From the NCBI RefSeq assembly GCF_009765965.1, contig NZ_LMUL01000014.1, forward strand, positions 520,815 through 584,814: a DNA stretch of 64,000 nt. Reading direction: 5' to 3'. The stretch comes from Caulobacter sp. S45 (lineage in GTDB: Bacteria > Pseudomonadota > Alphaproteobacteria > Caulobacterales > Caulobacteraceae). The position numbers and the translations under genes were made by a program. The notes under the pieces were generated by a model, which saw only the letters and a list, made by a program, of their open reading frames with translations, was not told the DNA's origin and ran no database searches. The first letter of the stretch is position 1. Each line of letters opens with the position of its first letter. Below, in pieces: positions 1 through 64,000 of the stretch.

Positions 1-202
1 GGGCGTTTTCATTCTCGCTGACGGCGCGCCACTGAAGCCAGCTGAAGCGACGTCCCGATGGCTTGGCTCCGGGAACACCGGGGCCAGCCATCATTCGTTT
101 TGTCCATCCGACAGGAATTGGTAAACGCCAGCATGACCGGTCTTCGCGCATATGAAGGTCGACTGTGAGTAGATTTGATGGGTGGTCGGACTTGGAGCAC
201 AC

Positions 203-1795
203 ATGACCGGGCAGTTCGGACTTCTGGACTGGTGCGTCATTGCGGGATATTTTCTCGTCATCGCCTCCGCCGGCGCAATACTTAGTCGGCGGCAAACGCG
301 GGATGCGAGAGATTATTTCCTCGGCGGCGGAGCTGTGCCGTCCTGGTTGGCCGCCATCTCCGTCCTGGCGACGACCCAGTCCGCGGCGACCTTCCTCGGC
401 GGACCTGATTATGGGTTCCGCGGCGACTTCACCTATCTGAGCACCAATATCGGCGCCCTGCTGGCTGCTGTCTTCGTGGCCCGGGTGCTCATGCCCCGGT
501 TCTATCGGGAAGGCGTCACGACCGTGTACGAACTGCTGGGGCGGCGCTTCGGCTCAGCCGCCATGCGGGCGGCTGGGGCGATGTTCGTGGTCGGGCGCAT
601 TCTCGCCGGGGGGGCCCGCCTGTATCTCGCCGCCATCGCCGTCTCGATGATCATCGCCAACGATGTGAGCGCCTCCAGCGTCATGGTCGCGGCGACGATC
701 CTGATCATCGCCTCTTTTCTGTTCACCTTCCATGGCGGTCTTCGATCGATCGTCTGGATCGACCTGATCCAGTTCACGACCTACTCCGTCGCCGCCCTGG
801 CGATTCTGGCGCTTCTGGCCTCCAAGGTGCACGCGCCGCTGCCTCAACTGCTGTCCGGCCTGACATCCACACCGGACGGCAACGACAAGCTCCGCCTGCT
901 CGAGTTTTCCTGGAACCTGAGAAGCCCCTTCTCCCTTCCCGCGATCATTACCGGCGTCACCCTGCTCTACATCGGTAATTTCGGCCTGGACCAAGACACA
1001 ACCCAACGTCTTCTGGCTTGCAAGGACGCGAGGGCGGGGTCGCGTGGGCTGTATCTTTCCGTGCTCACGACAATTCCGGTGGTGGCGGTCTTCATCGCTA
1101 TCGGTACGCTGTTGTACGTCGTCTATACTCGCCCGGACCTAATGGGCGGCCACACGCTATCCCAGGCCCATCCCGGCTCCGGACACCGCGACGTCACGGT
1201 GTTTATGCGCTTCATTCTGACCCAGACGCCTCCGGGCCTGAGGGGCTTGGCTACCGCCGGCGTGCTGGCGACCGCCGTCGGCACCACCATGTCGGCGCTC
1301 AACGCCATGTCGTCGGTGCTGGTGCAGGACTTCTACCGGCCCTGGCGCGCGCGAGGGGTCCCAGCTCCGGAGTCGCACTATGTCTTCGCCGGACGCATCG
1401 GCATGGCCGTGACAGGGCTCGCCACGCTCGGCATGGCCATATTGTCCTTCTATTGGCAGCGCTATACAAACGCGCCCCTGCTGGATTTCGTTCTGTCTGT
1501 AATGAACTTCGCCTATGCTGGCCTACTCGGCGTTTATTTCACCGCCGTCTTTACGCGACGCGGTTCGGCCGCCTCGGTGATGGCGGCCCTGGGTGTTGGT
1601 TTCCTGGTGATCCTGCTACTCCAGCCCTACGTCGCCGATCGGCTCGGCCTGCCGGATACGCTTCGACGTCTCGCGTTCCCATGGCAACTCTGCCTGGGTG
1701 CTGGAGCGTCTTTCCTGACCTGCGTGCTGGGCCGCTCGAAGGTCCGCGAACAGGTCAATCCTCCTCACTTTCAAGGTGTTTTGAATGTCGACTGA
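203..1795 (+). CDS. Sodium:solute symporter (SSS/SLC5 family)
   Basis: Inner-membrane Na+-coupled importer of 530 residues with about a dozen or more hydrophobic segments, close to the usual SSS length. Near the N-terminus is the family-typical DYFLGGG motif that follows the first membrane helix. The ATG at 203 is chosen because GGAG lies five bases upstream (194-197); an in-frame upstream start at 182 has no such site. The gene ends inside the start of murQ (11-base overlap), so the two are translationally coupled and the cargo is probably an amino sugar such as MurNAc or a muropeptide-derived sugar. The substrate is inferred from the neighbour; the family call comes from the sequence. Confidence 0.88.
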   Translation: MTGQFGLLDWCVIAGYFLVIASAGAILSRRQTRDARDYFLGGGAVPSWLAAISVLATTQSAATFLGGPDYGFRGDFTYLSTNIGALLAAVFVARVLMPRFYREGVTTVYELLGRRFGSAAMRAAGAMFVVGRILAGGARLYLAAIAVSMIIANDVSASSVMVAATILIIASFLFTFHGGLRSIVWIDLIQFTTYSVAALAILALLASKVHAPLPQLLSGLTSTPDGNDKLRLLEFSWNLRSPFSLPAIITGVTLLYIGNFGLDQDTTQRLLACKDARAGSRGLYLSVLTTIPVVAVFIAIGTLLYVVYTRPDLMGGHTLSQAHPGSGHRDVTVFMRFILTQTPPGLRGLATAGVLATAVGTTMSALNAMSSVLVQDFYRPWRARGVPAPESHYVFAGRIGMAVTGLATLGMAILSFYWQRYTNAPLLDFVLSVMNFAYAGLLGVYFTAVFTRRGSAASVMAALGVGFLVILLLQPYVADRLGLPDTLRRLAFPWQLCLGAGASFLTCVLGRSKVREQVNPPHFQGVLNVD

Positions 1796-2678
1796 AACCG
1801 TGGACACTCGTTTCGTCGAGATAGATCGCTGGCCGACCCTGCTCGCAGTGGAAGCCATGTTGGAAGGTCAACTGGCGGCCGTAGCCTCCCTCCATAGCCA
1901 ACTCCGCAACCTTGCCCTGGCCAGCGAGGCGGCGGCCGAGCGACTGATGCTGGGCGGTCGCCTGATCTACGCCGGCGCCGGCACTTCCGGCCGCATCGCC
2001 GTCCAGGATGGAGTCGAGCTGTCTCCCACCTATGGATGGCCCGAGGAGCGGCTGATCTATGTCCTGGCGGGCGGAATCACGGCGCTCTCGCAGAGCGCCG
2101 AAGGCGCCGAGGACGACGAGGAAGACGCCGTCGCCCAGCTTGAACAAGTCTGCGTGGGGACGAACGACGTCATGATCGGCGTCGCTGCGAGCGGACGCAC
2201 GCCTTTCACCGTTTCGGCGCTCCGCTACGGCAGATCGAGAGGGGCGTTGACGATCGGCATATCCAACAATCCTGGGACCCCGGTGCTCGAGCACGCCGAA
2301 CATCCCCTGCTCGCTGATACAGGCAGCGAACTGATCGCCGGTTCCACGCGGATGAAGGCGGGAACCGCCCAAAAGGCCATGATGAATCTGTTTTCAACTG
2401 CCACTATGTTAAGGTGCGGCCTTGTCTACCGTGGTCTAATGGTCAACATGCGCGTATCTAACGAGAAATTGTCGAATCGGGCCCGAGACATCGTAAAACA
2501 ACTTACGGGTGTTGACGAAGAGGCCGCTCGGGAAGCCATGGCCAAAGCGGGCGACGAAATCAAGAAAGCTGTCCTTCTGGCGACAGGCATCGATTCGGCG
2601 CAAGCCGATAAACTGTTAGTTGATAACCACCAAAACCTGCGTGCAGCTCTTGATGCACACGCCAACAGGCGATCCTGA
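1785..2678 (+). CDS. murQ: N-acetylmuramic acid 6-phosphate etherase
   Basis: MurQ cleaves the lactyl ether of MurNAc-6-phosphate to give GlcNAc-6-phosphate and D-lactate in peptidoglycan recycling. The 297-residue protein has the SIS sugar-isomerase fold motif GAGTSGRIAVQDGVEL and the conserved GSTRMKAGTAQK stretch, and is full length for the family. AAGGTG lies 8-14 bases ahead of the ATG. It sits between the symporter and a GntR regulator, with one base between its stop and the regulator start, so the three form one operon. No MurNAc kinase (AnmK/MurK) or MurP-type PTS is visible in the window, so how the substrate becomes phosphorylated is not shown here. Confidence 0.95.
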   Translation: MSTETVDTRFVEIDRWPTLLAVEAMLEGQLAAVASLHSQLRNLALASEAAAERLMLGGRLIYAGAGTSGRIAVQDGVELSPTYGWPEERLIYVLAGGITALSQSAEGAEDDEEDAVAQLEQVCVGTNDVMIGVAASGRTPFTVSALRYGRSRGALTIGISNNPGTPVLEHAEHPLLADTGSELIAGSTRMKAGTAQKAMMNLFSTATMLRCGLVYRGLMVNMRVSNEKLSNRARDIVKQLTGVDEEAAREAMAKAGDEIKKAVLLATGIDSAQADKLLVDNHQNLRAALDAHANRRS

Positions 2679-2679
2679 T

Positions 2680-3414
2680 ATGCGCGAGAAACTCGCTGCG
2701 CGCGCCGACGACAGCACTCCGCTCTACCTTCAGCTCGCCGCCAATCTACGCAGACATATAAACGATGGCGGGATAGACCCAGGCAACGCCCTGCCCTCAG
2801 AGCGCGACCTGATGGAAATGACGGGCATGTCGCGGGTCACCATCCGCAAGGCCATCGAGAAGCTGATCGAGGAGGGGCTGCTTTTCCGCAAACAGGGCTC
2901 CGGCACTTTCGTCGCCCCCCGGATCGAGGCCCCGGGCTCCATCCTGAGCGGCTTCAGCGAAGACGCTCGGCGCCGAGGGGATAGTCCGGGCGTCATCTGG
3001 ATGTTCCGCACCTATGCGACGCCGACTGATGAGGAAGCCACCGCGCTAGAGATCTCACAGACGACTTCGGTGGCGCGGCTTGGGCGCGTACGCCTGCTCG
3101 GCGGCGAGCCCCTGGCGATCGAACACGCCGTCGTCCCGGCGCGCTTCCTGCCAAATCTGAGTGAACTCGGAGACTCACTCTATGCTGCGCTAGGCTCCGG
3201 GGGGTTCAATCCCGTCACAGGCCAGCAGCGGATACGGGCCTCGCTTGCGACCCCGACGGAGGCCGGCATTTTTTCGATCCGACAAAACTCCGAGGTGTTG
3301 CGGATCGAACGCCTGACCCGGCTTGCAGACGGCACGCCTGTCGAGTTCACCCGGTCGGCCTACCGTGGCGATCGCTACGACTTCGTGAGCGAACTTCGCT
3401 GTCCGCCCGACTAG
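2680..3414 (+). CDS. GntR-family (HutC/UTRA) transcriptional regulator
   Basis: Transcription factor of 244 residues. The N-terminal winged helix-turn-helix (about residues 15-80) contains LPSERDLMEMTGMSRVTIRKA; the C-terminal UTRA ligand-binding domain (about 95-240) has the typical hydrophobic strand pattern and ends with EFTRSAYRGDRYDF, the pattern of NagR/HutC regulators. The ATG at 2680 follows the murQ stop by one base; an in-frame start at 2620 lies inside murQ and is less likely. Position suggests control of the symporter-murQ operon by an amino-sugar phosphate, as for NagR. The ligand is an inference. Confidence 0.9.
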   Translation: MREKLAARADDSTPLYLQLAANLRRHINDGGIDPGNALPSERDLMEMTGMSRVTIRKAIEKLIEEGLLFRKQGSGTFVAPRIEAPGSILSGFSEDARRRGDSPGVIWMFRTYATPTDEEATALEISQTTSVARLGRVRLLGGEPLAIEHAVVPARFLPNLSELGDSLYAALGSGGFNPVTGQQRIRASLATPTEAGIFSIRQNSEVLRIERLTRLADGTPVEFTRSAYRGDRYDFVSELRCPPD

Positions 3415-3659
3415 CATTAGGGTTGCGTTTTTAGCGCCTTTGAATCCATGGGCGTACCGGCAAGAGGGAATTTGTCGGGCGACGCTCTTGGACACTACTA
3501 CGCCTACGACCCGTTGCGACGCCCCCCCAACCTCCGATCTCCCCTATTCATCGAAACCAGTTTGCGCCCGATCTCCGGCATTGGCGTAGACCGCCATCTT
3601 TGACTACCGTTCAGCAGCCTCGCGAGGAAACACCTCGCGACCTTGGGGTGAAGACCATC

Positions 3660-5483
3660 ATGCTCGATCGTCGCCAACTGCTCGCATCCGCCGTCGCCGC
3701 AGGCGTGGCCGCCCCCGTGCACGCCGCAACGCATGCGACCGGGGCGGACCAGGGGCAAAAACTCACCGCCTTGCTCGACACGTTCTGGGCTGAGGAGCTT
3801 CAGCGCGACCCCGAGCGCGCGACCGACCTTGGGCTGGATACTGGCGCCAATGCGCCTCTGAAGCACAGGCTGAAGGACGTCAGCCGGGTCGGCATCGAAG
3901 GCGACCGGGCCGATGTGGCGCGCCAGGCGCAGGGTCTGGCCGCAATCGACCGGAAGGCGCTGACCGGCATGGACGCCGTCAACTACGACACCGTCGCCTA
4001 CATGGTCGAATCCCGCCGTCGCGTGCTCGCGCTCGACATGGGCGGTACGGACGGCTTTTCGCCCTCCTGCTACGTCCTGAGCCCGATCACCGGGGCCTAC
4101 CATGGCGTGCCGGACTTCCTGGAGAACAAGCACAAGGTCGAGGATGCGGAAGGCGCCGAGGCCTATCTCGACCGCATGAAGGCGCTCGCCGGGGCACTGG
4201 ACGACAATACCGAGCGCTTCCGCCACGATACGGCCAAGGGCGTGGTTCCGCCGGACTTCCTGATCGACATCACCCTGACCCAGATGGGCCAGATCCGCGT
4301 CCCGGCCTCGCAGTCCCGCGTGGTGGCGAGCCTCGCCAAGCGGGCCGCCGACAAGGGCCTGCCCGCCCGCTACGCAGAGGGGGCGGCGCATCTGCACGAA
4401 ACGATGATCCTGCCCGCGCTCGACCGCCAGATGACGACGGTGAAGGCGGCGCGCGCCCAGGCCGGCCACGTCCCGGGGATCTCGCGGTTCAGGGACGGCG
4501 AGGCCTTCTACGCCGCCAACCTGCGCTACACCACCACGACCTCGATGACCCCGAAGGAGGTGCATCAGCTCGGCCTCGACGAAGCCAAGGAGATAGGCGC
4601 GCGTCTTGATGTGTTGCTGAAAGCGCAGGGCCTGACCCAGGGCTCGCTCGGCCAGCGGGTGCAAGCGCTGTTCAAGGACCCGACCCAGTTCTACGCCAAC
4701 ACACCCGAGGGTAAGGCCCAGCTCCTGGCCTATCTGCAGGCCAAGCTCGAAGCCGTAAAGGCGCGCCTGCCGACCGTGTTCGATCGCCTGCCGCCCTACA
4801 AGGTCGAGGCGCGGGCCATACCCGCGGCGATCGATTCCGGCGCGCCTGGAGCCTATTCCGAACCGCCCTCGCTCGACGGGTCGCGGCCGGGCTACATCCG
4901 CTTCAACCTGCACGACACGGCGGAGTGGCCGCGCTGGAACCTCGACACCACCCTCTACCACGAGGGTCTGCCGGGCCATCAGCTGCAGATGGGCCTGTCC
5001 CTGCAATCGACCGAGATCCCGATCCTTCGGCGTAACATGTACCTCTCGGCCTATGGCGAGGGCTGGGCCCTGTACGCCGAGCAACTGGCCAACGAGATCG
5101 GCATGTACGACGACAGTCCGCTCGGCCGCATCGGCTGGCTGAAGGGGCAGATGTTCCGCGCCGGACGTTGCATCGTCGACACCGGCATGCACACCATGGG
5201 CTGGAGCCAGGAGAAGGCGGTTCAAACGCTGGGCGACCTGACGGGCGACGCGGTCGGCTTCACCACCCGCGAGGTCAACCGCTACTGCGCCATCCCGGCC
5301 CAGGCCTGCAGCTACAAGATCGGCCACACCTATTGGGAGGGCCAGCGCGCCCGCGCTAAGGCGGCGCTGGGCGCGAAGTTCGACATCAAGGCCTTCCACG
5401 ACGCGGGCCTGTTGTCCGGCGCCATGCCGCTGGAGGTGCTGGGGCGGCGGGTGGACGATTACATCAGCACGGTGAAGAGCTAG
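3660..5483 (+). CDS. Exported DUF885 family protein (putative metallopeptidase)
   Basis: 607 residues starting with a Tat-like signal (DRRQLLASAVAAG, cleavage near VHA-AT). The DUF885 hallmark HEGLPGH (HExxxGH-like zinc site) is present near residue 440, followed by EGWALYAEQL, which normally supplies the third ligand region. These proteins are predicted periplasmic metal-dependent peptidases; few members have a demonstrated substrate. The ATG at 3660 is chosen because it begins directly with the signal peptide; the frame stays open to 3600. The gene lies about 250 bases downstream of the murQ-gntR operon and could act on cell-wall peptides, but this is only positional inference. Confidence 0.85.
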   Translation: MLDRRQLLASAVAAGVAAPVHAATHATGADQGQKLTALLDTFWAEELQRDPERATDLGLDTGANAPLKHRLKDVSRVGIEGDRADVARQAQGLAAIDRKALTGMDAVNYDTVAYMVESRRRVLALDMGGTDGFSPSCYVLSPITGAYHGVPDFLENKHKVEDAEGAEAYLDRMKALAGALDDNTERFRHDTAKGVVPPDFLIDITLTQMGQIRVPASQSRVVASLAKRAADKGLPARYAEGAAHLHETMILPALDRQMTTVKAARAQAGHVPGISRFRDGEAFYAANLRYTTTTSMTPKEVHQLGLDEAKEIGARLDVLLKAQGLTQGSLGQRVQALFKDPTQFYANTPEGKAQLLAYLQAKLEAVKARLPTVFDRLPPYKVEARAIPAAIDSGAPGAYSEPPSLDGSRPGYIRFNLHDTAEWPRWNLDTTLYHEGLPGHQLQMGLSLQSTEIPILRRNMYLSAYGEGWALYAEQLANEIGMYDDSPLGRIGWLKGQMFRAGRCIVDTGMHTMGWSQEKAVQTLGDLTGDAVGFTTREVNRYCAIPAQACSYKIGHTYWEGQRARAKAALGAKFDIKAFHDAGLLSGAMPLEVLGRRVDDYISTVKS

Positions 5484-5557
5484 GAAGACGACGCCAGCGT
5501 TCGGCACGTCGCCCGGTTGCGCCTAAGTCGGCTAGGCAAGAAGAAGTGTGCAGAGCG

Positions 5558-6475
5558 CTAAGCGCCCAACTCCGCCGTTGGCGACGTCCAGGGAGCGTCT
5601 TTCCAACTTTTCAATGCCTCCAGAAAGAGCTGTAGCCGCGCTGGTCGGAATTTCCGGGTTGGATAGACGGCATGAATATCAACCTGCTTGGACGTCCACT
5701 CTGGAAGCAATCTCACCAACTCGCCGGTCTCGATTTTCGCCTCACAATAGCTCGAAGGCAGGAAGCCGACGCCGTGCCCACGATAGACAAAGCTGCTGAC
5801 GGACTGGAAATCCCGGCTAGCAATCGGGCCGAGGACGGAAATCGTTTTTCGCTTCTGCCCGCTGATCAATTCCCACTCTCCTTCATTGTTTTTAGCGTTT
5901 AGAAGCACGCAGGAATGCGATACGAGATCATCCGGCTCGACTGGCAGCCCCCTTCCCTGTAAATAATCTTTAGATGCAACAATGTAGCGGATTTGCGAAC
6001 CTAATTTCTGCGCAACCAAGGCGGAGTCCTTTAAGTCGCCAAAACGAATACTAACATCAATATTCTCCACGATCAGATCGAGGAAAATATTGGTGATGAA
6101 AAGGTCAATTTTGATACGTGGATGATTATTAAGAAAATCCGAGATGAACTCCAAGAAAATGTCTTGCCCCAGGGTCACCGGGACGGACACCCGCAGCAAC
6201 CCCTCGGGCATCCTTTGCGTCTGGGTCAATACTCGCTCGGCATCGACCAATAGGTTGAGCGGCTCGCTGCATTGATTGAAATAATCGCGCCCCTGCGAAG
6301 TCAGGGTTAGGCTCCTCGTTGTTCTTTGCAGCAGGACGACGCCGAGCGCGCCTTCCAGCTCTGCGATCCGGCGACTTACCGTCGAAACCGGCATGCCGAG
6401 TGCGCGCGCTGCCCGGCTGAAGCTTTCGAGCTGCGCAACTTTTACGAAGACCACGATGTCGTTCAGATCGGCCAT
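5558..6475 (-). CDS. LysR-family transcriptional regulator (CrgA-like)
   Basis: 305-residue LTTR. Winged HTH at residues 3-62 (ARALGMPVSTVSRRIAELEG) followed by the effector-binding domain. It is divergent from the SDR gene at 6580 with a 104-base gap, the usual LTTR layout, so it probably controls the SDR-YCII pair and itself. A perfect palindrome starts only four bases upstream of its start codon. The 3' half of the coding region has a lower GC content than most genes in the window, which may indicate a more recent acquisition. The inducer is unknown. Confidence 0.9.
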   Translation of the reverse strand: MADLNDIVVFVKVAQLESFSRAARALGMPVSTVSRRIAELEGALGVVLLQRTTRSLTLTSQGRDYFNQCSEPLNLLVDAERVLTQTQRMPEGLLRVSVPVTLGQDIFLEFISDFLNNHPRIKIDLFITNIFLDLIVENIDVSIRFGDLKDSALVAQKLGSQIRYIVASKDYLQGRGLPVEPDDLVSHSCVLLNAKNNEGEWELISGQKRKTISVLGPIASRDFQSVSSFVYRGHGVGFLPSSYCEAKIETGELVRLLPEWTSKQVDIHAVYPTRKFRPARLQLFLEALKSWKDAPWTSPTAELGA

Positions 6476-6479
6476 GACG

Positions 6480-6505
6480 TTACTTTCTCATAAATGAGAA
6501 AGTAA
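6480..6505. promoter_or_regulatory. Perfect 26-bp palindrome between lysR and SDR gene (candidate operator)
   Basis: Arms TTACTTTCTCAT and ATGAGAAAGTAA (12 bp each, no mismatch) around a 2-base centre. It covers the 5' leader of the LysR gene and is followed on the + strand by an AT-rich stretch (TATATTTTT) suitable for a promoter. It most likely binds the adjacent LysR regulator. Its symmetry is stricter than a classical T-N11-A LTTR box. Confidence 0.75.
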
Positions 6506-6579
6506 TTCTATATTTTTCCACCTAATCGAGAAGGCGCAAGCCGGGTAGCGTTGGTCACGTTCTCAAGGGAGTGCAGATC

Positions 6580-7299
6580 ATGAGCAAGACAGTTATCGTT
6601 ACCGGCGCGTCGCAAGGCATTGGCGCCGGCGTGGTGAAGGGTTTCCTCGACAAGGGGTACAATGTCGCCGCCACCTCGCGCACCGTTTCCCAATCTGCCG
6701 AGCTGCCACAGTCCGAGAAGCTGGTGCGGGTCGATGGCGATATTGCCGCCGCCGCCACCGCGGTAAAGGTGGTGGACGCTGCGGTCAGCAAGTTTGGTGG
6801 GGTCGACGCGCTGGTGAACAATGCGGGCATCTTCATCGCCAAGCCGTTCATCGACTATTCTGCCGACGATTTGAGCGCGCTGATCTCGACCAATGTGGAC
6901 GGCTTCTTCTACATCACCCAGCAAGTGGTAAAGCAGATGCTGAAGCAGAAATCGGGCGGCAGCGTGGTCAGCATCACGACCTCCCTGATCGAAAATCCGA
7001 ACGCCAGCCTGACGGCTTCAGTGCCGATGATCACCAAGGGCGGCATCGACGCCATCAGCCGCAGCCTGGCCAACGAGTACGCCAAGCATAACATCCGCTT
7101 CAATACGGTCGCGCCCGGCGTGGTCGACACACCACTGCACAAGAATAACCCCAAGGATTTCCTGAAGACGTTATCGCCTCTGGGCACGATTTCCGAGGTT
7201 CAAGACATTGTCGACGCGGTTATCTATGCTACCGAGGCCCGCCAGGTTACCGGCGATGTACTCCATGTCGACGGCGGCGCGCACGCAGGCAAGTGGTGA
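6580..7299 (+). CDS. SDR-family protein, atypical active site
   Basis: 239-residue Rossmann-fold protein. The cofactor motif GASQGIGAG is at residues 9-17 and NNAG is near residue 80. The segment around the usual Tyr-x-x-x-Lys reads SVPMITKGG: the lysine is kept but the position four residues before it is Pro, so the catalytic Tyr is missing. The ATG at 6580 is preceded by AAGGGAG with good spacing; a GTG at 6571 is part of that site. It is divergent from a LysR gene and about 100 bases upstream of a YCII-like gene. Related SDRs without the Tyr exist, but their reaction is not settled, so no substrate is assigned. Confidence 0.85.
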   Translation: MSKTVIVTGASQGIGAGVVKGFLDKGYNVAATSRTVSQSAELPQSEKLVRVDGDIAAAATAVKVVDAAVSKFGGVDALVNNAGIFIAKPFIDYSADDLSALISTNVDGFFYITQQVVKQMLKQKSGGSVVSITTSLIENPNASLTASVPMITKGGIDAISRSLANEYAKHNIRFNTVAPGVVDTPLHKNNPKDFLKTLSPLGTISEVQDIVDAVIYATEARQVTGDVLHVDGGAHAGKW

Positions 7300-7404
7300 G
7301 CGCCTGAAAGCAGCAGGGGGATCTTGGCGCTCAAATTGGGCCGCATTCCGAATATGGGGCGGCCGATCAATCATCACGAGATCCACACGACCAAGGAGTT
7401 CGCA

Positions 7405-7713
7405 GTGGCCAAGTTCCTCGCCATCAACGCGGTCAAACCGTTTACGCCCACCCAGGCGGAGGCGCTCATGCGGGAGGAGGTGGAGGTCGTCACCCGGCAA
7501 TACCTCGAGGGCAAGATCGAACAGTTCTGGGGACGCCAGGACGGACCAGGCGGCGTCATGATCCTCGGCACGTCGAGCCGCGAAGAGGCGCAATCCTGGC
7601 TCGAGGCGCTGCCGCTGACCCGGGAGGGCTTTCTGACCTACGAACTGATCCCCATCGGCCCGCTCTCGCAGCTGAACGTACTGCTACAGAAGACATCCCC
7701 CGCGACTAGGTGA
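7405..7713 (+). CDS. YCII-like / dimeric alpha-beta barrel protein
   Basis: 102 residues. The GTG at 7405 is chosen because AAGGAG (7393-7398) lies six bases upstream; TTG (7324) and ATG (7354) starts in the same frame have no such site. The pattern (AKFLAINAV start, long amphipathic helix, GGVMILGTSSREEAQSWLEALPL, ELIPIGPL) resembles YCII-related and muconolactone-isomerase-like ferredoxin-fold proteins. These are often small accessory isomerases or monooxygenase-like proteins encoded next to SDR genes. It is probably co-transcribed with the SDR gene. The specific function is unknown. Confidence 0.75.
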   Translation: MAKFLAINAVKPFTPTQAEALMREEVEVVTRQYLEGKIEQFWGRQDGPGGVMILGTSSREEAQSWLEALPLTREGFLTYELIPIGPLSQLNVLLQKTSPATR

Positions 7714-7908
7714 TAGCGTGGTAGGCCGTGGGGGCGCCTCGCCCGACTGTATTGACAGATTAACTCGCCGTGGCAGGCTAAGATGGTCTGTCGCGAGCGG
7801 TTGAATTTAGGAAAATCGTTATCTCACCTATTATACCGCCTCCAAATGGCGAGGCAGCCGAGGAAGGGCGGATTCATCACCTAACTTGTCTGTTCCTGAG
7901 GGCGCGTC

Positions 7909-7931
7909 GGGCGGAGCCGACGGCTCCGCCC
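7909..7931 (+). terminator. Hairpin terminator
   Basis: Perfect 10-bp stem (GGGCGGAGCC / GGCTCCGCCC) with a 3-base loop, followed on the + strand by GTATTTTAG. It lies between the end of the SDR-YCII unit and the convergent methyltransferase gene whose stop is at 7953, so it may serve both directions, although only the + strand has a T-rich tail. Confidence 0.7.
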
Positions 7932-7952
7932 GTATTTTAGCGGCGCTTGGCG

Positions 7953-8720
7953 TCAGGCCTTGGGCTTCACGAACCGATAGGCGAAGCGGTCGGTCTTTCC
8001 CTTGATGGCCGGGTCGAAGATCTTGGCGGTCTTCGGGTCCTCGGGATTGGCCAGCACCTTGCTCTCGCCTTCAAAGCGGAAGCCGGCCTTCTCGACCTCG
8101 GCGCGCAGGGCGGCGGGATCGATCCTGTGTAAGTCTTCGGTGTTCTTCAGACCCGAGCCAGCCGGCGCAGCGTGGTCGACGATCACGTATGACCCGCCGG
8201 GCTTCAGCACGAAGAAGACCGCCTTGTTGAAGGCGTTCACGTCGGCGCCCTTCATGAAGCTATTGTGCATGTCGTGGTAGTTCTCGAACGTCCAAACGAC
8301 GTCCATCGTGTTGTGGAAGTCGGCCGGGGGCTCGTCGCCCAGAGGCTGGGACACCTCTTCCACATTCTCGCGGCCGGGTTCGGCGGCCATAGCCTTGGCC
8401 ACGCCGACGGGATCGGACTTGAAGCCGGCGATCTCGGCCGGAACGTAGGCGTAGACGTGGCCCTTGGGACCGACCGCCTTGGAGAAGATGCGGCTCCAGT
8501 AACCGCCGCCCGGCCAAACATCCATCACCACCTCGCCGGGCATGATCCGGGCGAAGGCGGCCATCTCGGCCGGATGGCGCGAGGCGTCGAGCTTGGTGTC
8601 CTTCTCGGGCCGCCCTGCGTCGGCGACGGCGGCGGCGATGTTCGGCGAGGGGGTCTGGGCGACGGCGTGCACGGCCGTCAATCCCACGATCGCCGCGGCG
8701 GCGGCGAGGCGAAGCTTCAT
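7953..8720 (-). CDS. Exported class I methyltransferase-like protein (COG4798 type)
   Basis: 255 residues beginning with a clear signal peptide (MKLRLAAAAAIVGLTAVHAVA-Q). The mature part has a SAM-methyltransferase-like Rossmann domain: EVVMDVWPGGGYWS corresponds to motif I, and LKPGGSYVIVDHAAPAG to the post-IV strand. The ATG at 8720 starts directly at the signal peptide; an upstream in-frame start at 8777 is less likely. Predicted methyltransferases with export signals are widespread in proteobacteria but uncharacterised. A SAM-dependent reaction outside the cytoplasm would need an external SAM source, so the catalytic assignment is doubtful. Confidence 0.8.
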   Translation of the reverse strand: MKLRLAAAAAIVGLTAVHAVAQTPSPNIAAAVADAGRPEKDTKLDASRHPAEMAAFARIMPGEVVMDVWPGGGYWSRIFSKAVGPKGHVYAYVPAEIAGFKSDPVGVAKAMAAEPGRENVEEVSQPLGDEPPADFHNTMDVVWTFENYHDMHNSFMKGADVNAFNKAVFFVLKPGGSYVIVDHAAPAGSGLKNTEDLHRIDPAALRAEVEKAGFRFEGESKVLANPEDPKTAKIFDPAIKGKTDRFAYRFVKPKA

Positions 8721-8896
8721 TGTTTTGGCCCTTTCAGTGGCGGGACGCATACGGCGTCCGGTCGAGCTTACCGTCAAGCTCGCCTCGAGCTTTTACCGTG
8801 GGTATGCGACGGGATTTATGTCCGGTGCGCGCCTGTATCTGAGCCCCCGGCCCACATACGAGCTGGAGATTCGGCGGCGGCTGGCCGCGTTCCCCC

Positions 8897-10111
8897 CTAT
8901 TCCGACCGGGCCGGCTGAGATGACGTAACGCCTCGCGGCCGCAGTTTCAGCAGCTGGGCGTTGAATGCGAAGAGTTTGGGCTTCAAAGCCAAACACTTCT
9001 TCTCGACGAAGCGCCAGGACAACAGGGCCACGCCGCCCGTCGCGAGCGTCGTGAGAACAAAGTTAACGTACCATATCCGCGCGGCCGGAAGCGTGGCGAT
9101 CAAGGCTTGGGCTATGGGGAAGCCGTACAAGTACATCCCATACGAATAGTCGCCCCCGTTGATAGGCCACACTCGCTTCGGATTGAACGTTCCGAGAAAG
9201 ATCGTCGCGTACGCCAGCGGAATCGGTAAGTATTGCACCATGTGTGGAATAGCGGCGGCGGCCGCCATCGCCACAAGTGAGAGTAGAAATATCCACGGGC
9301 TCCAAGGAATACGGTCGCGATACAGATGCATGGCGACGCCCCCCAGGAAAGATGTCGCAACCAAGCCATGACGGTAGTCTTTTATGCTCAAAAGCGGCAG
9401 CCAGGCTTGGAAAAACAGGATTAAAAGGAGCGAGACAGCTAAGAAGATCGCCCTGCGACGGTAGATCCCAGCCAGGCTCAATCCGAGAAGCATCAGATAG
9501 CAACTCAATTCATATGGTATCGTCCAAAGTTGGATATTCACAAATTGATATGGATTTTTAACGAATACGCCTGGAAGAAAATAATGAATACCACCGAACA
9601 TATTCAGAAAATATGCGCGAAATACTGGTGATTGAAAATAGGCGTGCAGCGGCAATGTGGTCAGCGCCGCACCGAAAATCGTTGCTGAGAGTAACGTATC
9701 GAGGGCCAGCGCCGGAAAAATCCTGAGCACCCGGAATCCAATAAAATCGAGAAGCGATCTCGCTCGATCCAAACTGCCGGCGACAAGAAAACCGCTCAGA
9801 GTGAAGAACATCGGGACGATGGAGATGTCCCATACATTGAATGGGCGGTGGGTCAAGATCCACAGAGCGGGGGTGCGAGAACTGAATTCGAGGCTGTGAA
9901 AGAATATCACCGAGAGTGCAAGGCCGAAGCGCATATAGTCAAAGCCGGACGGCCGCATCTGCGCATCAATCAAACGTTGTTCGATCGATGGAAAGACACG
10001 TCGGCCAGAACCGAGGTGTGCGCCTACCCTCGCCAACCATCCAGGCTTGCGCCACTCGGGCGCAGCTTCGCGGCCACCACCTGGAAGGTCGATCACAGCG
10101 CCCAGTCCCAA
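8897..10111 (-). CDS. Acyltransferase family 3 (OafA/YrhL-like) membrane protein
   Basis: Multi-pass membrane protein of the acyltransferase-3 family, which acetylates or otherwise acylates sugars of surface polysaccharides or other exported molecules. FDYMRFGLALSVIFFHS (first helix with the family's conserved His), SIVPMFFTLSGFLVAGSL and YSYGMYLYGFPI are diagnostic. The start is uncertain: 10111 is a TTG, while an ATG at 9958 would cut off the conserved SIEQRL-type lead-in. Composition in 9,400-9,900 is more AT-rich than neighbouring genes, a possible sign of transfer. It could modify the polysaccharide made by the nearby locus, but is separated from it by the rib genes. Confidence 0.85.
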   Translation of the reverse strand: MGLGAVIDLPGGGREAAPEWRKPGWLARVGAHLGSGRRVFPSIEQRLIDAQMRPSGFDYMRFGLALSVIFFHSLEFSSRTPALWILTHRPFNVWDISIVPMFFTLSGFLVAGSLDRARSLLDFIGFRVLRIFPALALDTLLSATIFGAALTTLPLHAYFQSPVFRAYFLNMFGGIHYFLPGVFVKNPYQFVNIQLWTIPYELSCYLMLLGLSLAGIYRRRAIFLAVSLLLILFFQAWLPLLSIKDYRHGLVATSFLGGVAMHLYRDRIPWSPWIFLLSLVAMAAAAAIPHMVQYLPIPLAYATIFLGTFNPKRVWPINGGDYSYGMYLYGFPIAQALIATLPAARIWYVNFVLTTLATGGVALLSWRFVEKKCLALKPKLFAFNAQLLKLRPRGVTSSQPARSE

Positions 10112-10306
10112 CGTCGCGGGGTCATGCCGAGATATCCTTTACCGCGGCCTAGCCCCGCCATGTCGAGCGTCTGTGCGGCTTGGCGGCTCCAGCGTTCAAT
10201 CGGTCGACGTGAACCTTGCCGCACACCATCGGCACTAACGGTCTCAAGGTCGTTGCATTTGATCCCGCGCCGGCCACCAGATTGCAGAACGACAAAGACC
10301 GTCTTG

Positions 10307-10951
10307 ATGCAGAAAGCTGTTGCGTCCTCCTTTCATCGTCTCAGTCTGGTCGAGGAGGTCGCTCGCGCCGACCTGCCGTCGGCCTATACGGCGGAAGGTC
10401 TGCTCATGCGGGCCTTTCGCGGCCTGGCGGACGGGGTTGAGCATCTGGCCTTGGTCCGAGGCGACCCGGAGCCCGGCGCCCTGGTGCGGGTGCATTCGGA
10501 GTGCCTGACCGGCGATGCGCTCGGGTCGCTGCGCTGCGACTGCGGCGAACAGCTCCGCGCCGGCCTGCGCCTGATTGGCGAGAACCGCAGCGGCGCGCTG
10601 ATCTATGTCCGCGGCCATGAGGGGCGCGGGATCGGCTTGGCCAACAAGGTCGCCGCCTATGAGCTGCAGGACCGCGGTCTGGACACCGCCGAGGCGAATA
10701 CCGCGCTGGGCTTTGCAACCGACGCACGCGATTACCGTGTGGCGGCTGAGATCATCCAGGCGCTCGGTCTGGACGACATCCGGCTACTGACCAATAATCC
10801 GTCGAAAGGCGTGGCGCTGAAACGGTATGGAGTCAGGGTGCGCGAAGACGTTCCGCTCGTCTTGCCGTCGAACCCGCACAACGCCCATTACCTGGCGACC
10901 AAGCGCGACAAGATGGGGCATCGGCTGCCCACCGGCGAGGCTGGCGGATGA
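10307..10951 (+). CDS. ribA: GTP cyclohydrolase II
   Basis: Catalyses the first committed step of riboflavin synthesis (GTP to 2,5-diamino-6-ribosylamino-pyrimidinone 5'-phosphate, formate and PPi). The 214-residue protein has the zinc-binding HSECLTGDALGSLRCDCG, the GTP-binding YVRGHEGRGIGLANK, and LLTNNPSKG near the end. The ATG at 10307 matches the normal family N-terminus; the frame is open far upstream but that part is antisense to the acyltransferase gene. It overlaps ribD by ATGA. No DHBP-synthase domain is fused, unlike many RibBA proteins. No FMN riboswitch was recognised upstream. Confidence 0.93.
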   Translation: MQKAVASSFHRLSLVEEVARADLPSAYTAEGLLMRAFRGLADGVEHLALVRGDPEPGALVRVHSECLTGDALGSLRCDCGEQLRAGLRLIGENRSGALIYVRGHEGRGIGLANKVAAYELQDRGLDTAEANTALGFATDARDYRVAAEIIQALGLDDIRLLTNNPSKGVALKRYGVRVREDVPLVLPSNPHNAHYLATKRDKMGHRLPTGEAGG

Positions 10952-11934
10952 TCGGACGCGCCAGCAGGGTGGCTGACGCGTTCCGCCTCGCCCTGGAGGA
11001 GGCCCACACCTTCGTCGGCGCCACCGCGCCCAACCCGCCGGTCGGCTGCGTGCTGCTGGACGCGGTTGGCGAGGTGCTCGCCAAAGCCGCCCATGTGCGG
11101 GCCGGCCAGCCCCACGCCGAAGCCGCCGCGATTGCGGCCTGCCGGGCCGCGGGTCTGGTTGAGCGCATTCACACCGCCGTGGTGACGCTGGAGCCCTGCA
11201 GCCATACCGGGCGCACGCCGCCCTGCACGGAGGCGCTGCTGTCGACGCCCGTTCGCGCGGTCTGGATCGGCGCGCTCGACCCACACCCGCGCGCGCCCGG
11301 AGTGGGCTTCGCGCGCCTGGGGCAGGCTGGGCTGGCGGTGGCCATGATCTCGGAGCTGGACCATCCGGATGCGCCCGAACTCGCGCGTGCGGCCGGGCGG
11401 CTGATCGCGCCTTTCGCCAAGCTGTCGCGCACCGGCCGTCCCTGGGTGCTGGTCAAGACGGCGCTGGACGTGCGGAGCGGCATGATCCCGCCTCCTGTCG
11501 CAAAGACATTTACCTCACCGCAGTCCTTGGCTCACGCCCATCGGCTTCGGCGTGGCTGCGAGGCGATCATCACCGGCTCGGGCACTGTCCTGGCCGACGA
11601 TCCGACCTTCACGGTACGCCACGTCGCCGACCATCCCGGCCGGCGTCGGCGGCTGGCGATCCTGGACCGGCGCGGCCGAACCCCCGGAGCCTACCTGGAC
11701 GCGGCCGCCGCCAGGGGATTGGACGCCTCGCTCCACACCGACATTCCCGCATTGCTGGACAAGCTCGGGGCCGCAGGCGTGCTTTCCGCCTTGGTGGAGG
11801 CTGGCCCCACCGTGCGCCAAGCCTTCCTGGATGCGGAGCTCTGGGACGAGGAGGTCGTCTTTCAGCGGAGCGCGCTGCCTGGAGATCCGGACCGCGTCGA
11901 GGTTCGTACGCGCCTGGCCTCCGCCCAACCTTAA
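10948..11934 (+). CDS. ribD: Bifunctional RibD-like deaminase/reductase
   Basis: 328 residues. The N-terminal cytidine-deaminase-like domain has the zinc motifs HAEAAAI and EPCSHTGRTPPC. The C-terminal reductase domain has HRLRRGCEAIITGSGTVLADDP and LVEAGPTVRQAFLD. These are the second and third steps after RibA, and the ATGA overlap with ribA supports coupling. In the reductase domain, the usual segment after VK (consensus like SLDGKIA) reads TALDVRSGMIPPP, so substrate binding may be altered. Other rib genes (ribE, ribH) are not in the window, so this may be a second, specialised set. Confidence 0.88.
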   Translation: MIGRASRVADAFRLALEEAHTFVGATAPNPPVGCVLLDAVGEVLAKAAHVRAGQPHAEAAAIAACRAAGLVERIHTAVVTLEPCSHTGRTPPCTEALLSTPVRAVWIGALDPHPRAPGVGFARLGQAGLAVAMISELDHPDAPELARAAGRLIAPFAKLSRTGRPWVLVKTALDVRSGMIPPPVAKTFTSPQSLAHAHRLRRGCEAIITGSGTVLADDPTFTVRHVADHPGRRRRLAILDRRGRTPGAYLDAAAARGLDASLHTDIPALLDKLGAAGVLSALVEAGPTVRQAFLDAELWDEEVVFQRSALPGDPDRVEVRTRLASAQP

Positions 11935-12001
11935 CAGCGCCAGTATCCCGGCGCCGAAAGACAAAGATGGATCGCATGACGACCACGGATGGAGACGCGC
12001 G

Positions 12002-12580
12002 ATGACGTCCCGCTCAACCGCTCGCTACACAGGCATGGCGATGGTCCTGCATTGGGCCATCGCGATCCTGATCGCGATCAACCTGATCCTAGTCTGGTTC
12101 GCGGACAAGTGGCCGCAGGATTGGGTACGGCCGGCCATCGACACCCACAAGTCGATCGGCATCACCGTTCTTGGTCTGGCGATCATGCGCCTCCTATGGC
12201 GGGCCACGCATCCGGCGCCGCCATTGCCGGACGATTATCCGCGCTGGGAGCGCAAGGCCGCCCATGCCGCCCATATCGCCCTGTACGTCCTGATCTTCGC
12301 CATCCCGCTGTCGGGGTGGCTACACGATTCGGCCTGGAAGGACGGCCCGACCCACCCGATGAAGCTGTTCTGGCTCGCCCCCTGGCCTCGCATCCCGCAG
12401 ATCGCCCATCTGCCTGCAGTTCCCAAGGAGCACTTCCACGACCTGCTGTTCGCCGTCCACAAGGCGCTGGCCTACGTACTCTACGCCCTGTTCGGCCTGC
12501 ACGTCGCCGCAGCCCTGAAGCACCAGTGGATCGACAGGGAGCCGGAACTCCAGCGCATGCTGCCGGGCAAGCATCCCTGA
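12002..12580 (+). CDS. Cytochrome b561 family protein
   Basis: 192-residue membrane protein with four predicted helices. It has the YTGMAMVLHW N-terminus typical of bacterial cytochrome b561 and histidines in helices 1, 2 and 4 (LHW, DTHKSIG, VHKALAY, LHVAAALKHQW) as expected haem b ligands. The family passes electrons between quinol or cytochromes in the inner membrane and superoxide or quinone. It sits just after ribD, and a flavin-redox link is possible but unproven. The ATG at 12002 is supported by the family N-terminus. Confidence 0.9.
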   Translation: MTSRSTARYTGMAMVLHWAIAILIAINLILVWFADKWPQDWVRPAIDTHKSIGITVLGLAIMRLLWRATHPAPPLPDDYPRWERKAAHAAHIALYVLIFAIPLSGWLHDSAWKDGPTHPMKLFWLAPWPRIPQIAHLPAVPKEHFHDLLFAVHKALAYVLYALFGLHVAAALKHQWIDREPELQRMLPGKHP

Positions 12581-12671
12581 GCCTGCCCAATCGCGAAGCC
12601 GGGATTGAAACGACGGTCCTCCCAGCCCGCCGTTCGCCCGCTCTCGCCCGATCTTCCAACCGGAACACCTC

Positions 12672-14135
12672 ATGGCAGACCTCCAACAATTCGCCCGCGC
12701 CGTCCCCGGCCAGCCCGAAGACAGCCTGGGCAAGGCGCTGACCGCCCAGTCGCCGCGCCGCTCGCCGCCGCCCACGCCTCTGGCCAGCCGCGCCATCCAC
12801 ATGGGGGTGCTGGTCCTCTGGGTTTTGCTGCTGGGCGCGCCGTTTGGACTGCACGGCGTGTTCGTCTGGTCCGCCGGGCTGTTGTACGTCGCCTACGACA
12901 CCCTGTTGCTAGTCCTCACCTTCTGCCTGACGCTGCCCCTGCTCGTGCGCCGCACCCCCTCCCCCAGGAGCGGCTCGAAGGTGTCGCTGGCTGTGATCGT
13001 GGCCGCCAAGAACGAAGCGCTGGTGCTGCCGGCGACGCTATCGGCGCTGCTCTCCCAGTCCGAGCCCCCGGATCGCATTCTGATCGTCGATGATGGCTCG
13101 ACCGACGCCACGCCGGAAGTGCTGGCTAAGCTCTATGGCCTTAGGCCGCCGCCGCTGGGCACGATCGAGACCAGCCACCCGAAGATCCACTGGCTGAGGT
13201 TGGCCGGCGGCGGCAAGGCGCGGGCGATGAATACCGCCCTCCCCCTGCTGGACGAGGACATCGTCCTGACCGTGGACGCCGACACCCTACTGCAGGCCGA
13301 CGCAATCGCCGTGGTGCGCCAAGCCTTCGCCACCGAGCCCAACTTGGTGGCCGCAACCGGCATCTTGACCCCGGTGTGCGCCAACACCCCTTCCGGGCGT
13401 GTGTTCGAATGGTTCCAGACCTACGAGTATATCCGCAACTTCCTGTCGCGTTACGCCTGGATGCGGCTGAACAGCCTGTTGCTGATCTCCGGCGCCTTCG
13501 CGGGCTTCCGCCGCGCCGCCGCCCTGGAGGTAGGGGGCTTCGATCCGGATTGCCTGGTGGAGGACTACGAGCTGATCCATCGGCTGAAACGCTACGGCGT
13601 CCTGCATGGGCGGAGCTGGACCACCCGGGTGCTGGGGGGAGCCCAGGCGCAGACCGAGGCCCCGAGCACGCCGCTCGCCTTCCTGCGCCAGCGGCGGCGC
13701 TGGTTCGGCGGCTTCCTACAGACCCAGTACTGGTATCGCGACATGGTCGGAAACCGGCGCTACGGCGCGCTGGGCCTGGCGATGCTGCCGGTCAAAGCCA
13801 TCGACACCTTGCAGCCGGTATACGGCCTCACCGCCTTCGTGCTGCTGTGCACTTACCTGGCCCAAGGCAGGCTTTCGGTGCTCGCGCCCGTGGGTGGCGT
13901 GATCGGGGCCAAGATCCTAGTCGATTTCTCCTTCCAGCTCTGGGCGCTTTATCTGTATCGCCGCTGGCTGGGCGACAAGTCCGCCGGCTCGTTTGGCCAC
14001 GCCTTCCTCGCCTCCCTGATCGAGCCGTTCACCTTTCAGATCCTACGCCACATCGGCGCCATCTGGGGCTGGGCGGTTTTCTTGAGCGGTCGCCAGACCT
14101 GGGGCAGCCAGAAACGGGTCGGCGCTCTGACCTGA
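12672..14135 (+). CDS. Processive glycosyltransferase family 2
   Basis: 487-residue membrane glycosyltransferase. Two N-terminal hydrophobic segments are followed by a GT-A domain: IVAAKNEA, IVDDGSTD (about residue 139), DADT (about 200), ED in LVEDYELIHRLKR, and the processive-enzyme motif RQRRRW (about 338-343). Two or more C-terminal membrane segments follow. The arrangement matches cellulose-synthase/PgaC/NdvC-type enzymes that polymerise and extrude a glycan, or that add single sugars on lipid carriers. It stands at the left border of the polysaccharide locus. The sugar donor cannot be read from the sequence. Confidence 0.85.
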   Translation: MADLQQFARAVPGQPEDSLGKALTAQSPRRSPPPTPLASRAIHMGVLVLWVLLLGAPFGLHGVFVWSAGLLYVAYDTLLLVLTFCLTLPLLVRRTPSPRSGSKVSLAVIVAAKNEALVLPATLSALLSQSEPPDRILIVDDGSTDATPEVLAKLYGLRPPPLGTIETSHPKIHWLRLAGGGKARAMNTALPLLDEDIVLTVDADTLLQADAIAVVRQAFATEPNLVAATGILTPVCANTPSGRVFEWFQTYEYIRNFLSRYAWMRLNSLLLISGAFAGFRRAAALEVGGFDPDCLVEDYELIHRLKRYGVLHGRSWTTRVLGGAQAQTEAPSTPLAFLRQRRRWFGGFLQTQYWYRDMVGNRRYGALGLAMLPVKAIDTLQPVYGLTAFVLLCTYLAQGRLSVLAPVGGVIGAKILVDFSFQLWALYLYRRWLGDKSAGSFGHAFLASLIEPFTFQILRHIGAIWGWAVFLSGRQTWGSQKRVGALT

Positions 14136-14261
14136 GCCGTAGTCCGCATGAAACCCAGTCTCAGGAGCACCGCGCCGCGACAAGCGTCGGCGTGGAGGCT
14201 GGCGTTCCGAAACGTCCGTCCACGCCGAATGAGCGCGGCGCGGCTGCGCGAAAGTTTAAAG

Positions 14262-14317
14262 CCCGATGAACGGCTCCGCTGCGAGCCGGTACCCACCGAC
14301 CGGAGCCGTTCATCGGG
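14262..14317. terminator. Long inverted repeat between GT2 and capE
   Basis: Perfect 17-bp arms CCCGATGAACGGCTCCG and CGGAGCCGTTCATCGGG with a 22-base loop, immediately upstream of capE (27 bases before its ATG). No T-run follows, so Rho-independent termination is uncertain; it could instead be an attenuator or protein site. The inner core CGATGAACGG recurs in the hairpin at 41073-41106. Confidence 0.6.
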
Positions 14318-14343
14318 AACTGCGAAAGCTGTCAGCACACGCC

Positions 14344-15381
14344 ATGCAGGACTTCACTGGCCGGACGCTGATGATCACCGGGGGCACCGGCTCCTTCGGC
14401 TCGACCATCCTGCGTCATTTCCTTAGCCTACCTATCGCCGAGGTCCGGATCGTCAGTCGTGATGAGAAGAAGCAGGACGACCTGCGACAGAGCTTCGGCG
14501 ATCCGAGGATAAGATACCACCTGGCCGACGTTCGCGATTTCCGCGCCATGGAGGCCCTGACCCGCGGCGTCGACTTCATCTATCACGCCGCCGCCCTGAA
14601 GCAGGTCCCGTCCTGCGAATTCCATCCGGTGGAGGCGGTGAGCATCAATGTGCTCGGCGCCAACAATGTGCTGGACGCCGCCATCCGCAACGGCGTCAAG
14701 CGCGTGGTCTGCCTGTCCACCGACAAGGCGGTCTACCCGATCAACGCCATGGGCATGTCCAAGGCCTTGATGGAGAAGGTGATGGTGGCCAAGGCCCGCG
14801 AGGCGGCGGGCTGCGGCACGGTTATCGCCGGGACCCGCTACGGCAATGTGCTGGCCTCGCGCGGGTCGGTGGTGCCCCTGTTCATGACCCAGGTGCGGCG
14901 AGGCCAGCCGATCACCCTGACCGACCCCGGGATGACGCGCTTCGTCATGACGCTCGATGAGGCGGTGAAACTCTGCCTCTACGCCTTCGAGCATGGTGAG
15001 AACGGGGACCTGTTCGTCCAAAGGGCCGCGGCGGTGACTCTGGAGCGGCTGGCCCGCGCCGTGCTGCTGGTGATGGGCCGGCCCGACCATCCGGTGCGCG
15101 TGATCGGCACGCGCCACGGGGAGAAGCGGTTCGAGACCCTGCTCAGCCGCGAGGAAATGGCCTTTGCTGAAGATCACGGCGAGTATTTCCGCATCGCTCC
15201 TGACAATCGCGATTTGAACTACGACGCTTACATAAGCACGGGCGAGATCAAGGTCTCACGCGCTGGCGATTTCAATTCCGACAACACGCGCCAACTCAGT
15301 GTGACGGAGATGGCGGATATCCTGCAGAAACTGCCATATGTTCGCGCCTTCATTGCGGGAGACCTCGCAGATGCTGCCTAA
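14344..15381 (+). CDS. capE: UDP-GlcNAc 4,6-dehydratase (5-inverting), CapE/FnlA type
   Basis: First enzyme of UDP-N-acetyl-L-fucosamine synthesis: dehydrates and C5-epimerises UDP-GlcNAc to UDP-2-acetamido-2,6-dideoxy-beta-L-arabino-hexulose. The 345 residues include the NAD(P) motif GGTGSFG, AALKQVPSCEFHP and LSTDKAVYPINAMGMSKALMEK. The latter has the Met-x-x-x-Lys active-site variant known in CapE instead of Tyr-x-x-x-Lys, which separates it from ordinary epimerases. The C-terminal YDAYIST and FNSDNTRQL segments are typical. It is followed by capF and capG in a tightly overlapping operon. Confidence 0.93.
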   Translation: MQDFTGRTLMITGGTGSFGSTILRHFLSLPIAEVRIVSRDEKKQDDLRQSFGDPRIRYHLADVRDFRAMEALTRGVDFIYHAAALKQVPSCEFHPVEAVSINVLGANNVLDAAIRNGVKRVVCLSTDKAVYPINAMGMSKALMEKVMVAKAREAAGCGTVIAGTRYGNVLASRGSVVPLFMTQVRRGQPITLTDPGMTRFVMTLDEAVKLCLYAFEHGENGDLFVQRAAAVTLERLARAVLLVMGRPDHPVRVIGTRHGEKRFETLLSREEMAFAEDHGEYFRIAPDNRDLNYDAYISTGEIKVSRAGDFNSDNTRQLSVTEMADILQKLPYVRAFIAGDLADAA

Positions 15382-16486
15382 TACAAGTACAGCCGTGGTG
15401 ACGGGAGCTGCAGGATTCCTCGGCCGCAACCTCGTCGTCCGTCTCGGCGAGACCGACGCTCGCGTGCTTCCACTCACGCGCGAGACGTCTCCCGAAGACG
15501 AGGACCGGATGATTGCGGCGGCCGACGTGGTCTTCCACCTGGCCGGGGCGATCCGCCCGACCGATCCGACCGAGTTCACCCGCACGGAGGCCTATACCCG
15601 TCGGGTCGCCGATGCGATCGCCCGGAGCGGACGGCGGCCGCTGGTGATCGTTAGCTCTTCGATCCGCGCCGGCGACGACACCGACTACGGCCGCAACAAG
15701 CGCGCCATCGAGGAAACGCTCCTCGACCTCTCGCGCGACGGACGGGCGACGGTCGCGGTTTGCCGCCTGCCCTGCGTGTTCGGCAAATGGGCGCGGCCGA
15801 ACTACAACTCGGTGGTCGCCACCTTCTGCCATAACCTGGCGCGCGGCCTCCCGATCCGAGTGGACGATCCGGCGGCTCCCCTGATGCTGCTCTATGTCGA
15901 CGACCTGATCGATCAATGGCGCGCCCTTGTTGCGGCGCCGCCGACCCAAAGCGGCATGGTGGAGACCGGCGCGATCCATCAGACGACGGTGGGCGAGGTC
16001 GAGAGCCTGGTCCGAGGGTTCGCCTCTGGCCGCGCGTCGGGGCGGGTCGGCTCCGTGGGCTCCGGCCTGGAGCGTGCGCTCTACGCCACCTTCGTCGCCG
16101 CCCTGCCGGCCGAGGAGTTCAGCTATCCGCTGGCAGCCCATACCGATGCGCGCGGCAGCTTCACCGAGATGCTCAAGACGCCCGCCAGCGGCCAATTTTC
16201 ATATTTCACGGCGCATCCCGGCGTGACCCGCGGCGGCCACTACCACCACAGCAAGGTCGAGAAGTTTCTGATCGTGCACGGTGAGGCCCTGTTCCGCTTC
16301 CGTCACATCGTAAGTGGCGACGCTCACGAGATTCGCACCTCGGCCGAGCGTCCGATGGTGGTGGAGACCGTGCCCGGCTGGACCCACGACGTGACCAATG
16401 TGGGCGACGGCATGATGGTCTCTGTGATCTGGGCCAATGAGGTATTCGACCGCGAGCGACCCGACACCGTGGCGATGACGCTGTGA
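15371..16486 (+). CDS. capF: UDP-2-acetamido-2,6-dideoxy-hexulose C3-epimerase/reductase, CapF/FnlB type
   Basis: Second enzyme of the UDP-L-FucNAc pathway. The 371-residue protein combines an N-terminal SDR reductase domain (GAAGFLGRNL near residue 15) with a C-terminal cupin (HYHHSKVEKFL near residue 290 as the zinc-binding part). This fusion is diagnostic of CapF/WbjC. The start at 15371 overlaps the end of capE by 11 bases; an upstream start at 15338 is possible but less economical. It makes UDP-6-deoxy-L-talose-NAc for CapG. Confidence 0.93.
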   Translation: MLPNTSTAVVTGAAGFLGRNLVVRLGETDARVLPLTRETSPEDEDRMIAAADVVFHLAGAIRPTDPTEFTRTEAYTRRVADAIARSGRRPLVIVSSSIRAGDDTDYGRNKRAIEETLLDLSRDGRATVAVCRLPCVFGKWARPNYNSVVATFCHNLARGLPIRVDDPAAPLMLLYVDDLIDQWRALVAAPPTQSGMVETGAIHQTTVGEVESLVRGFASGRASGRVGSVGSGLERALYATFVAALPAEEFSYPLAAHTDARGSFTEMLKTPASGQFSYFTAHPGVTRGGHYHHSKVEKFLIVHGEALFRFRHIVSGDAHEIRTSAERPMVVETVPGWTHDVTNVGDGMMVSVIWANEVFDRERPDTVAMTL

Positions 16487-17634
16487 TCGGCCGCAAACTC
16501 AAGGTCATGACCATCCTCGGCACGCGGCCGGAAATCATCCGGCTGTCGCGGGTGATGGCGGCGCTCGATCGCACGACCGAGCACGTGGTGGTCCACACCG
16601 GCCAGAACTATGACGACGAACTCAACGCCGTCTTCTTTCGCGATCTCGGTCTGCGCGCGCCCGATCACGTCCTGGACGCCGCCGGCGTCTCGGCGGCGGA
16701 GACCATCGGTCAGGTCATCGTTGCGGTCGACCGGGTTCTGGCGGCGGAACAACCGGATGCGGTTTTGGTGCTCGGCGACACCAATAGCGCGCTGGCGGTG
16801 ATCCCGGCCAAGCGGCGGCGTATCCCCATCTTCCACATGGAGGCCGGCAACCGCTGCTTCGACCAGCGCGTGCCCGAAGAGATCAACAGGCGCATCGTCG
16901 ACCACACGTCTGATATCAACCTGCCCTACTCCTCGATCGCACGCGAATACCTGCTGGCCGAGGGCTTCCCTCCCGACCGGGTGATCAAGACCGGCAGCCC
17001 GATGTTCGAGGTCCTGAACCATCAGCGGGCAGCCATCGAAGCGTCGGACGTGCTGTCGCGCCTGGGCCTGGTAGAGGGCCGCTTCCTGCTGGTGAGCTGT
17101 CACCGCGAGGAGAACGTGGACAGCGACCGCCAGATCACGCGGCTGGTCCAGACCCTCGCCGCCGTCGCAGCGCGCTATGACGAGCCTGTCGTGGTCAGCA
17201 CCCATCCCCGCACACGCAAGCGTATCGACGCCCTGGGCCTGACCTTCGATCCCCGGGTGCAGCTGCTGAAGCCCTTTGGCTTTCTCGACTACAACGCCCT
17301 GCAATTGCGCGCCCGCGCGGTGCTGTCGGACAGCGGCACCATCAGCGAGGAGTCGGCGATCCTGAACTTCCCGGCCCTGAACCTGCGCGAGGCCCATGAA
17401 CGGCCCGAGGCGATGGAAGAGGCTGTGGTCATGATGACCGGGCTCGATCCCGAGCGCGTGCTGCAGGGGCTGGAGATCTTGGAGAGCCAGGGCCGCTTCG
17501 AAGCCGCACGAGGCGGGACGCGTACGGTGCACCTGCCGGCCGACTACGCGGCGCCGGACGTGTCGGACAAGGTCGTCCGGATCATCCTGTCCTACACAGA
17601 CTACGTCCGGCGCACGGTCTGGCGGGAGGCGTGA
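16483..17634 (+). CDS. capG: UDP-N-acetyl-L-talosamine/GlcNAc 2-epimerase family, CapG/FnlC type
   Basis: 383 residues, WecB-like fold. TILGTRPEIIRLSRVM at the N-terminus, HTGQNYDDELN, HMEAGNRCFDQRVPEEINRR-type segment, and SDSGTISEESAIL are classical UDP-GlcNAc 2-epimerase motifs. With CapE and CapF directly upstream (4-base overlap), the expected reaction is UDP-6-deoxy-L-TalNAc to UDP-L-FucNAc, completing the activated sugar. The start follows from the GTGATCGG/TGA overlap with capF. Confidence 0.93.
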   Translation: MIGRKLKVMTILGTRPEIIRLSRVMAALDRTTEHVVVHTGQNYDDELNAVFFRDLGLRAPDHVLDAAGVSAAETIGQVIVAVDRVLAAEQPDAVLVLGDTNSALAVIPAKRRRIPIFHMEAGNRCFDQRVPEEINRRIVDHTSDINLPYSSIAREYLLAEGFPPDRVIKTGSPMFEVLNHQRAAIEASDVLSRLGLVEGRFLLVSCHREENVDSDRQITRLVQTLAAVAARYDEPVVVSTHPRTRKRIDALGLTFDPRVQLLKPFGFLDYNALQLRARAVLSDSGTISEESAILNFPALNLREAHERPEAMEEAVVMMTGLDPERVLQGLEILESQGRFEAARGGTRTVHLPADYAAPDVSDKVVRIILSYTDYVRRTVWREA

Positions 17635-17690
17635 CGCCCTGCCCGAAGACGTCGGCAAGCGTTACGGCTTGCTGGAACGACGCTTCGATT

Positions 17691-19472
17691 TCAATGGTTT
17701 GAGCGCGTCGTCGAGCTGAACACCAGGTCCGGTAGTTCCAGGAGTTCGTCGCAGAAGCGCAGGCTCTCCGCCCGATGCGCGACCATCAGTATGGTGGCTT
17801 GCGGCCGCAGGGCCGCGATGGCCCTCAGGATAGCCTCCTCGCCCGCCACGTCGATGGCGTTGGTCGCCTCGTCCAGCAGGAATAGGCGAGGTCGGCGCAG
17901 AAGCGCGCCCGCCAAGGCCAGCCGCTGCCGCTCTCCGGCGGAGAGGAGTGCGCCCCGGTGCCCAATGCGCGTATCGAGCCCTTGCGCCAGGCGCTCCAAC
18001 AGACGCCGCACCCCAACGGCTTCCAGGGCCTCCATCATGTCGGCGTCGGACCGCCCCGGGGCTGACCAGGCGAGATTGGCCCTGACCGTATCGTTGAACA
18101 GGAAAGGGTCCTGGGCGACGTAGGCTAGCCGCTCGCGATGTCGGGTCAGAACTTCACCGCAGAGCCTTTGTCCAAAGGCGTAGACGGCGCCTGATTGTGG
18201 ACTCAGGAGGCCGGCGGCGAGATCGAGGAGGGTGGTCTTGCCCACGCCCGACGGTCCCACGACGCCGACGAAGGCGCCGGTGCGGATCGCGAGGCTCGCC
18301 CGGAGCAGCTCCGGCCTGCGACCACTCGCTGGATCATGACTGTAGTCCACCCCGACGAACGCCAGCGCCGCGTCCCCGTTCGACGAGGAGGGCGCTGAGA
18401 TCAGGGCGGCGGACGCCCGCTCGCCCGGTGCAAGCTCGGCCTCGACGGTCAGGATCGCCGTGTACCCCGGCAGGCTGTGCACGATCTGCTGGACCCCATG
18501 CTGGACCGTCGCGGCCAGGGCGCCCATGCGCGAAAGCACCACGAGCAGGGTGATCAGTATGGGCGCGGAGAGGTGGAAGACCTCCACGCCGACGAACAGG
18601 GTCAACGCCCCCGCCAGGGCCGCACCGCCCGATGTCAAACTCCTGAGGGTGGACTGCAACGCCTGGAATTGCACCCGATCCCGGACCGAACTGGCTGCAG
18701 CGGCCGCGTAGCCGGCCACAAAGCGTCCCTCCAGGCTTTGGGCGAGTGCGAGCTTGAGACCGCCCATGAAGGCCGTGGCCCCCTCAGCCATGCCGACATG
18801 GGCTTCGATGATCGTCCGGCCCAGGGCCTTGGAACGGTTGACGTAAAGTCGGCTGATCATGCCCGCGCCTATGGCGAAGACGATCGCCACCAGCCCGGCC
18901 AGGGGGGCCAGAACCAGGGCCAGGATGCAATGGCCGACCAACATGGCCAGGGCGACGGCGGCCAGCAGCCCCGCACCCGAGGCGACGCCGACCTGGTGGA
19001 TTTCGACGCTCAGCGCCTGCAGGACGCGCGCATGATTGGCCCCCGCCACCGCCGGCCAGCCCGCCGAAGCGAGCCGACGCACAAAGCGCAGCCGGACGTG
19101 CTCGACAAACTCCAGCTGCAGGACCTCTGTCGCCCGGTCACGCAGCTGCAGTACACAGGCCCTGACCAGCATAAGCGCCGCGAAGACTGAAAGCAGGATC
19201 AGCAGCCGCCAGGCGGGGGGATAGTCGCCAACGAGGGTCTCGACGAGGCGCGCCAACCGGCCGCCGCCTGGGCTGGATTGCGGTCCCATCACCAGACCCA
19301 ACACCGGCACCAGGAACAGCAGGCCCAGACCGTCGAAGACGGACCCGAGGGCGATCAGCGCCGCCGCCGCCGCGGCGCGCCAGCGGGCGAAGGCCAGAAA
19401 GGCGCCGATCAACGCCGCGCTCTCCGCACCCACGCCCGACGGAATTGAAGCGCCAGGGGCACGTTTTGGCAT
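17691..19472 (-). CDS. ABC transporter, fused permease-ATPase (exporter type)
   Basis: 593 residues: an N-terminal six-helix ABC transmembrane domain (about residues 20-330) and a nucleotide-binding domain. It has Walker A GPSGVGKTT (about 402-410), signature LSAGERQRLAL and Walker B LFLLDEATNAID. The signature has Ala-Glu in place of the common Gly-Gly (LSGGQ becomes LSAGE), a tolerated variant. It is convergent with capG and divergent from the Wzz gene. MsbA/PglK-like exporters flip lipid-linked glycans, so it may be an alternative flippase beside the Wzx at 24603. The substrate is not shown. Confidence 0.88.
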   Translation of the reverse strand: MPKRAPGASIPSGVGAESAALIGAFLAFARWRAAAAAALIALGSVFDGLGLLFLVPVLGLVMGPQSSPGGGRLARLVETLVGDYPPAWRLLILLSVFAALMLVRACVLQLRDRATEVLQLEFVEHVRLRFVRRLASAGWPAVAGANHARVLQALSVEIHQVGVASGAGLLAAVALAMLVGHCILALVLAPLAGLVAIVFAIGAGMISRLYVNRSKALGRTIIEAHVGMAEGATAFMGGLKLALAQSLEGRFVAGYAAAAASSVRDRVQFQALQSTLRSLTSGGAALAGALTLFVGVEVFHLSAPILITLLVVLSRMGALAATVQHGVQQIVHSLPGYTAILTVEAELAPGERASAALISAPSSSNGDAALAFVGVDYSHDPASGRRPELLRASLAIRTGAFVGVVGPSGVGKTTLLDLAAGLLSPQSGAVYAFGQRLCGEVLTRHRERLAYVAQDPFLFNDTVRANLAWSAPGRSDADMMEALEAVGVRRLLERLAQGLDTRIGHRGALLSAGERQRLALAGALLRRPRLFLLDEATNAIDVAGEEAILRAIAALRPQATILMVAHRAESLRFCDELLELPDLVFSSTTRSNH

Positions 19473-19797
19473 CGGTTCTCGGCCTTTGGGCGCCGGCGCG
19501 GCGTTGATCGGCGCCCGATACCGTTAGTCTCGTTCCAGAGGCTTCAGGTTCATGCGAGCCGGAGATCGACGCTCGCCGCCGCCGCGGCGTGGAAGGCAGC
19601 CGCGCTTTTGAACTCCCAGGCCGAAGGTTGGAACTGACCCGGGAACCGCCGAAGTGGCGTCCGAGGGAATTCAATGGTCGCGGTACGCCACGCGCGAAGA
19701 GCAGCTCGGATCTGGGGCGGCCCTGTTCAGGCAGGGCCTCGATCTCATTCCCCCCGAAGCAAGCCGGCGTTGGCCCGCCCCTCCCGGAGCCCATCTG
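19473..19797. other. Intergenic region between ABC exporter and Wzz/BY-kinase genes
   Basis: 325 bases between divergent genes, expected to hold both promoters. The frame of the + gene stays open back to 19654, but no good start with a ribosome-binding site precedes the ATG at 19798, which has GGAG about ten bases upstream. No strong palindrome or RNA structure was noticed. Confidence 0.5.
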
Positions 19798-21963
19798 ATG
19801 AATAGCATTTCGCCGCAGATGCTGCGTGTGGCGTCAGGCGCCGTCACCTTGGCGACGTCCTCTGGCCTCATTGAGGATCGAGGGCCTGGGCGTCCGCTCT
19901 CCCTGAAACGGCTTCTGCACATCGTTCTCCGCTGGCGCTGGGTGTTCATCGGCGGCGTTGCCAGCGGCGCCGTACTGGGTGTCGTCGTCACCTTGCTTAC
20001 GCATCACCAGTACACCTCGACCGAACGGCTGCAAATCTCACGAGAGACGGCGCAGGTCGTAAACATCGGCGCCATCTCGCGCGACGTTTCCATCGGCGAC
20101 CAAGAATTCTACCAAACCCAATATGGTCTGATGCGTACGCAATCCCTCGCCGAGCGCGTGGCTCGCGACATCGGCGTGATCGACGATCCGGCCTTCTTCA
20201 AGATGTTCGGTAAGAGCGATGCATTCGCGGAGACTTCGGGAGCGGCGAACCACGTCAAGCGTACCGAGGCCGCCGGCCTGATCCTGCTGGCTCACGTCGT
20301 CGTGGCCCCCACGCACGGCTCCAGCCTGGTGGACGTCGCGGCGACGACCCCGTCACCGGAGTTGTCGGCAAAGCTCGCTCAGCGTTGGAGCGAGGATTTC
20401 ATCGCCAGCACCCTGGAGCGCCGGCGGGAAGGGTCCGACTACGCCCGCCGATATCTGGAGACCCGGATCGATCAGCTTCGCGAGAAGCTGGAGAGTTCCG
20501 AGCGCCGGGCCGCGGACTACGCAGCGGCCCAAGGCATCATCGACCTCCCCACGACCGGCGACAATTCGAAGGTCCCAGGCGCCGATCCCGACCGAGCCCG
20601 GTCGTTGGTCACGGACGACCTCATCGCGACAAACTCCGCGCGTAATGGGGCCGCCGCCGAGCGCATCCAGGCGGCCAGTCGCCTGGCCGCGGCCAGCGAC
20701 CAGCCTGGCGCCAGCGCCGACGCCCTGAACTATCGAGCCATCGGCCTGCTGCGCGACAAGCGTGCCGACGCCGCCGCCGACTATGCCAAGGCGGTGGTGC
20801 AACTCCCCGCCGGCGATCCCGCGACCAAGGCGGCCCATGCGCAGGTCGAGGCCCTCGACACGGCGATCCAAGGCGAACAGAACCGCGTGCGCACGGCGTT
20901 GCAGCAAACCTACCAAGCTGCATCCTCGCGGGAGAAGGCGCTCACCCAGCGGGTCAACGCCCTGAAAGGTTCGCTCGCCGACCAGCGCCAACGCGCGATC
21001 CAGTACAACATCTACCAGCGCGATGCCGAGACCAATCGCGAACTCTACGAAGGCCTGCTTCAGCGCTACAAGGAAATCGGCGTCGCGGGCAGCGCCGACA
21101 ACAACAATGTCGCCGTGGTCGATGCGGCCAAGCTGCCGAGCAAGCCCTCCTCTCCGCACCTCACGATCAACATTCTCCTGTTCACCCTGGCCGGCGGCGC
21201 TATAGCCCTCGCGGCCATCGCGGTCCTGGAAAAGCTCGAAGACGGGGTGGCCGAGCCCGAGGAATGTTTGGAAAAGCTCGGCTTGCCCCTGTTGGGCGTC
21301 GCGCCCAAACTCAAGGTGCAGACGCCGCTGGAGGCCATGAGGGACCCACAGTCCCCCCTTGCCGAGTCCTACCTCGTCGTTACGGCCAATCTGAAACTTG
21401 CGGCCTCGAAGGGCGTGTCCCACTCCCTCGCCGTCCTCAGCACCCGGCCGAAGGAAGGGAAATCGACGACCGCCGTGGCCCTGGCGCGGGGCCTTGCCCG
21501 GGCCCAGCGCACCGTGGTCCTGGTCGACGCCAGCCTTCGCTCGCCGTCGATTCACGCCACCTTCGGGTTGAAGAACACTTCCGGCGTCAGTGATTTCCTG
21601 ATGCACGGCGACGACATCGAGACCATCCTGCGCCCGACCGAATTCAAAGGCCTGTCGGTGGTCACCGCCGGCGCCCGGGCGCCAAATCCTGCGGACCTGC
21701 TGATCGGCGACGGACTGGCGCGGCTGGTGCAAGCGCTACAGAACCGGTTCGACCACGTGATCATCGACGGCCCGGCGGTCATCGACCTCGCCGACGCCCC
21801 CCTCGTCGCTTCGGCGGTGGAGAGCGTCATCTATGTCGTGGCGAGCAGGTCGGTCCCAGCCGCCAGCGTCCGCGCGGCGCTGGGTCGGCTCGACAGGGCC
21901 CAGGTGTTGGGCGGCGTGCTGACCATGTTTGCGACCAACCCCGTAGCCGGACGGCGGCGCTGA
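19798..21963 (+). CDS. Wzz-type chain-length determinant fused to BY-kinase-like ATPase
   Basis: 721 residues. Wzz domain with a first membrane helix (about 46-66), a long periplasmic coiled-coil region, a second helix (about 457-476), then a cytoplasmic P-loop domain. The P-loop domain has Walker A RPKEGKSTT (about 549-557), Walker A' VVLVDAS (about 572-578) and Walker B HVIIDGPA (about 652-659). It regulates chain length or export of the polysaccharide made by the locus. The usual C-terminal tyrosine cluster is absent (the protein ends VAGRRR), and Walker A' has Asp-Ala-Ser-Leu-Arg rather than the common Asp-Ala/Cys-Asp-Leu-Arg. Autophosphorylation is therefore doubtful. Confidence 0.88.
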   Translation: MNSISPQMLRVASGAVTLATSSGLIEDRGPGRPLSLKRLLHIVLRWRWVFIGGVASGAVLGVVVTLLTHHQYTSTERLQISRETAQVVNIGAISRDVSIGDQEFYQTQYGLMRTQSLAERVARDIGVIDDPAFFKMFGKSDAFAETSGAANHVKRTEAAGLILLAHVVVAPTHGSSLVDVAATTPSPELSAKLAQRWSEDFIASTLERRREGSDYARRYLETRIDQLREKLESSERRAADYAAAQGIIDLPTTGDNSKVPGADPDRARSLVTDDLIATNSARNGAAAERIQAASRLAAASDQPGASADALNYRAIGLLRDKRADAAADYAKAVVQLPAGDPATKAAHAQVEALDTAIQGEQNRVRTALQQTYQAASSREKALTQRVNALKGSLADQRQRAIQYNIYQRDAETNRELYEGLLQRYKEIGVAGSADNNNVAVVDAAKLPSKPSSPHLTINILLFTLAGGAIALAAIAVLEKLEDGVAEPEECLEKLGLPLLGVAPKLKVQTPLEAMRDPQSPLAESYLVVTANLKLAASKGVSHSLAVLSTRPKEGKSTTAVALARGLARAQRTVVLVDASLRSPSIHATFGLKNTSGVSDFLMHGDDIETILRPTEFKGLSVVTAGARAPNPADLLIGDGLARLVQALQNRFDHVIIDGPAVIDLADAPLVASAVESVIYVVASRSVPAASVRAALGRLDRAQVLGGVLTMFATNPVAGRRR

Positions 21964-21965
21964 AC

Positions 21966-23177
21966 ATGCGCATCCTGTACCTGACCCAATGGTTCGAGCC
22001 GGAATCCCATGTCATCAAGGGCCTGAAGTTCGCCCGCGCGCTCCAAGCCGCCGGGCACGAGGTCACGGTGGTGACTGGATTTCCGAACTATCCGACAGGC
22101 CGGCTCTATCCGGGCTATCGGCTGAAGCCGATTCAGCGCGAGTGGATAGAGGGCGTCGAGGTCGTGCGGCTGCCGCTTTATCCGAGCCACGACGCGTCCG
22201 CGTTTCGCCGGTCCTTGAACTATCTGTCCTTCTTCCTTTCGGTGCTGACCTATCTCTTGGTCCATCGCGATCGCTTTGATCTCGCCTACGTCTATCACCC
22301 GCCCATCACGGTCGGACTGGCCGCCGCGCTCTCCGGCCTGGTGCGACGGCTTCCGTTCGTGCTGGACATCCAGGACCTCTGGCCAGACAGCCTCGCCGCC
22401 ACGGGCATGACGGGAGGGCCTCTGCTGATGCGTCTGGTGGGAGGGCTCTGCGCCTTCGTCCACTGGCGCTCCAGCGCGATCGTGGCGCAGTCGGAAGGCA
22501 TCCGGCGGGTGCTGATCACGCGCGGTGTGTCGGCCGAAAGCTTGGTCACGATCCGCAATTGGGCCGACAACGAGCCCTGTCAGTCCGGCCTGCCAGCGCC
22601 CCTCGTCCCCCGACGCTTTGTTGTGGTCTATGGCGGCAACCTTGGTCGGGCCCAGGGACTTGAGACGGTGCTCCAGGCGGCTGCGCGCCTACAGGATCAT
22701 CGCCCGGATATCCTGATCCGGCTTTACGGCGATGGCTTGGAAGCGTCGGCGCTGAACGCCTATGCGCGCGAGCTCGGTTTGCGAAACCTGGAAATCCATC
22801 CCCGTATCGCCAAGACCGAGATCAACGAGGTGTTCGCCCGCGCCGACGCCCTTCTGGTGCACCTGACCGACCATCCCCTGTTCAAGATCACCCTGCCTTC
22901 CAAAATCCAGGCCTATCTGGCAAGCGGCCGCCCCATTGCCGCAGGTCTCGCCGGCGAGGCCGCGCAGCTTCTGACCGAGTCCGAGGGGGCGCTGGTGGTC
23001 GCGCCCAGCGATCCGGGGGCCTTGGCCGAAGCCCTCGCGGCGCTCGCGGACACGCCGAGCGAGGCCCTGTTGCAGATGGGGCTGAAGGGCAGGACCTACT
23101 ATCAGCGAAATATGGCTTTCCAGCAGGGCGTGCACCAAACCTTGCGCCTGCTCGAGGGTACTCACTTGGCGTCATGA
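21966..23177 (+). CDS. Glycosyltransferase family 4, WbuB-like
   Basis: 403-residue GT-B enzyme. ILYLTQWFEPE, TGFPNYPTGRLYPGYR and DIQDLWPDSLAATGM are characteristic of the WbuB/WcaI-like group; VYGGNLGRAQGLE and FKITLPSKIQAYLASGRPI form the donor-binding C-terminal half. WbuB is an L-FucNAc transferase in E. coli O-antigen loci. With capEFG nearby, transfer of L-FucNAc onto a lipid-linked acceptor is the best hypothesis. It begins two bases after the Wzz stop, so it is the next operon gene. Confidence 0.88.
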   Translation: MRILYLTQWFEPESHVIKGLKFARALQAAGHEVTVVTGFPNYPTGRLYPGYRLKPIQREWIEGVEVVRLPLYPSHDASAFRRSLNYLSFFLSVLTYLLVHRDRFDLAYVYHPPITVGLAAALSGLVRRLPFVLDIQDLWPDSLAATGMTGGPLLMRLVGGLCAFVHWRSSAIVAQSEGIRRVLITRGVSAESLVTIRNWADNEPCQSGLPAPLVPRRFVVVYGGNLGRAQGLETVLQAAARLQDHRPDILIRLYGDGLEASALNAYARELGLRNLEIHPRIAKTEINEVFARADALLVHLTDHPLFKITLPSKIQAYLASGRPIAAGLAGEAAQLLTESEGALVVAPSDPGALAEALAALADTPSEALLQMGLKGRTYYQRNMAFQQGVHQTLRLLEGTHLAS

Positions 23178-23196
23178 CCCCCTCCGGCGCCAAGCC

Positions 23197-24606
23197 TTGA
23201 TCCAGACCGAAACCCCGGCCGCGCCCCCGCCCGCCATCCCTCGGATGCTGCCGGTGGTGACGCCCTCGGGCTTGCCTCGGCTGCCCCTGACCCTGGTGAT
23301 CGGCTACATCGCCATCACCTTTCTGCTGTTCCTGATCTGGCCAATCAACTGGCCGATCTATCGGGGCGACGACTGGGCGCGGCTGATCGGCTACGTCGCG
23401 CTGTGCGTGCTGACGATTGGCGGCGCCGCGTGGGCAGGATCGACGGGTCCCACCCGCGTCACCGCGCCCCTGCCCTATCTCACCCCGCTTCTGGTGCTCG
23501 GCGCGACGGCGTCGCTGCTGCTGCTGGCGCCGACCAGCTACGCCTACACCGGCCGGCCGCCGTGGGACGTGCTCGACGCCCTGCGCGATCAGGGCGCGGC
23601 CTACAAGATGCTGCAGGTGCATCTCACCACCACCGCCGGTCAGCACATGGGCGTCGCCTTGTTACGCGCCGCGTTCGCGCCGCTCGTCTATGCGGCGTTG
23701 CCGCTCGGGATTTTGCGCTGGCGCGATATCGGCTGGATCGGCCGCCTCGCCTTGCCGGTGACGGCGGCGTCCTCGGTCGTGTTCTCGATCATGCGCGGCA
23801 CCGACAAGGAGATCGCCGATCTGTTCGTCATCGGCGTCTCGGCGGCGTTCGTCTCGTATGGCCGTCATTGGGCGTCGACCCAAAGCGGGCTCGAGGTGTT
23901 TCGCCGGCACTGGCGCTGGGGCCTGGTGGCGGTCGTGTTCGTCTACCTCGCCCAGGGCCTGTACACCGAGCGCAAGGAGGAGCGGCTCAATGTGGCCCAT
24001 TTCGCCCGCACCACCGTATGCGCCAACGCCACCAATATTTGCGCCGACCTCGACAATCCCTGGATCGCCTGGTTGCCCCCGCATCAGCGTTTCGGCCTGA
24101 CCCTGTTTATCCTCTCCACCTGCTCGGGCTACTACGGTCTGGACCTCGCGCTCGACAAGCCGTTCGAGCCCGCATTCGGCGTCGGCCACTCGCCCGTGGC
24201 CCTTGCGGCCTACGAGGCGCTCACCCGGGACCCGACCCCGCATCAGCGGACCTACACCTACCGCAATGGTGAAAACGGCTGGTCGGAGGAGCACTATTGG
24301 TCGAGCCTGGTGACCTGGATCGCCAACGATGTCGGCTTTGTCGGGGCTCTGCCTGTGCTTGCCGTCATCGGCTTGATGTGGGGAATCTGGTGGCGTGAGG
24401 CGGCCGCCGGGATGAGCGACCCCGCCGCGGTGCTATTCGCGCTCGCCACCGGCATGATGTTCTACTTCCCCGCCAACAACCAGGTGTTCCTCACGCCCGA
24501 CGGCTATGCGGAGCTCGCGGTCTGGATCCCGATCTGGCTCTGGCATCGCCGAGGCCGGACGCTTTCGGCAGCCGTGATCACGAGTCCGGAGGCGCGGTCC
24601 TCGTGA
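23197..24606 (+). CDS. Polytopic membrane protein, probable Wzy-like polymerase
   Basis: About 469 residues with around ten hydrophobic segments and a large hydrophilic loop (about residues 260-370). No assigned family is certain. Position between a WbuB-like transferase and a Wzx-like flippase, size and topology suggest an oligosaccharide repeat-unit polymerase. The start is uncertain: TTG at 23197 gives a Pro-rich N-terminus, ATG at 23245 is an alternative. The 3' end overlaps the flippase gene by four bases. It could also be a dedicated ligase. Confidence 0.6.
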   Translation: MIQTETPAAPPPAIPRMLPVVTPSGLPRLPLTLVIGYIAITFLLFLIWPINWPIYRGDDWARLIGYVALCVLTIGGAAWAGSTGPTRVTAPLPYLTPLLVLGATASLLLLAPTSYAYTGRPPWDVLDALRDQGAAYKMLQVHLTTTAGQHMGVALLRAAFAPLVYAALPLGILRWRDIGWIGRLALPVTAASSVVFSIMRGTDKEIADLFVIGVSAAFVSYGRHWASTQSGLEVFRRHWRWGLVAVVFVYLAQGLYTERKEERLNVAHFARTTVCANATNICADLDNPWIAWLPPHQRFGLTLFILSTCSGYYGLDLALDKPFEPAFGVGHSPVALAAYEALTRDPTPHQRTYTYRNGENGWSEEHYWSSLVTWIANDVGFVGALPVLAVIGLMWGIWWREAAAGMSDPAAVLFALATGMMFYFPANNQVFLTPDGYAELAVWIPIWLWHRRGRTLSAAVITSPEARSS

Positions 24607-25871
24607 AGAAGCTCATTTGGGTTCCGGGTTTCTTCGCGCTCAGGGTCGTCGCGGCGCTGTGCCTGTTCAAGCTGTCGGCCAGCTTCCTGCCGGTAAGCGG
24701 CTTCGCGGTGTTTTCGCAGCTCATGCTGTTCGCCGCCCTGCTCAACGTCCTGGCGCTCTGCGGCGCCGAGAACGGCGTGATCCGCCAGGCCGCCGCGGCC
24801 AGGGACGTCGAGGACCTCATGCGGACCCAAAGCGCCGCCTTCGCCATCTGGTCGACGACCGTCCCCTTGGTGCTGCTGCCGATGCTCGTCGGCGGTGGGC
24901 TGGTGTCCAAGATCCTGATCGGCTCCCCGACCGCGTGGCCGATGGTCCTGGCCATCGCGGCCACCGCCCTGTTGAGCGCGCCCGGGGGCATCTGGTGCGC
25001 GCTGCTGACCGGCCGCAAGCGCGTGGCGCAAAGCCTTTCGGCCCAGGCCGCCGGCCTGGTCTCGGGGGCCGGGGCGGCGGCCTGGCGGATCACCGCCCAT
25101 GACCCCGCCGGCGCGGTGCTCGCCTTCGCCGGCGGCTCGCTGGTGACATGCTGCTTGGCCCTGCCCTGGGCGTTGCAGTTGGGCCTGCCGTTCATCCCTC
25201 GCCCCAGCCGCTGGCCGTGGGTCAGGACGCTGCTGCGCTATTCGGCGGCCATCGCGGCCACGACAGGGTACGCGTCGATCGTGGCGTTCGGCCTGCGATG
25301 GATCTACCGCGAGCACTTCGGCGTCACCCAGTTGGGCTACTGGCTCGCCGCCAGCCGCATCTCGGACCTGTCGACCCAACTGGTGGGCCTGTTCCTGATC
25401 CAGGTCTTCGTGCCCCAGTTGGCCACGACCCTCGACAGCGGCCACCGGCGCGCCTTCCTGGTCCGCAGCTGGCTGGTGACGGCCGGGGTCACGACCTGCA
25501 TCCTGCTGGTCTTCTCCTTCGCCTCGCGGCTTCTGATCCATCTTTTCCTGTCGGACGCCTATCTGCCGGCCGCCGCGATGATCCGCACCTACATGGTCGG
25601 CGATATCCTCAGGGTCTGGCCGTCGCTGGCGATGCACACGGCCTTCGCGAACGGCCGCCCTCTGCGTTACGCCGGCATCGAGATGGGCACGCTCACCGTG
25701 ATGGCTGCAGTCTCCGTCGCCCTCACCCTGCTCGGCGACGTGGCGGCGCTGCAGACCGGCTACCTCGTCGCTTACGCCATCGCCGCGACATGCGTCAGCG
25801 CGGCGTTCCTGCTGAGAGCGCGACCGACGCCCGCGCCGAGCGGCGCGAACCCCTCCGCCAAGCCGCTCTAG
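24603..25871 (+). CDS. Wzx-like polysaccharide flippase
   Basis: 422 residues, nearly all hydrophobic, about 12 membrane segments; starts with GTG in the GTGA overlap with the upstream gene. The KKLIWVPGFFALRVVAALCLFKL and GAENGVIRQAAA patterns resemble O-antigen translocases of the MATE/MOP superfamily (WzxE-type). It would flip undecaprenyl-PP-linked repeat units to the periplasm for the Wzy-like protein and Wzz. Its TAG stop shares the palindrome CTAG with the stop of the convergent glycosyltransferase gene. Confidence 0.8.
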   Translation: MKKLIWVPGFFALRVVAALCLFKLSASFLPVSGFAVFSQLMLFAALLNVLALCGAENGVIRQAAAARDVEDLMRTQSAAFAIWSTTVPLVLLPMLVGGGLVSKILIGSPTAWPMVLAIAATALLSAPGGIWCALLTGRKRVAQSLSAQAAGLVSGAGAAAWRITAHDPAGAVLAFAGGSLVTCCLALPWALQLGLPFIPRPSRWPWVRTLLRYSAAIAATTGYASIVAFGLRWIYREHFGVTQLGYWLAASRISDLSTQLVGLFLIQVFVPQLATTLDSGHRRAFLVRSWLVTAGVTTCILLVFSFASRLLIHLFLSDAYLPAAAMIRTYMVGDILRVWPSLAMHTAFANGRPLRYAGIEMGTLTVMAAVSVALTLLGDVAALQTGYLVAYAIAATCVSAAFLLRARPTPAPSGANPSAKPL

Positions 25872-27049
25872 AGATCGGCAAGAACCGACGCCACGGCATG
25901 GCGAACGTGGAACACCTCTTCCAGGCATAGCTGGGCGGCGGCGTCGACCGATGGGCCCGCCGCCAACGCCTCGGCCGTGGTGAAGAAGCCGTCGGGGTCT
26001 TCGAACGGTACGGCCCGTCCGACGCCATATCGCTCCAGCAGGGCGGAGAAGTCGTTGCCCGCCTCCAGGGCCGCGACGACCGGCAATCCCGCGCGCAGAT
26101 AGTCGAGCGTCTTGCTGGGGATGGTGAAGGAGCTCACCCCGGGGACGGTGGCGACCATGCCGACGTCGCAGGCGGTCAACAGTTGCAGGTAGGCCTCCCG
26201 CGGCATGGCTGGACGCCAGAGGACATTGTCGCTCGCTTGCGCGCTCAGCATCGGCGCCAGCCGGCCGTCTCCCACAAACAGGAACAGCAGCGGCGAACCC
26301 CGTTCCCTGCCAACCGCGGCCGCCGCCAGCATCTGGTCGAAACCGCGCCCCTCCACCAGCTGGCCCCCGAACACAGCGAGCGGCCGATCCTGCGGAAGGT
26401 CGTGGCGCCGCCTGACGGTCGATCGGTCGGTGTCGGGGATCGGGGCGACGTCGGACCAGATCGGCGTGACGCGCACGGCCTGGGCCGCCCGCACCTGGAA
26501 ATTGCGGCGCAGATAGTCGGCGTTCTGCGGCAGGGTGCAGAGCAGGACGTTGAATTGGTCCATGAGCCGCTGCTCCAAGGCGCGGGCGAGCCATAGGGCC
26601 GGCCCGCCCGGAATGCGGCCGATCTCGTGATAGTGGTCGGGAAAAAAGTCCCAGATGAACAGGAGGCGGCGCGCGACGCCGGCCTTGCGGGCCAGGCCGA
26701 CACAGGACCCAAACGCCAGCACCGGCGTCCAGGCGATGAAGGCGTCGAACCGTTCGAGGTCGAAGTGGTCGCGCGCCAATCGCCGGGCGCGGCGGCCGGT
26801 CAGCACGAACTTGCTGGCGTTGCGAACCAGCCCGCCAAGGCCCCCGATCAGCCTCGGCGTACAGCGCACCACCCGCACGTCCTTCCAGTCCGCGCACGGG
26901 CCGTCCGGCGCCCCCGGCGCCGCGTCCCAATCGATCAGGAGGACCTCGACCACGTGGCCGGCCGCAACCAGCGCCTGGGCGAGCTCGGTGGTCAGGTAGG
27001 ACTGTCCCGGCGCCGTCGGGAACTTCATGCAGGCCATCAGAATGCGCAT
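25868..27049 (-). CDS. Glycosyltransferase family 4
   Basis: 393-residue GT-B enzyme. The N-terminus MRILMACMKFPTAPGQSY includes the first strand and glycine-rich loop; the C-terminal half has AVFGGQLVEGRGFDQML and SSFTIPSKTLDYLRAGLP, equivalent to the donor-binding E/P-x-K-x-x-D/E-Y-x-A-x-G motif. The ATG at 27049 starts at the first Rossmann strand; an open extension to 27100 is unlikely. It is encoded opposite to the rest of the cluster and convergent with the flippase. Sugar specificity is unknown. Confidence 0.85.
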   Translation of the reverse strand: MRILMACMKFPTAPGQSYLTTELAQALVAAGHVVEVLLIDWDAAPGAPDGPCADWKDVRVVRCTPRLIGGLGGLVRNASKFVLTGRRARRLARDHFDLERFDAFIAWTPVLAFGSCVGLARKAGVARRLLFIWDFFPDHYHEIGRIPGGPALWLARALEQRLMDQFNVLLCTLPQNADYLRRNFQVRAAQAVRVTPIWSDVAPIPDTDRSTVRRRHDLPQDRPLAVFGGQLVEGRGFDQMLAAAAVGRERGSPLLFLFVGDGRLAPMLSAQASDNVLWRPAMPREAYLQLLTACDVGMVATVPGVSSFTIPSKTLDYLRAGLPVVAALEAGNDFSALLERYGVGRAVPFEDPDGFFTTAEALAAGPSVDAAAQLCLEEVFHVRHAVASVLADL

Positions 27050-27190
27050 GGCGGCCCCTCGACGATCGGCGTCCGTGTTCCGCCCATCCGTTTCTCTCAC
27101 CTCCGAGCTTCCAGCGTGAGTGCCCCGCGGTCGGGGCCGCGTTCACCGGCGTTGAACGTTTCGCGGGGACTGGGGCTACTTACCTGCACC

Positions 27191-27319
27191 ATGACACGGC
27201 GCCGCCTTCCTGCCATAGCCAAGCCTCCGCGGCCCCTAACCCGTGGGCTTTTCCTCAGCGGCGGGAACGTGGACGCGGCCCATGCGATCGCCTTCGGCGC
27301 GCTGTTTCTGAAAGCCTGA
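27191..27319 (+). other. Possible 42-codon ORF upstream of fused dehydrogenase
   Basis: ATG at 27191 to TGA at 27317-27319, five bases before the start of the 27325 gene. The peptide is basic at the start and ends with a hydrophobic AIAFGALFLKA tail. No clear ribosome-binding site precedes it. It may be a leader peptide, a precursor peptide or a chance frame in GC-rich DNA. Confidence 0.2.
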
Positions 27320-27324
27320 CGGCG

Positions 27325-29391
27325 ATGGCTCCGACGCGCGCGCTCGTCATCGGCGCCGGTGAGACCTCGGCCCTGATGCACCTGCCGGTGCTGAGCCGCC
27401 TGCGGAGACGTGGCCGGCTTGAGCTCGTCGAGATTTGCGACCTGCGCACGGACCGGGCGAGCATGGCCCAGGAGCGGTTCGGCTTCGCGAGAAACAGCGG
27501 CGACGCCCTTTCGGCGCTGCACCGCCCCGACATAACGGCGGTCTATCTGTTCGGCGACGCGCGCATGCACCATGAGCTCGGCATGGCGGCGCTCCGATGC
27601 GGCAAGCATCTGTTCGTCGAGAAGCCGATCGCGCCCAGCCACGCCGAAGCTCGTGAGATGGCGCAAGCGGCCAAACGCAAAGGCCTGATCGCCGTCGGCG
27701 GTCACAACCGGCGTTTCTACCGCTCGCTCGCAGAGGTCCGCAAACGCGGGGGTCGAGCGGGCTGGCGCTATGGCGAGGCGGTGTTCCACAAGCCGGCGTT
27801 CGGCGTCCTGCCACCGTTCGGCGCAACCAGTTGGTTGACGGCCAACGGAATCCACGCGCTGGACGCCCTGCTCTACGTCATGGACGGCCTGCCCGAAGAG
27901 ATAACGGCCATCGCCGACGGCGAGCGATACTCCGCCCTCATGCGCTGGCCGGACGGCGCGCAGGGCGTTTTCCTATGCGACAACACCGCCGGCGAGCGGC
28001 GAGAGGCCTACAGCTTCCACACCCCGGGCGAGAGCTGCCAGATTGACGACGCGGGCGTTCGCATCGTCGCCGCCGGTCAAGTCCGCGAGATCGCCGCGCC
28101 CGCCGTGGGCGATGGCTTCGAGGCCGAGCACGTGGCGTTCCTCGACGCCATAGACGATGGCGTTGAGCCCCTGCACAGTCTGGCCGCCCTCGCGCCGTCG
28201 CTTGAACTGGCCGAGCTGATCGAGGCCGGCTTTAGCGGCCGTATCGCCCGGCCGACGCCCCCCGTCCGTGTTCAGCCCCAGCCAAGACGCCCAGCCGGCG
28301 GGCCGATACTGATCGTCAACGCTGGGAGCTTGATGACCATCCTGGCGGCGACACCGGCTGGGCGGCCGCTCGTCGCCCTGGAGGATGTCCTGCGCTCGCC
28401 TCGCCCCCGCCCGGACATCGACTCGGCCCTGCTGGGGACCGGTCCGGCCGTCGTGACGGAGGATATCCTCGAGCGGCTGCCCAATCTTCGCGTCGCCGGT
28501 GTGGTGGGTCTGTCCTTTGCAAGGCATCGGCCGGACCTGCTGCTGGACCGCGGCGTGGCGCTGGTCAACGCCAGCCAGGCCTATGCCGACAGCGTCGCCG
28601 AGTTCGCCCTTGGACTCGCGATCCTGGCGCGCCGCCGTGGGTTCATCTCCGACCAGGTCATGCGGCGCGGAGGCTGGGGAACAACGCCACAGCCCGGTGG
28701 CTGGAAGGGCTTGGCGCTGTACACGGCCCAGGGACTCCGGCCCGCCGTCGCGGCCGTCGGCCTGGAGAGCGCCTTGCTGGGGGCGTGGCGCAAGACCAGG
28801 CCTTTGCACGGTCTCGGCGCGGCCGCCGCCAGCCCGATCCGGGACCTGCGAGGCGCGAAGGTGGGTCTGCTCGGTTGGAGCGCCAACGCCCGCGCTTTCG
28901 CGGCGCGCCTGCTGGCGGCGGGGGCGACCGTCGCCGTCTTTTCCGAACACGCCGCCCCCGACGACATCCGGCAGGCGGGCGCTTCGGCGGTCGCCCTCGG
29001 GGAGGCCTTGGCCGCCGACATCGTCTCGCTGCATCGCGGCCTGACGCCTGGGACTCGCCATTTTCTGGGGGCCGCAGAACTGGCGAGGCTTCGCCCGGGG
29101 ACGGTTCTGATCAATATCGCGCGCGCCGCCCTAATCGATCCGGACGCCCTGTTCGCGCGATTGAAGCGGGGCGACATCTTCGCCTGCCTCGACGTGTTCG
29201 AAGTCGAGCCGCCGGCCGCCGCCGCTCCCCTGCGTCGTCTGCCCAACGTCTTTCTGACCTCGCACATCGCCGGCGGTTCCCGGGACCTCCAGGTCACCGC
29301 CCTCAAGGAGGTGCTCGATAAGATCGATCGCCACCTCGCCGGCGACCCCGGCTTGGCCGTCTCTGGCGAGCGCCTATGGACCATGACGTGA
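27325..29391 (+). CDS. Fusion: GFO/IDH/MocA oxidoreductase + D-2-hydroxyacid dehydrogenase-like
   Basis: 688 residues with two dehydrogenase modules. Residues 1 to about 315 form a GFO/IDH/MocA protein (nucleotide loop VIGAGETSAL, FVEKPIAPSHAEA near 98, GGHNRRFYRS). Residues about 325-688 resemble D-isomer-specific 2-hydroxyacid dehydrogenases and keep the catalytic Arg (NIARAAL, about 598), Glu (VFEVEP, about 624) and His (TSHIAGG, about 646). The second Rossmann loop reads VGLLGWSANARAF instead of GxGxxG, so cofactor binding may be weak. A two-step sugar or hydroxy-acid oxidation/reduction on a nucleotide sugar is plausible. The following methyltransferase gene overlaps its end by 16 bases. 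Confidence 0.85.
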   Translation: MAPTRALVIGAGETSALMHLPVLSRLRRRGRLELVEICDLRTDRASMAQERFGFARNSGDALSALHRPDITAVYLFGDARMHHELGMAALRCGKHLFVEKPIAPSHAEAREMAQAAKRKGLIAVGGHNRRFYRSLAEVRKRGGRAGWRYGEAVFHKPAFGVLPPFGATSWLTANGIHALDALLYVMDGLPEEITAIADGERYSALMRWPDGAQGVFLCDNTAGERREAYSFHTPGESCQIDDAGVRIVAAGQVREIAAPAVGDGFEAEHVAFLDAIDDGVEPLHSLAALAPSLELAELIEAGFSGRIARPTPPVRVQPQPRRPAGGPILIVNAGSLMTILAATPAGRPLVALEDVLRSPRPRPDIDSALLGTGPAVVTEDILERLPNLRVAGVVGLSFARHRPDLLLDRGVALVNASQAYADSVAEFALGLAILARRRGFISDQVMRRGGWGTTPQPGGWKGLALYTAQGLRPAVAAVGLESALLGAWRKTRPLHGLGAAAASPIRDLRGAKVGLLGWSANARAFAARLLAAGATVAVFSEHAAPDDIRQAGASAVALGEALAADIVSLHRGLTPGTRHFLGAAELARLRPGTVLINIARAALIDPDALFARLKRGDIFACLDVFEVEPPAAAAPLRRLPNVFLTSHIAGGSRDLQVTALKEVLDKIDRHLAGDPGLAVSGERLWTMT

Positions 29392-30089
29392 TGCGCCAAG
29401 CGTTGTCTTTGGGACGGGCGTCCTGGCGGCGGGTCCGGTTCGAGCTCGCGCGGCGCCTGCGCCCCGCCGTCGAGGGCCGGTTCCAACCCTATAACCACAC
29501 GCTTCCGGATCGCTATCCGTGGCTGTTCGACTTCGCGGCGGCCGCGCTCCGGGACGCCGCCTCCCCTCGCCTGCTGTCGTTCGGATGCTCTCACGGCGAG
29601 GAGGCTTTCAGCCTTCGGCGACGCCTGCCCTCGGCGGTCATCAAGGGCGTCGACATCGATCCAGCCAACATCGCGGCCTGCCTTGCGCGATCGCACCGTT
29701 CGAACGAAGCCCGAATGGGCTTCGAGGTTGGATCGAGCGCGCGCAACGAGCCCAGCGATCACTACGACGCGGTGTTCTGCCTCGCCGTGCTCTGCCACGG
29801 GGATCTGACCGTTTCGCGCGCTCAGCGCAGCGAACCCCTCATGCGCTTCCAGGACTTCGAGCGGAGCGTCGTCGACCTGGCGCGCTGCCTGAAGCCGGGC
29901 GGCCTCCTGTTTCTGCACACCACCAATTTCCGCTTCTGCGATATCATCGCGGCCGAGGGTTTCGACGTCGTCCTCGAGGCGCGTCCCTCCCAAATGGCGC
30001 CTGACGTCCTGTTCGATCGCGAAGGCCGGCTGATGCCGGGCGAACGTTACCTTCCCGTGGGCTTCCGCAAGCGGAAGCCGCCGGCATGA
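29376..30089 (+). CDS. Class I SAM-dependent methyltransferase
   Basis: 237 residues. SAM-binding motif I reads RLLSFGCSHGEEAFSL, followed by KGVDIDPANIAA (acidic loop), YDAVFCLAVLCHG and CLKPGGLLFLHTTNF. It overlaps the fused dehydrogenase gene and the next gene (ATGA), so it belongs to one operon. It probably methylates the product of the neighbouring oxidoreductase or a sugar residue; the acceptor is unknown. Confidence 0.8.
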   Translation: MDHDVMRQALSLGRASWRRVRFELARRLRPAVEGRFQPYNHTLPDRYPWLFDFAAAALRDAASPRLLSFGCSHGEEAFSLRRRLPSAVIKGVDIDPANIAACLARSHRSNEARMGFEVGSSARNEPSDHYDAVFCLAVLCHGDLTVSRAQRSEPLMRFQDFERSVVDLARCLKPGGLLFLHTTNFRFCDIIAAEGFDVVLEARPSQMAPDVLFDREGRLMPGERYLPVGFRKRKPPA

Positions 30090-31636
30090 CCCGCCCAGCC
30101 ATGCCGGTCCAGCAGCGCCATCTCGAGCTTGTCGACGAAATCGAGCAGCGCTTCGATGTCGCCACCTGGCGTGGCGGCGATGTCGATCTGTGGCCGCTCG
30201 CGCGGATGGACCTGTTCCTGGACATGTTCAGGGCGAACGGCGGCGACACCGCCCAACCACGCCCCTCGGCCATGGAGCGCTTGGCCGGAGGTCTCGCCAC
30301 CCCGCTGAGCAATGCCTGGAAGAGCCGCCGCGATCTCGAACACTGGCGGCCCTGGCCGAGACCCGCCGACGCCATCCTGCTGGGCGACGGGGTGTCGCTG
30401 GACAAACTCTCCGGCGCCTGGCGCGACCGTCACGGCGAGGCGGTGATGGCCGCGCTGGAGCGGCAGGGCCGGACGACCTTCCTCATGCAGCCCGGCGGCC
30501 TGGATCGCCTGCCCTGGGCGCGTCCGACCTTCGCCGCCAACGGAATCGCCGTCGGCGGCGCCTTGGCGGCGGCGCTTGGTCGGAGGCTCCGGCTCGAACT
30601 GCCCGATCATACCGCTGTTCTCGATGCCTTGCGCGATCAGGGCGTCCAGGCCCCATCCCTCACCCTCGGCCGGATTCACAAGCGGGCCTGCACGACGGCG
30701 GCGGCGGCCTCGCAGTTCCAGCGGGTCCTGCGCCGCGTTCGGCCGCGCCTGGCCTTCGTCGTCACCTACTATGCAGGGCTCGGCCCGGCCTTCGCGCTCG
30801 CCTGCCGCAGGGAGGGTGTGCTGTGCGTCGATCTCCAGCATTGCCCGCACGAGGGCAGGCACAGGGCCTATCATTGGCGGCGGCTTCCAGAGCACGGCTA
30901 TTCGACCCTGCCCGCCGCTTTCTGGACCTGGACGGCCGAGGAGGCGCAGCACATCGCGCAATGGGGCGACGGCCGGGCGTCGCGCTGGCATGCAGCGCTC
31001 CATGGCGGGCATTCGCAGCTCGCCCCCTATCTGGACGACTGGGCCGTCGGCACATGCGCCTGGGATGAGCGATTTGCGGCCATGTCCGATGTCGGCTTCG
31101 AGCGCGAGATCCTGGTCGCCCTACAGCCGATCGGCGGGCGACGCGCGGTCTGGGAGACGCTGGCGCGGCAGATCCAGGCGGCGCCCGCCACCTGGCGCTG
31201 GTGGATACGCCGGCATCCGGCCTCATCGCCCTTTCAGGACGCCGAACACCATGACCTGCTGGCGATGCAGCGGCCCAATGTGGTGGTCGAGGCGGCGTCC
31301 GAGTTCCCGCTGCCGGCGCTGCTACGGCGCATGAGCGCCCTGGTCTCACTGGCGTCGGGCGCCTCGGCTGAGGCGGCCGCCTTCGGCGTCCCGGCATTGT
31401 TCCTGGATCCGGGCGCGCTCGGCGCCTTTCCAGGACTCGTCGCGCGCGGCCAGGCCGAGCTCATCGATGTCGCCGATGTGGCGTCGCGCATCGCCAGCCT
31501 GCCCGCCCGATCCGTACGCGCCGCCTGGCGCCCGCCGCCGCCGATCGGAGACACCTTGAAACGGCTGGAGGAGATGGCCGAGCCGTACCGCCGCCGCTGC
31601 CAGTCCGCGCCCCTAGAAGGACGCCGCCACGGCTGA
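30086..31636 (+). CDS. GT-B-like protein of unknown specificity
   Basis: 516 residues, no certain family. The fold pattern (DAILLGDGVSLDKL; RPRLAFVVTYYAGLGPAFALACRREGV; DLQHCPHEGRH; ILVALQPIGGRRAVWETL; WWIRRHPASS; LVSLASGASAEAAAFGVPALFLDPG) resembles the capsule/CDP-glycerol or KDO-type GT-B transferases, where the HP and the S-x-x-x-x-E-A-x-x-x-G-x-P segments bind the donor. No membrane segment. It overlaps the methyltransferase gene by four bases and is convergent with the HprK-like gene (24-base overlap). I would call it a putative glycosyl- or polyol-phosphate transferase. Confidence 0.55.
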   Translation: MTRPAMPVQQRHLELVDEIEQRFDVATWRGGDVDLWPLARMDLFLDMFRANGGDTAQPRPSAMERLAGGLATPLSNAWKSRRDLEHWRPWPRPADAILLGDGVSLDKLSGAWRDRHGEAVMAALERQGRTTFLMQPGGLDRLPWARPTFAANGIAVGGALAAALGRRLRLELPDHTAVLDALRDQGVQAPSLTLGRIHKRACTTAAAASQFQRVLRRVRPRLAFVVTYYAGLGPAFALACRREGVLCVDLQHCPHEGRHRAYHWRRLPEHGYSTLPAAFWTWTAEEAQHIAQWGDGRASRWHAALHGGHSQLAPYLDDWAVGTCAWDERFAAMSDVGFEREILVALQPIGGRRAVWETLARQIQAAPATWRWWIRRHPASSPFQDAEHHDLLAMQRPNVVVEAASEFPLPALLRRMSALVSLASGASAEAAAFGVPALFLDPGALGAFPGLVARGQAELIDVADVASRIASLPARSVRAAWRPPPPIGDTLKRLEEMAEPYRRRCQSAPLEGRRHG

Positions 31637-32500
31637 AGCGACGCCGGAACCGAACCGCGTCATCAGCATGTCGATCGCAGCGGCGGGATCGCGCGCCAGG
31701 GTCAGCCGCCAGGCGCCGGACGCCGTCAAGGCCGCGGCCGCCTCGGCGGATTCCCGCCTCAAGAGATCGAAACCGGGCTCCAGCCGCGCCAGTGCGTTCG
31801 TCGCGACCGAGGCCTCGATCGGGTCCAGCCGGATCTGATCGTCCCGTTCCAACAGCACGACGGCCGCGTGGTCCGCCACAGGCGCCTCCGACCCGGGCGT
31901 CAGCGGCACGACGGCCTTCAGCTTACCGGCGCGCAGACGCGTCTCCTGAATGAACCCGGGCGCATCGGCCGGGAACACATGCAGAGGGCGTGGGAATCCC
32001 CAGACCCGCAAGCGGGGTTGCAGCTGGATGTATACCGTGTCGTCCGAAAGGATCTTCAGACCCCGCGCCATAGCAGCAAGGCTGAGCGTGCTCTTGCCCG
32101 ATCCGCTCGGGCCAGCCAGCAGCACCGCGGTCTTGCCGCACATCACTCCCGCGGCGTGGACAGGCGTGCGCCCCGATCGGGTCAACAGGAACAGCAACAA
32201 GGTGTCGAGCGCCTCGCTGGCCAGACGGCCGGGCTGTCCCACCAGATCCCACGGAACCTTGCAGAAGGCCGTCAAGGTCCGCGCATCGGCCCCAAATTCG
32301 AAGCCTGAACCTATCGACCGCAGGCGCGCACCCTCGACCTCGATCCGGGTCGGTTCGCTGGACGCCGCATCGCCGAGCGTCAGTTCCAGCTCGATCGCGG
32401 GACCGTCCGCGGCTCGGCCCACTGGCCAGGCGGCGTACGCCTCGGCGGCCGCAGCGAGGACAGCAGGTTCGGCGCTCCGGATCACCACCGGCCTGTTCAT
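31613..32500 (-). CDS. HPr-kinase-like protein (HprK-related)
   Basis: About 295 residues. The central P-loop AGPSGSGKSTLSLA (about residue 130) preceded by HAAGV and followed by ILSDDTVYI matches the HprK C-terminal kinase core. The serine kinase N-terminal domain of true HprK is replaced by a shorter region. Such HprK-related proteins occur beside an NTP_transf_5 protein in exosortase-linked polysaccharide loci and in some lasso-peptide clusters, where they phosphorylate or otherwise process a small partner. Here the NTP_transf_5 gene is at 37148, but no PqqD or HPr gene was found. The start could also be a TTG at 32536. Confidence 0.8.
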   Translation of the reverse strand: MNRPVVIRSAEPAVLAAAAEAYAAWPVGRAADGPAIELELTLGDAASSEPTRIEVEGARLRSIGSGFEFGADARTLTAFCKVPWDLVGQPGRLASEALDTLLLFLLTRSGRTPVHAAGVMCGKTAVLLAGPSGSGKSTLSLAAMARGLKILSDDTVYIQLQPRLRVWGFPRPLHVFPADAPGFIQETRLRAGKLKAVVPLTPGSEAPVADHAAVVLLERDDQIRLDPIEASVATNALARLEPGFDLLRRESAEAAAALTASGAWRLTLARDPAAAIDMLMTRFGSGVASAVAASF

Positions 32501-32597
32501 GATCAAGAGCTGCAGGGGCGCGACGGTCAATGTCAATCCAAAAGCCCATGGTTGATTTTAGCGCATTTTTATACTCGAAACGGTTGGATAGCCGCAA
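32501..32597. promoter_or_regulatory. Divergent promoter region between HprK-like and radical SAM genes
   Basis: 97 bases, distinctly AT-rich against its surroundings (TTGATTTTAGCGCATTTTTATACT at about 32552-32575), between two divergent starts. It likely carries promoters for both. No convincing palindrome seen. Confidence 0.45.
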
Positions 32598-33995
32598 ATG
32601 ATTCTTCTGGCGCATTCGTATTTTCTGAATATAGATGCCAAGCAACTGGCAAAAATGAAGCCGTATTCCCCATTATCGACATTGATACTTGCTTCTATGC
32701 TGCGGGATAATGGCCATCAGGTCGCGATGTTCGACGCCACCTTCGCCACTGGCGTCGAGGATTTCGCCGCCGCGCTCGAGGCGCACAGGCCGACCATCGT
32801 CGTGGTGATGGAGGACAACTTCAATTTCCTCACCAAGATGTGCACCACGACCCGGCGGGAGACCGCCTTGGCGATGGTCGGCGCGGCGCGGGCGAGAGGC
32901 AGCCGGGTCGTCGTCAACGGTCCCGACGCGGCCGATCATCCGGCCCTCTATCTGGCCGCGGGCGCGGAGGCGGTGGCGCTTGGCGAAGGCGAGATGGCCG
33001 TGGCCGAACTCGTGCGCATCTGGGCGCACGCCGAAGGCTCGAGCGACGATGTCGCCGGCCTGGTCTTGCCAGGATCTGCAGGCCTGATCACCACGCGTCC
33101 TCGCGGCCCGATCCGCGATCTCGACGGCCTGCCGCCGCCGGCCTGGGACCTGCTCGACATCGAGGCCTACCGCCGCGCCTGGCGTGGCGCGCACGGCGAA
33201 TTCTCCTGGAACATGGCGAGTTCCCGAGGCTGTCCCTACACTTGCAACTGGTGTGCGAAGCCGACCTTCGGCCGCCGCTACACCGTGCGCTCACCCGCCG
33301 ATGTGGTGCGCGAGATTGCGCGCCTGAAGGTCGGGGTCGCCCCGGACCATATCTGGTTCGCCGACGACATCTTCGGTCTCGACGTCGACTGGACCACGAC
33401 GCTGGCCCAGCTCATCGAGGACGCGGGCTGCCGCATCCCCTTCACCCTCCAATCCCGGGTCAATCTCATGACCGACGCCATGGTCGACGCCCTGGCCCGG
33501 GCGGGCGCGCGCGAGGTCTGGCTCGGCGTCGAGTCCGGCTCGCAGAAGGTGCTCGATGCGATGGACAAGGGCGCGACCGTCGAGGCCGCGCGTACGGCGA
33601 CCCGCACGCTCAAGGCGCATGGCGTGCGCGCCTGCTGGTTCATCCAGCTCGGCTATCCGTCGGAAAACTGGGAGGACATCCTCTCCACCCGCGACCTCAT
33701 CCGTGCGGAGCGGCCGGACGAGATCGGCGTGTCGGTGGCCTACCCGCTCCCCGGAACAGAGTTCCATGCCCAGGTTCAAGCCCAGCTGGGCCGCCAGCGC
33801 AATTGGAAGGACACAGGCGAGCTGGCCATGCTGTTCCAGGGCGCCTATTCCACCGCGCTCTACCGCAAGGTCCGCAACGTCCTGCATGCGGAAGTGGAGG
33901 CTGGCGTCGATAACGACGGCGCCTGGAGCCGCCTCGAGGTAGACGCCCACCACCATCGTTCGCCCCGTCCGTTCCAGCTTTCGCTCGAGGCCTGA
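32598..33995 (+). CDS. B12-binding-domain radical SAM protein
   Basis: 465 residues. N-terminal cobalamin-binding-like Rossmann domain (KMKPYSPLSTLILASMLRDN, then DATFATGV, to about 145), then a radical SAM core with the 4Fe-4S motif SRGCPYTCNWC (cysteines at about 211, 215, 218), EVWLGVESGSQ and VSVAYPLPGTEF. This is the BchE/HpnP-like class that performs methylations or other radical changes on unactivated carbons. The strict DxHxxG cobalamin motif was not seen, as in many members. It heads an operon: methyltransferase genes follow after two bases and by overlap. Confidence 0.88.
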   Translation: MILLAHSYFLNIDAKQLAKMKPYSPLSTLILASMLRDNGHQVAMFDATFATGVEDFAAALEAHRPTIVVVMEDNFNFLTKMCTTTRRETALAMVGAARARGSRVVVNGPDAADHPALYLAAGAEAVALGEGEMAVAELVRIWAHAEGSSDDVAGLVLPGSAGLITTRPRGPIRDLDGLPPPAWDLLDIEAYRRAWRGAHGEFSWNMASSRGCPYTCNWCAKPTFGRRYTVRSPADVVREIARLKVGVAPDHIWFADDIFGLDVDWTTTLAQLIEDAGCRIPFTLQSRVNLMTDAMVDALARAGAREVWLGVESGSQKVLDAMDKGATVEAARTATRTLKAHGVRACWFIQLGYPSENWEDILSTRDLIRAERPDEIGVSVAYPLPGTEFHAQVQAQLGRQRNWKDTGELAMLFQGAYSTALYRKVRNVLHAEVEAGVDNDGAWSRLEVDAHHHRSPRPFQLSLEA

Positions 33996-33997
33996 GC

Positions 33998-34816
33998 GTG
34001 ACGTCCCCACAGGTCTCGTCCGCGGCCGCCGCAGCCTTCGACGCCGTCGCCGAGCGGTTCGACGCGCGCTTTTCCCCCTGGCTCAGCGTCGCCGCCCAGA
34101 GGCGCGCCGTACGAACGGCGCTGGCGCAGGCGTTCCCGCCTGGCGCGAGCCTGATCGAGATCGGCGGGGGCACGGGCGAAGACGCGCTATGGCTGGTCGA
34201 GCGCGGGCGACAGGTGCTGTTGACCGACGCCTCCCCGCGGATGGTCCAGATGGCGTCCGCCAAGTTCCGGGCTAGCGCCGGCGCTAGCGCGGAAACCTGC
34301 GCAGCGGAGGACCTGGCCCAGCTGGCGGGCCGGATCGAGGCGCGGTTCGACGGGGCTTACTCCAACTTCGCAGCTCTGAACTGTGTCAGCGACCTGGCGC
34401 CGTTCGCGGCGGGCCTCGCCAAGCTGTTGCGCCCAGGCGCGCCGGCCCTGCTGGTGATCTTCGGTTGCGTCTGCCCTGGCGAGTGGCTGGTCGAGACCCT
34501 GCATCGGCGGCCCAAGAACGTCCTCCGACGCCTCGCCGCCGGCGACCAGCCCGCGCGCCTGGGCGGCCGCGAGTTCACCGTCCGCTATCATCGCCGCCAA
34601 GACCTCGAACGCGCCATGGCCCCCTGGTTCCGGCCGGCAGGCCGACGAGGCGTGGGCGTCTTCGTCCCGCCGAGCGCCGCGGAGCCGTGGGTTTCGCGCC
34701 ATCCGCAGCTTCTGCGGACGCTGGAAACCCTGGACCGCAGCTTGGCCGCGCCCCTTTCGGGGCTTGGCGACCACATCCTCTACCGCTTCGAGCGAACCGG
34801 CGCAGAGGCTCAATGA
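33998..34816 (+). CDS. Class I SAM-dependent methyltransferase
   Basis: 272 residues starting with GTG two bases after the radical SAM stop. UbiE/BioC-like features: AFDAVAERFDARF, motif I LIEIGGGTGEDALWL, LLTDASPRMV, FDGAYSNFAALNCV and LRPGAPALLVIFG. The next methyltransferase overlaps it by ATGA. The acceptor is unknown; its position suggests it acts on the same substrate as the radical SAM enzyme. Confidence 0.82.
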   Translation: MTSPQVSSAAAAAFDAVAERFDARFSPWLSVAAQRRAVRTALAQAFPPGASLIEIGGGTGEDALWLVERGRQVLLTDASPRMVQMASAKFRASAGASAETCAAEDLAQLAGRIEARFDGAYSNFAALNCVSDLAPFAAGLAKLLRPGAPALLVIFGCVCPGEWLVETLHRRPKNVLRRLAAGDQPARLGGREFTVRYHRRQDLERAMAPWFRPAGRRGVGVFVPPSAAEPWVSRHPQLLRTLETLDRSLAAPLSGLGDHILYRFERTGAEAQ

Positions 34817-35616
34817 GCGCGTCCTCACTGCAAAGGTTCGCCAAGGACTACGCCGTCCAGCGTGAAGCGGAGGGGCGCGGCTATGCGGGCGATGAGCTGT
34901 TCGCCCTGCCCTACATCCAATCCGGCCCGCTCGCGCGACAATGGGCGGTGCGCGCCCGCAGCTTCGACGCCTTCCGCCGTCGGGTGATCCGCCCGATGGC
35001 CACGACCCTCGGCCGGCCGCTGGAACTACTCGACCTCGGGGCCGGCAATGGCTGGCTGAGCTATCGGGTGGCGCGGGAGGGGCACCGCGCCCTCGCGCTC
35101 GATATCCGCGACGATCGCATCGACGGCCTCGGCGCCAGCGAGCCTTTCCTGCAAAGGGCGGACGGACGGATGCAGATCGCCGTCGCCGGCTTCGACCAGA
35201 TCCCGGCTCAGAACCACAGTTTCGACATCGCAGTCTTCAACGCCTCGCTGCACTACGCCACCGACCTCGCCGCCGTCCTGGCGGAGGCGGCGCGCGTGGT
35301 GCGGCCGGGCGGCCGACTCGTGATCCTGGATTCCCCCTTCTATCGCCGCGAAGCGGACGGCCTGGCCATGGTGGCGGAAAAGATCGCCGACGCGTCCCGG
35401 CGTTTCGGCTCGCGGGCCGAAACGCTGATGTCCTTGCCCTTCATCGAATTCCTAACCCGCGCGCGGCTGGCCGCGACGGCGACGGCCGCCGGCGTGGCGT
35501 GGCGCAGGTCGCGGGTCCTCTACCCGCTCTGGTACGAGCTTCGCCCGCTGACGGCGAAGCTGCGCGGCGCGCGTGCGCCGTCCCGTTTTGACCTTTGGAT
35601 CGGTGCGCGGCCTTGA
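34813..35616 (+). CDS. Class I SAM-dependent methyltransferase
   Basis: 267 residues. Motif I is LELLDLGAGNGWLSYRVA, the acidic loop is ALDIRDDRIDGL, then FDIAVFNASLHYATDL and VVRPGGRLVILDSPFY. The N-terminal part (QRFAKDYAVQREAEGRGYA) resembles SAM enzymes that act on carrier-bound or lipid substrates. It overlaps both neighbours by four bases. Two adjacent, non-similar methyltransferases plus radical SAM enzymes imply multiple modifications of one product. Confidence 0.82.
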   Translation: MSASSLQRFAKDYAVQREAEGRGYAGDELFALPYIQSGPLARQWAVRARSFDAFRRRVIRPMATTLGRPLELLDLGAGNGWLSYRVAREGHRALALDIRDDRIDGLGASEPFLQRADGRMQIAVAGFDQIPAQNHSFDIAVFNASLHYATDLAAVLAEAARVVRPGGRLVILDSPFYRREADGLAMVAEKIADASRRFGSRAETLMSLPFIEFLTRARLAATATAAGVAWRRSRVLYPLWYELRPLTAKLRGARAPSRFDLWIGARP

Positions 35617-37196
35617 TCATCCTTGTGAACCCACGCGCCACGCGCCCGTCGAACCGGCGCTTTCCCTTGTCGGTGATGGCGATCGGCGCCGCCCTGCCGG
35701 ACGACGTCAGCTGGGAGATCGTCGACGGCAACCTGCCCAATATCGACGTGCTGGCCACGATCATCGGCCATGTCGAGCGGCAGGCGGCCGGGAACGATCC
35801 CGTCCGCGCCGTCGCCATGACCGTCATGCCCGGCCCGCAACTGGTCAGCGCCGTACCGCTGGCCAAGGGTGTGAAGCTAAGGTTTCCGGACCTGCCGATC
35901 ATCTGGGGCGGCAACTTCGGCAGCCTCTATACGGACGCGGTGCTGAATGCGCCCTATGTCGACTGGGTCGTGCGGGGGCAAGGCGAGCACACGTTCTTGG
36001 AACTGCTCGAAGCGATCGACGGCCGACGCGATCCGAAGACCATCGCGGGCCTCGCCTTCCGCCAACCGGACGGCTCGAACTGGATCGGAAAGGAGCGCAT
36101 CTGGAAGAGTCCGGACGAGCTACCGGCGCCGCCCTACCACAAGATCGATGTGGACCAGTACCTGCAGCCCACCGTGCTTGGTCGGCGGTCGGGCGTCTAC
36201 CAAGCCTCGATCGGCTGCCCCTACGGCTGCAATTTCTGCGGAGTGATCAGCGTCTTCGGCCGGCGTGAAAAGGTGCAGGGGCCCGAGCGCACCGCCGAAC
36301 ATCTCGCCTTCCTGGTCCGCAACCACGGCATGGACTCGGTCCACTTCTACGACAACAATTTCTTCCTGAACGAGCCCCACGCGCGCGAGGTGGCCGCACG
36401 CATGAAGCCGCTGGGCCTACGCTGGTGGTGCGAGGCGCGGGTCGACGCCCTGAACCGCTTCTCCGACGCGACGTGGCGCGCGTTGCGCGAAGCGGGCCTG
36501 ACCATGGTGTTCTGCGGCGCCGAGTCCGGTTCGAACGAAGTGCTGGCGAAAATGAACAAGGGGATCACCACCGACCAGATCGTAGCCGCGGCCGCCAAGA
36601 CTCGCGAACACGGCATCATCCCGGAGTTCTCGTTCGTCTTCGGCGATCCTGATGAGCCGGAACTGCAACTTGAGAACACCCTCGCCTTCATCCGCCAACT
36701 AAAAGCGGTGAACCCGGCGATGGAGCTGATCAGCTATTTCTACACGCCCACCCCGCAGCGGCAGAGCACCTACGGCGACGTCGACGCCAACGAGGGCACG
36801 CCCGACTCCCTTGAAGAGTGGATCAAGCCCGAGTGGGTGGCTTGGATGACCCACGAAAATCCCCGCCTGCCCTGGTTCGAACAGAAGCTCAAGGCACGGG
36901 CCGAGGACTTCGAACTGATCCTCAAGAGCCGCTTTCCCTCGGTGCACGACCGCCAGACCCGCGGCTGGGGCAAGCTGTTGGGCCAAGCGGCCGCCTGGCG
37001 GCGCTGGGAACAGGGGAACTACGACGACCCGCGGCTTCTGCGCCGCATCCGCAAGCTAGCCCGCATCGTCCCCGACGACACCCAGGCCTACGGTCACCTA
37101 CGCCCGTCGGCGTCAGCGAAAGCACAACGGGCGCCGGGTGAGCGGTCTCATTGGCTGACCCTGCCCCTGATGAGGCGCCAGGCCCGCTCTTCGTAG
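35613..37196 (+). CDS. B12-binding-domain radical SAM protein
   Basis: About 527 residues. The N-terminal Rossmann domain (IILVNPRATRPSNRRFPLSVMAIGAAL) is followed by a radical SAM core with GCPYGCNFCG (cysteines about 201, 205, 208), WCEARVDAL and VFCGAESGSNEVLAKMNKG. The start is taken as TTG 35613, in the TTGA overlap with the upstream gene; TTG 35595 is the alternative. The last 49 bases overlap the 3' end of the oppositely oriented nucleotidyltransferase gene. It differs clearly from the paralogue at 32598, so the two probably modify different positions. Confidence 0.87.
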   Translation: MIILVNPRATRPSNRRFPLSVMAIGAALPDDVSWEIVDGNLPNIDVLATIIGHVERQAAGNDPVRAVAMTVMPGPQLVSAVPLAKGVKLRFPDLPIIWGGNFGSLYTDAVLNAPYVDWVVRGQGEHTFLELLEAIDGRRDPKTIAGLAFRQPDGSNWIGKERIWKSPDELPAPPYHKIDVDQYLQPTVLGRRSGVYQASIGCPYGCNFCGVISVFGRREKVQGPERTAEHLAFLVRNHGMDSVHFYDNNFFLNEPHAREVAARMKPLGLRWWCEARVDALNRFSDATWRALREAGLTMVFCGAESGSNEVLAKMNKGITTDQIVAAAAKTREHGIIPEFSFVFGDPDEPELQLENTLAFIRQLKAVNPAMELISYFYTPTPQRQSTYGDVDANEGTPDSLEEWIKPEWVAWMTHENPRLPWFEQKLKARAEDFELILKSRFPSVHDRQTRGWGKLLGQAAAWRRWEQGNYDDPRLLRRIRKLARIVPDDTQAYGHLRPSASAKAQRAPGERSHWLTLPLMRRQARSS

Positions 37197-38392
37197 ATTC
37201 TGCGGAATTCCGGCCAGGACCGGTCGGCGGGGAAGAGGTCGCGGGCCAGCAGGCGCAGGCGTCCTCGCCAGCCGACCGCCCACATGAAGTGCTCCGCCAT
37301 CGAGTTGCGGTCGATCCGCTGAGCCGTCGCCGGGGTCAGCTGCTTCAAGGCGCTTCGCACCGCCCAAGGCGCGCGGGCCGCGCAGAGCTCGAGGATTTCC
37401 TTCGGCACCGTGGCGGGCGCCAGGCTTTCCGCCACGCGCAGCGCGGGATAGGCGTAGCCGATCGCCCCCGTCTTGGCGCCGATATCGACGAACGCATCCC
37501 AGGACAATTTCCCGGCCGCGAGATCCTGGCGGATCACCAGCACGAGCTCGACCTGCCGCAGCAGGGTCAGGTTCTGCCACCCGGCCCCGGCATGGGTGGC
37601 CAAATGCAGGAGCAGCAGCGGTTGATCCAAGACGCTGGCCCGGGGATCGGCCAGCCATCGGCCGCCGCTCGCCATGGGATGGATCAGGTCGAGCCCGGCC
37701 AACGGCGTGCCCCAGCCTGCGGAGATGTTCAGCGAGCTGTGCAGATCTATCGACCAGGGATCTTCGGCATGGACATAGGTGAGCGAGCGGGGTGTCTGTT
37801 CGCTGGCGGATGGCGACCAGCAGCTCTCCCATTGGCTGCGCCCCATGAAGCTGAGGCCGTAGCCTTCCATCGCAGCTTCGGCCTTGGACACGTCTTCGGC
37901 GGCGACGAGGAGGTCGATATCGGACGCCGGGCGCGCGCCCGGTTCCGGAAAGTAGCTCCAGCCCGTGTGTGCGCCCTTTAGGACGAGCGCCTGGACGCCT
38001 TGGTCGGATAGTCGCCCGACGATCTCGACGGCCGTCTGCGTCATGCTGCTGGCGCGCAAGCGATTGTGAGCCAGATGTCGCGCCAGCGTGACCGCGATGG
38101 CGGGACTGGTCTGCAGCCTGCCCTGTTCGAGCCAGAGGCCGAGAAGCGGCCCCACACCTGAGGTGTAGGCTGCAAGCCCGATGGCCTGCGGGTCGCCCTC
38201 CAGCCGCACGCGCGGCGCGTCGGCGAGCAGGATGCGGATCACGCGTTGGATTCCCGTCAGGGCCGAGCGCCAGGCTTCGATCGACACATCCGGCCATAAC
38301 CAGGTTGGGCGGCCCTGGCGCCGGGCCCAGAGGACGCGTCGGCGCATCTCTTCAGGAGAGATTTCTGGATCGGCGTCCCGTGTCTCTGCCAT
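37148..38392 (-). CDS. NTP_transf_5 family nucleotidyltransferase
   Basis: 414 residues. VLKGAHTGW followed by ARPASDIDLLVAAEDV (about 140-168) is the signature of the uncharacterised nucleotidyltransferase family, with the paired aspartates DID. An alpha-helical region makes up the rest. Members appear next to HprK-related kinases and in RiPP or polysaccharide clusters, so the HprK-like gene at 31613 is a probable functional partner although separated by four genes. Target (protein, peptide or sugar) unknown. Confidence 0.82.
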   Translation of the reverse strand: MAETRDADPEISPEEMRRRVLWARRQGRPTWLWPDVSIEAWRSALTGIQRVIRILLADAPRVRLEGDPQAIGLAAYTSGVGPLLGLWLEQGRLQTSPAIAVTLARHLAHNRLRASSMTQTAVEIVGRLSDQGVQALVLKGAHTGWSYFPEPGARPASDIDLLVAAEDVSKAEAAMEGYGLSFMGRSQWESCWSPSASEQTPRSLTYVHAEDPWSIDLHSSLNISAGWGTPLAGLDLIHPMASGGRWLADPRASVLDQPLLLLHLATHAGAGWQNLTLLRQVELVLVIRQDLAAGKLSWDAFVDIGAKTGAIGYAYPALRVAESLAPATVPKEILELCAARAPWAVRSALKQLTPATAQRIDRNSMAEHFMWAVGWRGRLRLLARDLFPADRSWPEFRRIYEERAWRLIRGRVSQ

Positions 38393-38493
38393 CCACCGAC
38401 CCTTCGTCGCCCAACCTCAACACTTCCTTTGTTCCCCTTCGCCGGTGAATCGTTCGAACCGAAGGTGTACGGCGGCGGCCGATTGAACTTTTC

Positions 38494-39888
38494 ATGCAGT
38501 CGCGGCGACCTACCTCGCACGTCCAGCCATCCAAACCCCATGAGTGCATGGCCTCTGTCTCGAGCTCGCCCGACCGCTGGAGAGGAAGGCCTTCGGCGCC
38601 CAGCCCCAGCCGTGTCCCGCCGGAGGCGCCGCGCTCGGCCGACTTGCCAGCGCGCACCCAGCGGGTCCTTCTCGGCCTGTGCGTCGCCCTGGCGGTCAGC
38701 ACGCCGCTGTGCCTGTATCTCGGCGTGCGGGGCTTCGCGCCGGTCGCTGGCATAGTCGGCCTGCTCTGCCTGCCGTTGGCCCGCCCCACACGCGAAGACG
38801 TCAGCGGCATACTCATCCTGGCGGCGCTGGTGATCTGGGCGGCGATCAGCATCGCTTGGTCGCCGGCCTCCAATCTCCGCGTGTTCAACAGCGCCAAGGC
38901 GTTCAGCCACTTCACCATCGGGCACATGGCGCTCCTGCTCGTCTTGTGCCCCGCCCTGATCACAGGATTGAGGCGGCTGGACGAGCGTTCGGCCCGCAAG
39001 GCCTTGAGCTGGATCGCCTACGGCGTCCTGGCTGCGACGCCTGTGGTGGTCGGGGAAGGGCTCACCGGGATCAAGCTCTATCCCCTCCTACTCGCCCTCA
39101 CCCATCAGCAGGTCCGGCTCGACCGGCTCATCGCCGACCTGGCCCAGGGCGGCTACGTCGTCGCCGTGGTGGCTTGGCCGCTCGGTGTGGCGCTTATGCG
39201 CCAGGGCCGGCCACGCCTCGCCCTGGTGCTGATGGCCTTTGCCCCGCTCTCCATGCTGGTCCTGCGGGGCGTCGCGCCCACCTTGGCGCTGGGGGTCGGG
39301 CTCGGGAGTTTCCTGCTCGTGCTTCGGCTGGGACCGCGAGGGGCCGGCGTCCTCGCCCTTCTGACGGCGGCCTATCTGCTGGCTGTTCCCGGGGTCATGC
39401 TGGCCGTAGACCATCTGCAGCTCTACGCCCAGTTCAAGACGGCGCTGCCGCCGTCGTGGTCGGATCGCCTGCGCATCTGGAGCTTTGTCGCCGAGCAGCT
39501 CGCCGGGACCTTCCCGCGCGGGGCGGGTCTGGACGCCAGTCGCACCTTCCCCGGGCTCATCCCCCTGCACCCGCACAGCGCGCCTCTGCAGGTGTGGTAC
39601 GAACTCGGGCTGCCCGGCGCGATGCTCGAGATCTGCTTCTGGCTATGGCTGTGGCGGCGTATCAGCGATTGCGCGCGGCGAGACCGGCTCTATGGGGCCA
39701 CGGCCGCGGCCACCGCGATGGCCTATCTGAGCATCAACGCCGTCAGCTTCGGCCAGTGGCAGGCGTGGTGGCTGGCGGTAGGCGGCTTGGCCACGGCCCT
39801 CTGCGTGCTGCTTGGCAAGACCCTCGTCCCGACGGAGGGTGCGGAAGGATCGCCCTTGCGGACACGCTCCGGCGGGTCACGGCGATGA
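38494..39888 (+). CDS. O-antigen ligase / Wzy_C family membrane protein
   Basis: Up to 464 residues with about ten membrane helices. The large periplasmic loop has RLRIWSFVAEQLAG, GAGLDASRT and HPHSAPLQVWYELGLPG, the conserved Arg and His region of WaaL/Wzy_C proteins. It attaches or polymerises undecaprenyl-linked glycan. The start is uncertain: ATG 38494 gives a long non-hydrophobic leader, ATG 38548 a shorter one; neither has a good ribosome-binding site. It is the second polymerase/ligase-like gene in the locus, after 23197. It overlaps the SPASM gene by ATGA. Confidence 0.83.
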   Translation: MQSRRPTSHVQPSKPHECMASVSSSPDRWRGRPSAPSPSRVPPEAPRSADLPARTQRVLLGLCVALAVSTPLCLYLGVRGFAPVAGIVGLLCLPLARPTREDVSGILILAALVIWAAISIAWSPASNLRVFNSAKAFSHFTIGHMALLLVLCPALITGLRRLDERSARKALSWIAYGVLAATPVVVGEGLTGIKLYPLLLALTHQQVRLDRLIADLAQGGYVVAVVAWPLGVALMRQGRPRLALVLMAFAPLSMLVLRGVAPTLALGVGLGSFLLVLRLGPRGAGVLALLTAAYLLAVPGVMLAVDHLQLYAQFKTALPPSWSDRLRIWSFVAEQLAGTFPRGAGLDASRTFPGLIPLHPHSAPLQVWYELGLPGAMLEICFWLWLWRRISDCARRDRLYGATAAATAMAYLSINAVSFGQWQAWWLAVGGLATALCVLLGKTLVPTEGAEGSPLRTRSGGSRR

Positions 39889-40997
39889 AGCGTCCGGCGC
39901 ACCCCCGTCTGCGCGCGCTCAACGAACGGCTATTTCCAGACCGGCTTCTGTTTGGGCCTACGCACATCGTTCTAGGGGTCAACAACTTCTGCAATCTGCA
40001 CTGCGTCATGTGCGACGTCGGCACAGGAAATAGCGAAACGAATTTCGGCGCCAACCTAGTCGGGGCCAAGACGCGATCGATGCCGATCGAGCTGTTCCGC
40101 CATGTCGTGGACGAGATGGCCGCCTTCTGCCCAACCGCGCACCTGGGCTTCGCCTTTACCGAGCCCCTGGCCTGGCGGCCGATCGGCGAGGCGCTCGCCA
40201 TGGCGCGGGAACGCGGCCTGCAGTCGTCGGTGACGACCAACGGCCTGCTCTTGACCCGCCATCTCGAAGACCTCGCCCACGGTCAGTGCCGCAATCTCGC
40301 CGTATCGCTCGATGGCCCCGAGGCCGTGCATGACCAGATCCGCCGGCATTCGGGCTCTTATGCCCGGGCCGTCGCCGGCATCGAGGCGCTGGCGATGAAA
40401 CCCGGCGCGCCGGATATCTCGGTCTATTGCACGATCACGGAGCTGAACGTCGGGTCGTTACGGCCATTCCTGCGGGAGATGAGCCGCCTGCCTCTGAAGC
40501 GGGTCGGTCTCTTGCACAACAATTTCGTCACGGCGGACCAGGCCGAACGACACAATGCGCAGTATGCACACGCGCTGCACGCCACCGCGTCCAATGTATT
40601 CCTGACCGATCCTGGCAAGATCGAACTGGAGCTGCTGGCGGAGGAGCTGCAGGAGATCGAGCGGGAGGTCTATCCCTTCCCGGTCCTCATCCAGCCCGGC
40701 CTGACGAGCGTGGCAGCGCTGGAAACCTATTACCGGCGACCTGAAGTTCCTGTCGGCCGCACCTGCCATGACGCCTCACGGATCTTGATGATCGATCCCG
40801 ACGGCGAGGCGATCCCGGTTCATGGCCGCTGCTTCCGCTTTCCGATCGGCAACATCCGCCAGCAGAGCCTGGCCTCGATCTGGAACCACGAACACCTTGG
40901 CGAGCTCCGGCGCACCTTGCGCCAGGCGGGCGGGCTGCTGCCCGCGTGTAGCCGATGCTGCAGCGGATTTGGCGGCGTCCCGCGCCAGGCGCTCTAG
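39885..40997 (+). CDS. Radical SAM/SPASM domain protein
   Basis: 370 residues. The 4Fe-4S motif NNFCNLHCVMCDVG (cysteines at about 35, 39, 42) lies in a radical SAM core, with NLAVSLDGPEAVHDQIR. The C-terminal SPASM-like region has several cysteines (RTCHDASR, PVHGRCFRF, CSRCCSGFGGVPR). SPASM enzymes mature peptides or modify carrier-bound sugars and cofactors. No obvious precursor peptide gene is adjacent. It is coupled to the ligase-like gene upstream, which argues for a role in surface-glycan modification. Confidence 0.88.
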   Translation: MKRPAHPRLRALNERLFPDRLLFGPTHIVLGVNNFCNLHCVMCDVGTGNSETNFGANLVGAKTRSMPIELFRHVVDEMAAFCPTAHLGFAFTEPLAWRPIGEALAMARERGLQSSVTTNGLLLTRHLEDLAHGQCRNLAVSLDGPEAVHDQIRRHSGSYARAVAGIEALAMKPGAPDISVYCTITELNVGSLRPFLREMSRLPLKRVGLLHNNFVTADQAERHNAQYAHALHATASNVFLTDPGKIELELLAEELQEIEREVYPFPVLIQPGLTSVAALETYYRRPEVPVGRTCHDASRILMIDPDGEAIPVHGRCFRFPIGNIRQQSLASIWNHEHLGELRRTLRQAGGLLPACSRCCSGFGGVPRQAL

Positions 40998-41072
40998 CCT
41001 CCGCGGCTTCCCGTCGAAGACGGTCGCCCCACGCCAGGTCCCGGGCAGATACGACACGGCTGAAATCCGCTG

Positions 41073-41106
41073 CAGGCGATGAACGGGGCGTTCCGTTCAT
41101 CGCCTG
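41073..41106. terminator. Bidirectional hairpin between convergent radical SAM and porin genes
   Basis: Perfect 14-bp arms CAGGCGATGAACGG / CCGTTCATCGCCTG with a 6-base loop (GGCGTT), between stops at 40997 (+) and 41123 (-). Position suggests a shared terminator. The core CGATGAACGG is also in the inverted repeat at 14262-14317. Confidence 0.65.
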
Positions 41107-41122
41107 AGGGCGGATGGGTCGG

Positions 41123-42637
41123 TCAGATCCTGTAGCGGAGCGAGAACTGGAACACGGTTTGGCTCTCAAAGGGCGAGGCCAGGTCGCCGAGGGTCACTCG
41201 GTTGTCGCGATCGCTTTCGACGTTCATGGCCTCGGCCAGGAAGGTCAGGTTGCGCGTCAGGTTTATGCGCGCGGCGGCCGTCAGCGCCCAGCCATTCTCG
41301 CCGCTGCCCGGCGGCATCTCGCTACCGTGCTCCTGGGTGGCGAACGTCTCGGCGCGGCCGGTGACGGACCACGGTCCGAGCTTCTGCGTAATCAGCACAT
41401 AGGCTGACTGGTAGTTGGTGTGGACCCAGGGTTCCCCGTCCGTGTCGGCGCCCATGATGGTCGAGCCGGCCATTCCTTGCGCCAGAAGCTTGGTGGTGGG
41501 CGTGAGATCGGCGTTCAGGCCGACGTTCCAGAACCGGGTGCGCCAGCCCCATTGCAAGTCGGACTGGAAAACCTGCGGATTGCCACGGTTGTCGTAGTAG
41601 AACACCGACAGGCCGAACGGCCAGGGAGGGGCCCAGGCGGCTCGGGCGTACCAGCCTGGATTATGGTCGACATTGTCCGTCGACTCCGTCGCGTTCTGCT
41701 GGGCCCGGTCCAAGAAAGGGGATCGGTTCGGTAGGGGGAAGTCGGACGTGGCGGTGGCCTTGAGGGTGTCGAGCGCCCATCCTCGGAACGACAGCAGGGT
41801 TCCTGCCGTATCGTTGAATTCGAACACGGCCGCGGTGGTGGTGAAGTTTTGGTCGCCGAGGGCGAAGCGCAGGGTCGGCTCGATACCGACCACCTTCACT
41901 TCCTCGCCGACCCAGGTGTTGATGGCGGACGGCGTGATGGTGTTCACTACGCTCCAGGCGCCGCCCGTCGTGTGTTCGAGCGAGATTTCCGGCCACATCA
42001 GACCCGCGCGGAGCTGGAAACCGACCGGACCGGTCTGGGGCGGCAGGTAGTTGAGGAATGCCTCCATCAGGTCCATGCGGTTTTCGTGGTGGTTCTGCCA
42101 GGCCCACGAGATGTTGGCGCTCAGCGAGTCGGTGAAGCGCGGTTCGTAAACCACATCCGCCTCGTTGAGCGAGAGCTGAGCCCCATAACCGCCCTTGGAA
42201 TTGCCCTGGAACTCGGTCTTGCCTTCGCCGCGGCTGAGCCATGACGGCTGCCCATTGGCGACGACCAGCCGCTCGTCGAACAGCGCCCAGAGGCTGTTCG
42301 TCGACAGCAGATCCATATGCTCGTTCACGAAGGGGTTGTTGATGTTCGTGAACGGCAGCTTCGCCGTCGGCGTGGACGCCTGCTGATCCGAGGGCGGGCT
42401 CTGATGGGCCTCCGTCGGCTGGGCTGGGGCCGGACCCGGTTGCGGGGCCGGCGGCTGATCCGCGGCCGGGGCTGGCTGCGGCGCGGCGGCCTGATCGGCG
42501 GCTGCGCCTTGCGCCGGCACCGGGGTTTCCTGCGCCTGCGCAGTCGAGCCTGCGCAGAGCCAGCCCATGGCAAGGGTCAGGGCGAGACCGCTCGCCGCGC
42601 CGCTCAGGGCGGTGGAAGGGTTCAATCTTGAGCTCAT
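41123..42637 (-). CDS. Putative outer-membrane beta-barrel porin
   Basis: 504 residues: signal peptide (ALTLAMGWLCAGSTAQA-Q), a Pro/Ala/Gln-rich low-complexity linker (about 40-85), then a predicted beta-barrel with alternating hydrophobic residues and many aromatic-ended strands, finishing with FSLRYRI as expected for outer-membrane insertion. The ATG at 42637 overlaps the stop of the upstream amidohydrolase gene, so it is the last gene of a three-gene operon. Not similar to a named porin that I recognise; it may pass the substrate of the amidohydrolase. Confidence 0.75.
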   Translation of the reverse strand: MSSRLNPSTALSGAASGLALTLAMGWLCAGSTAQAQETPVPAQGAAADQAAAPQPAPAADQPPAPQPGPAPAQPTEAHQSPPSDQQASTPTAKLPFTNINNPFVNEHMDLLSTNSLWALFDERLVVANGQPSWLSRGEGKTEFQGNSKGGYGAQLSLNEADVVYEPRFTDSLSANISWAWQNHHENRMDLMEAFLNYLPPQTGPVGFQLRAGLMWPEISLEHTTGGAWSVVNTITPSAINTWVGEEVKVVGIEPTLRFALGDQNFTTTAAVFEFNDTAGTLLSFRGWALDTLKATATSDFPLPNRSPFLDRAQQNATESTDNVDHNPGWYARAAWAPPWPFGLSVFYYDNRGNPQVFQSDLQWGWRTRFWNVGLNADLTPTTKLLAQGMAGSTIMGADTDGEPWVHTNYQSAYVLITQKLGPWSVTGRAETFATQEHGSEMPPGSGENGWALTAAARINLTRNLTFLAEAMNVESDRDNRVTLGDLASPFESQTVFQFSLRYRI

Positions 42638-43695
42638 GGGACCGGCCTTGTGAGTGTTGAGCCAACGGGAAATGGGTTCGTCCAGCGGGTGACGGGGCCA
42701 ACCCGCATCTCCTCGCCACGCGACGAGATCGGGCCGAGGGCGGCGGCGACGTCGGCTCGGGCGACGCGCGGAACGCCCCCGACCAGCACGAGCGCCACGT
42801 GCTCCGTCCGAGCCTCCAGCAGGGGCTTGGTCAGGAGAACAAGGTCGGCCGGGGCGCCGGGCGCGAGCGTCGGTATGGCGACACCAAGACGCCGCGCCGC
42901 CGTGGCGCCGACCGCGTCCTCGAGCCGTGCGTCGCTGAGGACGCCGAGGCTGCGCGCGCAGCGGATTTCGTCCAACAGGTCGCCCGCGCCGGTGAGGCGC
43001 GAGTCGCTGCCCAGCAGCACATCGACACCTTCGCAAAGGAGCGGCTCGCCCGCGGTCCGGCCGAACAGGAACAGGTTCGAACTGGGGCACCAGACGAGGG
43101 CCGCGCCCGACCGGCGAAAACAGGCCGCGCCCGCCTCGTCCATGCCCAGACCATGCACGGCGATCAGCCGATCGTTCAGCAGGCCGAGTTCGGCCAGCCG
43201 TCGCACTTCGTCCGCCGTGACGCCATCGATCCCCTCGGACAAGTGAAGGCAGAAGAGGCCGTCGTCGCGCAGCTCCCCGAGGTCCGAGGACATCGACACG
43301 GAGTCAGCGTTGCGTATCCTGAGCACGCGCAGTGGAAAGTCCTGCTCGAACTCCGTTTCCCAGGCGTCGTGGTGGACCACGGAGGTCACGCCCGCGAACA
43401 GGTTCTTCCAGGCCCCGACCTCCAGCGCCTCCCGGCGCGGTCGCTGGCGACGCGCCGCTATGTGGTCCCGATAGCGGCCTTGGATATCCAACGCCCATTG
43501 AGGAGCGTTCTGGTAGGGCGGCCGGCCGAGGCGGCCGTAGTGGTTGCGGTGCAGGTGGTCGTGGGCGTTGATCAGGCCCGGCCGGACCTCGGCGTCGGGC
43601 ATGTTGAGCACCACGTCGAAGCGATCGCCGGCCGCGACGATCTCGCCGCCGGCCACGGCGACGGAACAGTTGCCGGCGTTGATCAAGAGCCGCAC
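42634..43695 (-). CDS. Amidohydrolase family protein
   Basis: 353 residues, a metal-dependent TIM-barrel hydrolase. NAHDHLHRNHYG supplies the HxH pair; HHDAWE, HLSEG and HGLGMDEAG supply further His ligands; GSDSRLTG supplies the Asp. The pattern is close to the cytosine/guanine/SAH deaminase branch. The start is GTG at 43695, just after the TGA of the upstream methyltransferase gene (TGAGGTG). Substrate unknown. Because the gene is next to a radical-SAM-rich cluster, a nucleoside by-product is one speculative option. Confidence 0.8.
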   Translation of the reverse strand: MRLLINAGNCSVAVAGGEIVAAGDRFDVVLNMPDAEVRPGLINAHDHLHRNHYGRLGRPPYQNAPQWALDIQGRYRDHIAARRQRPRREALEVGAWKNLFAGVTSVVHHDAWETEFEQDFPLRVLRIRNADSVSMSSDLGELRDDGLFCLHLSEGIDGVTADEVRRLAELGLLNDRLIAVHGLGMDEAGAACFRRSGAALVWCPSSNLFLFGRTAGEPLLCEGVDVLLGSDSRLTGAGDLLDEIRCARSLGVLSDARLEDAVGATAARRLGVAIPTLAPGAPADLVLLTKPLLEARTEHVALVLVGGVPRVARADVAAALGPISSRGEEMRVGPVTRWTNPFPVGSTLTRPVP

Positions 43696-43696
43696 C

Positions 43697-44374
43697 TCAG
43701 CCCTCTCGCCGGAACGCGAGGGCGAGGACCACGGGCAGGCCGACGTGCTCGCGGTATTGCGCCAGACGGTCGGCCCGCTCGTAGAACTCACGGACATCGG
43801 GGCCCACGCAGCCCTCACGGAGGGCGTCCAGGCGCAGGCCCACGGCGCCGGCCGCCGCAAGGTGGCTCTGCAACGTATGTACGTAGTGCTCGATCTCGTG
43901 CACCTGGCCGTTGGCGCGGAAACTGCGGCGGTGGCCGGCGGCCTGGGCCTCGGGGTGGAAATCGGTGACCACGACCAGCCCACCGTGGTCGACGACGCGG
44001 CCAAGCTCAGCGTAGGCCTGCTCGATTTCCCGCAGATGGCCGACGACCAGGCGACACCAGACGACATCGAAGGCGCGATCCGGCAGCGGCAAGGCGCGCA
44101 CGTCGCCCTGGAGCGTCCTTAAGCCCGGGCGATCGATGTCGAGGCCGACGCCGGCCTGCAGCATCTCGGGGCTGAGATCGACGCCCACCGTCCGGGCCGC
44201 CCCGGTGTCGCGCAGCCGGCGTCCTTCGCCGCACCCGGCGTCGAGCAAGCGGGCCGTCGAGAGGTCGGGCGTCAGCTCCCCCACGAGCGCCGCGTCGATC
44301 GACGAGATCGCCGTCTCGGCGGCATAGGTGGGCGCCCACAGCCGGTACGCCTCGCGGACGCCGAGCGCGGTCAC
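43697..44374 (-). CDS. Class I SAM-dependent methyltransferase (BioC/UbiE-like)
   Basis: 225 residues. AYRLWAPTYAAETAISSID at the N-terminus, motif I LLDAGCGEGRRLRD, VGVDLSPEMLQAG, FDVVWCRLVVGHL and ELGRVVDHGGLVVVTDFHPEA. The N-terminal sequence resembles BioC, but no biotin gene is near. First gene of the methyltransferase-amidohydrolase-porin operon. Confidence 0.82.
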   Translation of the reverse strand: MTALGVREAYRLWAPTYAAETAISSIDAALVGELTPDLSTARLLDAGCGEGRRLRDTGAARTVGVDLSPEMLQAGVGLDIDRPGLRTLQGDVRALPLPDRAFDVVWCRLVVGHLREIEQAYAELGRVVDHGGLVVVTDFHPEAQAAGHRRSFRANGQVHEIEHYVHTLQSHLAAAGAVGLRLDALREGCVGPDVREFYERADRLAQYREHVGLPVVLALAFRREG

Positions 44375-44738
44375 GAGACCGCCCGCACGACGGGCGCGCT
44401 CCTAAGTTTGGGCGCGCTCGCAAGCAAGCGCGGAGATGATTTGAAGATCATGGCGTCACCCCGCTGTCGATCCCTGAGTGCCGGGATCGCTGCGGACGGT
44501 TCAACGCGCCCGGCCTTGCTCGCTCACCAAGCGAGCCGCACGCGGCTGGGATCGAGTCTCGGTTCGATCGGAAGGAAGGTATCCGCCTGGGCGCCCTCGT
44601 TCCGGCCTGCGGTCAGGGTGGCGCGCTTAAGTCGTAGGCCGCCCGCCACCGTCGGCGACCGCAGACTTAAACCGTTGCGCCCCCACGCGGCACTCACGGG
44701 GGTCCAAACGGACAGCCGGGTTGGTAAAGGAACATAGG
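44375..44738. other. Intergenic region with direct repeat and small hairpin
   Basis: 364 bases between divergent genes. It contains two copies of GGGCGCGCTC (44392-44401 and 44410-44419) spaced 18 bases start to start, just upstream of the methyltransferase operon, and a 7-bp hairpin CGATCCC/GGGATCG (44468-44489). AAAGGA ahead of 44739 is the ribosome-binding site of the copper protein gene. No gene or terminator T-run was found. Confidence 0.5.
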
Positions 44739-45095
44739 ATGGGATGCGTGGCGCGAAACACGAAGCTGAAGATTGGGGCCTGGAGCGCGGGCCTGATAGG
44801 CGGCCTGGCGCTGGCCGGCGCACTTGCGGCTCAGCCGCCGGGACGGACCATAACCGTCCACATCAACGGCGCAGACTACGGGAAGCTGCCCACAGGTCTG
44901 AAGGTCGGCGACACCATCCACTGGGTCAACGACGACACCGTCGGCCACACGGTGACGGCGCGCGACCACAGCTTCGACCTGCACCTGAACCCTGGCCAGA
45001 GCGCCAATCTGACCCTGCAGAAGGACGGCACTTACCAGATCTACTGCCTATACCACTCGACGATGCGGGGCGTGCTGACGGCCGCGGCGCGTTGA
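44739..45095 (+). CDS. Type-1 copper protein (cupredoxin, amicyanin-like)
   Basis: 118 residues with an N-terminal hydrophobic export signal (AGLIGGLALAGALAAQ). The mature domain has GHTVTA (first His ligand) and YCLYHSTMRG, giving the Cys-x2-His-x2-Met ligand loop typical of amicyanin and related short cupredoxins. It carries electrons in the periplasm; partner unknown. The ATG at 44739 has AAAGGA seven bases upstream. It lies convergent to the ECF/anti-sigma pair. Confidence 0.88.
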   Translation: MGCVARNTKLKIGAWSAGLIGGLALAGALAAQPPGRTITVHINGADYGKLPTGLKVGDTIHWVNDDTVGHTVTARDHSFDLHLNPGQSANLTLQKDGTYQIYCLYHSTMRGVLTAAAR

Positions 45096-45309
45096 AGCCT
45101 TACTGAGAGCGGTTCGGGCGCAGCCCGCCGCTTGCCGAACCGGCGGCGCGCTTGATCTTTGGCGCGCCGTTCTCGGGTTCCCAGGTCTTGCGCGCCTCCT
45201 CCAGGCTCAGCCTGATGACGCTGGCGGCGACGCAACAGGCGCGTAAGGCCGCTTGCTCGTGTCGCGAGGCGAAGCCTACAGACCCATTATCGTCGTCGGC
45301 CGAGGCGTC

Positions 45310-45984
45310 TCACCGACCGCGGTCGCCATCGATGGGTTCGGCCAGGATCACCCGGCCGTTGGCGCGAAGCTTGGTGAGGCTGGCGGCGCGCTCAACATCC
45401 GCCACGTGAAGGACATAGGCGTCGCTCGCGGTGGGGCCATCGACCAGGCGGGCTTTGGCGCCACGGAGCATCTCCCGCATATCCTGTTCGGACGTGGTCG
45501 GCTTGAAGATGACCACCACGTTGCCCGGGCTGGCGACCTGAGGCGCCGACAGGACATGGTACTGTGCGTGCTGCGGGTGCGCCCAGATCCAGGCGAAGCC
45601 GGCGATCAGCATCAAGCTCGCGGCATTGGCCGCCACCGCCCAGCCGCCGGACCGCCTGGCGGAAGGTTTGGCTGAGGTGGGCCGGCGATGCGATAGGGCG
45701 GCCACCCTTCGCCGGAGGCTGATACGCCGGCGCGACGCGTCGCCTTCGACCCGGGTCTTGAGTGCGGCCCAACCCCGCTCCACGTCCAAGGACGCTGAAG
45801 CCGCCATGGCGCCCAACGCATGATCGGTCTCCAGTTCGGCGCGACACGCCTCACAGGTCGCGAGGTGGGCCTCCACCATGGCCGCCTCCTCAGGGACGAG
45901 CGTGCCGGTGACGTACCAGGGCAAAAGTTCCTGTATGGCCCGATGCGGGTCACGGCTCATGCTGATGATATCGGCTGTAGTCAT
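45310..45984 (-). CDS. Anti-sigma factor with zinc-finger (zf-HC2) and membrane helix
   Basis: 224 residues. The N-terminal zinc-binding region HLATCEACRAEL (His-x3-Cys-x2-Cys) follows LLPWYVTGTL; one membrane helix (ANAASLMLIAGFAWIWA, about 118-138) precedes a periplasmic domain. It would bind and inhibit the sigma factor encoded immediately upstream (3 bases between genes) and release it on an envelope signal. Its C-terminal periplasmic part is not recognised. Confidence 0.88.
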   Translation of the reverse strand: MTTADIISMSRDPHRAIQELLPWYVTGTLVPEEAAMVEAHLATCEACRAELETDHALGAMAASASLDVERGWAALKTRVEGDASRRRISLRRRVAALSHRRPTSAKPSARRSGGWAVAANAASLMLIAGFAWIWAHPQHAQYHVLSAPQVASPGNVVVIFKPTTSEQDMREMLRGAKARLVDGPTASDAYVLHVADVERAASLTKLRANGRVILAEPIDGDRGR

Positions 45985-45987
45985 GGT

Positions 45988-46566
45988 CTAGACCCAATCT
46001 GCCAGTTCACCGGCTAGCTGACGTTTGAGGTTGCGGCGCGCGTGAAACATCCGCGTTTTGACCGTATCGACGGGGCACCTCATGATCTCCGCGATTTCCC
46101 GATACCCCATCTCATGGAAGTAGGTGAACTCAACGACCGCGCGGTGATCGGGCGACAACTGGCCGATGGCGTGGAGAAGCAACGTCTGGGCTCGCTGTTT
46201 GCCCAACGCCTCTTCGGGCGTCGGCTCGGAGCTGACACGCGCGTCGGCCCACGGGTCCTCCACCGGATCGTCCTGGCGGCGCAAGGCTTTCATCGCCTTG
46301 CGATAGGCGATGCCAAAAATCCAGGTCGACAACTGGCTGGCCCCGTTGAAGGAATGGGCGCGATCCCACACGACCATCAGGGTGTCGTTCATCACCTCCT
46401 CGACCATCTGGGGACGGTGCAGCAGCTTGGACAGGAAGCGGGTGAGGCGCGGGCGGTAAACGCGATAGAGATCTTCGAACGCCGCCATGTCCCGCGCGAG
46501 AATACGCGACATCAAAGCTTGATCGCTGTCGCGCCCGCTACGCGGCTTAGGCTGATTGGCCCCCAT
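45988..46566 (-). CDS. ECF-type RNA polymerase sigma factor
   Basis: 192 residues. Sigma region 2 (FEDLYRVYRPRLTRFLSKLL, then MNDTLMVVW and STWIFGIAYRKAMKAL) and region 4 (LSPDHRAVVEFTYFHEMGY REIAEIMRCPVDTVKTRMFHAR) are complete. The ATG at 46566 fits the usual length; the frame is open to 46635. It is followed by its anti-sigma partner. Regulon unknown; the nearby cupredoxin gene is a candidate target, but no repeated promoter motif was verified. Confidence 0.92.
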   Translation of the reverse strand: MGANQPKPRSGRDSDQALMSRILARDMAAFEDLYRVYRPRLTRFLSKLLHRPQMVEEVMNDTLMVVWDRAHSFNGASQLSTWIFGIAYRKAMKALRRQDDPVEDPWADARVSSEPTPEEALGKQRAQTLLLHAIGQLSPDHRAVVEFTYFHEMGYREIAEIMRCPVDTVKTRMFHARRNLKRQLAGELADWV

Positions 46567-46887
46567 CGATATTCCACTCGAAATCGCAGGATGTTCCCTG
46601 CGTGTGAGTGCCCGCCAGCGGCGGAATGGTTTCATGGAGAATCGACAATCTTGGAGCGCCGAATGCGATTGAAGGCATTGTCAGACCAAACTGAAGAGTC
46701 GGCGGCCTCTGGCGTCACACTCGTTTTCGCGGGCATGGTGGGCGCAGCAAGCATCGACGTCGTAAGGCGTTGGCGAGGGCGGGCGGTTTAAATCACCATG
46801 TGTGAATTTGGTCTGACACTGCCCCGAAAGCGCATGCCCTGCCGGTTCTGCTCCAGCCGGATCAGGACGGCCCAGGGCTAGTTGCCG
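46567..46887. other. Intergenic region with inverted short repeats
   Basis: 321 bases upstream of the sigma factor gene and downstream of the MFS gene. It holds GGCATTGTCAGACCAAA (46674-46690) and, in opposite orientation, TTTGGTCTGACACTGCC (46808-46824), forming an imperfect inverted pair about 150 bases apart. A third related copy lies at 48339. No open reading frame between them looks coding. Confidence 0.55.
46674..46824. repeat. Imperfect inverted-repeat pair (TGTCAGACCAAA core)
   Basis: Left copy GGCATTGTCAGACCAAA and right copy reading GGCAGTGTCAGACCAAA on the minus strand, 16 of 17 matching. Either remnants of a mobile-element end or a pair of FadR-type GntR operators (consensus like TTGGTCAGACCAA). 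Confidence 0.45.
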
Positions 46888-48237
46888 TCAATGCGCCGCG
46901 ACCGGTTCGGCGCCGCCGAAGTCCATCTGCTTGCGTGCGGGCAAGAGGCCCAGGATCGCCAGGCCGCCCACCACCGACGGCGCGCCCATGGCGAAGAAGA
47001 TCTGTGGCACGCCGGCATGCTGGGCGACCATGGCTCCCAGCACCAGCGGCCCGACGATCTGACCGACCCGCCCCATGCCGCTGGCCCAGCCGATCCCCGA
47101 GCCGCGCATGCGGGTGGGATAGACGGCGGCGGCCAGGGCGAACAGGGCGCACACCGAGCCGCCCAGCGTCACCCCCTCCACGAAGAGGTCGACGGTCAGC
47201 AGCGGCAGGGAATAGGTCAGCGACCCCAGCAGGGCCGTCGATATGCCGCCGATGATCATGAAGGGCACCAGCATCACGAACGGGCCGTACTTCCGCATCA
47301 CCGCTCCGACCGCAATCGCGCCGCAGACGCCGCCGAGATTGCCCGCCACCAGCATCAAGGTCGCGGTGGCCAGAGGAATGTGCGCGATCTTGAATATCGT
47401 CGGAGCAAAGGTGTTGATGCACAGCACGGCCTGGAAGGCGGTGAAAAAGGGGACCCACAGGACCAGGGTGGTCAGCGCCCGGCCCTCGGTGAACAGGGGA
47501 ACGACGCCGGAGCCCTGCTCAACTTGGCCGACGTTGGAGGTGAAGGTCACGCCCGCATAGTTCTCGCCGGTGATGCGCCCCAGGATCTGGCCGAGCCGCG
47601 CGCTGCGCTCGCCCTTGGCCAGCAGGAAGCGTAGGGATTCCGGGAAGGTGGTCGCCACCAGCACCGCCATGGCCGCCGGGCCGAGGCCCCCCAGCACGAA
47701 GACCGACTTCCAGCCCACGTGGGTGATCAACTGGGAGCCGACTAGGCCGCCCACCACCCCGCCGAGCGGGAAGGCGGCGTAGAGCGAGCTGACCACGATG
47801 GCGCGCAGCCTGCGCGGCGAGTATTCGCCTCCCAGCGCCAGGAAGCTCGGCGCCGCCCCACCCAAACCCAGGCCGGCCAGGAAGCGCATGACCAGGATCT
47901 GCGGCAGCGTATGGGCGAAGATGGTGGTGAAGGTGAAGATGCTGAAAAGGGTGCAGGACAGCACCAGCGGCCACTTGCGCCCGAAGCGGTCGGCCGCCGG
48001 GCCGAAAGTGAAGGCGCCGATAGTGGCGCCGACCAAGCCCGCCGAGATGATCAGGCCGATGGTGTGCATGGGCACCCTGACCGCCGCCGCAACCATGGGC
48101 GCAGTGTAGCCGATGCACTGGGTGTCCAGGCCATCAAGCGCCGCGACCAAGCCGCAGCCAATCAGGATGAGCCACTGAAAGGGCCCCAACGATCGGGAGT
48201 CGATCACCTCAGAAGCATTCACCACTCCGGTATTCAT
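46888..48237 (-). CDS. MFS transporter, aromatic acid:H+ symporter (AAHS) type
   Basis: 449 residues with 12 predicted membrane helices. GFTFGPAADRFGRKWPLV-like loop (GAFTFGPAADRFGRK) between helices 2 and 3 and DGLDTQCIGYTAP in helix 1 are typical of AAHS/BenK/PcaK-like importers for benzoates and related acids. The ATG at 48237 has a GGTGGGG element upstream. A copy of the TGTCAGAC repeat lies about 105 bases upstream of its start, a possible operator. No aromatic-degradation gene is intact nearby. Confidence 0.85.
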   Translation of the reverse strand: MNTGVVNASEVIDSRSLGPFQWLILIGCGLVAALDGLDTQCIGYTAPMVAAAVRVPMHTIGLIISAGLVGATIGAFTFGPAADRFGRKWPLVLSCTLFSIFTFTTIFAHTLPQILVMRFLAGLGLGGAAPSFLALGGEYSPRRLRAIVVSSLYAAFPLGGVVGGLVGSQLITHVGWKSVFVLGGLGPAAMAVLVATTFPESLRFLLAKGERSARLGQILGRITGENYAGVTFTSNVGQVEQGSGVVPLFTEGRALTTLVLWVPFFTAFQAVLCINTFAPTIFKIAHIPLATATLMLVAGNLGGVCGAIAVGAVMRKYGPFVMLVPFMIIGGISTALLGSLTYSLPLLTVDLFVEGVTLGGSVCALFALAAAVYPTRMRGSGIGWASGMGRVGQIVGPLVLGAMVAQHAGVPQIFFAMGAPSVVGGLAILGLLPARKQMDFGGAEPVAAH

Positions 48238-48338
48238 CCGCCCCACCCGTTTCTTGTTATATCTGGACGGTAATCCCCATCGAGCGCCCGACCAACGGGA
48301 AAGCGCGGCCGTCTTGTCGTCGCTGTAAGGGGACAAGC

Positions 48339-48355
48339 GGCATTGTCAGACTAAA
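48339..48355 (+). repeat. Third copy of the GGCATTGTCAGAC repeat
   Basis: GGCATTGTCAGACTAAA, one mismatch to the copy at 46674-46690, upstream of the divergently read MFS gene. See the pair at 46674-46824. Confidence 0.45.
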
Positions 48356-48466
48356 ATGGAATTTGTCAGCTTCCGGCCGTTCCTCGTCTACGAGGAAGTC
48401 AGCATATCCCACCGCTACAAGGCGCAGCACGACGGCGGCGGCGCTGAACCGATGCCAAAACCGTAG
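48356..48466 (+). pseudogene. Possible C-terminal fragment of a lost gene
   Basis: A short open stretch of 36 codons ending in AEPMPKP-stop, with coding-like composition (RPFLVYEEVSISHRYKAQH). It begins at the repeat copy and has no ribosome-binding site. It may be the tail of a gene truncated by a rearrangement. The family is not recognised. Confidence 0.3.
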
Positions 48467-48472
48467 CCGGAA

Positions 48473-48953
48473 TCAGGCACCCGGCCTGAAGCGGGCCACC
48501 AGATCGTAGGTCTCGCCGGAGAACTGGAGCCGCACCCGAGTGACGTTTTCTCCGTCCCTCCAGGTGCGCCGGTCAATCACCAAGCAGGCCGCCCGCCGCC
48601 AACTGGACCTCGTCGGGCTGTTTGGTGCGTGGCGCGCGTACGCGCCGCGAGACTAGGCGGAAGGCGTAGGTCTCGCCGCGGGCGAGAATCTCCGTCTGGA
48701 TTTCGGGAATGTGCAGCACTGGGGCATGGAGCTTGGGCCGGGCCACGAACGATCCGGCTCGCTTGCGCCGAACGATCAGCCCGGCTTCTACCAGCGCGGC
48801 CATGGCCTTGTTCACCGTCATCCGGGCGCAGCCATACTCGGCCATCAGCTCGGTCTCGAACGGGACCCGATAGCCTGGCGGCCATTGTCCGGAGCGGATA
48901 CGGGCCTCGATACCGCTGCGAATACGTTGGTGCAGCGGCGGCGGAACGGTCAA
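48473..48953 (-). pseudogene. hutC: Histidine-utilisation repressor HutC, internal deletion
   Basis: The N-terminal winged HTH is intact (LHQRIRSGIEARIRSG, PFETELMAEYGCARMTVNKAM), starting with TTG in the TTGA overlap with the hutF stop. After RTKQPDEVQLAAGG the frame runs into a stop (48573). Directly past that point, in another frame, the end of the UTRA domain continues as CLVIDRRTWRDGENVTRV and ARFRPGA-stop (48473). The two parts join near 48580-48600, so an estimated 70-80 residues of the effector domain are missing and the reading frame is broken. A truncated DNA-binding peptide may still be made, but ligand sensing must be lost. Confidence 0.8.
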
Positions 48954-50311
48954 TCGAGTAGTCTCCTCAGGGTGGCGGCATAGCTCGCGGCTATGGTCGC
49001 ACGGCCGAGATGGCGGCCGCCAGCCACCACTTGACGGCCCCGGCGCCACACGCCGTCGATCGCCGCCCGGGCGCCGCCGAAGATCCAGCTGTCGAGAAGG
49101 GCGTCTCCTCTGCGCCCCACCAGGCTGGGATGCTCTGGGTCCAGGGTGAGAAAGTCCGCCGAGGCGCCAGGGACAAGACCCTCGGCGCCGTCGAGCGCCC
49201 GGGCGCCGCCGCAGAGCGCCACCTTGTAGAGGTTCGCGCCTGTAGACCGCTTCGGCCCCCCTGCCAGAACGGCGCGGCCGTGGCGCGTCAGCCTCTGGCC
49301 GTATTCGAGCAGACGCAACTCTTCGGCCACGTCGATACTGACATTGGAATCCGAGCCGACGCCGAAGACGCCGCCGGCGGCCAGGAAAAGGTCAGCGGGG
49401 AACACCCCGTCGCCGAGATTAGCTTCCGTCACCGGACACAGGCCCGCCGTCGCCCCACTTCGGGCCAGCGCTTGAACCTCATCGTCATCCAAGTGCGTGG
49501 CGTGCACGAAGCACCAGCGCTCGTCGATTTGGGCATGATCCAACAGCCAGCGCACCGGCCGTCGCCCGAGCACAGCCAGACTGTCCTCGACCTCCTTGAG
49601 CTGCTCGGCGACATGGATGTGGATGGGACCGCCGTCGGCCAAGGGCGTGATCGCCGCCAACTCCTGCGGTGTCACGGCGCGCAGGCTGTGGGGCGCAATC
49701 CCCAGGACGCCGTCGGGCAGGTCCTCCAAGGCGGCGCGGGAGGCCTCCAACAGGCGGGCATAGCCGTCGATCGTATGCAGGAAGCGCTTCTGGTCGGAAC
49801 TGGGCGCGGCGCCGCCAAAGCCCGAGTGGGCGTAGAACACCGGCAGGAGCGTTAGGCCGATGCCGCTCTCCTGGGCGGCGGCTGCCAGACGCCGGCCCAT
49901 CTCCGCCGGGTCCTCGTACGGGGCGCCGTCCACGTCGTGGTGCAGATAGTGGAATTCTCCGACCCGAGTGAAGCCGCTTTCCAGCATCTCCACCTGGGCC
50001 ATGGCGGCGATCGCCTGCACCGCCTCAGGATCAAGGCGCCCGAGGAACCGGTACATCACCTCTCGCCAAGTCCAGAAGCTGTCCGCTCCTGAGCCGCTGA
50101 TTTCCGTCAGGCCGGCCATGGCCCGCTGGAACGCGTGACTATGCAGGTTGCCGAGACCCGGCAGGCCGATGGCCGCGGTCCGATCGCCCGGCGCCGGGCG
50201 CGATCCCGGCTCAAGGGTCACGATCAGCCCGTCGCGCACGCTCATGCGCACCTGCGACGCCCAGCCGGCCGGCGTCAGCGCTTGGTCAAAAAAGAAGTGC
50301 GCCTCGGTCAC
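48950..50311 (-). CDS. hutF: Formimidoylglutamate deiminase
   Basis: 453 residues. HutF converts N-formimidoyl-L-glutamate to N-formyl-L-glutamate and ammonia, the step preceding HutG in histidine degradation. GLPGLGNLHSHAFQRAMAG has the metal-binding HxH, then HIHVAEQ, FVHATHLDDDE and VGSDSNVSID supply further ligands. The start is GTG at 50311 with AAGG eight bases upstream. It is divergent from hutI across a palindromic operator, and its stop overlaps the broken hutC gene. Confidence 0.95.
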   Translation of the reverse strand: MTEAHFFFDQALTPAGWASQVRMSVRDGLIVTLEPGSRPAPGDRTAAIGLPGLGNLHSHAFQRAMAGLTEISGSGADSFWTWREVMYRFLGRLDPEAVQAIAAMAQVEMLESGFTRVGEFHYLHHDVDGAPYEDPAEMGRRLAAAAQESGIGLTLLPVFYAHSGFGGAAPSSDQKRFLHTIDGYARLLEASRAALEDLPDGVLGIAPHSLRAVTPQELAAITPLADGGPIHIHVAEQLKEVEDSLAVLGRRPVRWLLDHAQIDERWCFVHATHLDDDEVQALARSGATAGLCPVTEANLGDGVFPADLFLAAGGVFGVGSDSNVSIDVAEELRLLEYGQRLTRHGRAVLAGGPKRSTGANLYKVALCGGARALDGAEGLVPGASADFLTLDPEHPSLVGRRGDALLDSWIFGGARAAIDGVWRRGRQVVAGGRHLGRATIAASYAATLRRLLD

Positions 50312-50332
50312 TAGACAATCCTTGCCTCGCAG

Positions 50333-50348
50333 ATATGTCTATACATAT
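50333..50348. promoter_or_regulatory. HutC-type operator between hutF and hutI
   Basis: Inverted repeat ATATGT-CTAT-ACATAT, containing TGTCTATACA, the kind of site bound by HutC repressors. It lies in the 81-base gap between the divergent hutF and hutI starts, so one site can control both transcripts. The recognised regulator gene in this locus is broken. Confidence 0.75.
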
Positions 50349-50392
50349 TGAACCGAGCGGCAAGAGGCCGCCTCCGCCGAAGGAAACGGGCG

Positions 50393-51598
50393 ATGCGGTG
50401 CGAGCGGTTATGGCGAAATGTCCGCATGGCGACGCTCGCCCCGACTCTGCCCGGCCTCGGGATCGTCGAAGACGGGCTTATCGCGGCCCGGGGCGGTCGC
50501 ATCCTGTACGCCGGTCCGGCGGGAGAGGCGCCCGCGTTGGAGGCCGAGGAGTCGATCGACGGCGAGGGGCGCTGGGTCACTCCGGGGCTGATCGACCCAC
50601 ACACCCATCTCGTCTACGGCGGCGACCGCGCCCAGGAGTTCGAGCGGCGCCTTGCAGGTGCGAGCTATGAGGAGATTGCGCTTAGCGGAGGTGGGATCCT
50701 TTCCACCATGCGAGCCACGCGCGTGGCCGACGAAGCGGCCTTGGTCTCCACCGCCTTGCCCCGCCTGGACGCCCTGATCGCCGAAGGCATGACCACGATT
50801 GAGATCAAGTCCGGCTACGGGCTCTCGCTGGCCGACGAACTGAAGAGCCTCCGCGCCGCCCGGACCCTGGGCCGGGTCCGGCCGGTGTCGGTGACGACGA
50901 CCTTGTTGGGCGCCCACGCCTTGCCGCCGGAATTCGCCGATAACCCGGAGCAGTATGTCGATCTGGTCTGCGATGCGATGATCCCGGCGGCGGCCTCCGC
51001 GGGCCTGGCCGACGCCGTGGACGCGTTCTGCGAGGGCATCGGCTTTTCCGCGGCCCAAACCCGGCGCGTGTTCGAGGCCGCCCGCGCCCACGGCTTACCG
51101 GTCAAGCTGCACGCCGAGCAGCTTTCGAACCTGAACGGCGCGGCCCTCGCCGCAGAATTCGGCGCGCTGTCGGCCGATCACCTGGAATATCTGGACGAGG
51201 CGGGTGTCCAAGCCATGGCCCGGGCCGGTACGGTCGCGACCCTTTTGCCCGGCGCCTTCTATTTCGTGCGCGAAACCCGGCTCCCGCCCGTCGAGGCGCT
51301 GCGCGCGGCCCGTGTGCCGATGGCGCTGGCGACCGATTGCAATCCCGGCACCTCGCCCCTCACCTCGCTGCTGCTGGTCATGAACATGGCCGCGACCTTG
51401 TTCCGCATGACCGTCCCGGAGTGCCTGGCCGGCGTCACCCGCGAGGCGGCGCGCGCGCTCGGCATGGGCGCCGAGACCGGGACGCTGGAGGCGGGCAAGC
51501 GCTGCGACCTGGCGATCTGGGACGTCGAGCGCCCGGCCGAACTCGTTTACCGCATGGGGCTCAACCCGCTCCATGCCCGCGTCTGGAGTGGACAATGA
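50393..51598 (+). CDS. hutI: Imidazolonepropionase
   Basis: 401 residues; hydrolyses 4-imidazolone-5-propionate to N-formimidoyl-glutamate. The amidohydrolase motifs [41 protein letters not shown] and ATDCNPG match HutI. The ATG at 50393 has AAGGAAA upstream; the alternative TTG 50348 overlaps the operator. It is first in the hutI-H-G-U-D transcript, with every gene pair overlapping by about four bases except hutG-hutU. Confidence 0.95.
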
Positions 51599-53130
51599 AC
51601 AGCGTGAACCTGCGCCCCGGCGAAGTGACCCTGCCGGAGTGGCGGGCGGTCTATCGCGGCGCCGGAGTCGGCCTGAACCCGGCCTGTGCGCCCAAGGTCG
51701 CCGCCAGCGCCGAGGCCGTCGCGGCGATCCTGTCGCACGGCGAGCCGGTCTACGGCGTCAACACCGGCTTCGGGAAGCTGGCGAGCGTGCGCATCGCCCC
51801 CGAGGACCTGGAGCAGCTGCAGCGCAATATTGTCCTGTCCCACGCCGCGGGGGTTGGCGAGCCGTCGCCGGTGGCGGTGGTGCGGCTGATGATGGCGCTC
51901 AAGCTCGCCAGCCTCGCCCAGGGCTTTTCCGGCGTGCAGCCCAAGACCGTCGCCCTGCTGGAGGCGATGCTGGTCAAGGGCGTGATTCCGATCATCCCGG
52001 CCCAGGGCTCGGTCGGCGCCTCGGGCGATCTGGCGCCCCTGGCGCACATGGCCTGCGCCATGATCGGCGAGGGCGACGCGGCCTTCGAAGGCCAGCGCCT
52101 GCCCGCCGCCACCGCCTTGGCGCGTGCGGGATTGACGCCCCTGGTGCTGGGACCGAAGGAGGGTCTGGCCCTGCTCAACGGCACCCAGTTCTCCACCGCC
52201 TTCGCGCTGGCGGCCCTGTTCGAGGCGGAGGTGCTGTTCCGCTCCGCGCTTGTGACCGGCGCGCTCTCGACCGAGGCGGCCAAGGGTTCCGACGCGCCGT
52301 TCGATCCGCGCATCCACGCCGTGCGCCGCCACCGCGGCCAGATCGAAGCCGCCGATGCGCTCCGCAGACTGATGGATAGCTCGGCGATCCGCGCCTCGCA
52401 CCTGGTCAACGACACCCGCGTGCAGGACCCCTACTGCCTGCGCTGCCAGCCCCAGGTGATGGGCGCGGCGCTCGATGTATTACGCCAGGCCGCCGACACG
52501 CTGGCGACGGAGGCCAACGGCGTCACCGACAACCCGCTGATCTTCGCCGATACGGGCGAGGCGCTGTCGGGCGGCAACTTCCACGCCGAGCCGGTGGCCT
52601 TCGCCGCCGACATGATCGCGCTGGCGGTGTGCGAGATCGGTTCGCTGTCGGAGCGGCGCACGGCCATGCTGGTCGACCCGGCCCTGTCGGGCCTACCGGC
52701 CTTCCTGACGCCCAAGCCGGGCCTGAACTCCGGCTTCATGATCCCCCAGGTCACCGCCGCCGCCCTGGTGTCGGAGAACAAGCAGCGGGCCTATCCCGCC
52801 AGCGTCGACTCCATCCCCACCTCCGCCAACCAGGAGGACCACGTCTCCATGGCCGCCCATGGCGCACGGCGCCTGATGGGCATGGTGGAGAATGCGGTCG
52901 CGGTGATCGGGATCGAGCTGCTGGCCGCCGCCCAGGGCTGCGACTTCCATACGGGCCTGGCCTCCAGCGCGGCGCTCGAAGGCGTGCGAGGGCTGGTCCG
53001 CAAGGTGGTCCCGCATCTGGACGACGACCGTCTGTTCCATCCCGACATGGCGGCGGCGATCCAGCTGGTCGCCAGCGGACAGGTCGCCACGGCGGCCGGG
53101 GAGGCTCATTTGCCCTGGATCGCCCGATGA
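51595..53130 (+). CDS. hutH: Histidine ammonia-lyase
   Basis: 511 residues; converts L-histidine to urocanate and ammonia with an MIO cofactor formed from Ala-Ser-Gly. The motif [16 protein letters not shown] at about residues 138-153 contains that triad. [11 protein letters not shown] near residue 53 and [15 protein letters not shown] near 415 are also typical. ATGA overlap with hutI and hutG. Confidence 0.97.
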
Positions 53131-53945
53131 TCCCGTCCTGGCTCGAAATCCATCGCGGCGACGCCCCGCTGATCGTCAGCATCCCGCACACCGGGACCGA
53201 AATCCCGGCGGAGATCGAGGCGCGGCTGGTCTCGCCTTGGCTGGGACGCAAGGACGCCGACTGGCATATCGAGCGGCTGTATGACTTCGCGGCCGGGCTC
53301 GGCGCGACGACGGTGCGCACGACGATCTCGCGCACGGTGATCGACGTCAACCGCGACCCGAGCGGCGCCTCGCTCTATCCCGGCCAGACCACCACAGGGC
53401 TCTGTCCGATTGAAACCTTCGATGGCGAGCCGCTCTACCGTCCCGGCGCCGAACCCGACGATGCGGAGATCGCCACGCGTCGCGAGACCTGGTTCGCGCC
53501 TTACCACGCCACCCTCGCCGCCGAGATCGTACGCCTGAGGGCCGATCATCCCCGGGTGGTGCTCTATGAGGCCCACTCGATCCGCTCGCGCATGCCGCGC
53601 CTGTTCGAGGGCGAGCTGCCCCAGTTCAACCTCGGCGCCAACAGCGGCGCGAGTTGCGACGAGGCGTTGACGGCGGCGGTCGAGGCGGCCTGCGACGCCT
53701 CGGGGCTGAGCCGGGCGACCAACGGCCGGTTCAAGGGCGGCTGGACCACCCGCCATTACGGCCAGCCCGGCGACGGCGTCCACGCCATCCAGATGGAGCT
53801 GGCCTGTCGCGGCTACATGGACGATCCCGACGTCCTGCCCACGCCGCAAAGCTGGCCCGCACCCTACCGCCCCGACCAGGCCGCGCCGCTGCGCGCGACC
53901 CTGACCGACGTCCTCCAGGCCTGCCTGACCTTTACGCGGAGCTGA
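53127..53945 (+). CDS. hutG: N-formylglutamate amidohydrolase
   Basis: 272 residues; hydrolyses N-formyl-L-glutamate to glutamate and formate. [12 protein letters not shown] near the N-terminus, [41 protein letters not shown] and [11 protein letters not shown] are signature segments of this family. It completes the five-step route begun by HutH, HutU, HutI and HutF. Confidence 0.95.
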
Positions 53946-53949
53946 GCCC

Positions 53950-55613
<1,664 letters not shown>

Positions 55614-55617
<4 letters not shown>

Positions 55618-56192
55618 GAGCGGCGTTCCTCCCCGCCCTAGCCCGGACGGCCGTCGCCTGGAAGGACGGGGGCGGAACAACCCAGGAGATCGCTGTCCAC
55701 CCTCAAGGCGCGGGGTTCGATTTCGACTGGCGTGTGAGCGTGGCGACCGTCAACGCCAGCGGGGCGTTCTCCACATTCCCAGGGGTGGATCGCCAGCTCG
55801 TAGTGCTTGAAGGAGCCATGCGGCTGTCGTTCGACGGGCGTCCGTCGGTGGAGCTCGATCCCTCCTGCGGACCGTTCGCCTTTCCCGGCGACCTTGCATG
55901 TAGGGCCGAGGTCATCGAGCCGGTCCAGGACCTGAACGTTATGGTCCGGCGTGGCGGCCCGACCGCGACGCTGCACCGGGTCGCGACCGACATCGCGCTT
56001 TCGGACGGCGTCGACCTTCTCGTCGCCCTGACCGCCGGCTTTGCTGGCGACATCCGTCTGAAGCGCCTCGACGCCCTCCGGTTCGAAGACGGGCGTGGTG
56101 AAACAGCGCCCTTCGCCGGCGACGGTTGGCAGGTCGTCATCAGCGCAGCGACACATCGGGGAACCGGGGTTTTGCAACGGAACAAGCGGTAG
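55614..56192 (+). CDS. hutD: HutD family protein
   Basis: 192 residues of the cupin-like HutD family, encoded with hut operons. [12 protein letters not shown] at about residues 19-30 and [28 protein letters not shown] are characteristic. The biochemical role is not firmly known; in Pseudomonas it is proposed to limit Hut pathway overload. Overlaps hutU by four bases and is the last gene of the transcript. Confidence 0.85.
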
Positions 56193-56615
56193 CCTGTCGT
56201 AGCTTGACAACTCTGCTGTCGGCAGGGGTCAATGACAACAGGTTCCCGTGTTCCAAACTGGCGATGAGTTCTCACATCATAGATCACAATATTAGTGTCG
56301 TTTTGAGCCGGAAACATTTCGCCAGGGCGGTTGTCGGAATTCGTGGGCCAAATCGGACGACCATTGACGTCTCACGCTGCGATTTACCGCGCCTTCTGGA
56401 CAAAAATACACCCGGTCAGTCGGCCGATAGTTCGGGCGCGACGCAACTACGCCTTTGAAGTCTGGTCATAGGCGGCGATCGCCTAATTTCGGGAAGATAA
56501 GGTCAATCTCTGGGCTTTAGAAATTGGCCTGACAGCCCTGGTGCGACATCCGCAAAATTGTCATCGGCTTACGGCAAGGATGGCCGGCGATTCCGATTCG
56601 ACCAAAGGGCGCCAC
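56193..56615. other. Intergenic region, no gene recognised
   Basis: 423 bases, more AT-rich than its surroundings. A TTGAC/GTCAA inverted pair (56204-56208 and 56228-56232) follows hutD. The open frame at 56126-56458 has no homology pattern or ribosome-binding site. It probably holds the hut transcript end and the promoter of the next gene, which has AAGGG before its ATG. Confidence 0.45.
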
Positions 56616-57806
56616 ATGCGTGTTTCCGTCTTCGCCGCTCTCGCTGCGGCGACCCTTCTCGCCGCCGGTGCGACCCCACCGCGCGCGGTCCACGCCACAC
56701 CCTATCGGCCGCCAACCACCATCCCGCAGGTCGCCAGCCTCACCGACGGCGTATGGCTCAAGGGCGACCTGCACATTCACTCGCGCCATAGCCGCGATTC
56801 GAGCAACAATCCGGTGCGCAAGATCCTGGCGCTCGCCGACCACGCCGGGATGGACTACCTGCTCATCTCCGACCACGACAACCACGTGAACGGCGATGTC
56901 GCCCACAATATCTGGGTCGACCCGGAATATCGATCCGACCGGATGCTGCTGCTCTACGGCGCGGAGTGGACCACCCACCGTGGCCACGCCACCATCATCT
57001 CGGCCGTCCCCTATGACCACCAAGCGCTCTACGACATCGCCGACGACCGCGACACAGTCATAGCCGCCCTGAAAAGGAAGCTCGGCGTGCACCTGTCGGC
57101 CAATCATCCGGGCACGCACGACGCCTTCGCCTTCTCTTATGACTTCGTGGACTCGGTGGAGGCGTGGAACTCGTCCGTCTGGGCGACCAACGCCATCAAC
57201 ATGCACATCTGGGACGACATGCTGAAGTCGGGCCGCAAGATGACCGGACGAGGCGGCAGCGACAGCCACCACGGCGTTCCCGACACCCCTGACCAGGCCA
57301 CGCCGCTGACCTACGAGGCGTACATCAACAACGTGGGCACCCCCACCACCTGGGTCTTCGCCAAGGCCCGCACGCGCCACGCCGTGGTCGACGCCTTGAC
57401 CAATGGCCGGGTGTCGATCAGCGCCAATCCCTATGACCCGCGCGTGGAGTTCACCGCGGACCTGGACGACGACGGCCACCCCGACATGATGCAGGGCGAC
57501 AACGCCAAGCCGACCGGCAAGCCCGTGGCTTTTCATGTGGCGCTTGTCGGCCGCATGGATCGGGCCGCCGCCTATTCGGTGGACGTGATCAAGGACGGAG
57601 AGAAGTTCACGACCGTGAGCCTCACGGGCGCTCACCCCGAAGCGGTCTTCACCGATACGCCCATCACCACCGCGCGGACCTATTACCGCGTCGAGGTGCA
57701 CGGACCTCAAACGCCCTACCCCGAGGTCCCAGGCTCGATGAAGCTCAGCGGCGATATGATCGCCCTGTCGAACGCCATTTGCTTCAATTTCGACCCGCAA
57801 TTCTGA
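56616..57806 (+). CDS. Exported PHP/CehA-McbA-type metal-dependent hydrolase
   Basis: 396 residues. Signal peptide (MRVSVFAALAAATLLAAGA), then a PHP-like domain with KGDLHIHSRHSRDS, LLISDHDNH, SANHPGTHD and GSDSHHG providing the metal-binding His and Asp residues. A C-terminal Ig-like segment follows. The start at 56616 coincides with the signal peptide; the frame is open to 56541. CehA/McbA proteins hydrolyse esters, carbamates or phosphoesters. Substrate unknown, no coupled neighbours. Confidence 0.85.
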   Translation: MRVSVFAALAAATLLAAGATPPRAVHATPYRPPTTIPQVASLTDGVWLKGDLHIHSRHSRDSSNNPVRKILALADHAGMDYLLISDHDNHVNGDVAHNIWVDPEYRSDRMLLLYGAEWTTHRGHATIISAVPYDHQALYDIADDRDTVIAALKRKLGVHLSANHPGTHDAFAFSYDFVDSVEAWNSSVWATNAINMHIWDDMLKSGRKMTGRGGSDSHHGVPDTPDQATPLTYEAYINNVGTPTTWVFAKARTRHAVVDALTNGRVSISANPYDPRVEFTADLDDDGHPDMMQGDNAKPTGKPVAFHVALVGRMDRAAAYSVDVIKDGEKFTTVSLTGAHPEAVFTDTPITTARTYYRVEVHGPQTPYPEVPGSMKLSGDMIALSNAICFNFDPQF

Positions 57807-57914
57807 GAAGCGTCCATAGCGAAAGTTGGCGCCTCTCCGGCCTGCAGACATTCGGGATCTGCGGCTGAAGACCCGACCTCGGCGGATTTGAGCTGACAGT
57901 ACCGCCTCAATGCG

Positions 57915-58244
57915 TCAGCCGCCGGTCGCATCCACGACGATGGCGACCGTTTTGCCCCGGGACTGCGGCTCCCATCCCGCCACGATGGCGGAGGCGATGG
58001 CTTTCGCCACCAGGTCCGGAGCGATCTGGGAGGACTGCAGTTGCGGCGCGCCGTATCTGGGCTGCCGGCCCGGTGGAAACTCCAGCACGGCTTCGCGCTG
58101 TCCCTCCTTGTGACGCACCGCGATCGCCATGCCGCGCCAATCCGCAGCGTCGCTGGACCACTGGGGCTGGCGTTGAAGCCGCCAGACATAAGGCTCCCCA
58201 TCGACCTCAATCTCAAACTCGGGGCTCTGCTTGGTTCGTGCCAT
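57915..58244 (-). CDS. Small conserved-looking hypothetical protein
   Basis: 109 residues, no signal or membrane segment. Features: acidic/Trp-rich N-terminus (FEIEVDGEPYVWRLQRQPQW) and a C-terminal helix. I believe similar proteins occur in related alphaproteobacteria, but the function is unknown. A clear ATG starts it and the gene stands alone between convergent/divergent units. Confidence 0.65.
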   Translation of the reverse strand: MARTKQSPEFEIEVDGEPYVWRLQRQPQWSSDAADWRGMAIAVRHKEGQREAVLEFPPGRQPRYGAPQLQSSQIAPDLVAKAIASAIVAGWEPQSRGKTVAIVVDATGG

Positions 58245-58435
58245 GCGAGGGAATTAGCCCGACATACGCGCCCAGGCTACCCCAGGCCCAGTCCCAGGGC
58301 CTCGGGCCTCGGACGTGTCCGTGAGCGCGTTTGCGTTTTGAAGAAATCCAGTGGAGCGACGTTCCGCAGAGCATGGGCAGCTCAGCATCCATAATAGACA
58401 GGAGCGTCGCTCCGGTTCTCCGACGTTGCCGGCCC

Positions 58436-59182
58436 TCAAAGCTTCGCGCCGCCATCGACACGCAGCGTGTCGCCCGTGATCCAGCGCGCCGCATCGGAGG
58501 CGAGGAAGGCGATGGCGCCGCCGATGTCGTCAGGCTGGGCGATGCGCTTCAGCGCCTGCATGCCGAGGGTAAGATCGCGACCGGCGTCGGTCTTGGCGAA
58601 GCTCGACATGTCGGTGTCCACCACGCCCGGAGCGACCGCGTTCACCCGCACGCCCTTCGGTCCGAGGATGAAGGCGAAATGCTTCACCAGGGTGTCGATC
58701 GCCCCCTTGGTGGCGGCATAGGCGGAGATGTTCCCGAGCGCCGCGTGCGCCGCCAGCGAGGAGGTGAAGACGATGCTGGAGCCTTCCTTCAGGATCGGCA
58801 ACAGCTGCTGGACCAGGAAGTAGGGCGCGCGGACATTGACCGCGAAGAGGCCGTCGAAGTCCTCCACGGTCGTCTCCTCCAGGGTCGCCACCTTCGATAC
58901 GCCGGCGTTGGCGACCAGGATGTCCAGCCGCTCGCCGACGATGGCGCGCACCTTGGCGGCCAACTCGCGCGGACCGTCGGGCTTGGCGAGATCGGCGCAG
59001 ATGGCTTCCGCCCGGCCGCCCGAAGCGCGGATCTCCTCCACGACCGAGCGGGCTTCTTCGGCGCCGCGGACATAGTGGACCAGGACCTGGGCGCCGTTCT
59101 TCGCGAGCGCGAGCGCCGCGGCGCGTCCAATGCCGCGCGAGGCGCCGGTGACGAGCGCCGTCTTGCCGTTGCAGGGGGACAT
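58436..59182 (-). CDS. SDR-family oxidoreductase
   Basis: 248 residues of classical SDR type: cofactor motif GASRGIGRA, NAGVS, active-site Ser and YAATK with intact Tyr-x-x-x-Lys, and PGVVDTDM. The ATG at 59182 is preceded by AAGGAG. Last gene of the hydrolase-MDR-SDR operon on the minus strand; probably reduces a carbonyl made or released by the other two enzymes. Confidence 0.9.
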   Translation of the reverse strand: MSPCNGKTALVTGASRGIGRAAALALAKNGAQVLVHYVRGAEEARSVVEEIRASGGRAEAICADLAKPDGPRELAAKVRAIVGERLDILVANAGVSKVATLEETTVEDFDGLFAVNVRAPYFLVQQLLPILKEGSSIVFTSSLAAHAALGNISAYAATKGAIDTLVKHFAFILGPKGVRVNAVAPGVVDTDMSSFAKTDAGRDLTLGMQALKRIAQPDDIGGAIAFLASDAARWITGDTLRVDGGAKL

Positions 59183-59238
59183 GGTGTGGCTCCTTGGTGG
59201 GAAGGGCGGACGCCACGGTCGGCGCCCACCTGGGGAGG

Positions 59239-60228
59239 TCAAAGGGTGACGACGACCTTGCCGAACTGGCCGTTGGTTTCGAGGTAGCGGTGCACCTCGA
59301 TCATCTGGTCGAAGGGGAACACCCGATCGATCACCGGCTTTAGCGCGCCGGTCTCCAGGCCGCGTCGGACATAGTCGACCGCCGCCCTGCGCCGGGTCTC
59401 GTCGCCGCTCGTGCCCCAGATGTTATGGGCCTTCAGCGTCGGCATCTTGGCGATCATCTCCAGCACCGGCAGCGGCGTCGGTTCTTCGCTCAGGGCGCCG
59501 TAGAGATAGATCAGGCCCTGGAAGCCCAGCGCGGAGATCAACTTGGGGAAGGTCGGGCCGCCCACGGGATCGAAGGCGACGCGCGCGCCCTTGCCGTCGG
59601 TGATCCGCATCACCTCAGCCACCAGATCGCTCTCTTCCGTCGCGATCGCATGCTTGGCGCCGGCGTCGAGCAGTTGCTGGCGCTTGGCGGAGGTTCGGGT
59701 GAGCGCCACGGACGTCGCGCCGGCGAAGTTGGCGAGCTGGATCGCCGCCAGACCCACGCTGCTAGAGGCGGCCGGGATCAGGACGACGTCTCCGGGCCCG
59801 ACCTTGGCGTCCTCGATCAGGGCGCCGTAGGCGGTGACGAACATCATCCAGATCGAGGCGGCCTCGGTGAAGGACAGCCCCTCCGGCTGCTTCACCACCG
59901 CGTAGTCGGGCGCCAGGATCAGCTCGCCATAGGTGGTGTACTGGTTCATCGAGAAGGACGGGATCAGGTTGACCGCCTCGCCGACGGCGAAGCCCGTCAC
60001 CTCGGCGCCCACCGCGTCCACCAGGCCCGCAGCCTCGTAGCCGAGGCCGGCGGGATAGCTGACCGGTTCGATGTAGTCGTCGCGCCGCCACATGGACTCG
60101 GCGCGGTTGACGCCGATCGCCTTGACGGCGATGCGCACCTCGTGGGGGCCTGGCGCGGGGACTTCCACGTCCCGGTACTGCAGGACCTCGGGCTCGCCCG
60201 CCTGCTCGAAGATGATCTTGCGGCTCAT
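59239..60228 (-). CDS. MDR-family zinc-type/quinone oxidoreductase
   Basis: 329 residues. GroES-like N-terminus (EVQYRDVEVPAPGPHEV type) and Rossmann half with PAASSSVGLAAIQLA. GTP-type zinc cysteines are lacking, which fits the quinone reductase/crotonyl-CoA reductase-like branch. It uses NADPH to reduce enones or quinones. It lies between the hydrolase and SDR genes on the same strand. Confidence 0.88.
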   Translation of the reverse strand: MSRKIIFEQAGEPEVLQYRDVEVPAPGPHEVRIAVKAIGVNRAESMWRRDDYIEPVSYPAGLGYEAAGLVDAVGAEVTGFAVGEAVNLIPSFSMNQYTTYGELILAPDYAVVKQPEGLSFTEAASIWMMFVTAYGALIEDAKVGPGDVVLIPAASSSVGLAAIQLANFAGATSVALTRTSAKRQQLLDAGAKHAIATEESDLVAEVMRITDGKGARVAFDPVGGPTFPKLISALGFQGLIYLYGALSEEPTPLPVLEMIAKMPTLKAHNIWGTSGDETRRRAAVDYVRRGLETGALKPVIDRVFPFDQMIEVHRYLETNGQFGKVVVTL

Positions 60229-60252
60229 GATGATGTCCTCTCGTGAAGGTGG

Positions 60253-60360
60253 TCAGGCCGCCGCGGTCAGCGGGGCTAGATATTCGGGGAAGTCGCTGTA
60301 GTGGCGTTCGTCGCCACCCCGTCGAAGCCGTCCCTGGAAGAAGGGCGGGAGGCGGCGCAG
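60253..60360 (-). pseudogene. Possible C-terminal remnant in the hydrolase-MDR gap
   Basis: Open stretch of 35 codons ending in HYSDFPEYLAPLTAAA-stop, located directly after the hydrolase stop in the same frame. It has no start codon of its own. It looks like the tail of another protein, perhaps a deleted gene or a former extension of a neighbour. Family not recognised. Confidence 0.3.
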
Positions 60361-61206
60361 TCAGGCGTCGAGGAAGGCCGTCGCATAGGCGACGAAGGAT
60401 CGCGGATACTGGTAGAACGAGCCGTGGTTGGCGTCGGGGAACAGGACGAGCTGCGCGTCGGGCAGATTCTGTTGCATGACGTAGGAGTTGTAAGTCGGGA
60501 TGATCACGTCATTACTGCCCTGGACGATCAGGGTCGGCTGACGGATGGTCCGGAGGTAATCGAGATACCCCTCGACCTCGCGATAGGCGATGTACTTGCC
60601 GATCGCAGCGATCTGGGCGTTCACCGTCTGCTCGCCGACCAGCGGATCGCGATCCTGACGGCGCAGCTTGCGCTCCAGGAAGGCGAGACCGGCGGCCTGG
60701 CTCGCTTCGGACGGCGAGAAATGCACCTTCAGCCAGAGGTGTTCGGGCGGGTCGTAGCTTGCGGCGAAGATCGCGGCCGACTGGCTGGCGGACATGTCCG
60801 CACCGCGGGGGCCGGTGCCGACCAGGATCAGCTTGCGGACCAGGTCGCCGCCTTGCAGGACGATCTCCTGGGCGACCATGCCGCCGATCGAGAAGCCCAA
60901 CACGTCGACCTTGTCGAGCCCCAACGCCTCGATGAAGGCGATGGCGTTGGCCCCCATTTCCTGGAAGCTGGAGGGCGTCTCGCCCGAACTGCTGGCGACG
61001 CCGGCGTTGTCGAACAGGATGACCTCGCGGGTCTTGGCCAGGCCGTCGGTTACAGCCGGGTCCCAGTGATCCAGCGTACCCTGAAAATGCTGGTTGAAGA
61101 CGATTGGGACACCCCCTGCCCGCCCAAAGCGGCGATAGGCGAAGCGGATGCCTTTGGCTTCGACGAACTGCGTCGGCGCGGTGAAATGGGTATGCTCGGC
61201 GGACAT
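60361..61206 (-). CDS. Alpha/beta hydrolase
   Basis: 281 residues. Oxyanion strand VPIVFNQHFQGTLDHWDPA, LFDNAGVASS, nucleophile elbow GFSIGG (Ser), a late Asp region (GSNDVIIP) and DANHGSF (His). Start ATG 61206 with AAGGAGAGG upstream; the frame is open to 61284. First gene of the operon controlled by the divergent LysR. Resembles peroxidase-like or lactonase-type hydrolases; substrate unknown. Confidence 0.9.
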   Translation of the reverse strand: MSAEHTHFTAPTQFVEAKGIRFAYRRFGRAGGVPIVFNQHFQGTLDHWDPAVTDGLAKTREVILFDNAGVASSSGETPSSFQEMGANAIAFIEALGLDKVDVLGFSIGGMVAQEIVLQGGDLVRKLILVGTGPRGADMSASQSAAIFAASYDPPEHLWLKVHFSPSEASQAAGLAFLERKLRRQDRDPLVGEQTVNAQIAAIGKYIAYREVEGYLDYLRTIRQPTLIVQGSNDVIIPTYNSYVMQQNLPDAQLVLFPDANHGSFYQYPRSFVAYATAFLDA

Positions 61207-61294
61207 GGCGCCTCTCCTTTGGCGGCAGGCTGTGGCGGAGTTGGCGAGCGCTGCGGCCATTAATCTTGCCGTCGGGACCGTCATTCCTGTGTGA

Positions 61295-61315
61295 CAAGCG
61301 ATGATTTAGGGCTTG
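61295..61315. promoter_or_regulatory. Dyad with 11-base spacing between hydrolase and lysR
   Basis: CAAGC-N11-GCTTG in the 171-base divergent region. Spacing matches LysR-type binding boxes. Likely the site of the regulator encoded at 61378. Confidence 0.45.
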
Positions 61316-61377
61316 CCCCCTCACCTGAGAAAGACTTTGTACGCTGCGCAGGTATATCTCACAGGCATGGGTTCGGC

Positions 61378-62283
61378 ATGGAGCTACGCCACCTCCGCTA
61401 CTTCATCGCCGTCGCCGAGGAAGGCAGCGTCACGCTAGCCGCCGAAAAGCGGCTGCACACCGCCCAGCCCTCGCTCAGCCGCCAACTCCGCGACCTGGAG
61501 CTGGAGGTGGGTACGGCGCTCTTCACCCGGGGCGCGCGCGGCATGGAGCTGACCGACGCCGGCCGCGCCTTCCTGGGTCCAGCCCGCCTTGCGGTCAGCC
61601 AGGCGGCGGAGGCCGTCCAGGCGGCCCGCCGCGCGGCCAAGCCTGCCAAGGCGGTCTTCTCGGTCGGCTTCCTGACCGGTCAGGAGGTCGACTGGCTGCC
61701 CCACGTCACCCGCATCCTTCGGAGCGAGCTGCCGAACATCGAGTTCAAGGTGACGAGCCTGTACTCGCCCGATCTCGCCGAGGCGCTGCAGAGGGGCGAG
61801 ATCGACCTCGGCTTTCTGCGGGTCGAACCGAAACCAGACGTCGCTTATCAGGTCATCGCACGGGAACCGCTCGTGGCCATCCTGCCGAGCGACCACCGCC
61901 TGGCCGCCGCATCGGAAGTCGACCCGCGCGACCTCGAGGGCGAAACCTTCGTCGGCTTCTCCGACGTCCCGCATGTGCTGCGGGCCGTGGTCGACGACTA
62001 TCTGCGGCGGAGCGGCGTCGATCTCACGCCGAGCTACCACATCGACAACTTCGCCATGGGGCTTTCGCTGGTCGCCTCCACCCGCGGCGTGGCGCTCCTG
62101 CCCACCTATGTCGAGCCGCTGCTGCCTTGGTCGGTGGTGAGCCGGCCCTTGAGGGGCGAGCCGCCCACTATCGACCTCGCCGTCGGCTACCGGCCGGACA
62201 ATCCGTCATCCGTCCTGAAGACCTTCCTGTCAGGCCTGGACCAGCTCATCGCGGCAGGCCCTGCCGGAAGCCGGAGAATTTGA
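61378..62283 (+). CDS. LysR-family transcriptional regulator
   Basis: 301 residues. HTH at residues 1-60 (ELRHLRYFIAVAEEGSVTLAAEKRLHTAQPSLSRQ; quoted in parts, LHTAQPSLSRQLRDLE being the recognition helix) and a CatR/BenM-like effector domain. Divergent from the hydrolase-MDR-SDR operon, its presumed target. The ATG at 61378 gives the standard LTTR N-terminus. Confidence 0.9.
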   Translation: MELRHLRYFIAVAEEGSVTLAAEKRLHTAQPSLSRQLRDLELEVGTALFTRGARGMELTDAGRAFLGPARLAVSQAAEAVQAARRAAKPAKAVFSVGFLTGQEVDWLPHVTRILRSELPNIEFKVTSLYSPDLAEALQRGEIDLGFLRVEPKPDVAYQVIAREPLVAILPSDHRLAAASEVDPRDLEGETFVGFSDVPHVLRAVVDDYLRRSGVDLTPSYHIDNFAMGLSLVASTRGVALLPTYVEPLLPWSVVSRPLRGEPPTIDLAVGYRPDNPSSVLKTFLSGLDQLIAAGPAGSRRI

Positions 62284-62440
62284 ACAAATCTTCCAAGAAG
62301 ATGCGAACTCAAAGATAATTACGTGGAGTTCATATTCTTAAATTCGCGTCATGACGTGCATTTAACTACATCTCTGAGCGCAGGAACTGTACTCCATCGC
62401 CAGGATCTGGACTTCAACCCCACAGACCTGGAGAAACACG

Positions 62441-62533
62441 ATGAGCCGCACCCTCAACACACTTTCCGCCATCGGCGCGTTGCTGATGGCCGTGACGCCG
62501 TTGGTCGCCCTGGGAGCTTTCGCCTATGCTTGA
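62441..62533 (+). CDS. 30-residue hydrophobic small protein
   Basis: ATG 62441 with GGAG eight to eleven bases upstream; 30 codons encoding a Ser/Arg start followed by a single hydrophobic stretch (SAIGALLMAVTPLVALGAFAYA). Its stop overlaps the start of the following gene, so it is translationally coupled to it. It could be a small membrane protein or a secreted peptide. Function unknown. Confidence 0.55.
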   Translation: MSRTLNTLSAIGALLMAVTPLVALGAFAYA

Positions 62534-63101
62534 TCGGCGTATCGCAAAGCCGAGGCCGGCCCTGATCCGCGCCTCAATGATTCTGCTCAGCCTGGCGGTC
62601 CTGCCCCAGGGGGCGCTTGCAGCGGCCCCGCAAGTCAAGGGCGGCGCTGGCGGCGAAGTCATCACCGCAGATGATGCGAACGGACATAAGGTCGTCGTGG
62701 TTCGCGACGGCAGTCGTCCGGATCGTCTTTCGGGCGCGCACCAGGTCCTCATCTATGGTGACGACGAAGGACGTGTGGTGAAGGTCTACTCCGACCATGC
62801 CGTGAACCGCCAGCAGGTCGAAGCCCAACTTCAGTGGGCACGGGAGCAGGGCGAGCGTGCCCGGGCGGCGGGACGGCGCGCAGCTGAAGATGGGCTGCGG
62901 GCCGCAGAGGAAGGCCGGCGCGCAGCCGCTGAAGCGCGCATCGAAGCGGCTCAAGCGCGAGAGGAAGGCATGCGAGCGGCAGCCGAAGGCCGCCGAGCGG
63001 CCATGGAAGCCTTGCGCGCCGCCGAGCAGGCCCGCGCTGATGCGACTCAAGCTGTTTCCGCGGGGATGGATGCGCGCAGACCAGTCCACGATAGCCACTG
63101 A
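62526..63101 (+). CDS. Exported protein with Ala/Arg/Glu-rich helical repeats
   Basis: 191 residues. Signal peptide-like segment (ASMILLSLAVLPQGALA), then a small beta-rich part (residues about 35-90), then about 85 residues of repeats of the type RAAEEGRRAA, predicted to be a long charged helix or coiled coil. It overlaps the 30-residue ORF by eight bases. No enzyme motif. A structural or binding role in the periplasm is possible. Confidence 0.65.
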   Translation: MLDRRIAKPRPALIRASMILLSLAVLPQGALAAAPQVKGGAGGEVITADDANGHKVVVVRDGSRPDRLSGAHQVLIYGDDEGRVVKVYSDHAVNRQQVEAQLQWAREQGERARAAGRRAAEDGLRAAEEGRRAAAEARIEAAQAREEGMRAAAEGRRAAMEALRAAEQARADATQAVSAGMDARRPVHDSH

Positions 63102-63535
63102 GCGACTCGAGTGGAGGCCTTCGGGCATAGTTGCGACGCCTGATAGCGGACATCGCTCGCCGACGAGTCCATGAGTTAGACCAACTTTCGACCCTTAGGC
63201 GACGTTTGCGGAGTTCGCTCCTCGGCCCTCAAGCCCGACAATTCCCGATGTCGCCTTCCAGAGTCCGCGCCCGGAAACGGGTCGACCCCGGCATTCAAAA
63301 ATCCGACTTCCGGGCCCACGGGTCGGACGCGACCCTTCATGTTTTTTGTCGCTTGATGGCTGCCGGATAAGGCCGACTTTTCAGATGAATGAACTTGTGC
63401 GCGCGACGAGATAGGGCTTTTGCGACCCTTCAGAGGTCCTTATCGTAGCTCCCATACGCACGCTGCGTTAGAGCTTCGCCCATGACAGTCTGGCCACAGG
63501 GCGGGATGATTTATTGTTCTAATACACCGGCGCCC
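63102..63535. other. Intergenic region, no gene recognised
   Basis: 434 bases without a convincing coding frame; the frame at 63131-63370 has no ribosome-binding site or familiar motif. AT-rich TTTATTGTTCTAATACA (about 63509-63525) just before the next ATG is a likely promoter region. Confidence 0.45.
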
Positions 63536-64000
63536 ATGTCTAAACGACACTTTCCCGATCTGCTCGCGATTGGCCTAGTGTTTCTGGCCTACACGATAAC
63601 GGTCTGGGCGGCGCTCGGATTGAGCTTTGGCGCGGCCCTGGTCGGCGGGGCGGCCAATACCGTGCCCGTGGTGATCTTCGGCGCATTCGCGCGCCACCTG
63701 ATAGTCACACGGCTGGTCGGGCGCGGCCTGCTGGTCCAGACCCTCGGCCATGTCGGTCTTTGCGCCGCCTTCGCCCTGCTATCGTTCTGGCTCCTGATCG
63801 TCCTGCTCGGCCTGGCCAACGGCGCCTCGCTGACCGAGTTCTCGGTGCGCGCCTTCCCGACGGGAGGATCAGCCTGGCAACTGCTCGAGGAGGTGACTAC
63901 CTACGCGGTCCTGGCGGCCCTCACCTATGCGCAGCTCGGCAAGGCCGCGCCTTCGCCGAGCGCCGAAGAGCCGTCGGCCAGCGACGGCCCGACGGTCGCC
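63536..64000 (+). CDS. Membrane protein, N-terminal part (window ends inside gene)
   Basis: 155 codons open to the window end. About four membrane helices (AIGLVFLAYTITVWAALGL, LVGGAANTVPVVIFGAFA, HVGLCAAFALLSFWLLIVLL, VTTYAVLAALTYAQL) followed by a Ser/Glu/Pro-rich linker. This layout is common in LytTR-type regulators and LytS-like sensor kinases, whose signalling domain would follow. The domain is outside the window, so the family is not certain. Confidence 0.6.
   Translation, partial: MSKRHFPDLLAIGLVFLAYTITVWAALGLSFGAALVGGAANTVPVVIFGAFARHLIVTRLVGRGLLVQTLGHVGLCAAFALLSFWLLIVLLGLANGASLTEFSVRAFPTGGSAWQLLEEVTTYAVLAALTYAQLGKAAPSPSAEEPSASDGPTVA

Follow-up and report, generated by a model that had tools for sequence, protein, structure and literature searches.

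The DNA analysed here, referred to below as the window, comprises 64,000 nucleotides of Caulobacter sp. S45. An earlier note had placed an island of modification genes at positions 27325-40997, and all the open frames that it listed were present there. We use the term core for about eight genes, whose part of the window runs past that range. The first is a kinase gene (31613..32536, minus strand). On the plus strand lie the genes for the radical SAM enzyme rSAM1 (32598..33995), the methyltransferases MT2 (33998..34816) and MT3 (34813..35616) and the radical SAM enzyme rSAM2 (35595..37196), beside which an NTP_transf_5 nucleotidyltransferase gene occupies 37148..38392 on the minus strand. Some kilobases from this rSAM operon, in the window as in Caulobacter, are the minus-strand genes for a deaminase-type amidohydrolase (42634..43695, with a start codon of our choice) and for MT4 (43697..44374), a further class I methyltransferase by Pfam and by the profile scan of the loci. 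The extent given in the earlier note was wrong at both ends. It cuts the system, to which MT4 and the amidohydrolase belong, and takes in an O-antigen-ligase-like and a SPASM gene that stand outside the core. A third-position G+C bias was seen on these open frames apart from MT3 and the SPASM gene, which an overlap filter had removed from the comparison.

Although the kinase scored below the cut-off of Pfam Hpr_kinase_C (23.1 against 33.3), its proposed HprK-like nature was borne out by a predicted fold and conserved residues. The AlphaFold model (pLDDT 88.7) gave PEPCK and HprK as structural matches, with Z 13.0, rmsd 3.1 and 137 residues aligned for the HprK 1ko7_A, and Z 14.0, rmsd 5.9 and 261 residues aligned for the PEPCK 2pc9_D. 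The P-loop GKS was present in 23 of 23 kinase sequences, and the acidic pair was DD in 18, ED in 4 and DE in 1. By fold, P-loop and acidic pair, the product is thus predicted to be an HprK/PEPCK-fold kinase; with TIGR00679, the model of HPr(Ser) kinase proper, it reached 22.4 bits against a cut-off of 240. The NTP_transf_5 assignment was confirmed by Pfam (88.9 bits against 31.2), and a DxD motif plus a third Asp were found in 19 of 19 sequences. Exosortase-associated loci also carry HprK-related and NTP_transf_5 proteins. The same two families occur here, with weak HprK_rel_A/B matches, but the HprK_rel_A score of the kinase is only 37 against 200, and none of the 41 distinct window proteins scanned with Pfam (a part of the window ORFs) matched an exosortase.

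As the earlier note had proposed, rSAM1 and rSAM2 each contain B12-binding and radical SAM domains above the Pfam cut-offs. Together with the CxxxCxxC motif, found in 31 of 32 rSAM1 sequences (the one miss is a fragment) and 36 of 38 rSAM2 sequences (the two misses are shortened, 294 and 289 aa), these domains mark both as cobalamin-type radical SAM enzymes. Not all B12 radical SAM enzymes are methylases.

The amidohydrolase, recognised by Pfam, appears to be of the deaminase type, judging from its predicted fold and metal-centre residues. The HxH, HxxE, H and D of a deaminase-type metal centre were invariant in 23 aligned sequences, and the best structural matches of the model (pLDDT 92.7) are annotated as adenosine or MTA/SAH deaminases (4gbd, 4f0r and 4dzh; Z 32-33, rmsd about 3, 311-312 residues aligned). 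Fold and metal/catalytic residues are shared with these enzymes, but identity is 24-28% and the cassette protein is 80-90 residues shorter. The atrazine chlorohydrolase AtzA came close behind (Z 30.6), and the best NCBIfam model was a TRZ/ATZ family hydrolase (49.9 against 540 bits).

With rSAM2 as comparison seed, 37 related loci were collected at 50-80% identity, from Alphaproteobacteria, Gemmatimonadetes, Acidobacteria and one Planctomycetota MAG; the named strains belong to Caulobacter, Gluconacetobacter, Sphingomonas and Altererythrobacter. Their common gene set consists of the HprK-like kinase, rSAM1, MT2, MT3, rSAM2, MT4 and the amidohydrolase. Among the 22 loci with full flanks, the kinase was present in 22 (including a diverged subfamily), rSAM1 and MT2 in 21 each (rSAM1 was missing from L012), MT3 in 18, and MT4 and the amidohydrolase in 17 each; two of the five loci in which the amidohydrolase was unseen have one farther off in the same locus. 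The four loci that lack MT3 (L017, L036, L037 and L040) all carry a second rSAM1-type protein. By a strict count, NTP_transf_5 occurred in 13 of the 22, and weak matches were seen in L031, L032 and L034. The single-strand order rSAM1, MT2, MT3, rSAM2, MT4, amidohydrolase was kept in 12 of the 37 loci and its first four genes in 7 further loci, the remaining 18 being partial, rearranged or variant.

Within Caulobacter, four seeds (amidohydrolase, rSAM2, HprK and an ECF factor; E limits 1e-10 to 1e-50) matched the identical 2 of 75 genomes, in one locus of about 28 kb. Divergence was correlated in 15 gene pairs (r 0.55-0.88, a level that no more than 3 of 500 Mantel permutations attained), an effect that shared species history gives as well. 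Across four phyla one gene set stays together: the HprK-like kinase, a pair (at times a trio) of B12 radical SAM enzymes, class I methyltransferases and the deaminase-type amidohydrolase. NTP_transf_5, glycosyltransferases and an ABC transporter often accompany it. The view that the core genes form one system had been staked beforehand on co-occurrence in other genomes, which was found. Because its spread is patchy, the cassette has probably moved laterally. That unrelated glycan and tailoring genes came together here by chance is hardly credible, since the same core recurs with joint presence and absence, even though the gene sets around it vary and the window is almost alone in having the SPASM and O-antigen-ligase-like genes.

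The head of the cassette is variable. In the window it holds, on the plus strand, a fusion of Gfo/Idh and D-2-hydroxyacid dehydrogenases (27325..29391), both of whose NAD-binding halves exceed the Pfam cut-off as expected of the double dehydrogenase first described, then MT1 (29376..30089) and a protein at 30086..31636. MT1, MT2 and MT3, the three methyltransferases of the first description, are all class I by Pfam. The third frame had been called GT-B-like; the open frame exists, but no Pfam, NCBIfam or PDB profile matched it. Among the loci, the fusion and the 30086..31636 protein were found only in L009-L011 and L031, and MT1 matches in L009-L011, with more distant ones in L053 and L054. 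Many other loci have two GT4 genes adjoining HprK, and none of the 37 has both sets; the dehydrogenase-fusion set replaces the GT4 pair. Beyond NTP_transf_5, the SPASM radical SAM gene (39885..40997, plus strand, starting near the end of its neighbour) kept its identity by Pfam and has a close homologue in 1 of 37 loci (L032, 64%), whereas the O-antigen-ligase-like protein (38494..39888, plus strand) stayed below the cut-off (26.4 against 31.7) and was matched in none of 40 loci by the profile scan.

Several further genes were also recorded. An outer-membrane-barrel-like protein (41123..42637, minus strand; weak BBP2 match, 19 against 26.2) is encoded next to the amidohydrolase here, in the two Caulobacter loci and in loci from Sphingomonas. 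Further on are Pfam-assigned accessory genes for a cupredoxin-like protein (44721..45095, plus strand; 7 of 22 full-flank loci), an anti-sigma-like zf-HC2 zinc-finger protein with a fervidolysin-prodomain-like end (45310..45984, minus strand) and an ECF sigma factor (45988..46635, minus strand; 7 of 22). In relatives the zf-HC2 protein is followed by, or fused to, a subtilase, and no subtilase adjoins it in the window. Another accessory gene encodes an ABC transporter protein (17691..19472, minus strand; Pfam ABC_tran), of which the two Caulobacter loci and 8 of the 22 loci with full flanks have a homologue.

In the window and the two Caulobacter genomes, G090 and G543, the cassette is embedded in a Wzx/Wzc-type polysaccharide locus. 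Pfam recognised a Wzc-like protein (19654-21963), two GT4 glycosyltransferases (21966-23177; 25868-27100, minus strand) and a Wzx-like protein (24603-25871), and an unknown 469-aa protein is encoded at 23197-24606; these genes are common to both genomes at 50-66% identity (tblastn). Flippase, chain-length protein and glycosyltransferases are present in all three, while a polymerase is uncertain. SLBB- or Wza/Wzc-type export genes, from translations read by eye, adjoin the cassette in L012, L021, L023, L053 and L054, and Poly_export match positions computed from coordinates fall within these genes in L012, L021 and L023. The flanks of L030, L031, L032 and L039 look, by eye, like other genes. 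Such a locus is nevertheless not a fixed companion of the cassette, because Sphingomonas sp. 7/4-4 has its closest match to Poly_export some 380 kb from the cassette, provided that C1 is the chromosome. Wzc-like, Wzx-like, GT4 and UDP-sugar genes link the surroundings here to the Wzx/Wzc-type exopolysaccharide loci of Caulobacteraceae. The cassette differs from these in that just 2 of the 75 Caulobacter genomes have it and that it occurs elsewhere without such genes in its flanks.

We tentatively favour, at somewhat less than even confidence, the reading that the cassette is an undescribed assembly line for a multiply methylated, phosphorylated, glycosylated and exported product. The radical SAM enzymes and other methyltransferases would methylate a single small core, both at carbon and at O or N, and the amidohydrolase would remove an amino or imino group either from this core or from SAH and 5'-deoxyadenosine, the adenosine by-products that these enzymes release. 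The kinase would phosphorylate a hydroxyl; NTP_transf_5 would add a sugar via that phosphate, as described for a lasso peptide (PMC8498205). Two GT4 enzymes, or here the dehydrogenase-fusion, MT1 and 30086..31636 set, may build the sugar head, and the product would be exported. Because of the Wzx/Wzc-type surroundings in the window and two Caulobacter genomes, decoration of the glycan made there would be its likeliest fate in this bacterium.

A nucleotide-sugar route is rather unlikely. In it, kinase and NTP_transf_5 would make a sugar phosphate and then an NDP-sugar, and the radical SAM enzymes and methyltransferases would produce a sugar, branched and methylated several times over, for direct entry into the polysaccharide repeat unit. 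UDP-sugar genes do adjoin the cassette in the window (14266..17634, plus strand; by Pfam, and by pathway presumably FnlA/FnlB/FnlC-like), in both Caulobacter loci (64-79% identity) and in three Gluconacetobacter loci, with fnlA/fnlB matches in L009-L011. The GT4 pair beside HprK would fit as well, as would a protein in the distantly related L053 with a below-cut-off NTP_transf_3 match (21.9 against 27). However, fnl-type matches occur in only 5 of 40 loci and in none from Sphingomonas or Gemmatimonadetes, 9 of the 22 loci with full flanks either lack NTP_transf_5 or have a diverged form, and to our knowledge NTP_transf_5 is no known sugar-1-phosphate nucleotidyltransferase family.

It is improbable that the cassette acts on a ribosomal peptide whose gene lies elsewhere, with B12 enzymes C-methylating its residues and the kinase and NTP_transf_5 playing the part known from lasso-peptide phosphoglycosylation. 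The precedent is the phosphoglycosylated lasso peptide pseudomycoidin, with an HprK-like kinase paired with a nucleotidyltransferase (review PMC8498205); it is a precedent also for the earlier note's idea that these two enzymes may tag a carrier. The cassette has both proteins, and a lasso-type cluster elsewhere in the same genome (L060) combines HprK and NTP_transf_5 (PF14907) with Asn_synthase, Transglut_core3 and PqqD; its kinase weakly matches those of the cassette (27 phmmer hits including itself). We take the nucleotidyltransferase of the precedent to be a PF14907 protein. The cassette departs from that module, for no RRE, leader protease, cyclase or precursor was seen in it, and in their place it has methyltransferases, an amidohydrolase and the two B12 radical SAM enzymes. 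An Asn-synthetase-like cyclase was matched in 0 of 41 sources (40 loci plus the window; E 1e-3), as were a PqqD-like RRE and a Transglut_core3 protease (one query per family in frames of at least 60 aa, which very diverged or short forms escape), while the L060 positive control was matched, in line with the absence of lasso cyclase and PqqD claimed at the outset. Comparison of 2,953 small ORFs gave no convincing family across distant loci, a search that short variable or unlinked precursors would escape. In addition, the predicted kinase model follows the PEPCK fold from end to end, also in its N-terminal part.

Quite improbable, finally, is a tailoring cluster for a tetrapyrrole, quinone or hopanoid-like lipid. 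BchE, MJ_0865 and HpnJ rank among the NCBIfam models that score best with rSAM1 and rSAM2, and the domains and CxxxCxxC are those of such class B radical SAM groups, TIGR04295 included. But the best score was 116 against a cut-off of 481, none of the 25 and 20 named families listed for the two proteins (BchE, HpnJ, TIGR04295, AprD4 and others) exceeded its cut-off, and no tetrapyrrole or hopanoid biosynthesis family appeared among the scanned cassette proteins.

The earlier interpretation is partly supported. The assembly-line reading may be taken one step further, to a possible but on balance unlikely proposal. The cassette would make non-ribosomal, multiply C-methylated small molecules with paired or triple B12 radical SAM enzymes and an HprK/PEPCK-fold small-molecule kinase, add sugar via the phosphate, have passed laterally between several phyla, and in certain bacteria fix its product onto exopolysaccharide. 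If true, the HprK and NTP_transf_5 pair would be a general phosphoglycosylation module that is not confined to peptides. What had looked like an odd island is now a portable cassette with a defined core of about eight genes, present in named strains. Its study would help in finding functions for NTP_transf_5 and the HprK-related kinases, both of them families that are poorly understood, as well as for two unassigned B12 radical SAM groups, and would test whether kinase-plus-nucleotidyltransferase phosphoglycosylation extends beyond peptides.

The genes that an earlier note had listed for window positions 27325-40997 were all found where it had placed them. The fusion at 27325-29391 joins a Gfo/Idh NAD-binding half to a D-2-hydroxyacid dehydrogenase half (Pfam); it is a single protein, with about 250 or more residues between the halves carrying no assignment. 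The two radical SAM proteins rSAM1 (32598-33995) and rSAM2 (35595-37196) each exceeded both the B12-binding and the radical SAM Pfam cut-offs. NTP_transf_5 (37148-38392, minus strand) scored 88.9 bits, over its cut-off; the HprK-like kinase (31613-32536, minus strand) and the O-antigen-ligase-like protein scored under theirs. The O-antigen-ligase-like frame ends where the SPASM protein begins, near 39885; gene starts throughout are our pick among possible start codons. The protein at 30086-31636 had been called GT-B-like, an assignment we found unsupported: no family matched it, and its best PDB profile match (E 0.2) was to an unrelated protein. Upstream of the island lie UDP-sugar genes (14266-17634), an ABC transporter gene, two GT4 genes, and genes for a Wzc-like and a Wzx-like protein. 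Directly after it, at 46888-55617, come an MFS transporter and histidine-utilisation-like genes (HutF-like, amidohydrolase, aromatic lyase and urocanase).

The proposal that the island is one system held for its core genes, which belong together, but it had overlooked two genes beyond its range, both on the minus strand: the methyltransferase MT4 (43697-44374) and an amidohydrolase (42634-43695). Among 149 genomes of the same family, rSAM1 matched in four, namely its own, G090 (69% identity), G109 (32%) and G128 (29%). A scan seeded with rSAM2, using one genome per species for 84,980 species, gave 40 loci. Of these, 37, at 50-80% identity, belong to Alphaproteobacteria (Caulobacter, Gluconacetobacter, Sphingomonas, Altererythrobacter and MAGs), Gemmatimonadetes, Acidobacteria and one Planctomycetota MAG. 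The remaining three (L046-L048) are clostridial at about 30% identity and were excluded from the 37-locus counts. No rSAM2 match was found on plasmids (72,556 records, E 1e-60).

Per-gene profiles defined a common set: an HprK-like kinase, often divergent from rSAM1-MT2-MT3-rSAM2-MT4-amidohydrolase (MT2 at 33998-34816 and MT3 at 34813-35616 in the window). Gene presence was counted in the 22 loci flanked by about 10 kb on each side, the 15 of 37 with short flanks being excluded. With score thresholds chosen after the profile results were known, and scores biased upward because the profiles were built from the same loci that they later scanned, the kinase was present in 22/22 (counting the diverged subfamily of L033, L034 and L037), rSAM1 in 21/22 (missing in L012), MT2 in 21/22, MT3 in 18/22, and MT4 and the amidohydrolase in 17/22 each. 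L044, in which several cassette genes are in pieces, was scored as having them. Further counts in the 22 loci gave NTP_transf_5 in 13/22 (absent or diverged in nine), the GT4 genes GTc6 and GTc8 in 15/22 and 13/22, ABC in 8/22, and cupredoxin, ECF and BBP2 in 7/22 each. The amidohydrolase was not matched in L009, L010, L013, L023 and L035. In L013 and L035, from the Caulobacter genomes G090 and G543, it lies some 25 kb away within the locus, and it was not found in L009, L010 and L023.

The full one-strand order from rSAM1 to the amidohydrolase was observed in 12/37 loci and its first four genes only in 7/37; the order was partial, rearranged or variant in 18/37. MT4 and the amidohydrolase stand apart from the first four genes in the window and in Caulobacter. 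When 75 Caulobacter genomes were scanned, the amidohydrolase (E 1e-10), rSAM2 (1e-50), HprK (1e-10) and the ECF factor (1e-30) each matched the same two genomes and none else, and the four matches fall within about 28 kb in both (G090:C6:91697-119316 and G543:C5:235875-264522). The core proteins show correlated divergence from locus to locus (15 pairs with r 0.55-0.88, reached by at most 3/500 permutations, without species-tree control), which is consistent with co-inheritance. From these sequence comparisons, we conclude that the cassette core is one system.

Around the core, the partners change. GTc6 and GTc8 are close to the kinase gene in many loci. In the window, in L031 and in three Gluconacetobacter loci, the dehydrogenase fusion and a 30086-type protein take the place of this pair, accompanied everywhere but in L031 by the methyltransferase MT1 (29376-30089 in the window). 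The two sets never occur together in the 37 loci, and both are lacking in L028, L034 and L037. GTc8 gave no match in the window's genome at E 1e-10, in a search run without a positive control. Only one locus (L032, 64%) carries a close homologue of the SPASM gene, and the O-antigen-ligase-like gene had no match in the compared loci. In L017, L036, L037 and L040, a second rSAM1-type protein is present and MT3 is absent.

A more distant cassette occurs in three other Alphaproteobacteria of 385 genomes, with rSAM2 at 38-39% identity and rSAM1-like and MT2-like genes. Two of the three (L053 and L054) include an amidohydrolase-like gene and adjoin export genes seemingly of the SLBB type, as judged by eye. 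An MtrB/PioB outer-membrane barrel lies near both, assigned by Pfam in L053 (13838-16363) and similar by eye in L054 (15006-17540), as do CxxCH-containing, cytochrome-like proteins. Selenocysteine was considered for two relatives at 38% whose genes contain a TGA in frame, and was rejected: the TGA of G466 is the stop at the protein end, and the G309 reading frame (L055 9020-10546) stops within the final 15 bases of the match, making its TGA an ordinary end.

The ECF factor, zinc-finger protein and cupredoxin adjoining the island recur by the cassette in Caulobacter, Sphingomonas and Gluconacetobacter loci, except that the cupredoxin had no match in those of Gluconacetobacter. In these three genera the ECF/zinc-finger genes are accompanied by a subtilase and a TorF-type porin, both missing from the window copy. 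A second ECF/zinc-finger/subtilase/TorF-porin set lies on another contig of the same genome (L061, G000:C15:150500-170000, at 8000-12100), and hence the ECF/zinc-finger part is not exclusive to the cassette. That set also has a cupredoxin-looking gene, judged by eye, and a multicopper oxidase nearby. The anti-sigma-like zinc-finger protein (45310-45984) has a subtilase-prodomain-like end, and in relatives it stands beside or joined to the subtilase (e.g. L020:15962-17737). Zinc finger, subtilase and ECF factor might possibly form a protease-controlled ECF switch.

Structure models and conserved residues were used to assess the predicted enzymes. The whole chain of the kinase model (pLDDT 88.7) aligned with PEPCK (261 residues, Z 14.0, rmsd 5.9) and its C-terminal part with HprK (137 residues, Z 13.0, rmsd 3.1); the P-loop and acidic pair are retained. 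A DxD motif and a third Asp are conserved in 19/19 NTP_transf_5 sequences, and a two-sequence profile of this protein found no PDB match at E 1. HxH, HxxE, H and D are invariant in 23 aligned amidohydrolases. The structures that the amidohydrolase model (pLDDT 92.7) resembles most closely carry adenosine or MTA/SAH deaminase annotations (311-312 residues aligned at Z 32-33 and rmsd about 3), and its chain is shorter than theirs. Atrazine chlorohydrolase gave Z 30.6, and the sequence scores far under every NCBIfam cut-off. CxxxCxxC is present in 31/32 rSAM1 and 36/38 rSAM2 sequences, the misses being shortened sequences.

The same genome holds a second NTP_transf_5 gene in a lasso-type cluster (L060, G000:C6:88000-107000, at 8440-16020) together with an HprK-like kinase, Asn_synthase, Transglut_core3, PqqD and an ABC transporter. 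One genome thus contains the HprK/NTP_transf_5 pair in two distinct contexts. The lasso-peptide nucleotidyltransferase that attaches hexoses is presumably a PF14907 protein. For phosphoglycosylated lasso peptides, a review describes serine phosphorylation by an HprK homologue and a nucleotidyltransferase that links one or two hexoses to the phosphopeptide (PMC8498205). Queries for cyclase, protease and PqqD taken from the lasso-type cluster found none in the 40 loci or the window. An all-against-all comparison of 2,953 small ORFs from the same loci and window gave no convincing RiPP precursor family; the families listed either lay on the strand opposite a coding gene (SPASM-type, fnlA, GT, fnlC) or were limited to close relatives.

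No description of the cassette combination was found among open-licence PMC papers in searches that required all terms, and the best 5 of 1,384 papers from a broader either-term search were all general radical SAM papers. On the basis of these searches, the cassette brings known enzyme classes together in a way that we did not find described in print.

In the window and in two Caulobacter genomes, the other genes of a Wzx/Wzc-type polysaccharide locus surround the cassette and are 50-79% identical between the three, so the glycan may be the carrier. Glycan linkage of the cassette varies between loci. The cassette seems not to need a polysaccharide locus, since about 380 kb separate it from the nearest Poly_export match in Sphingomonas sp. 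7/4-4 if C1 is the chromosome. Judging from the core enzymes, one small scaffold would undergo radical and polar methylations, the scaffold or SAM by-products would be hydrolytically deaminated, and phosphorylation would follow. Weighing against this reading of the cassette are the nine full-flank loci in which NTP_transf_5 is missing or diverged, the three without an amidohydrolase match (L009, L010 and L023), the lack of rSAM1 in L012 and the inconstant link to glycan genes. Because the lasso-like kinase/nucleotidyltransferase pair occurs here with glycosyltransferases and a transporter, our best guess is that the cassette makes a phosphorylated, glycosylated export product.
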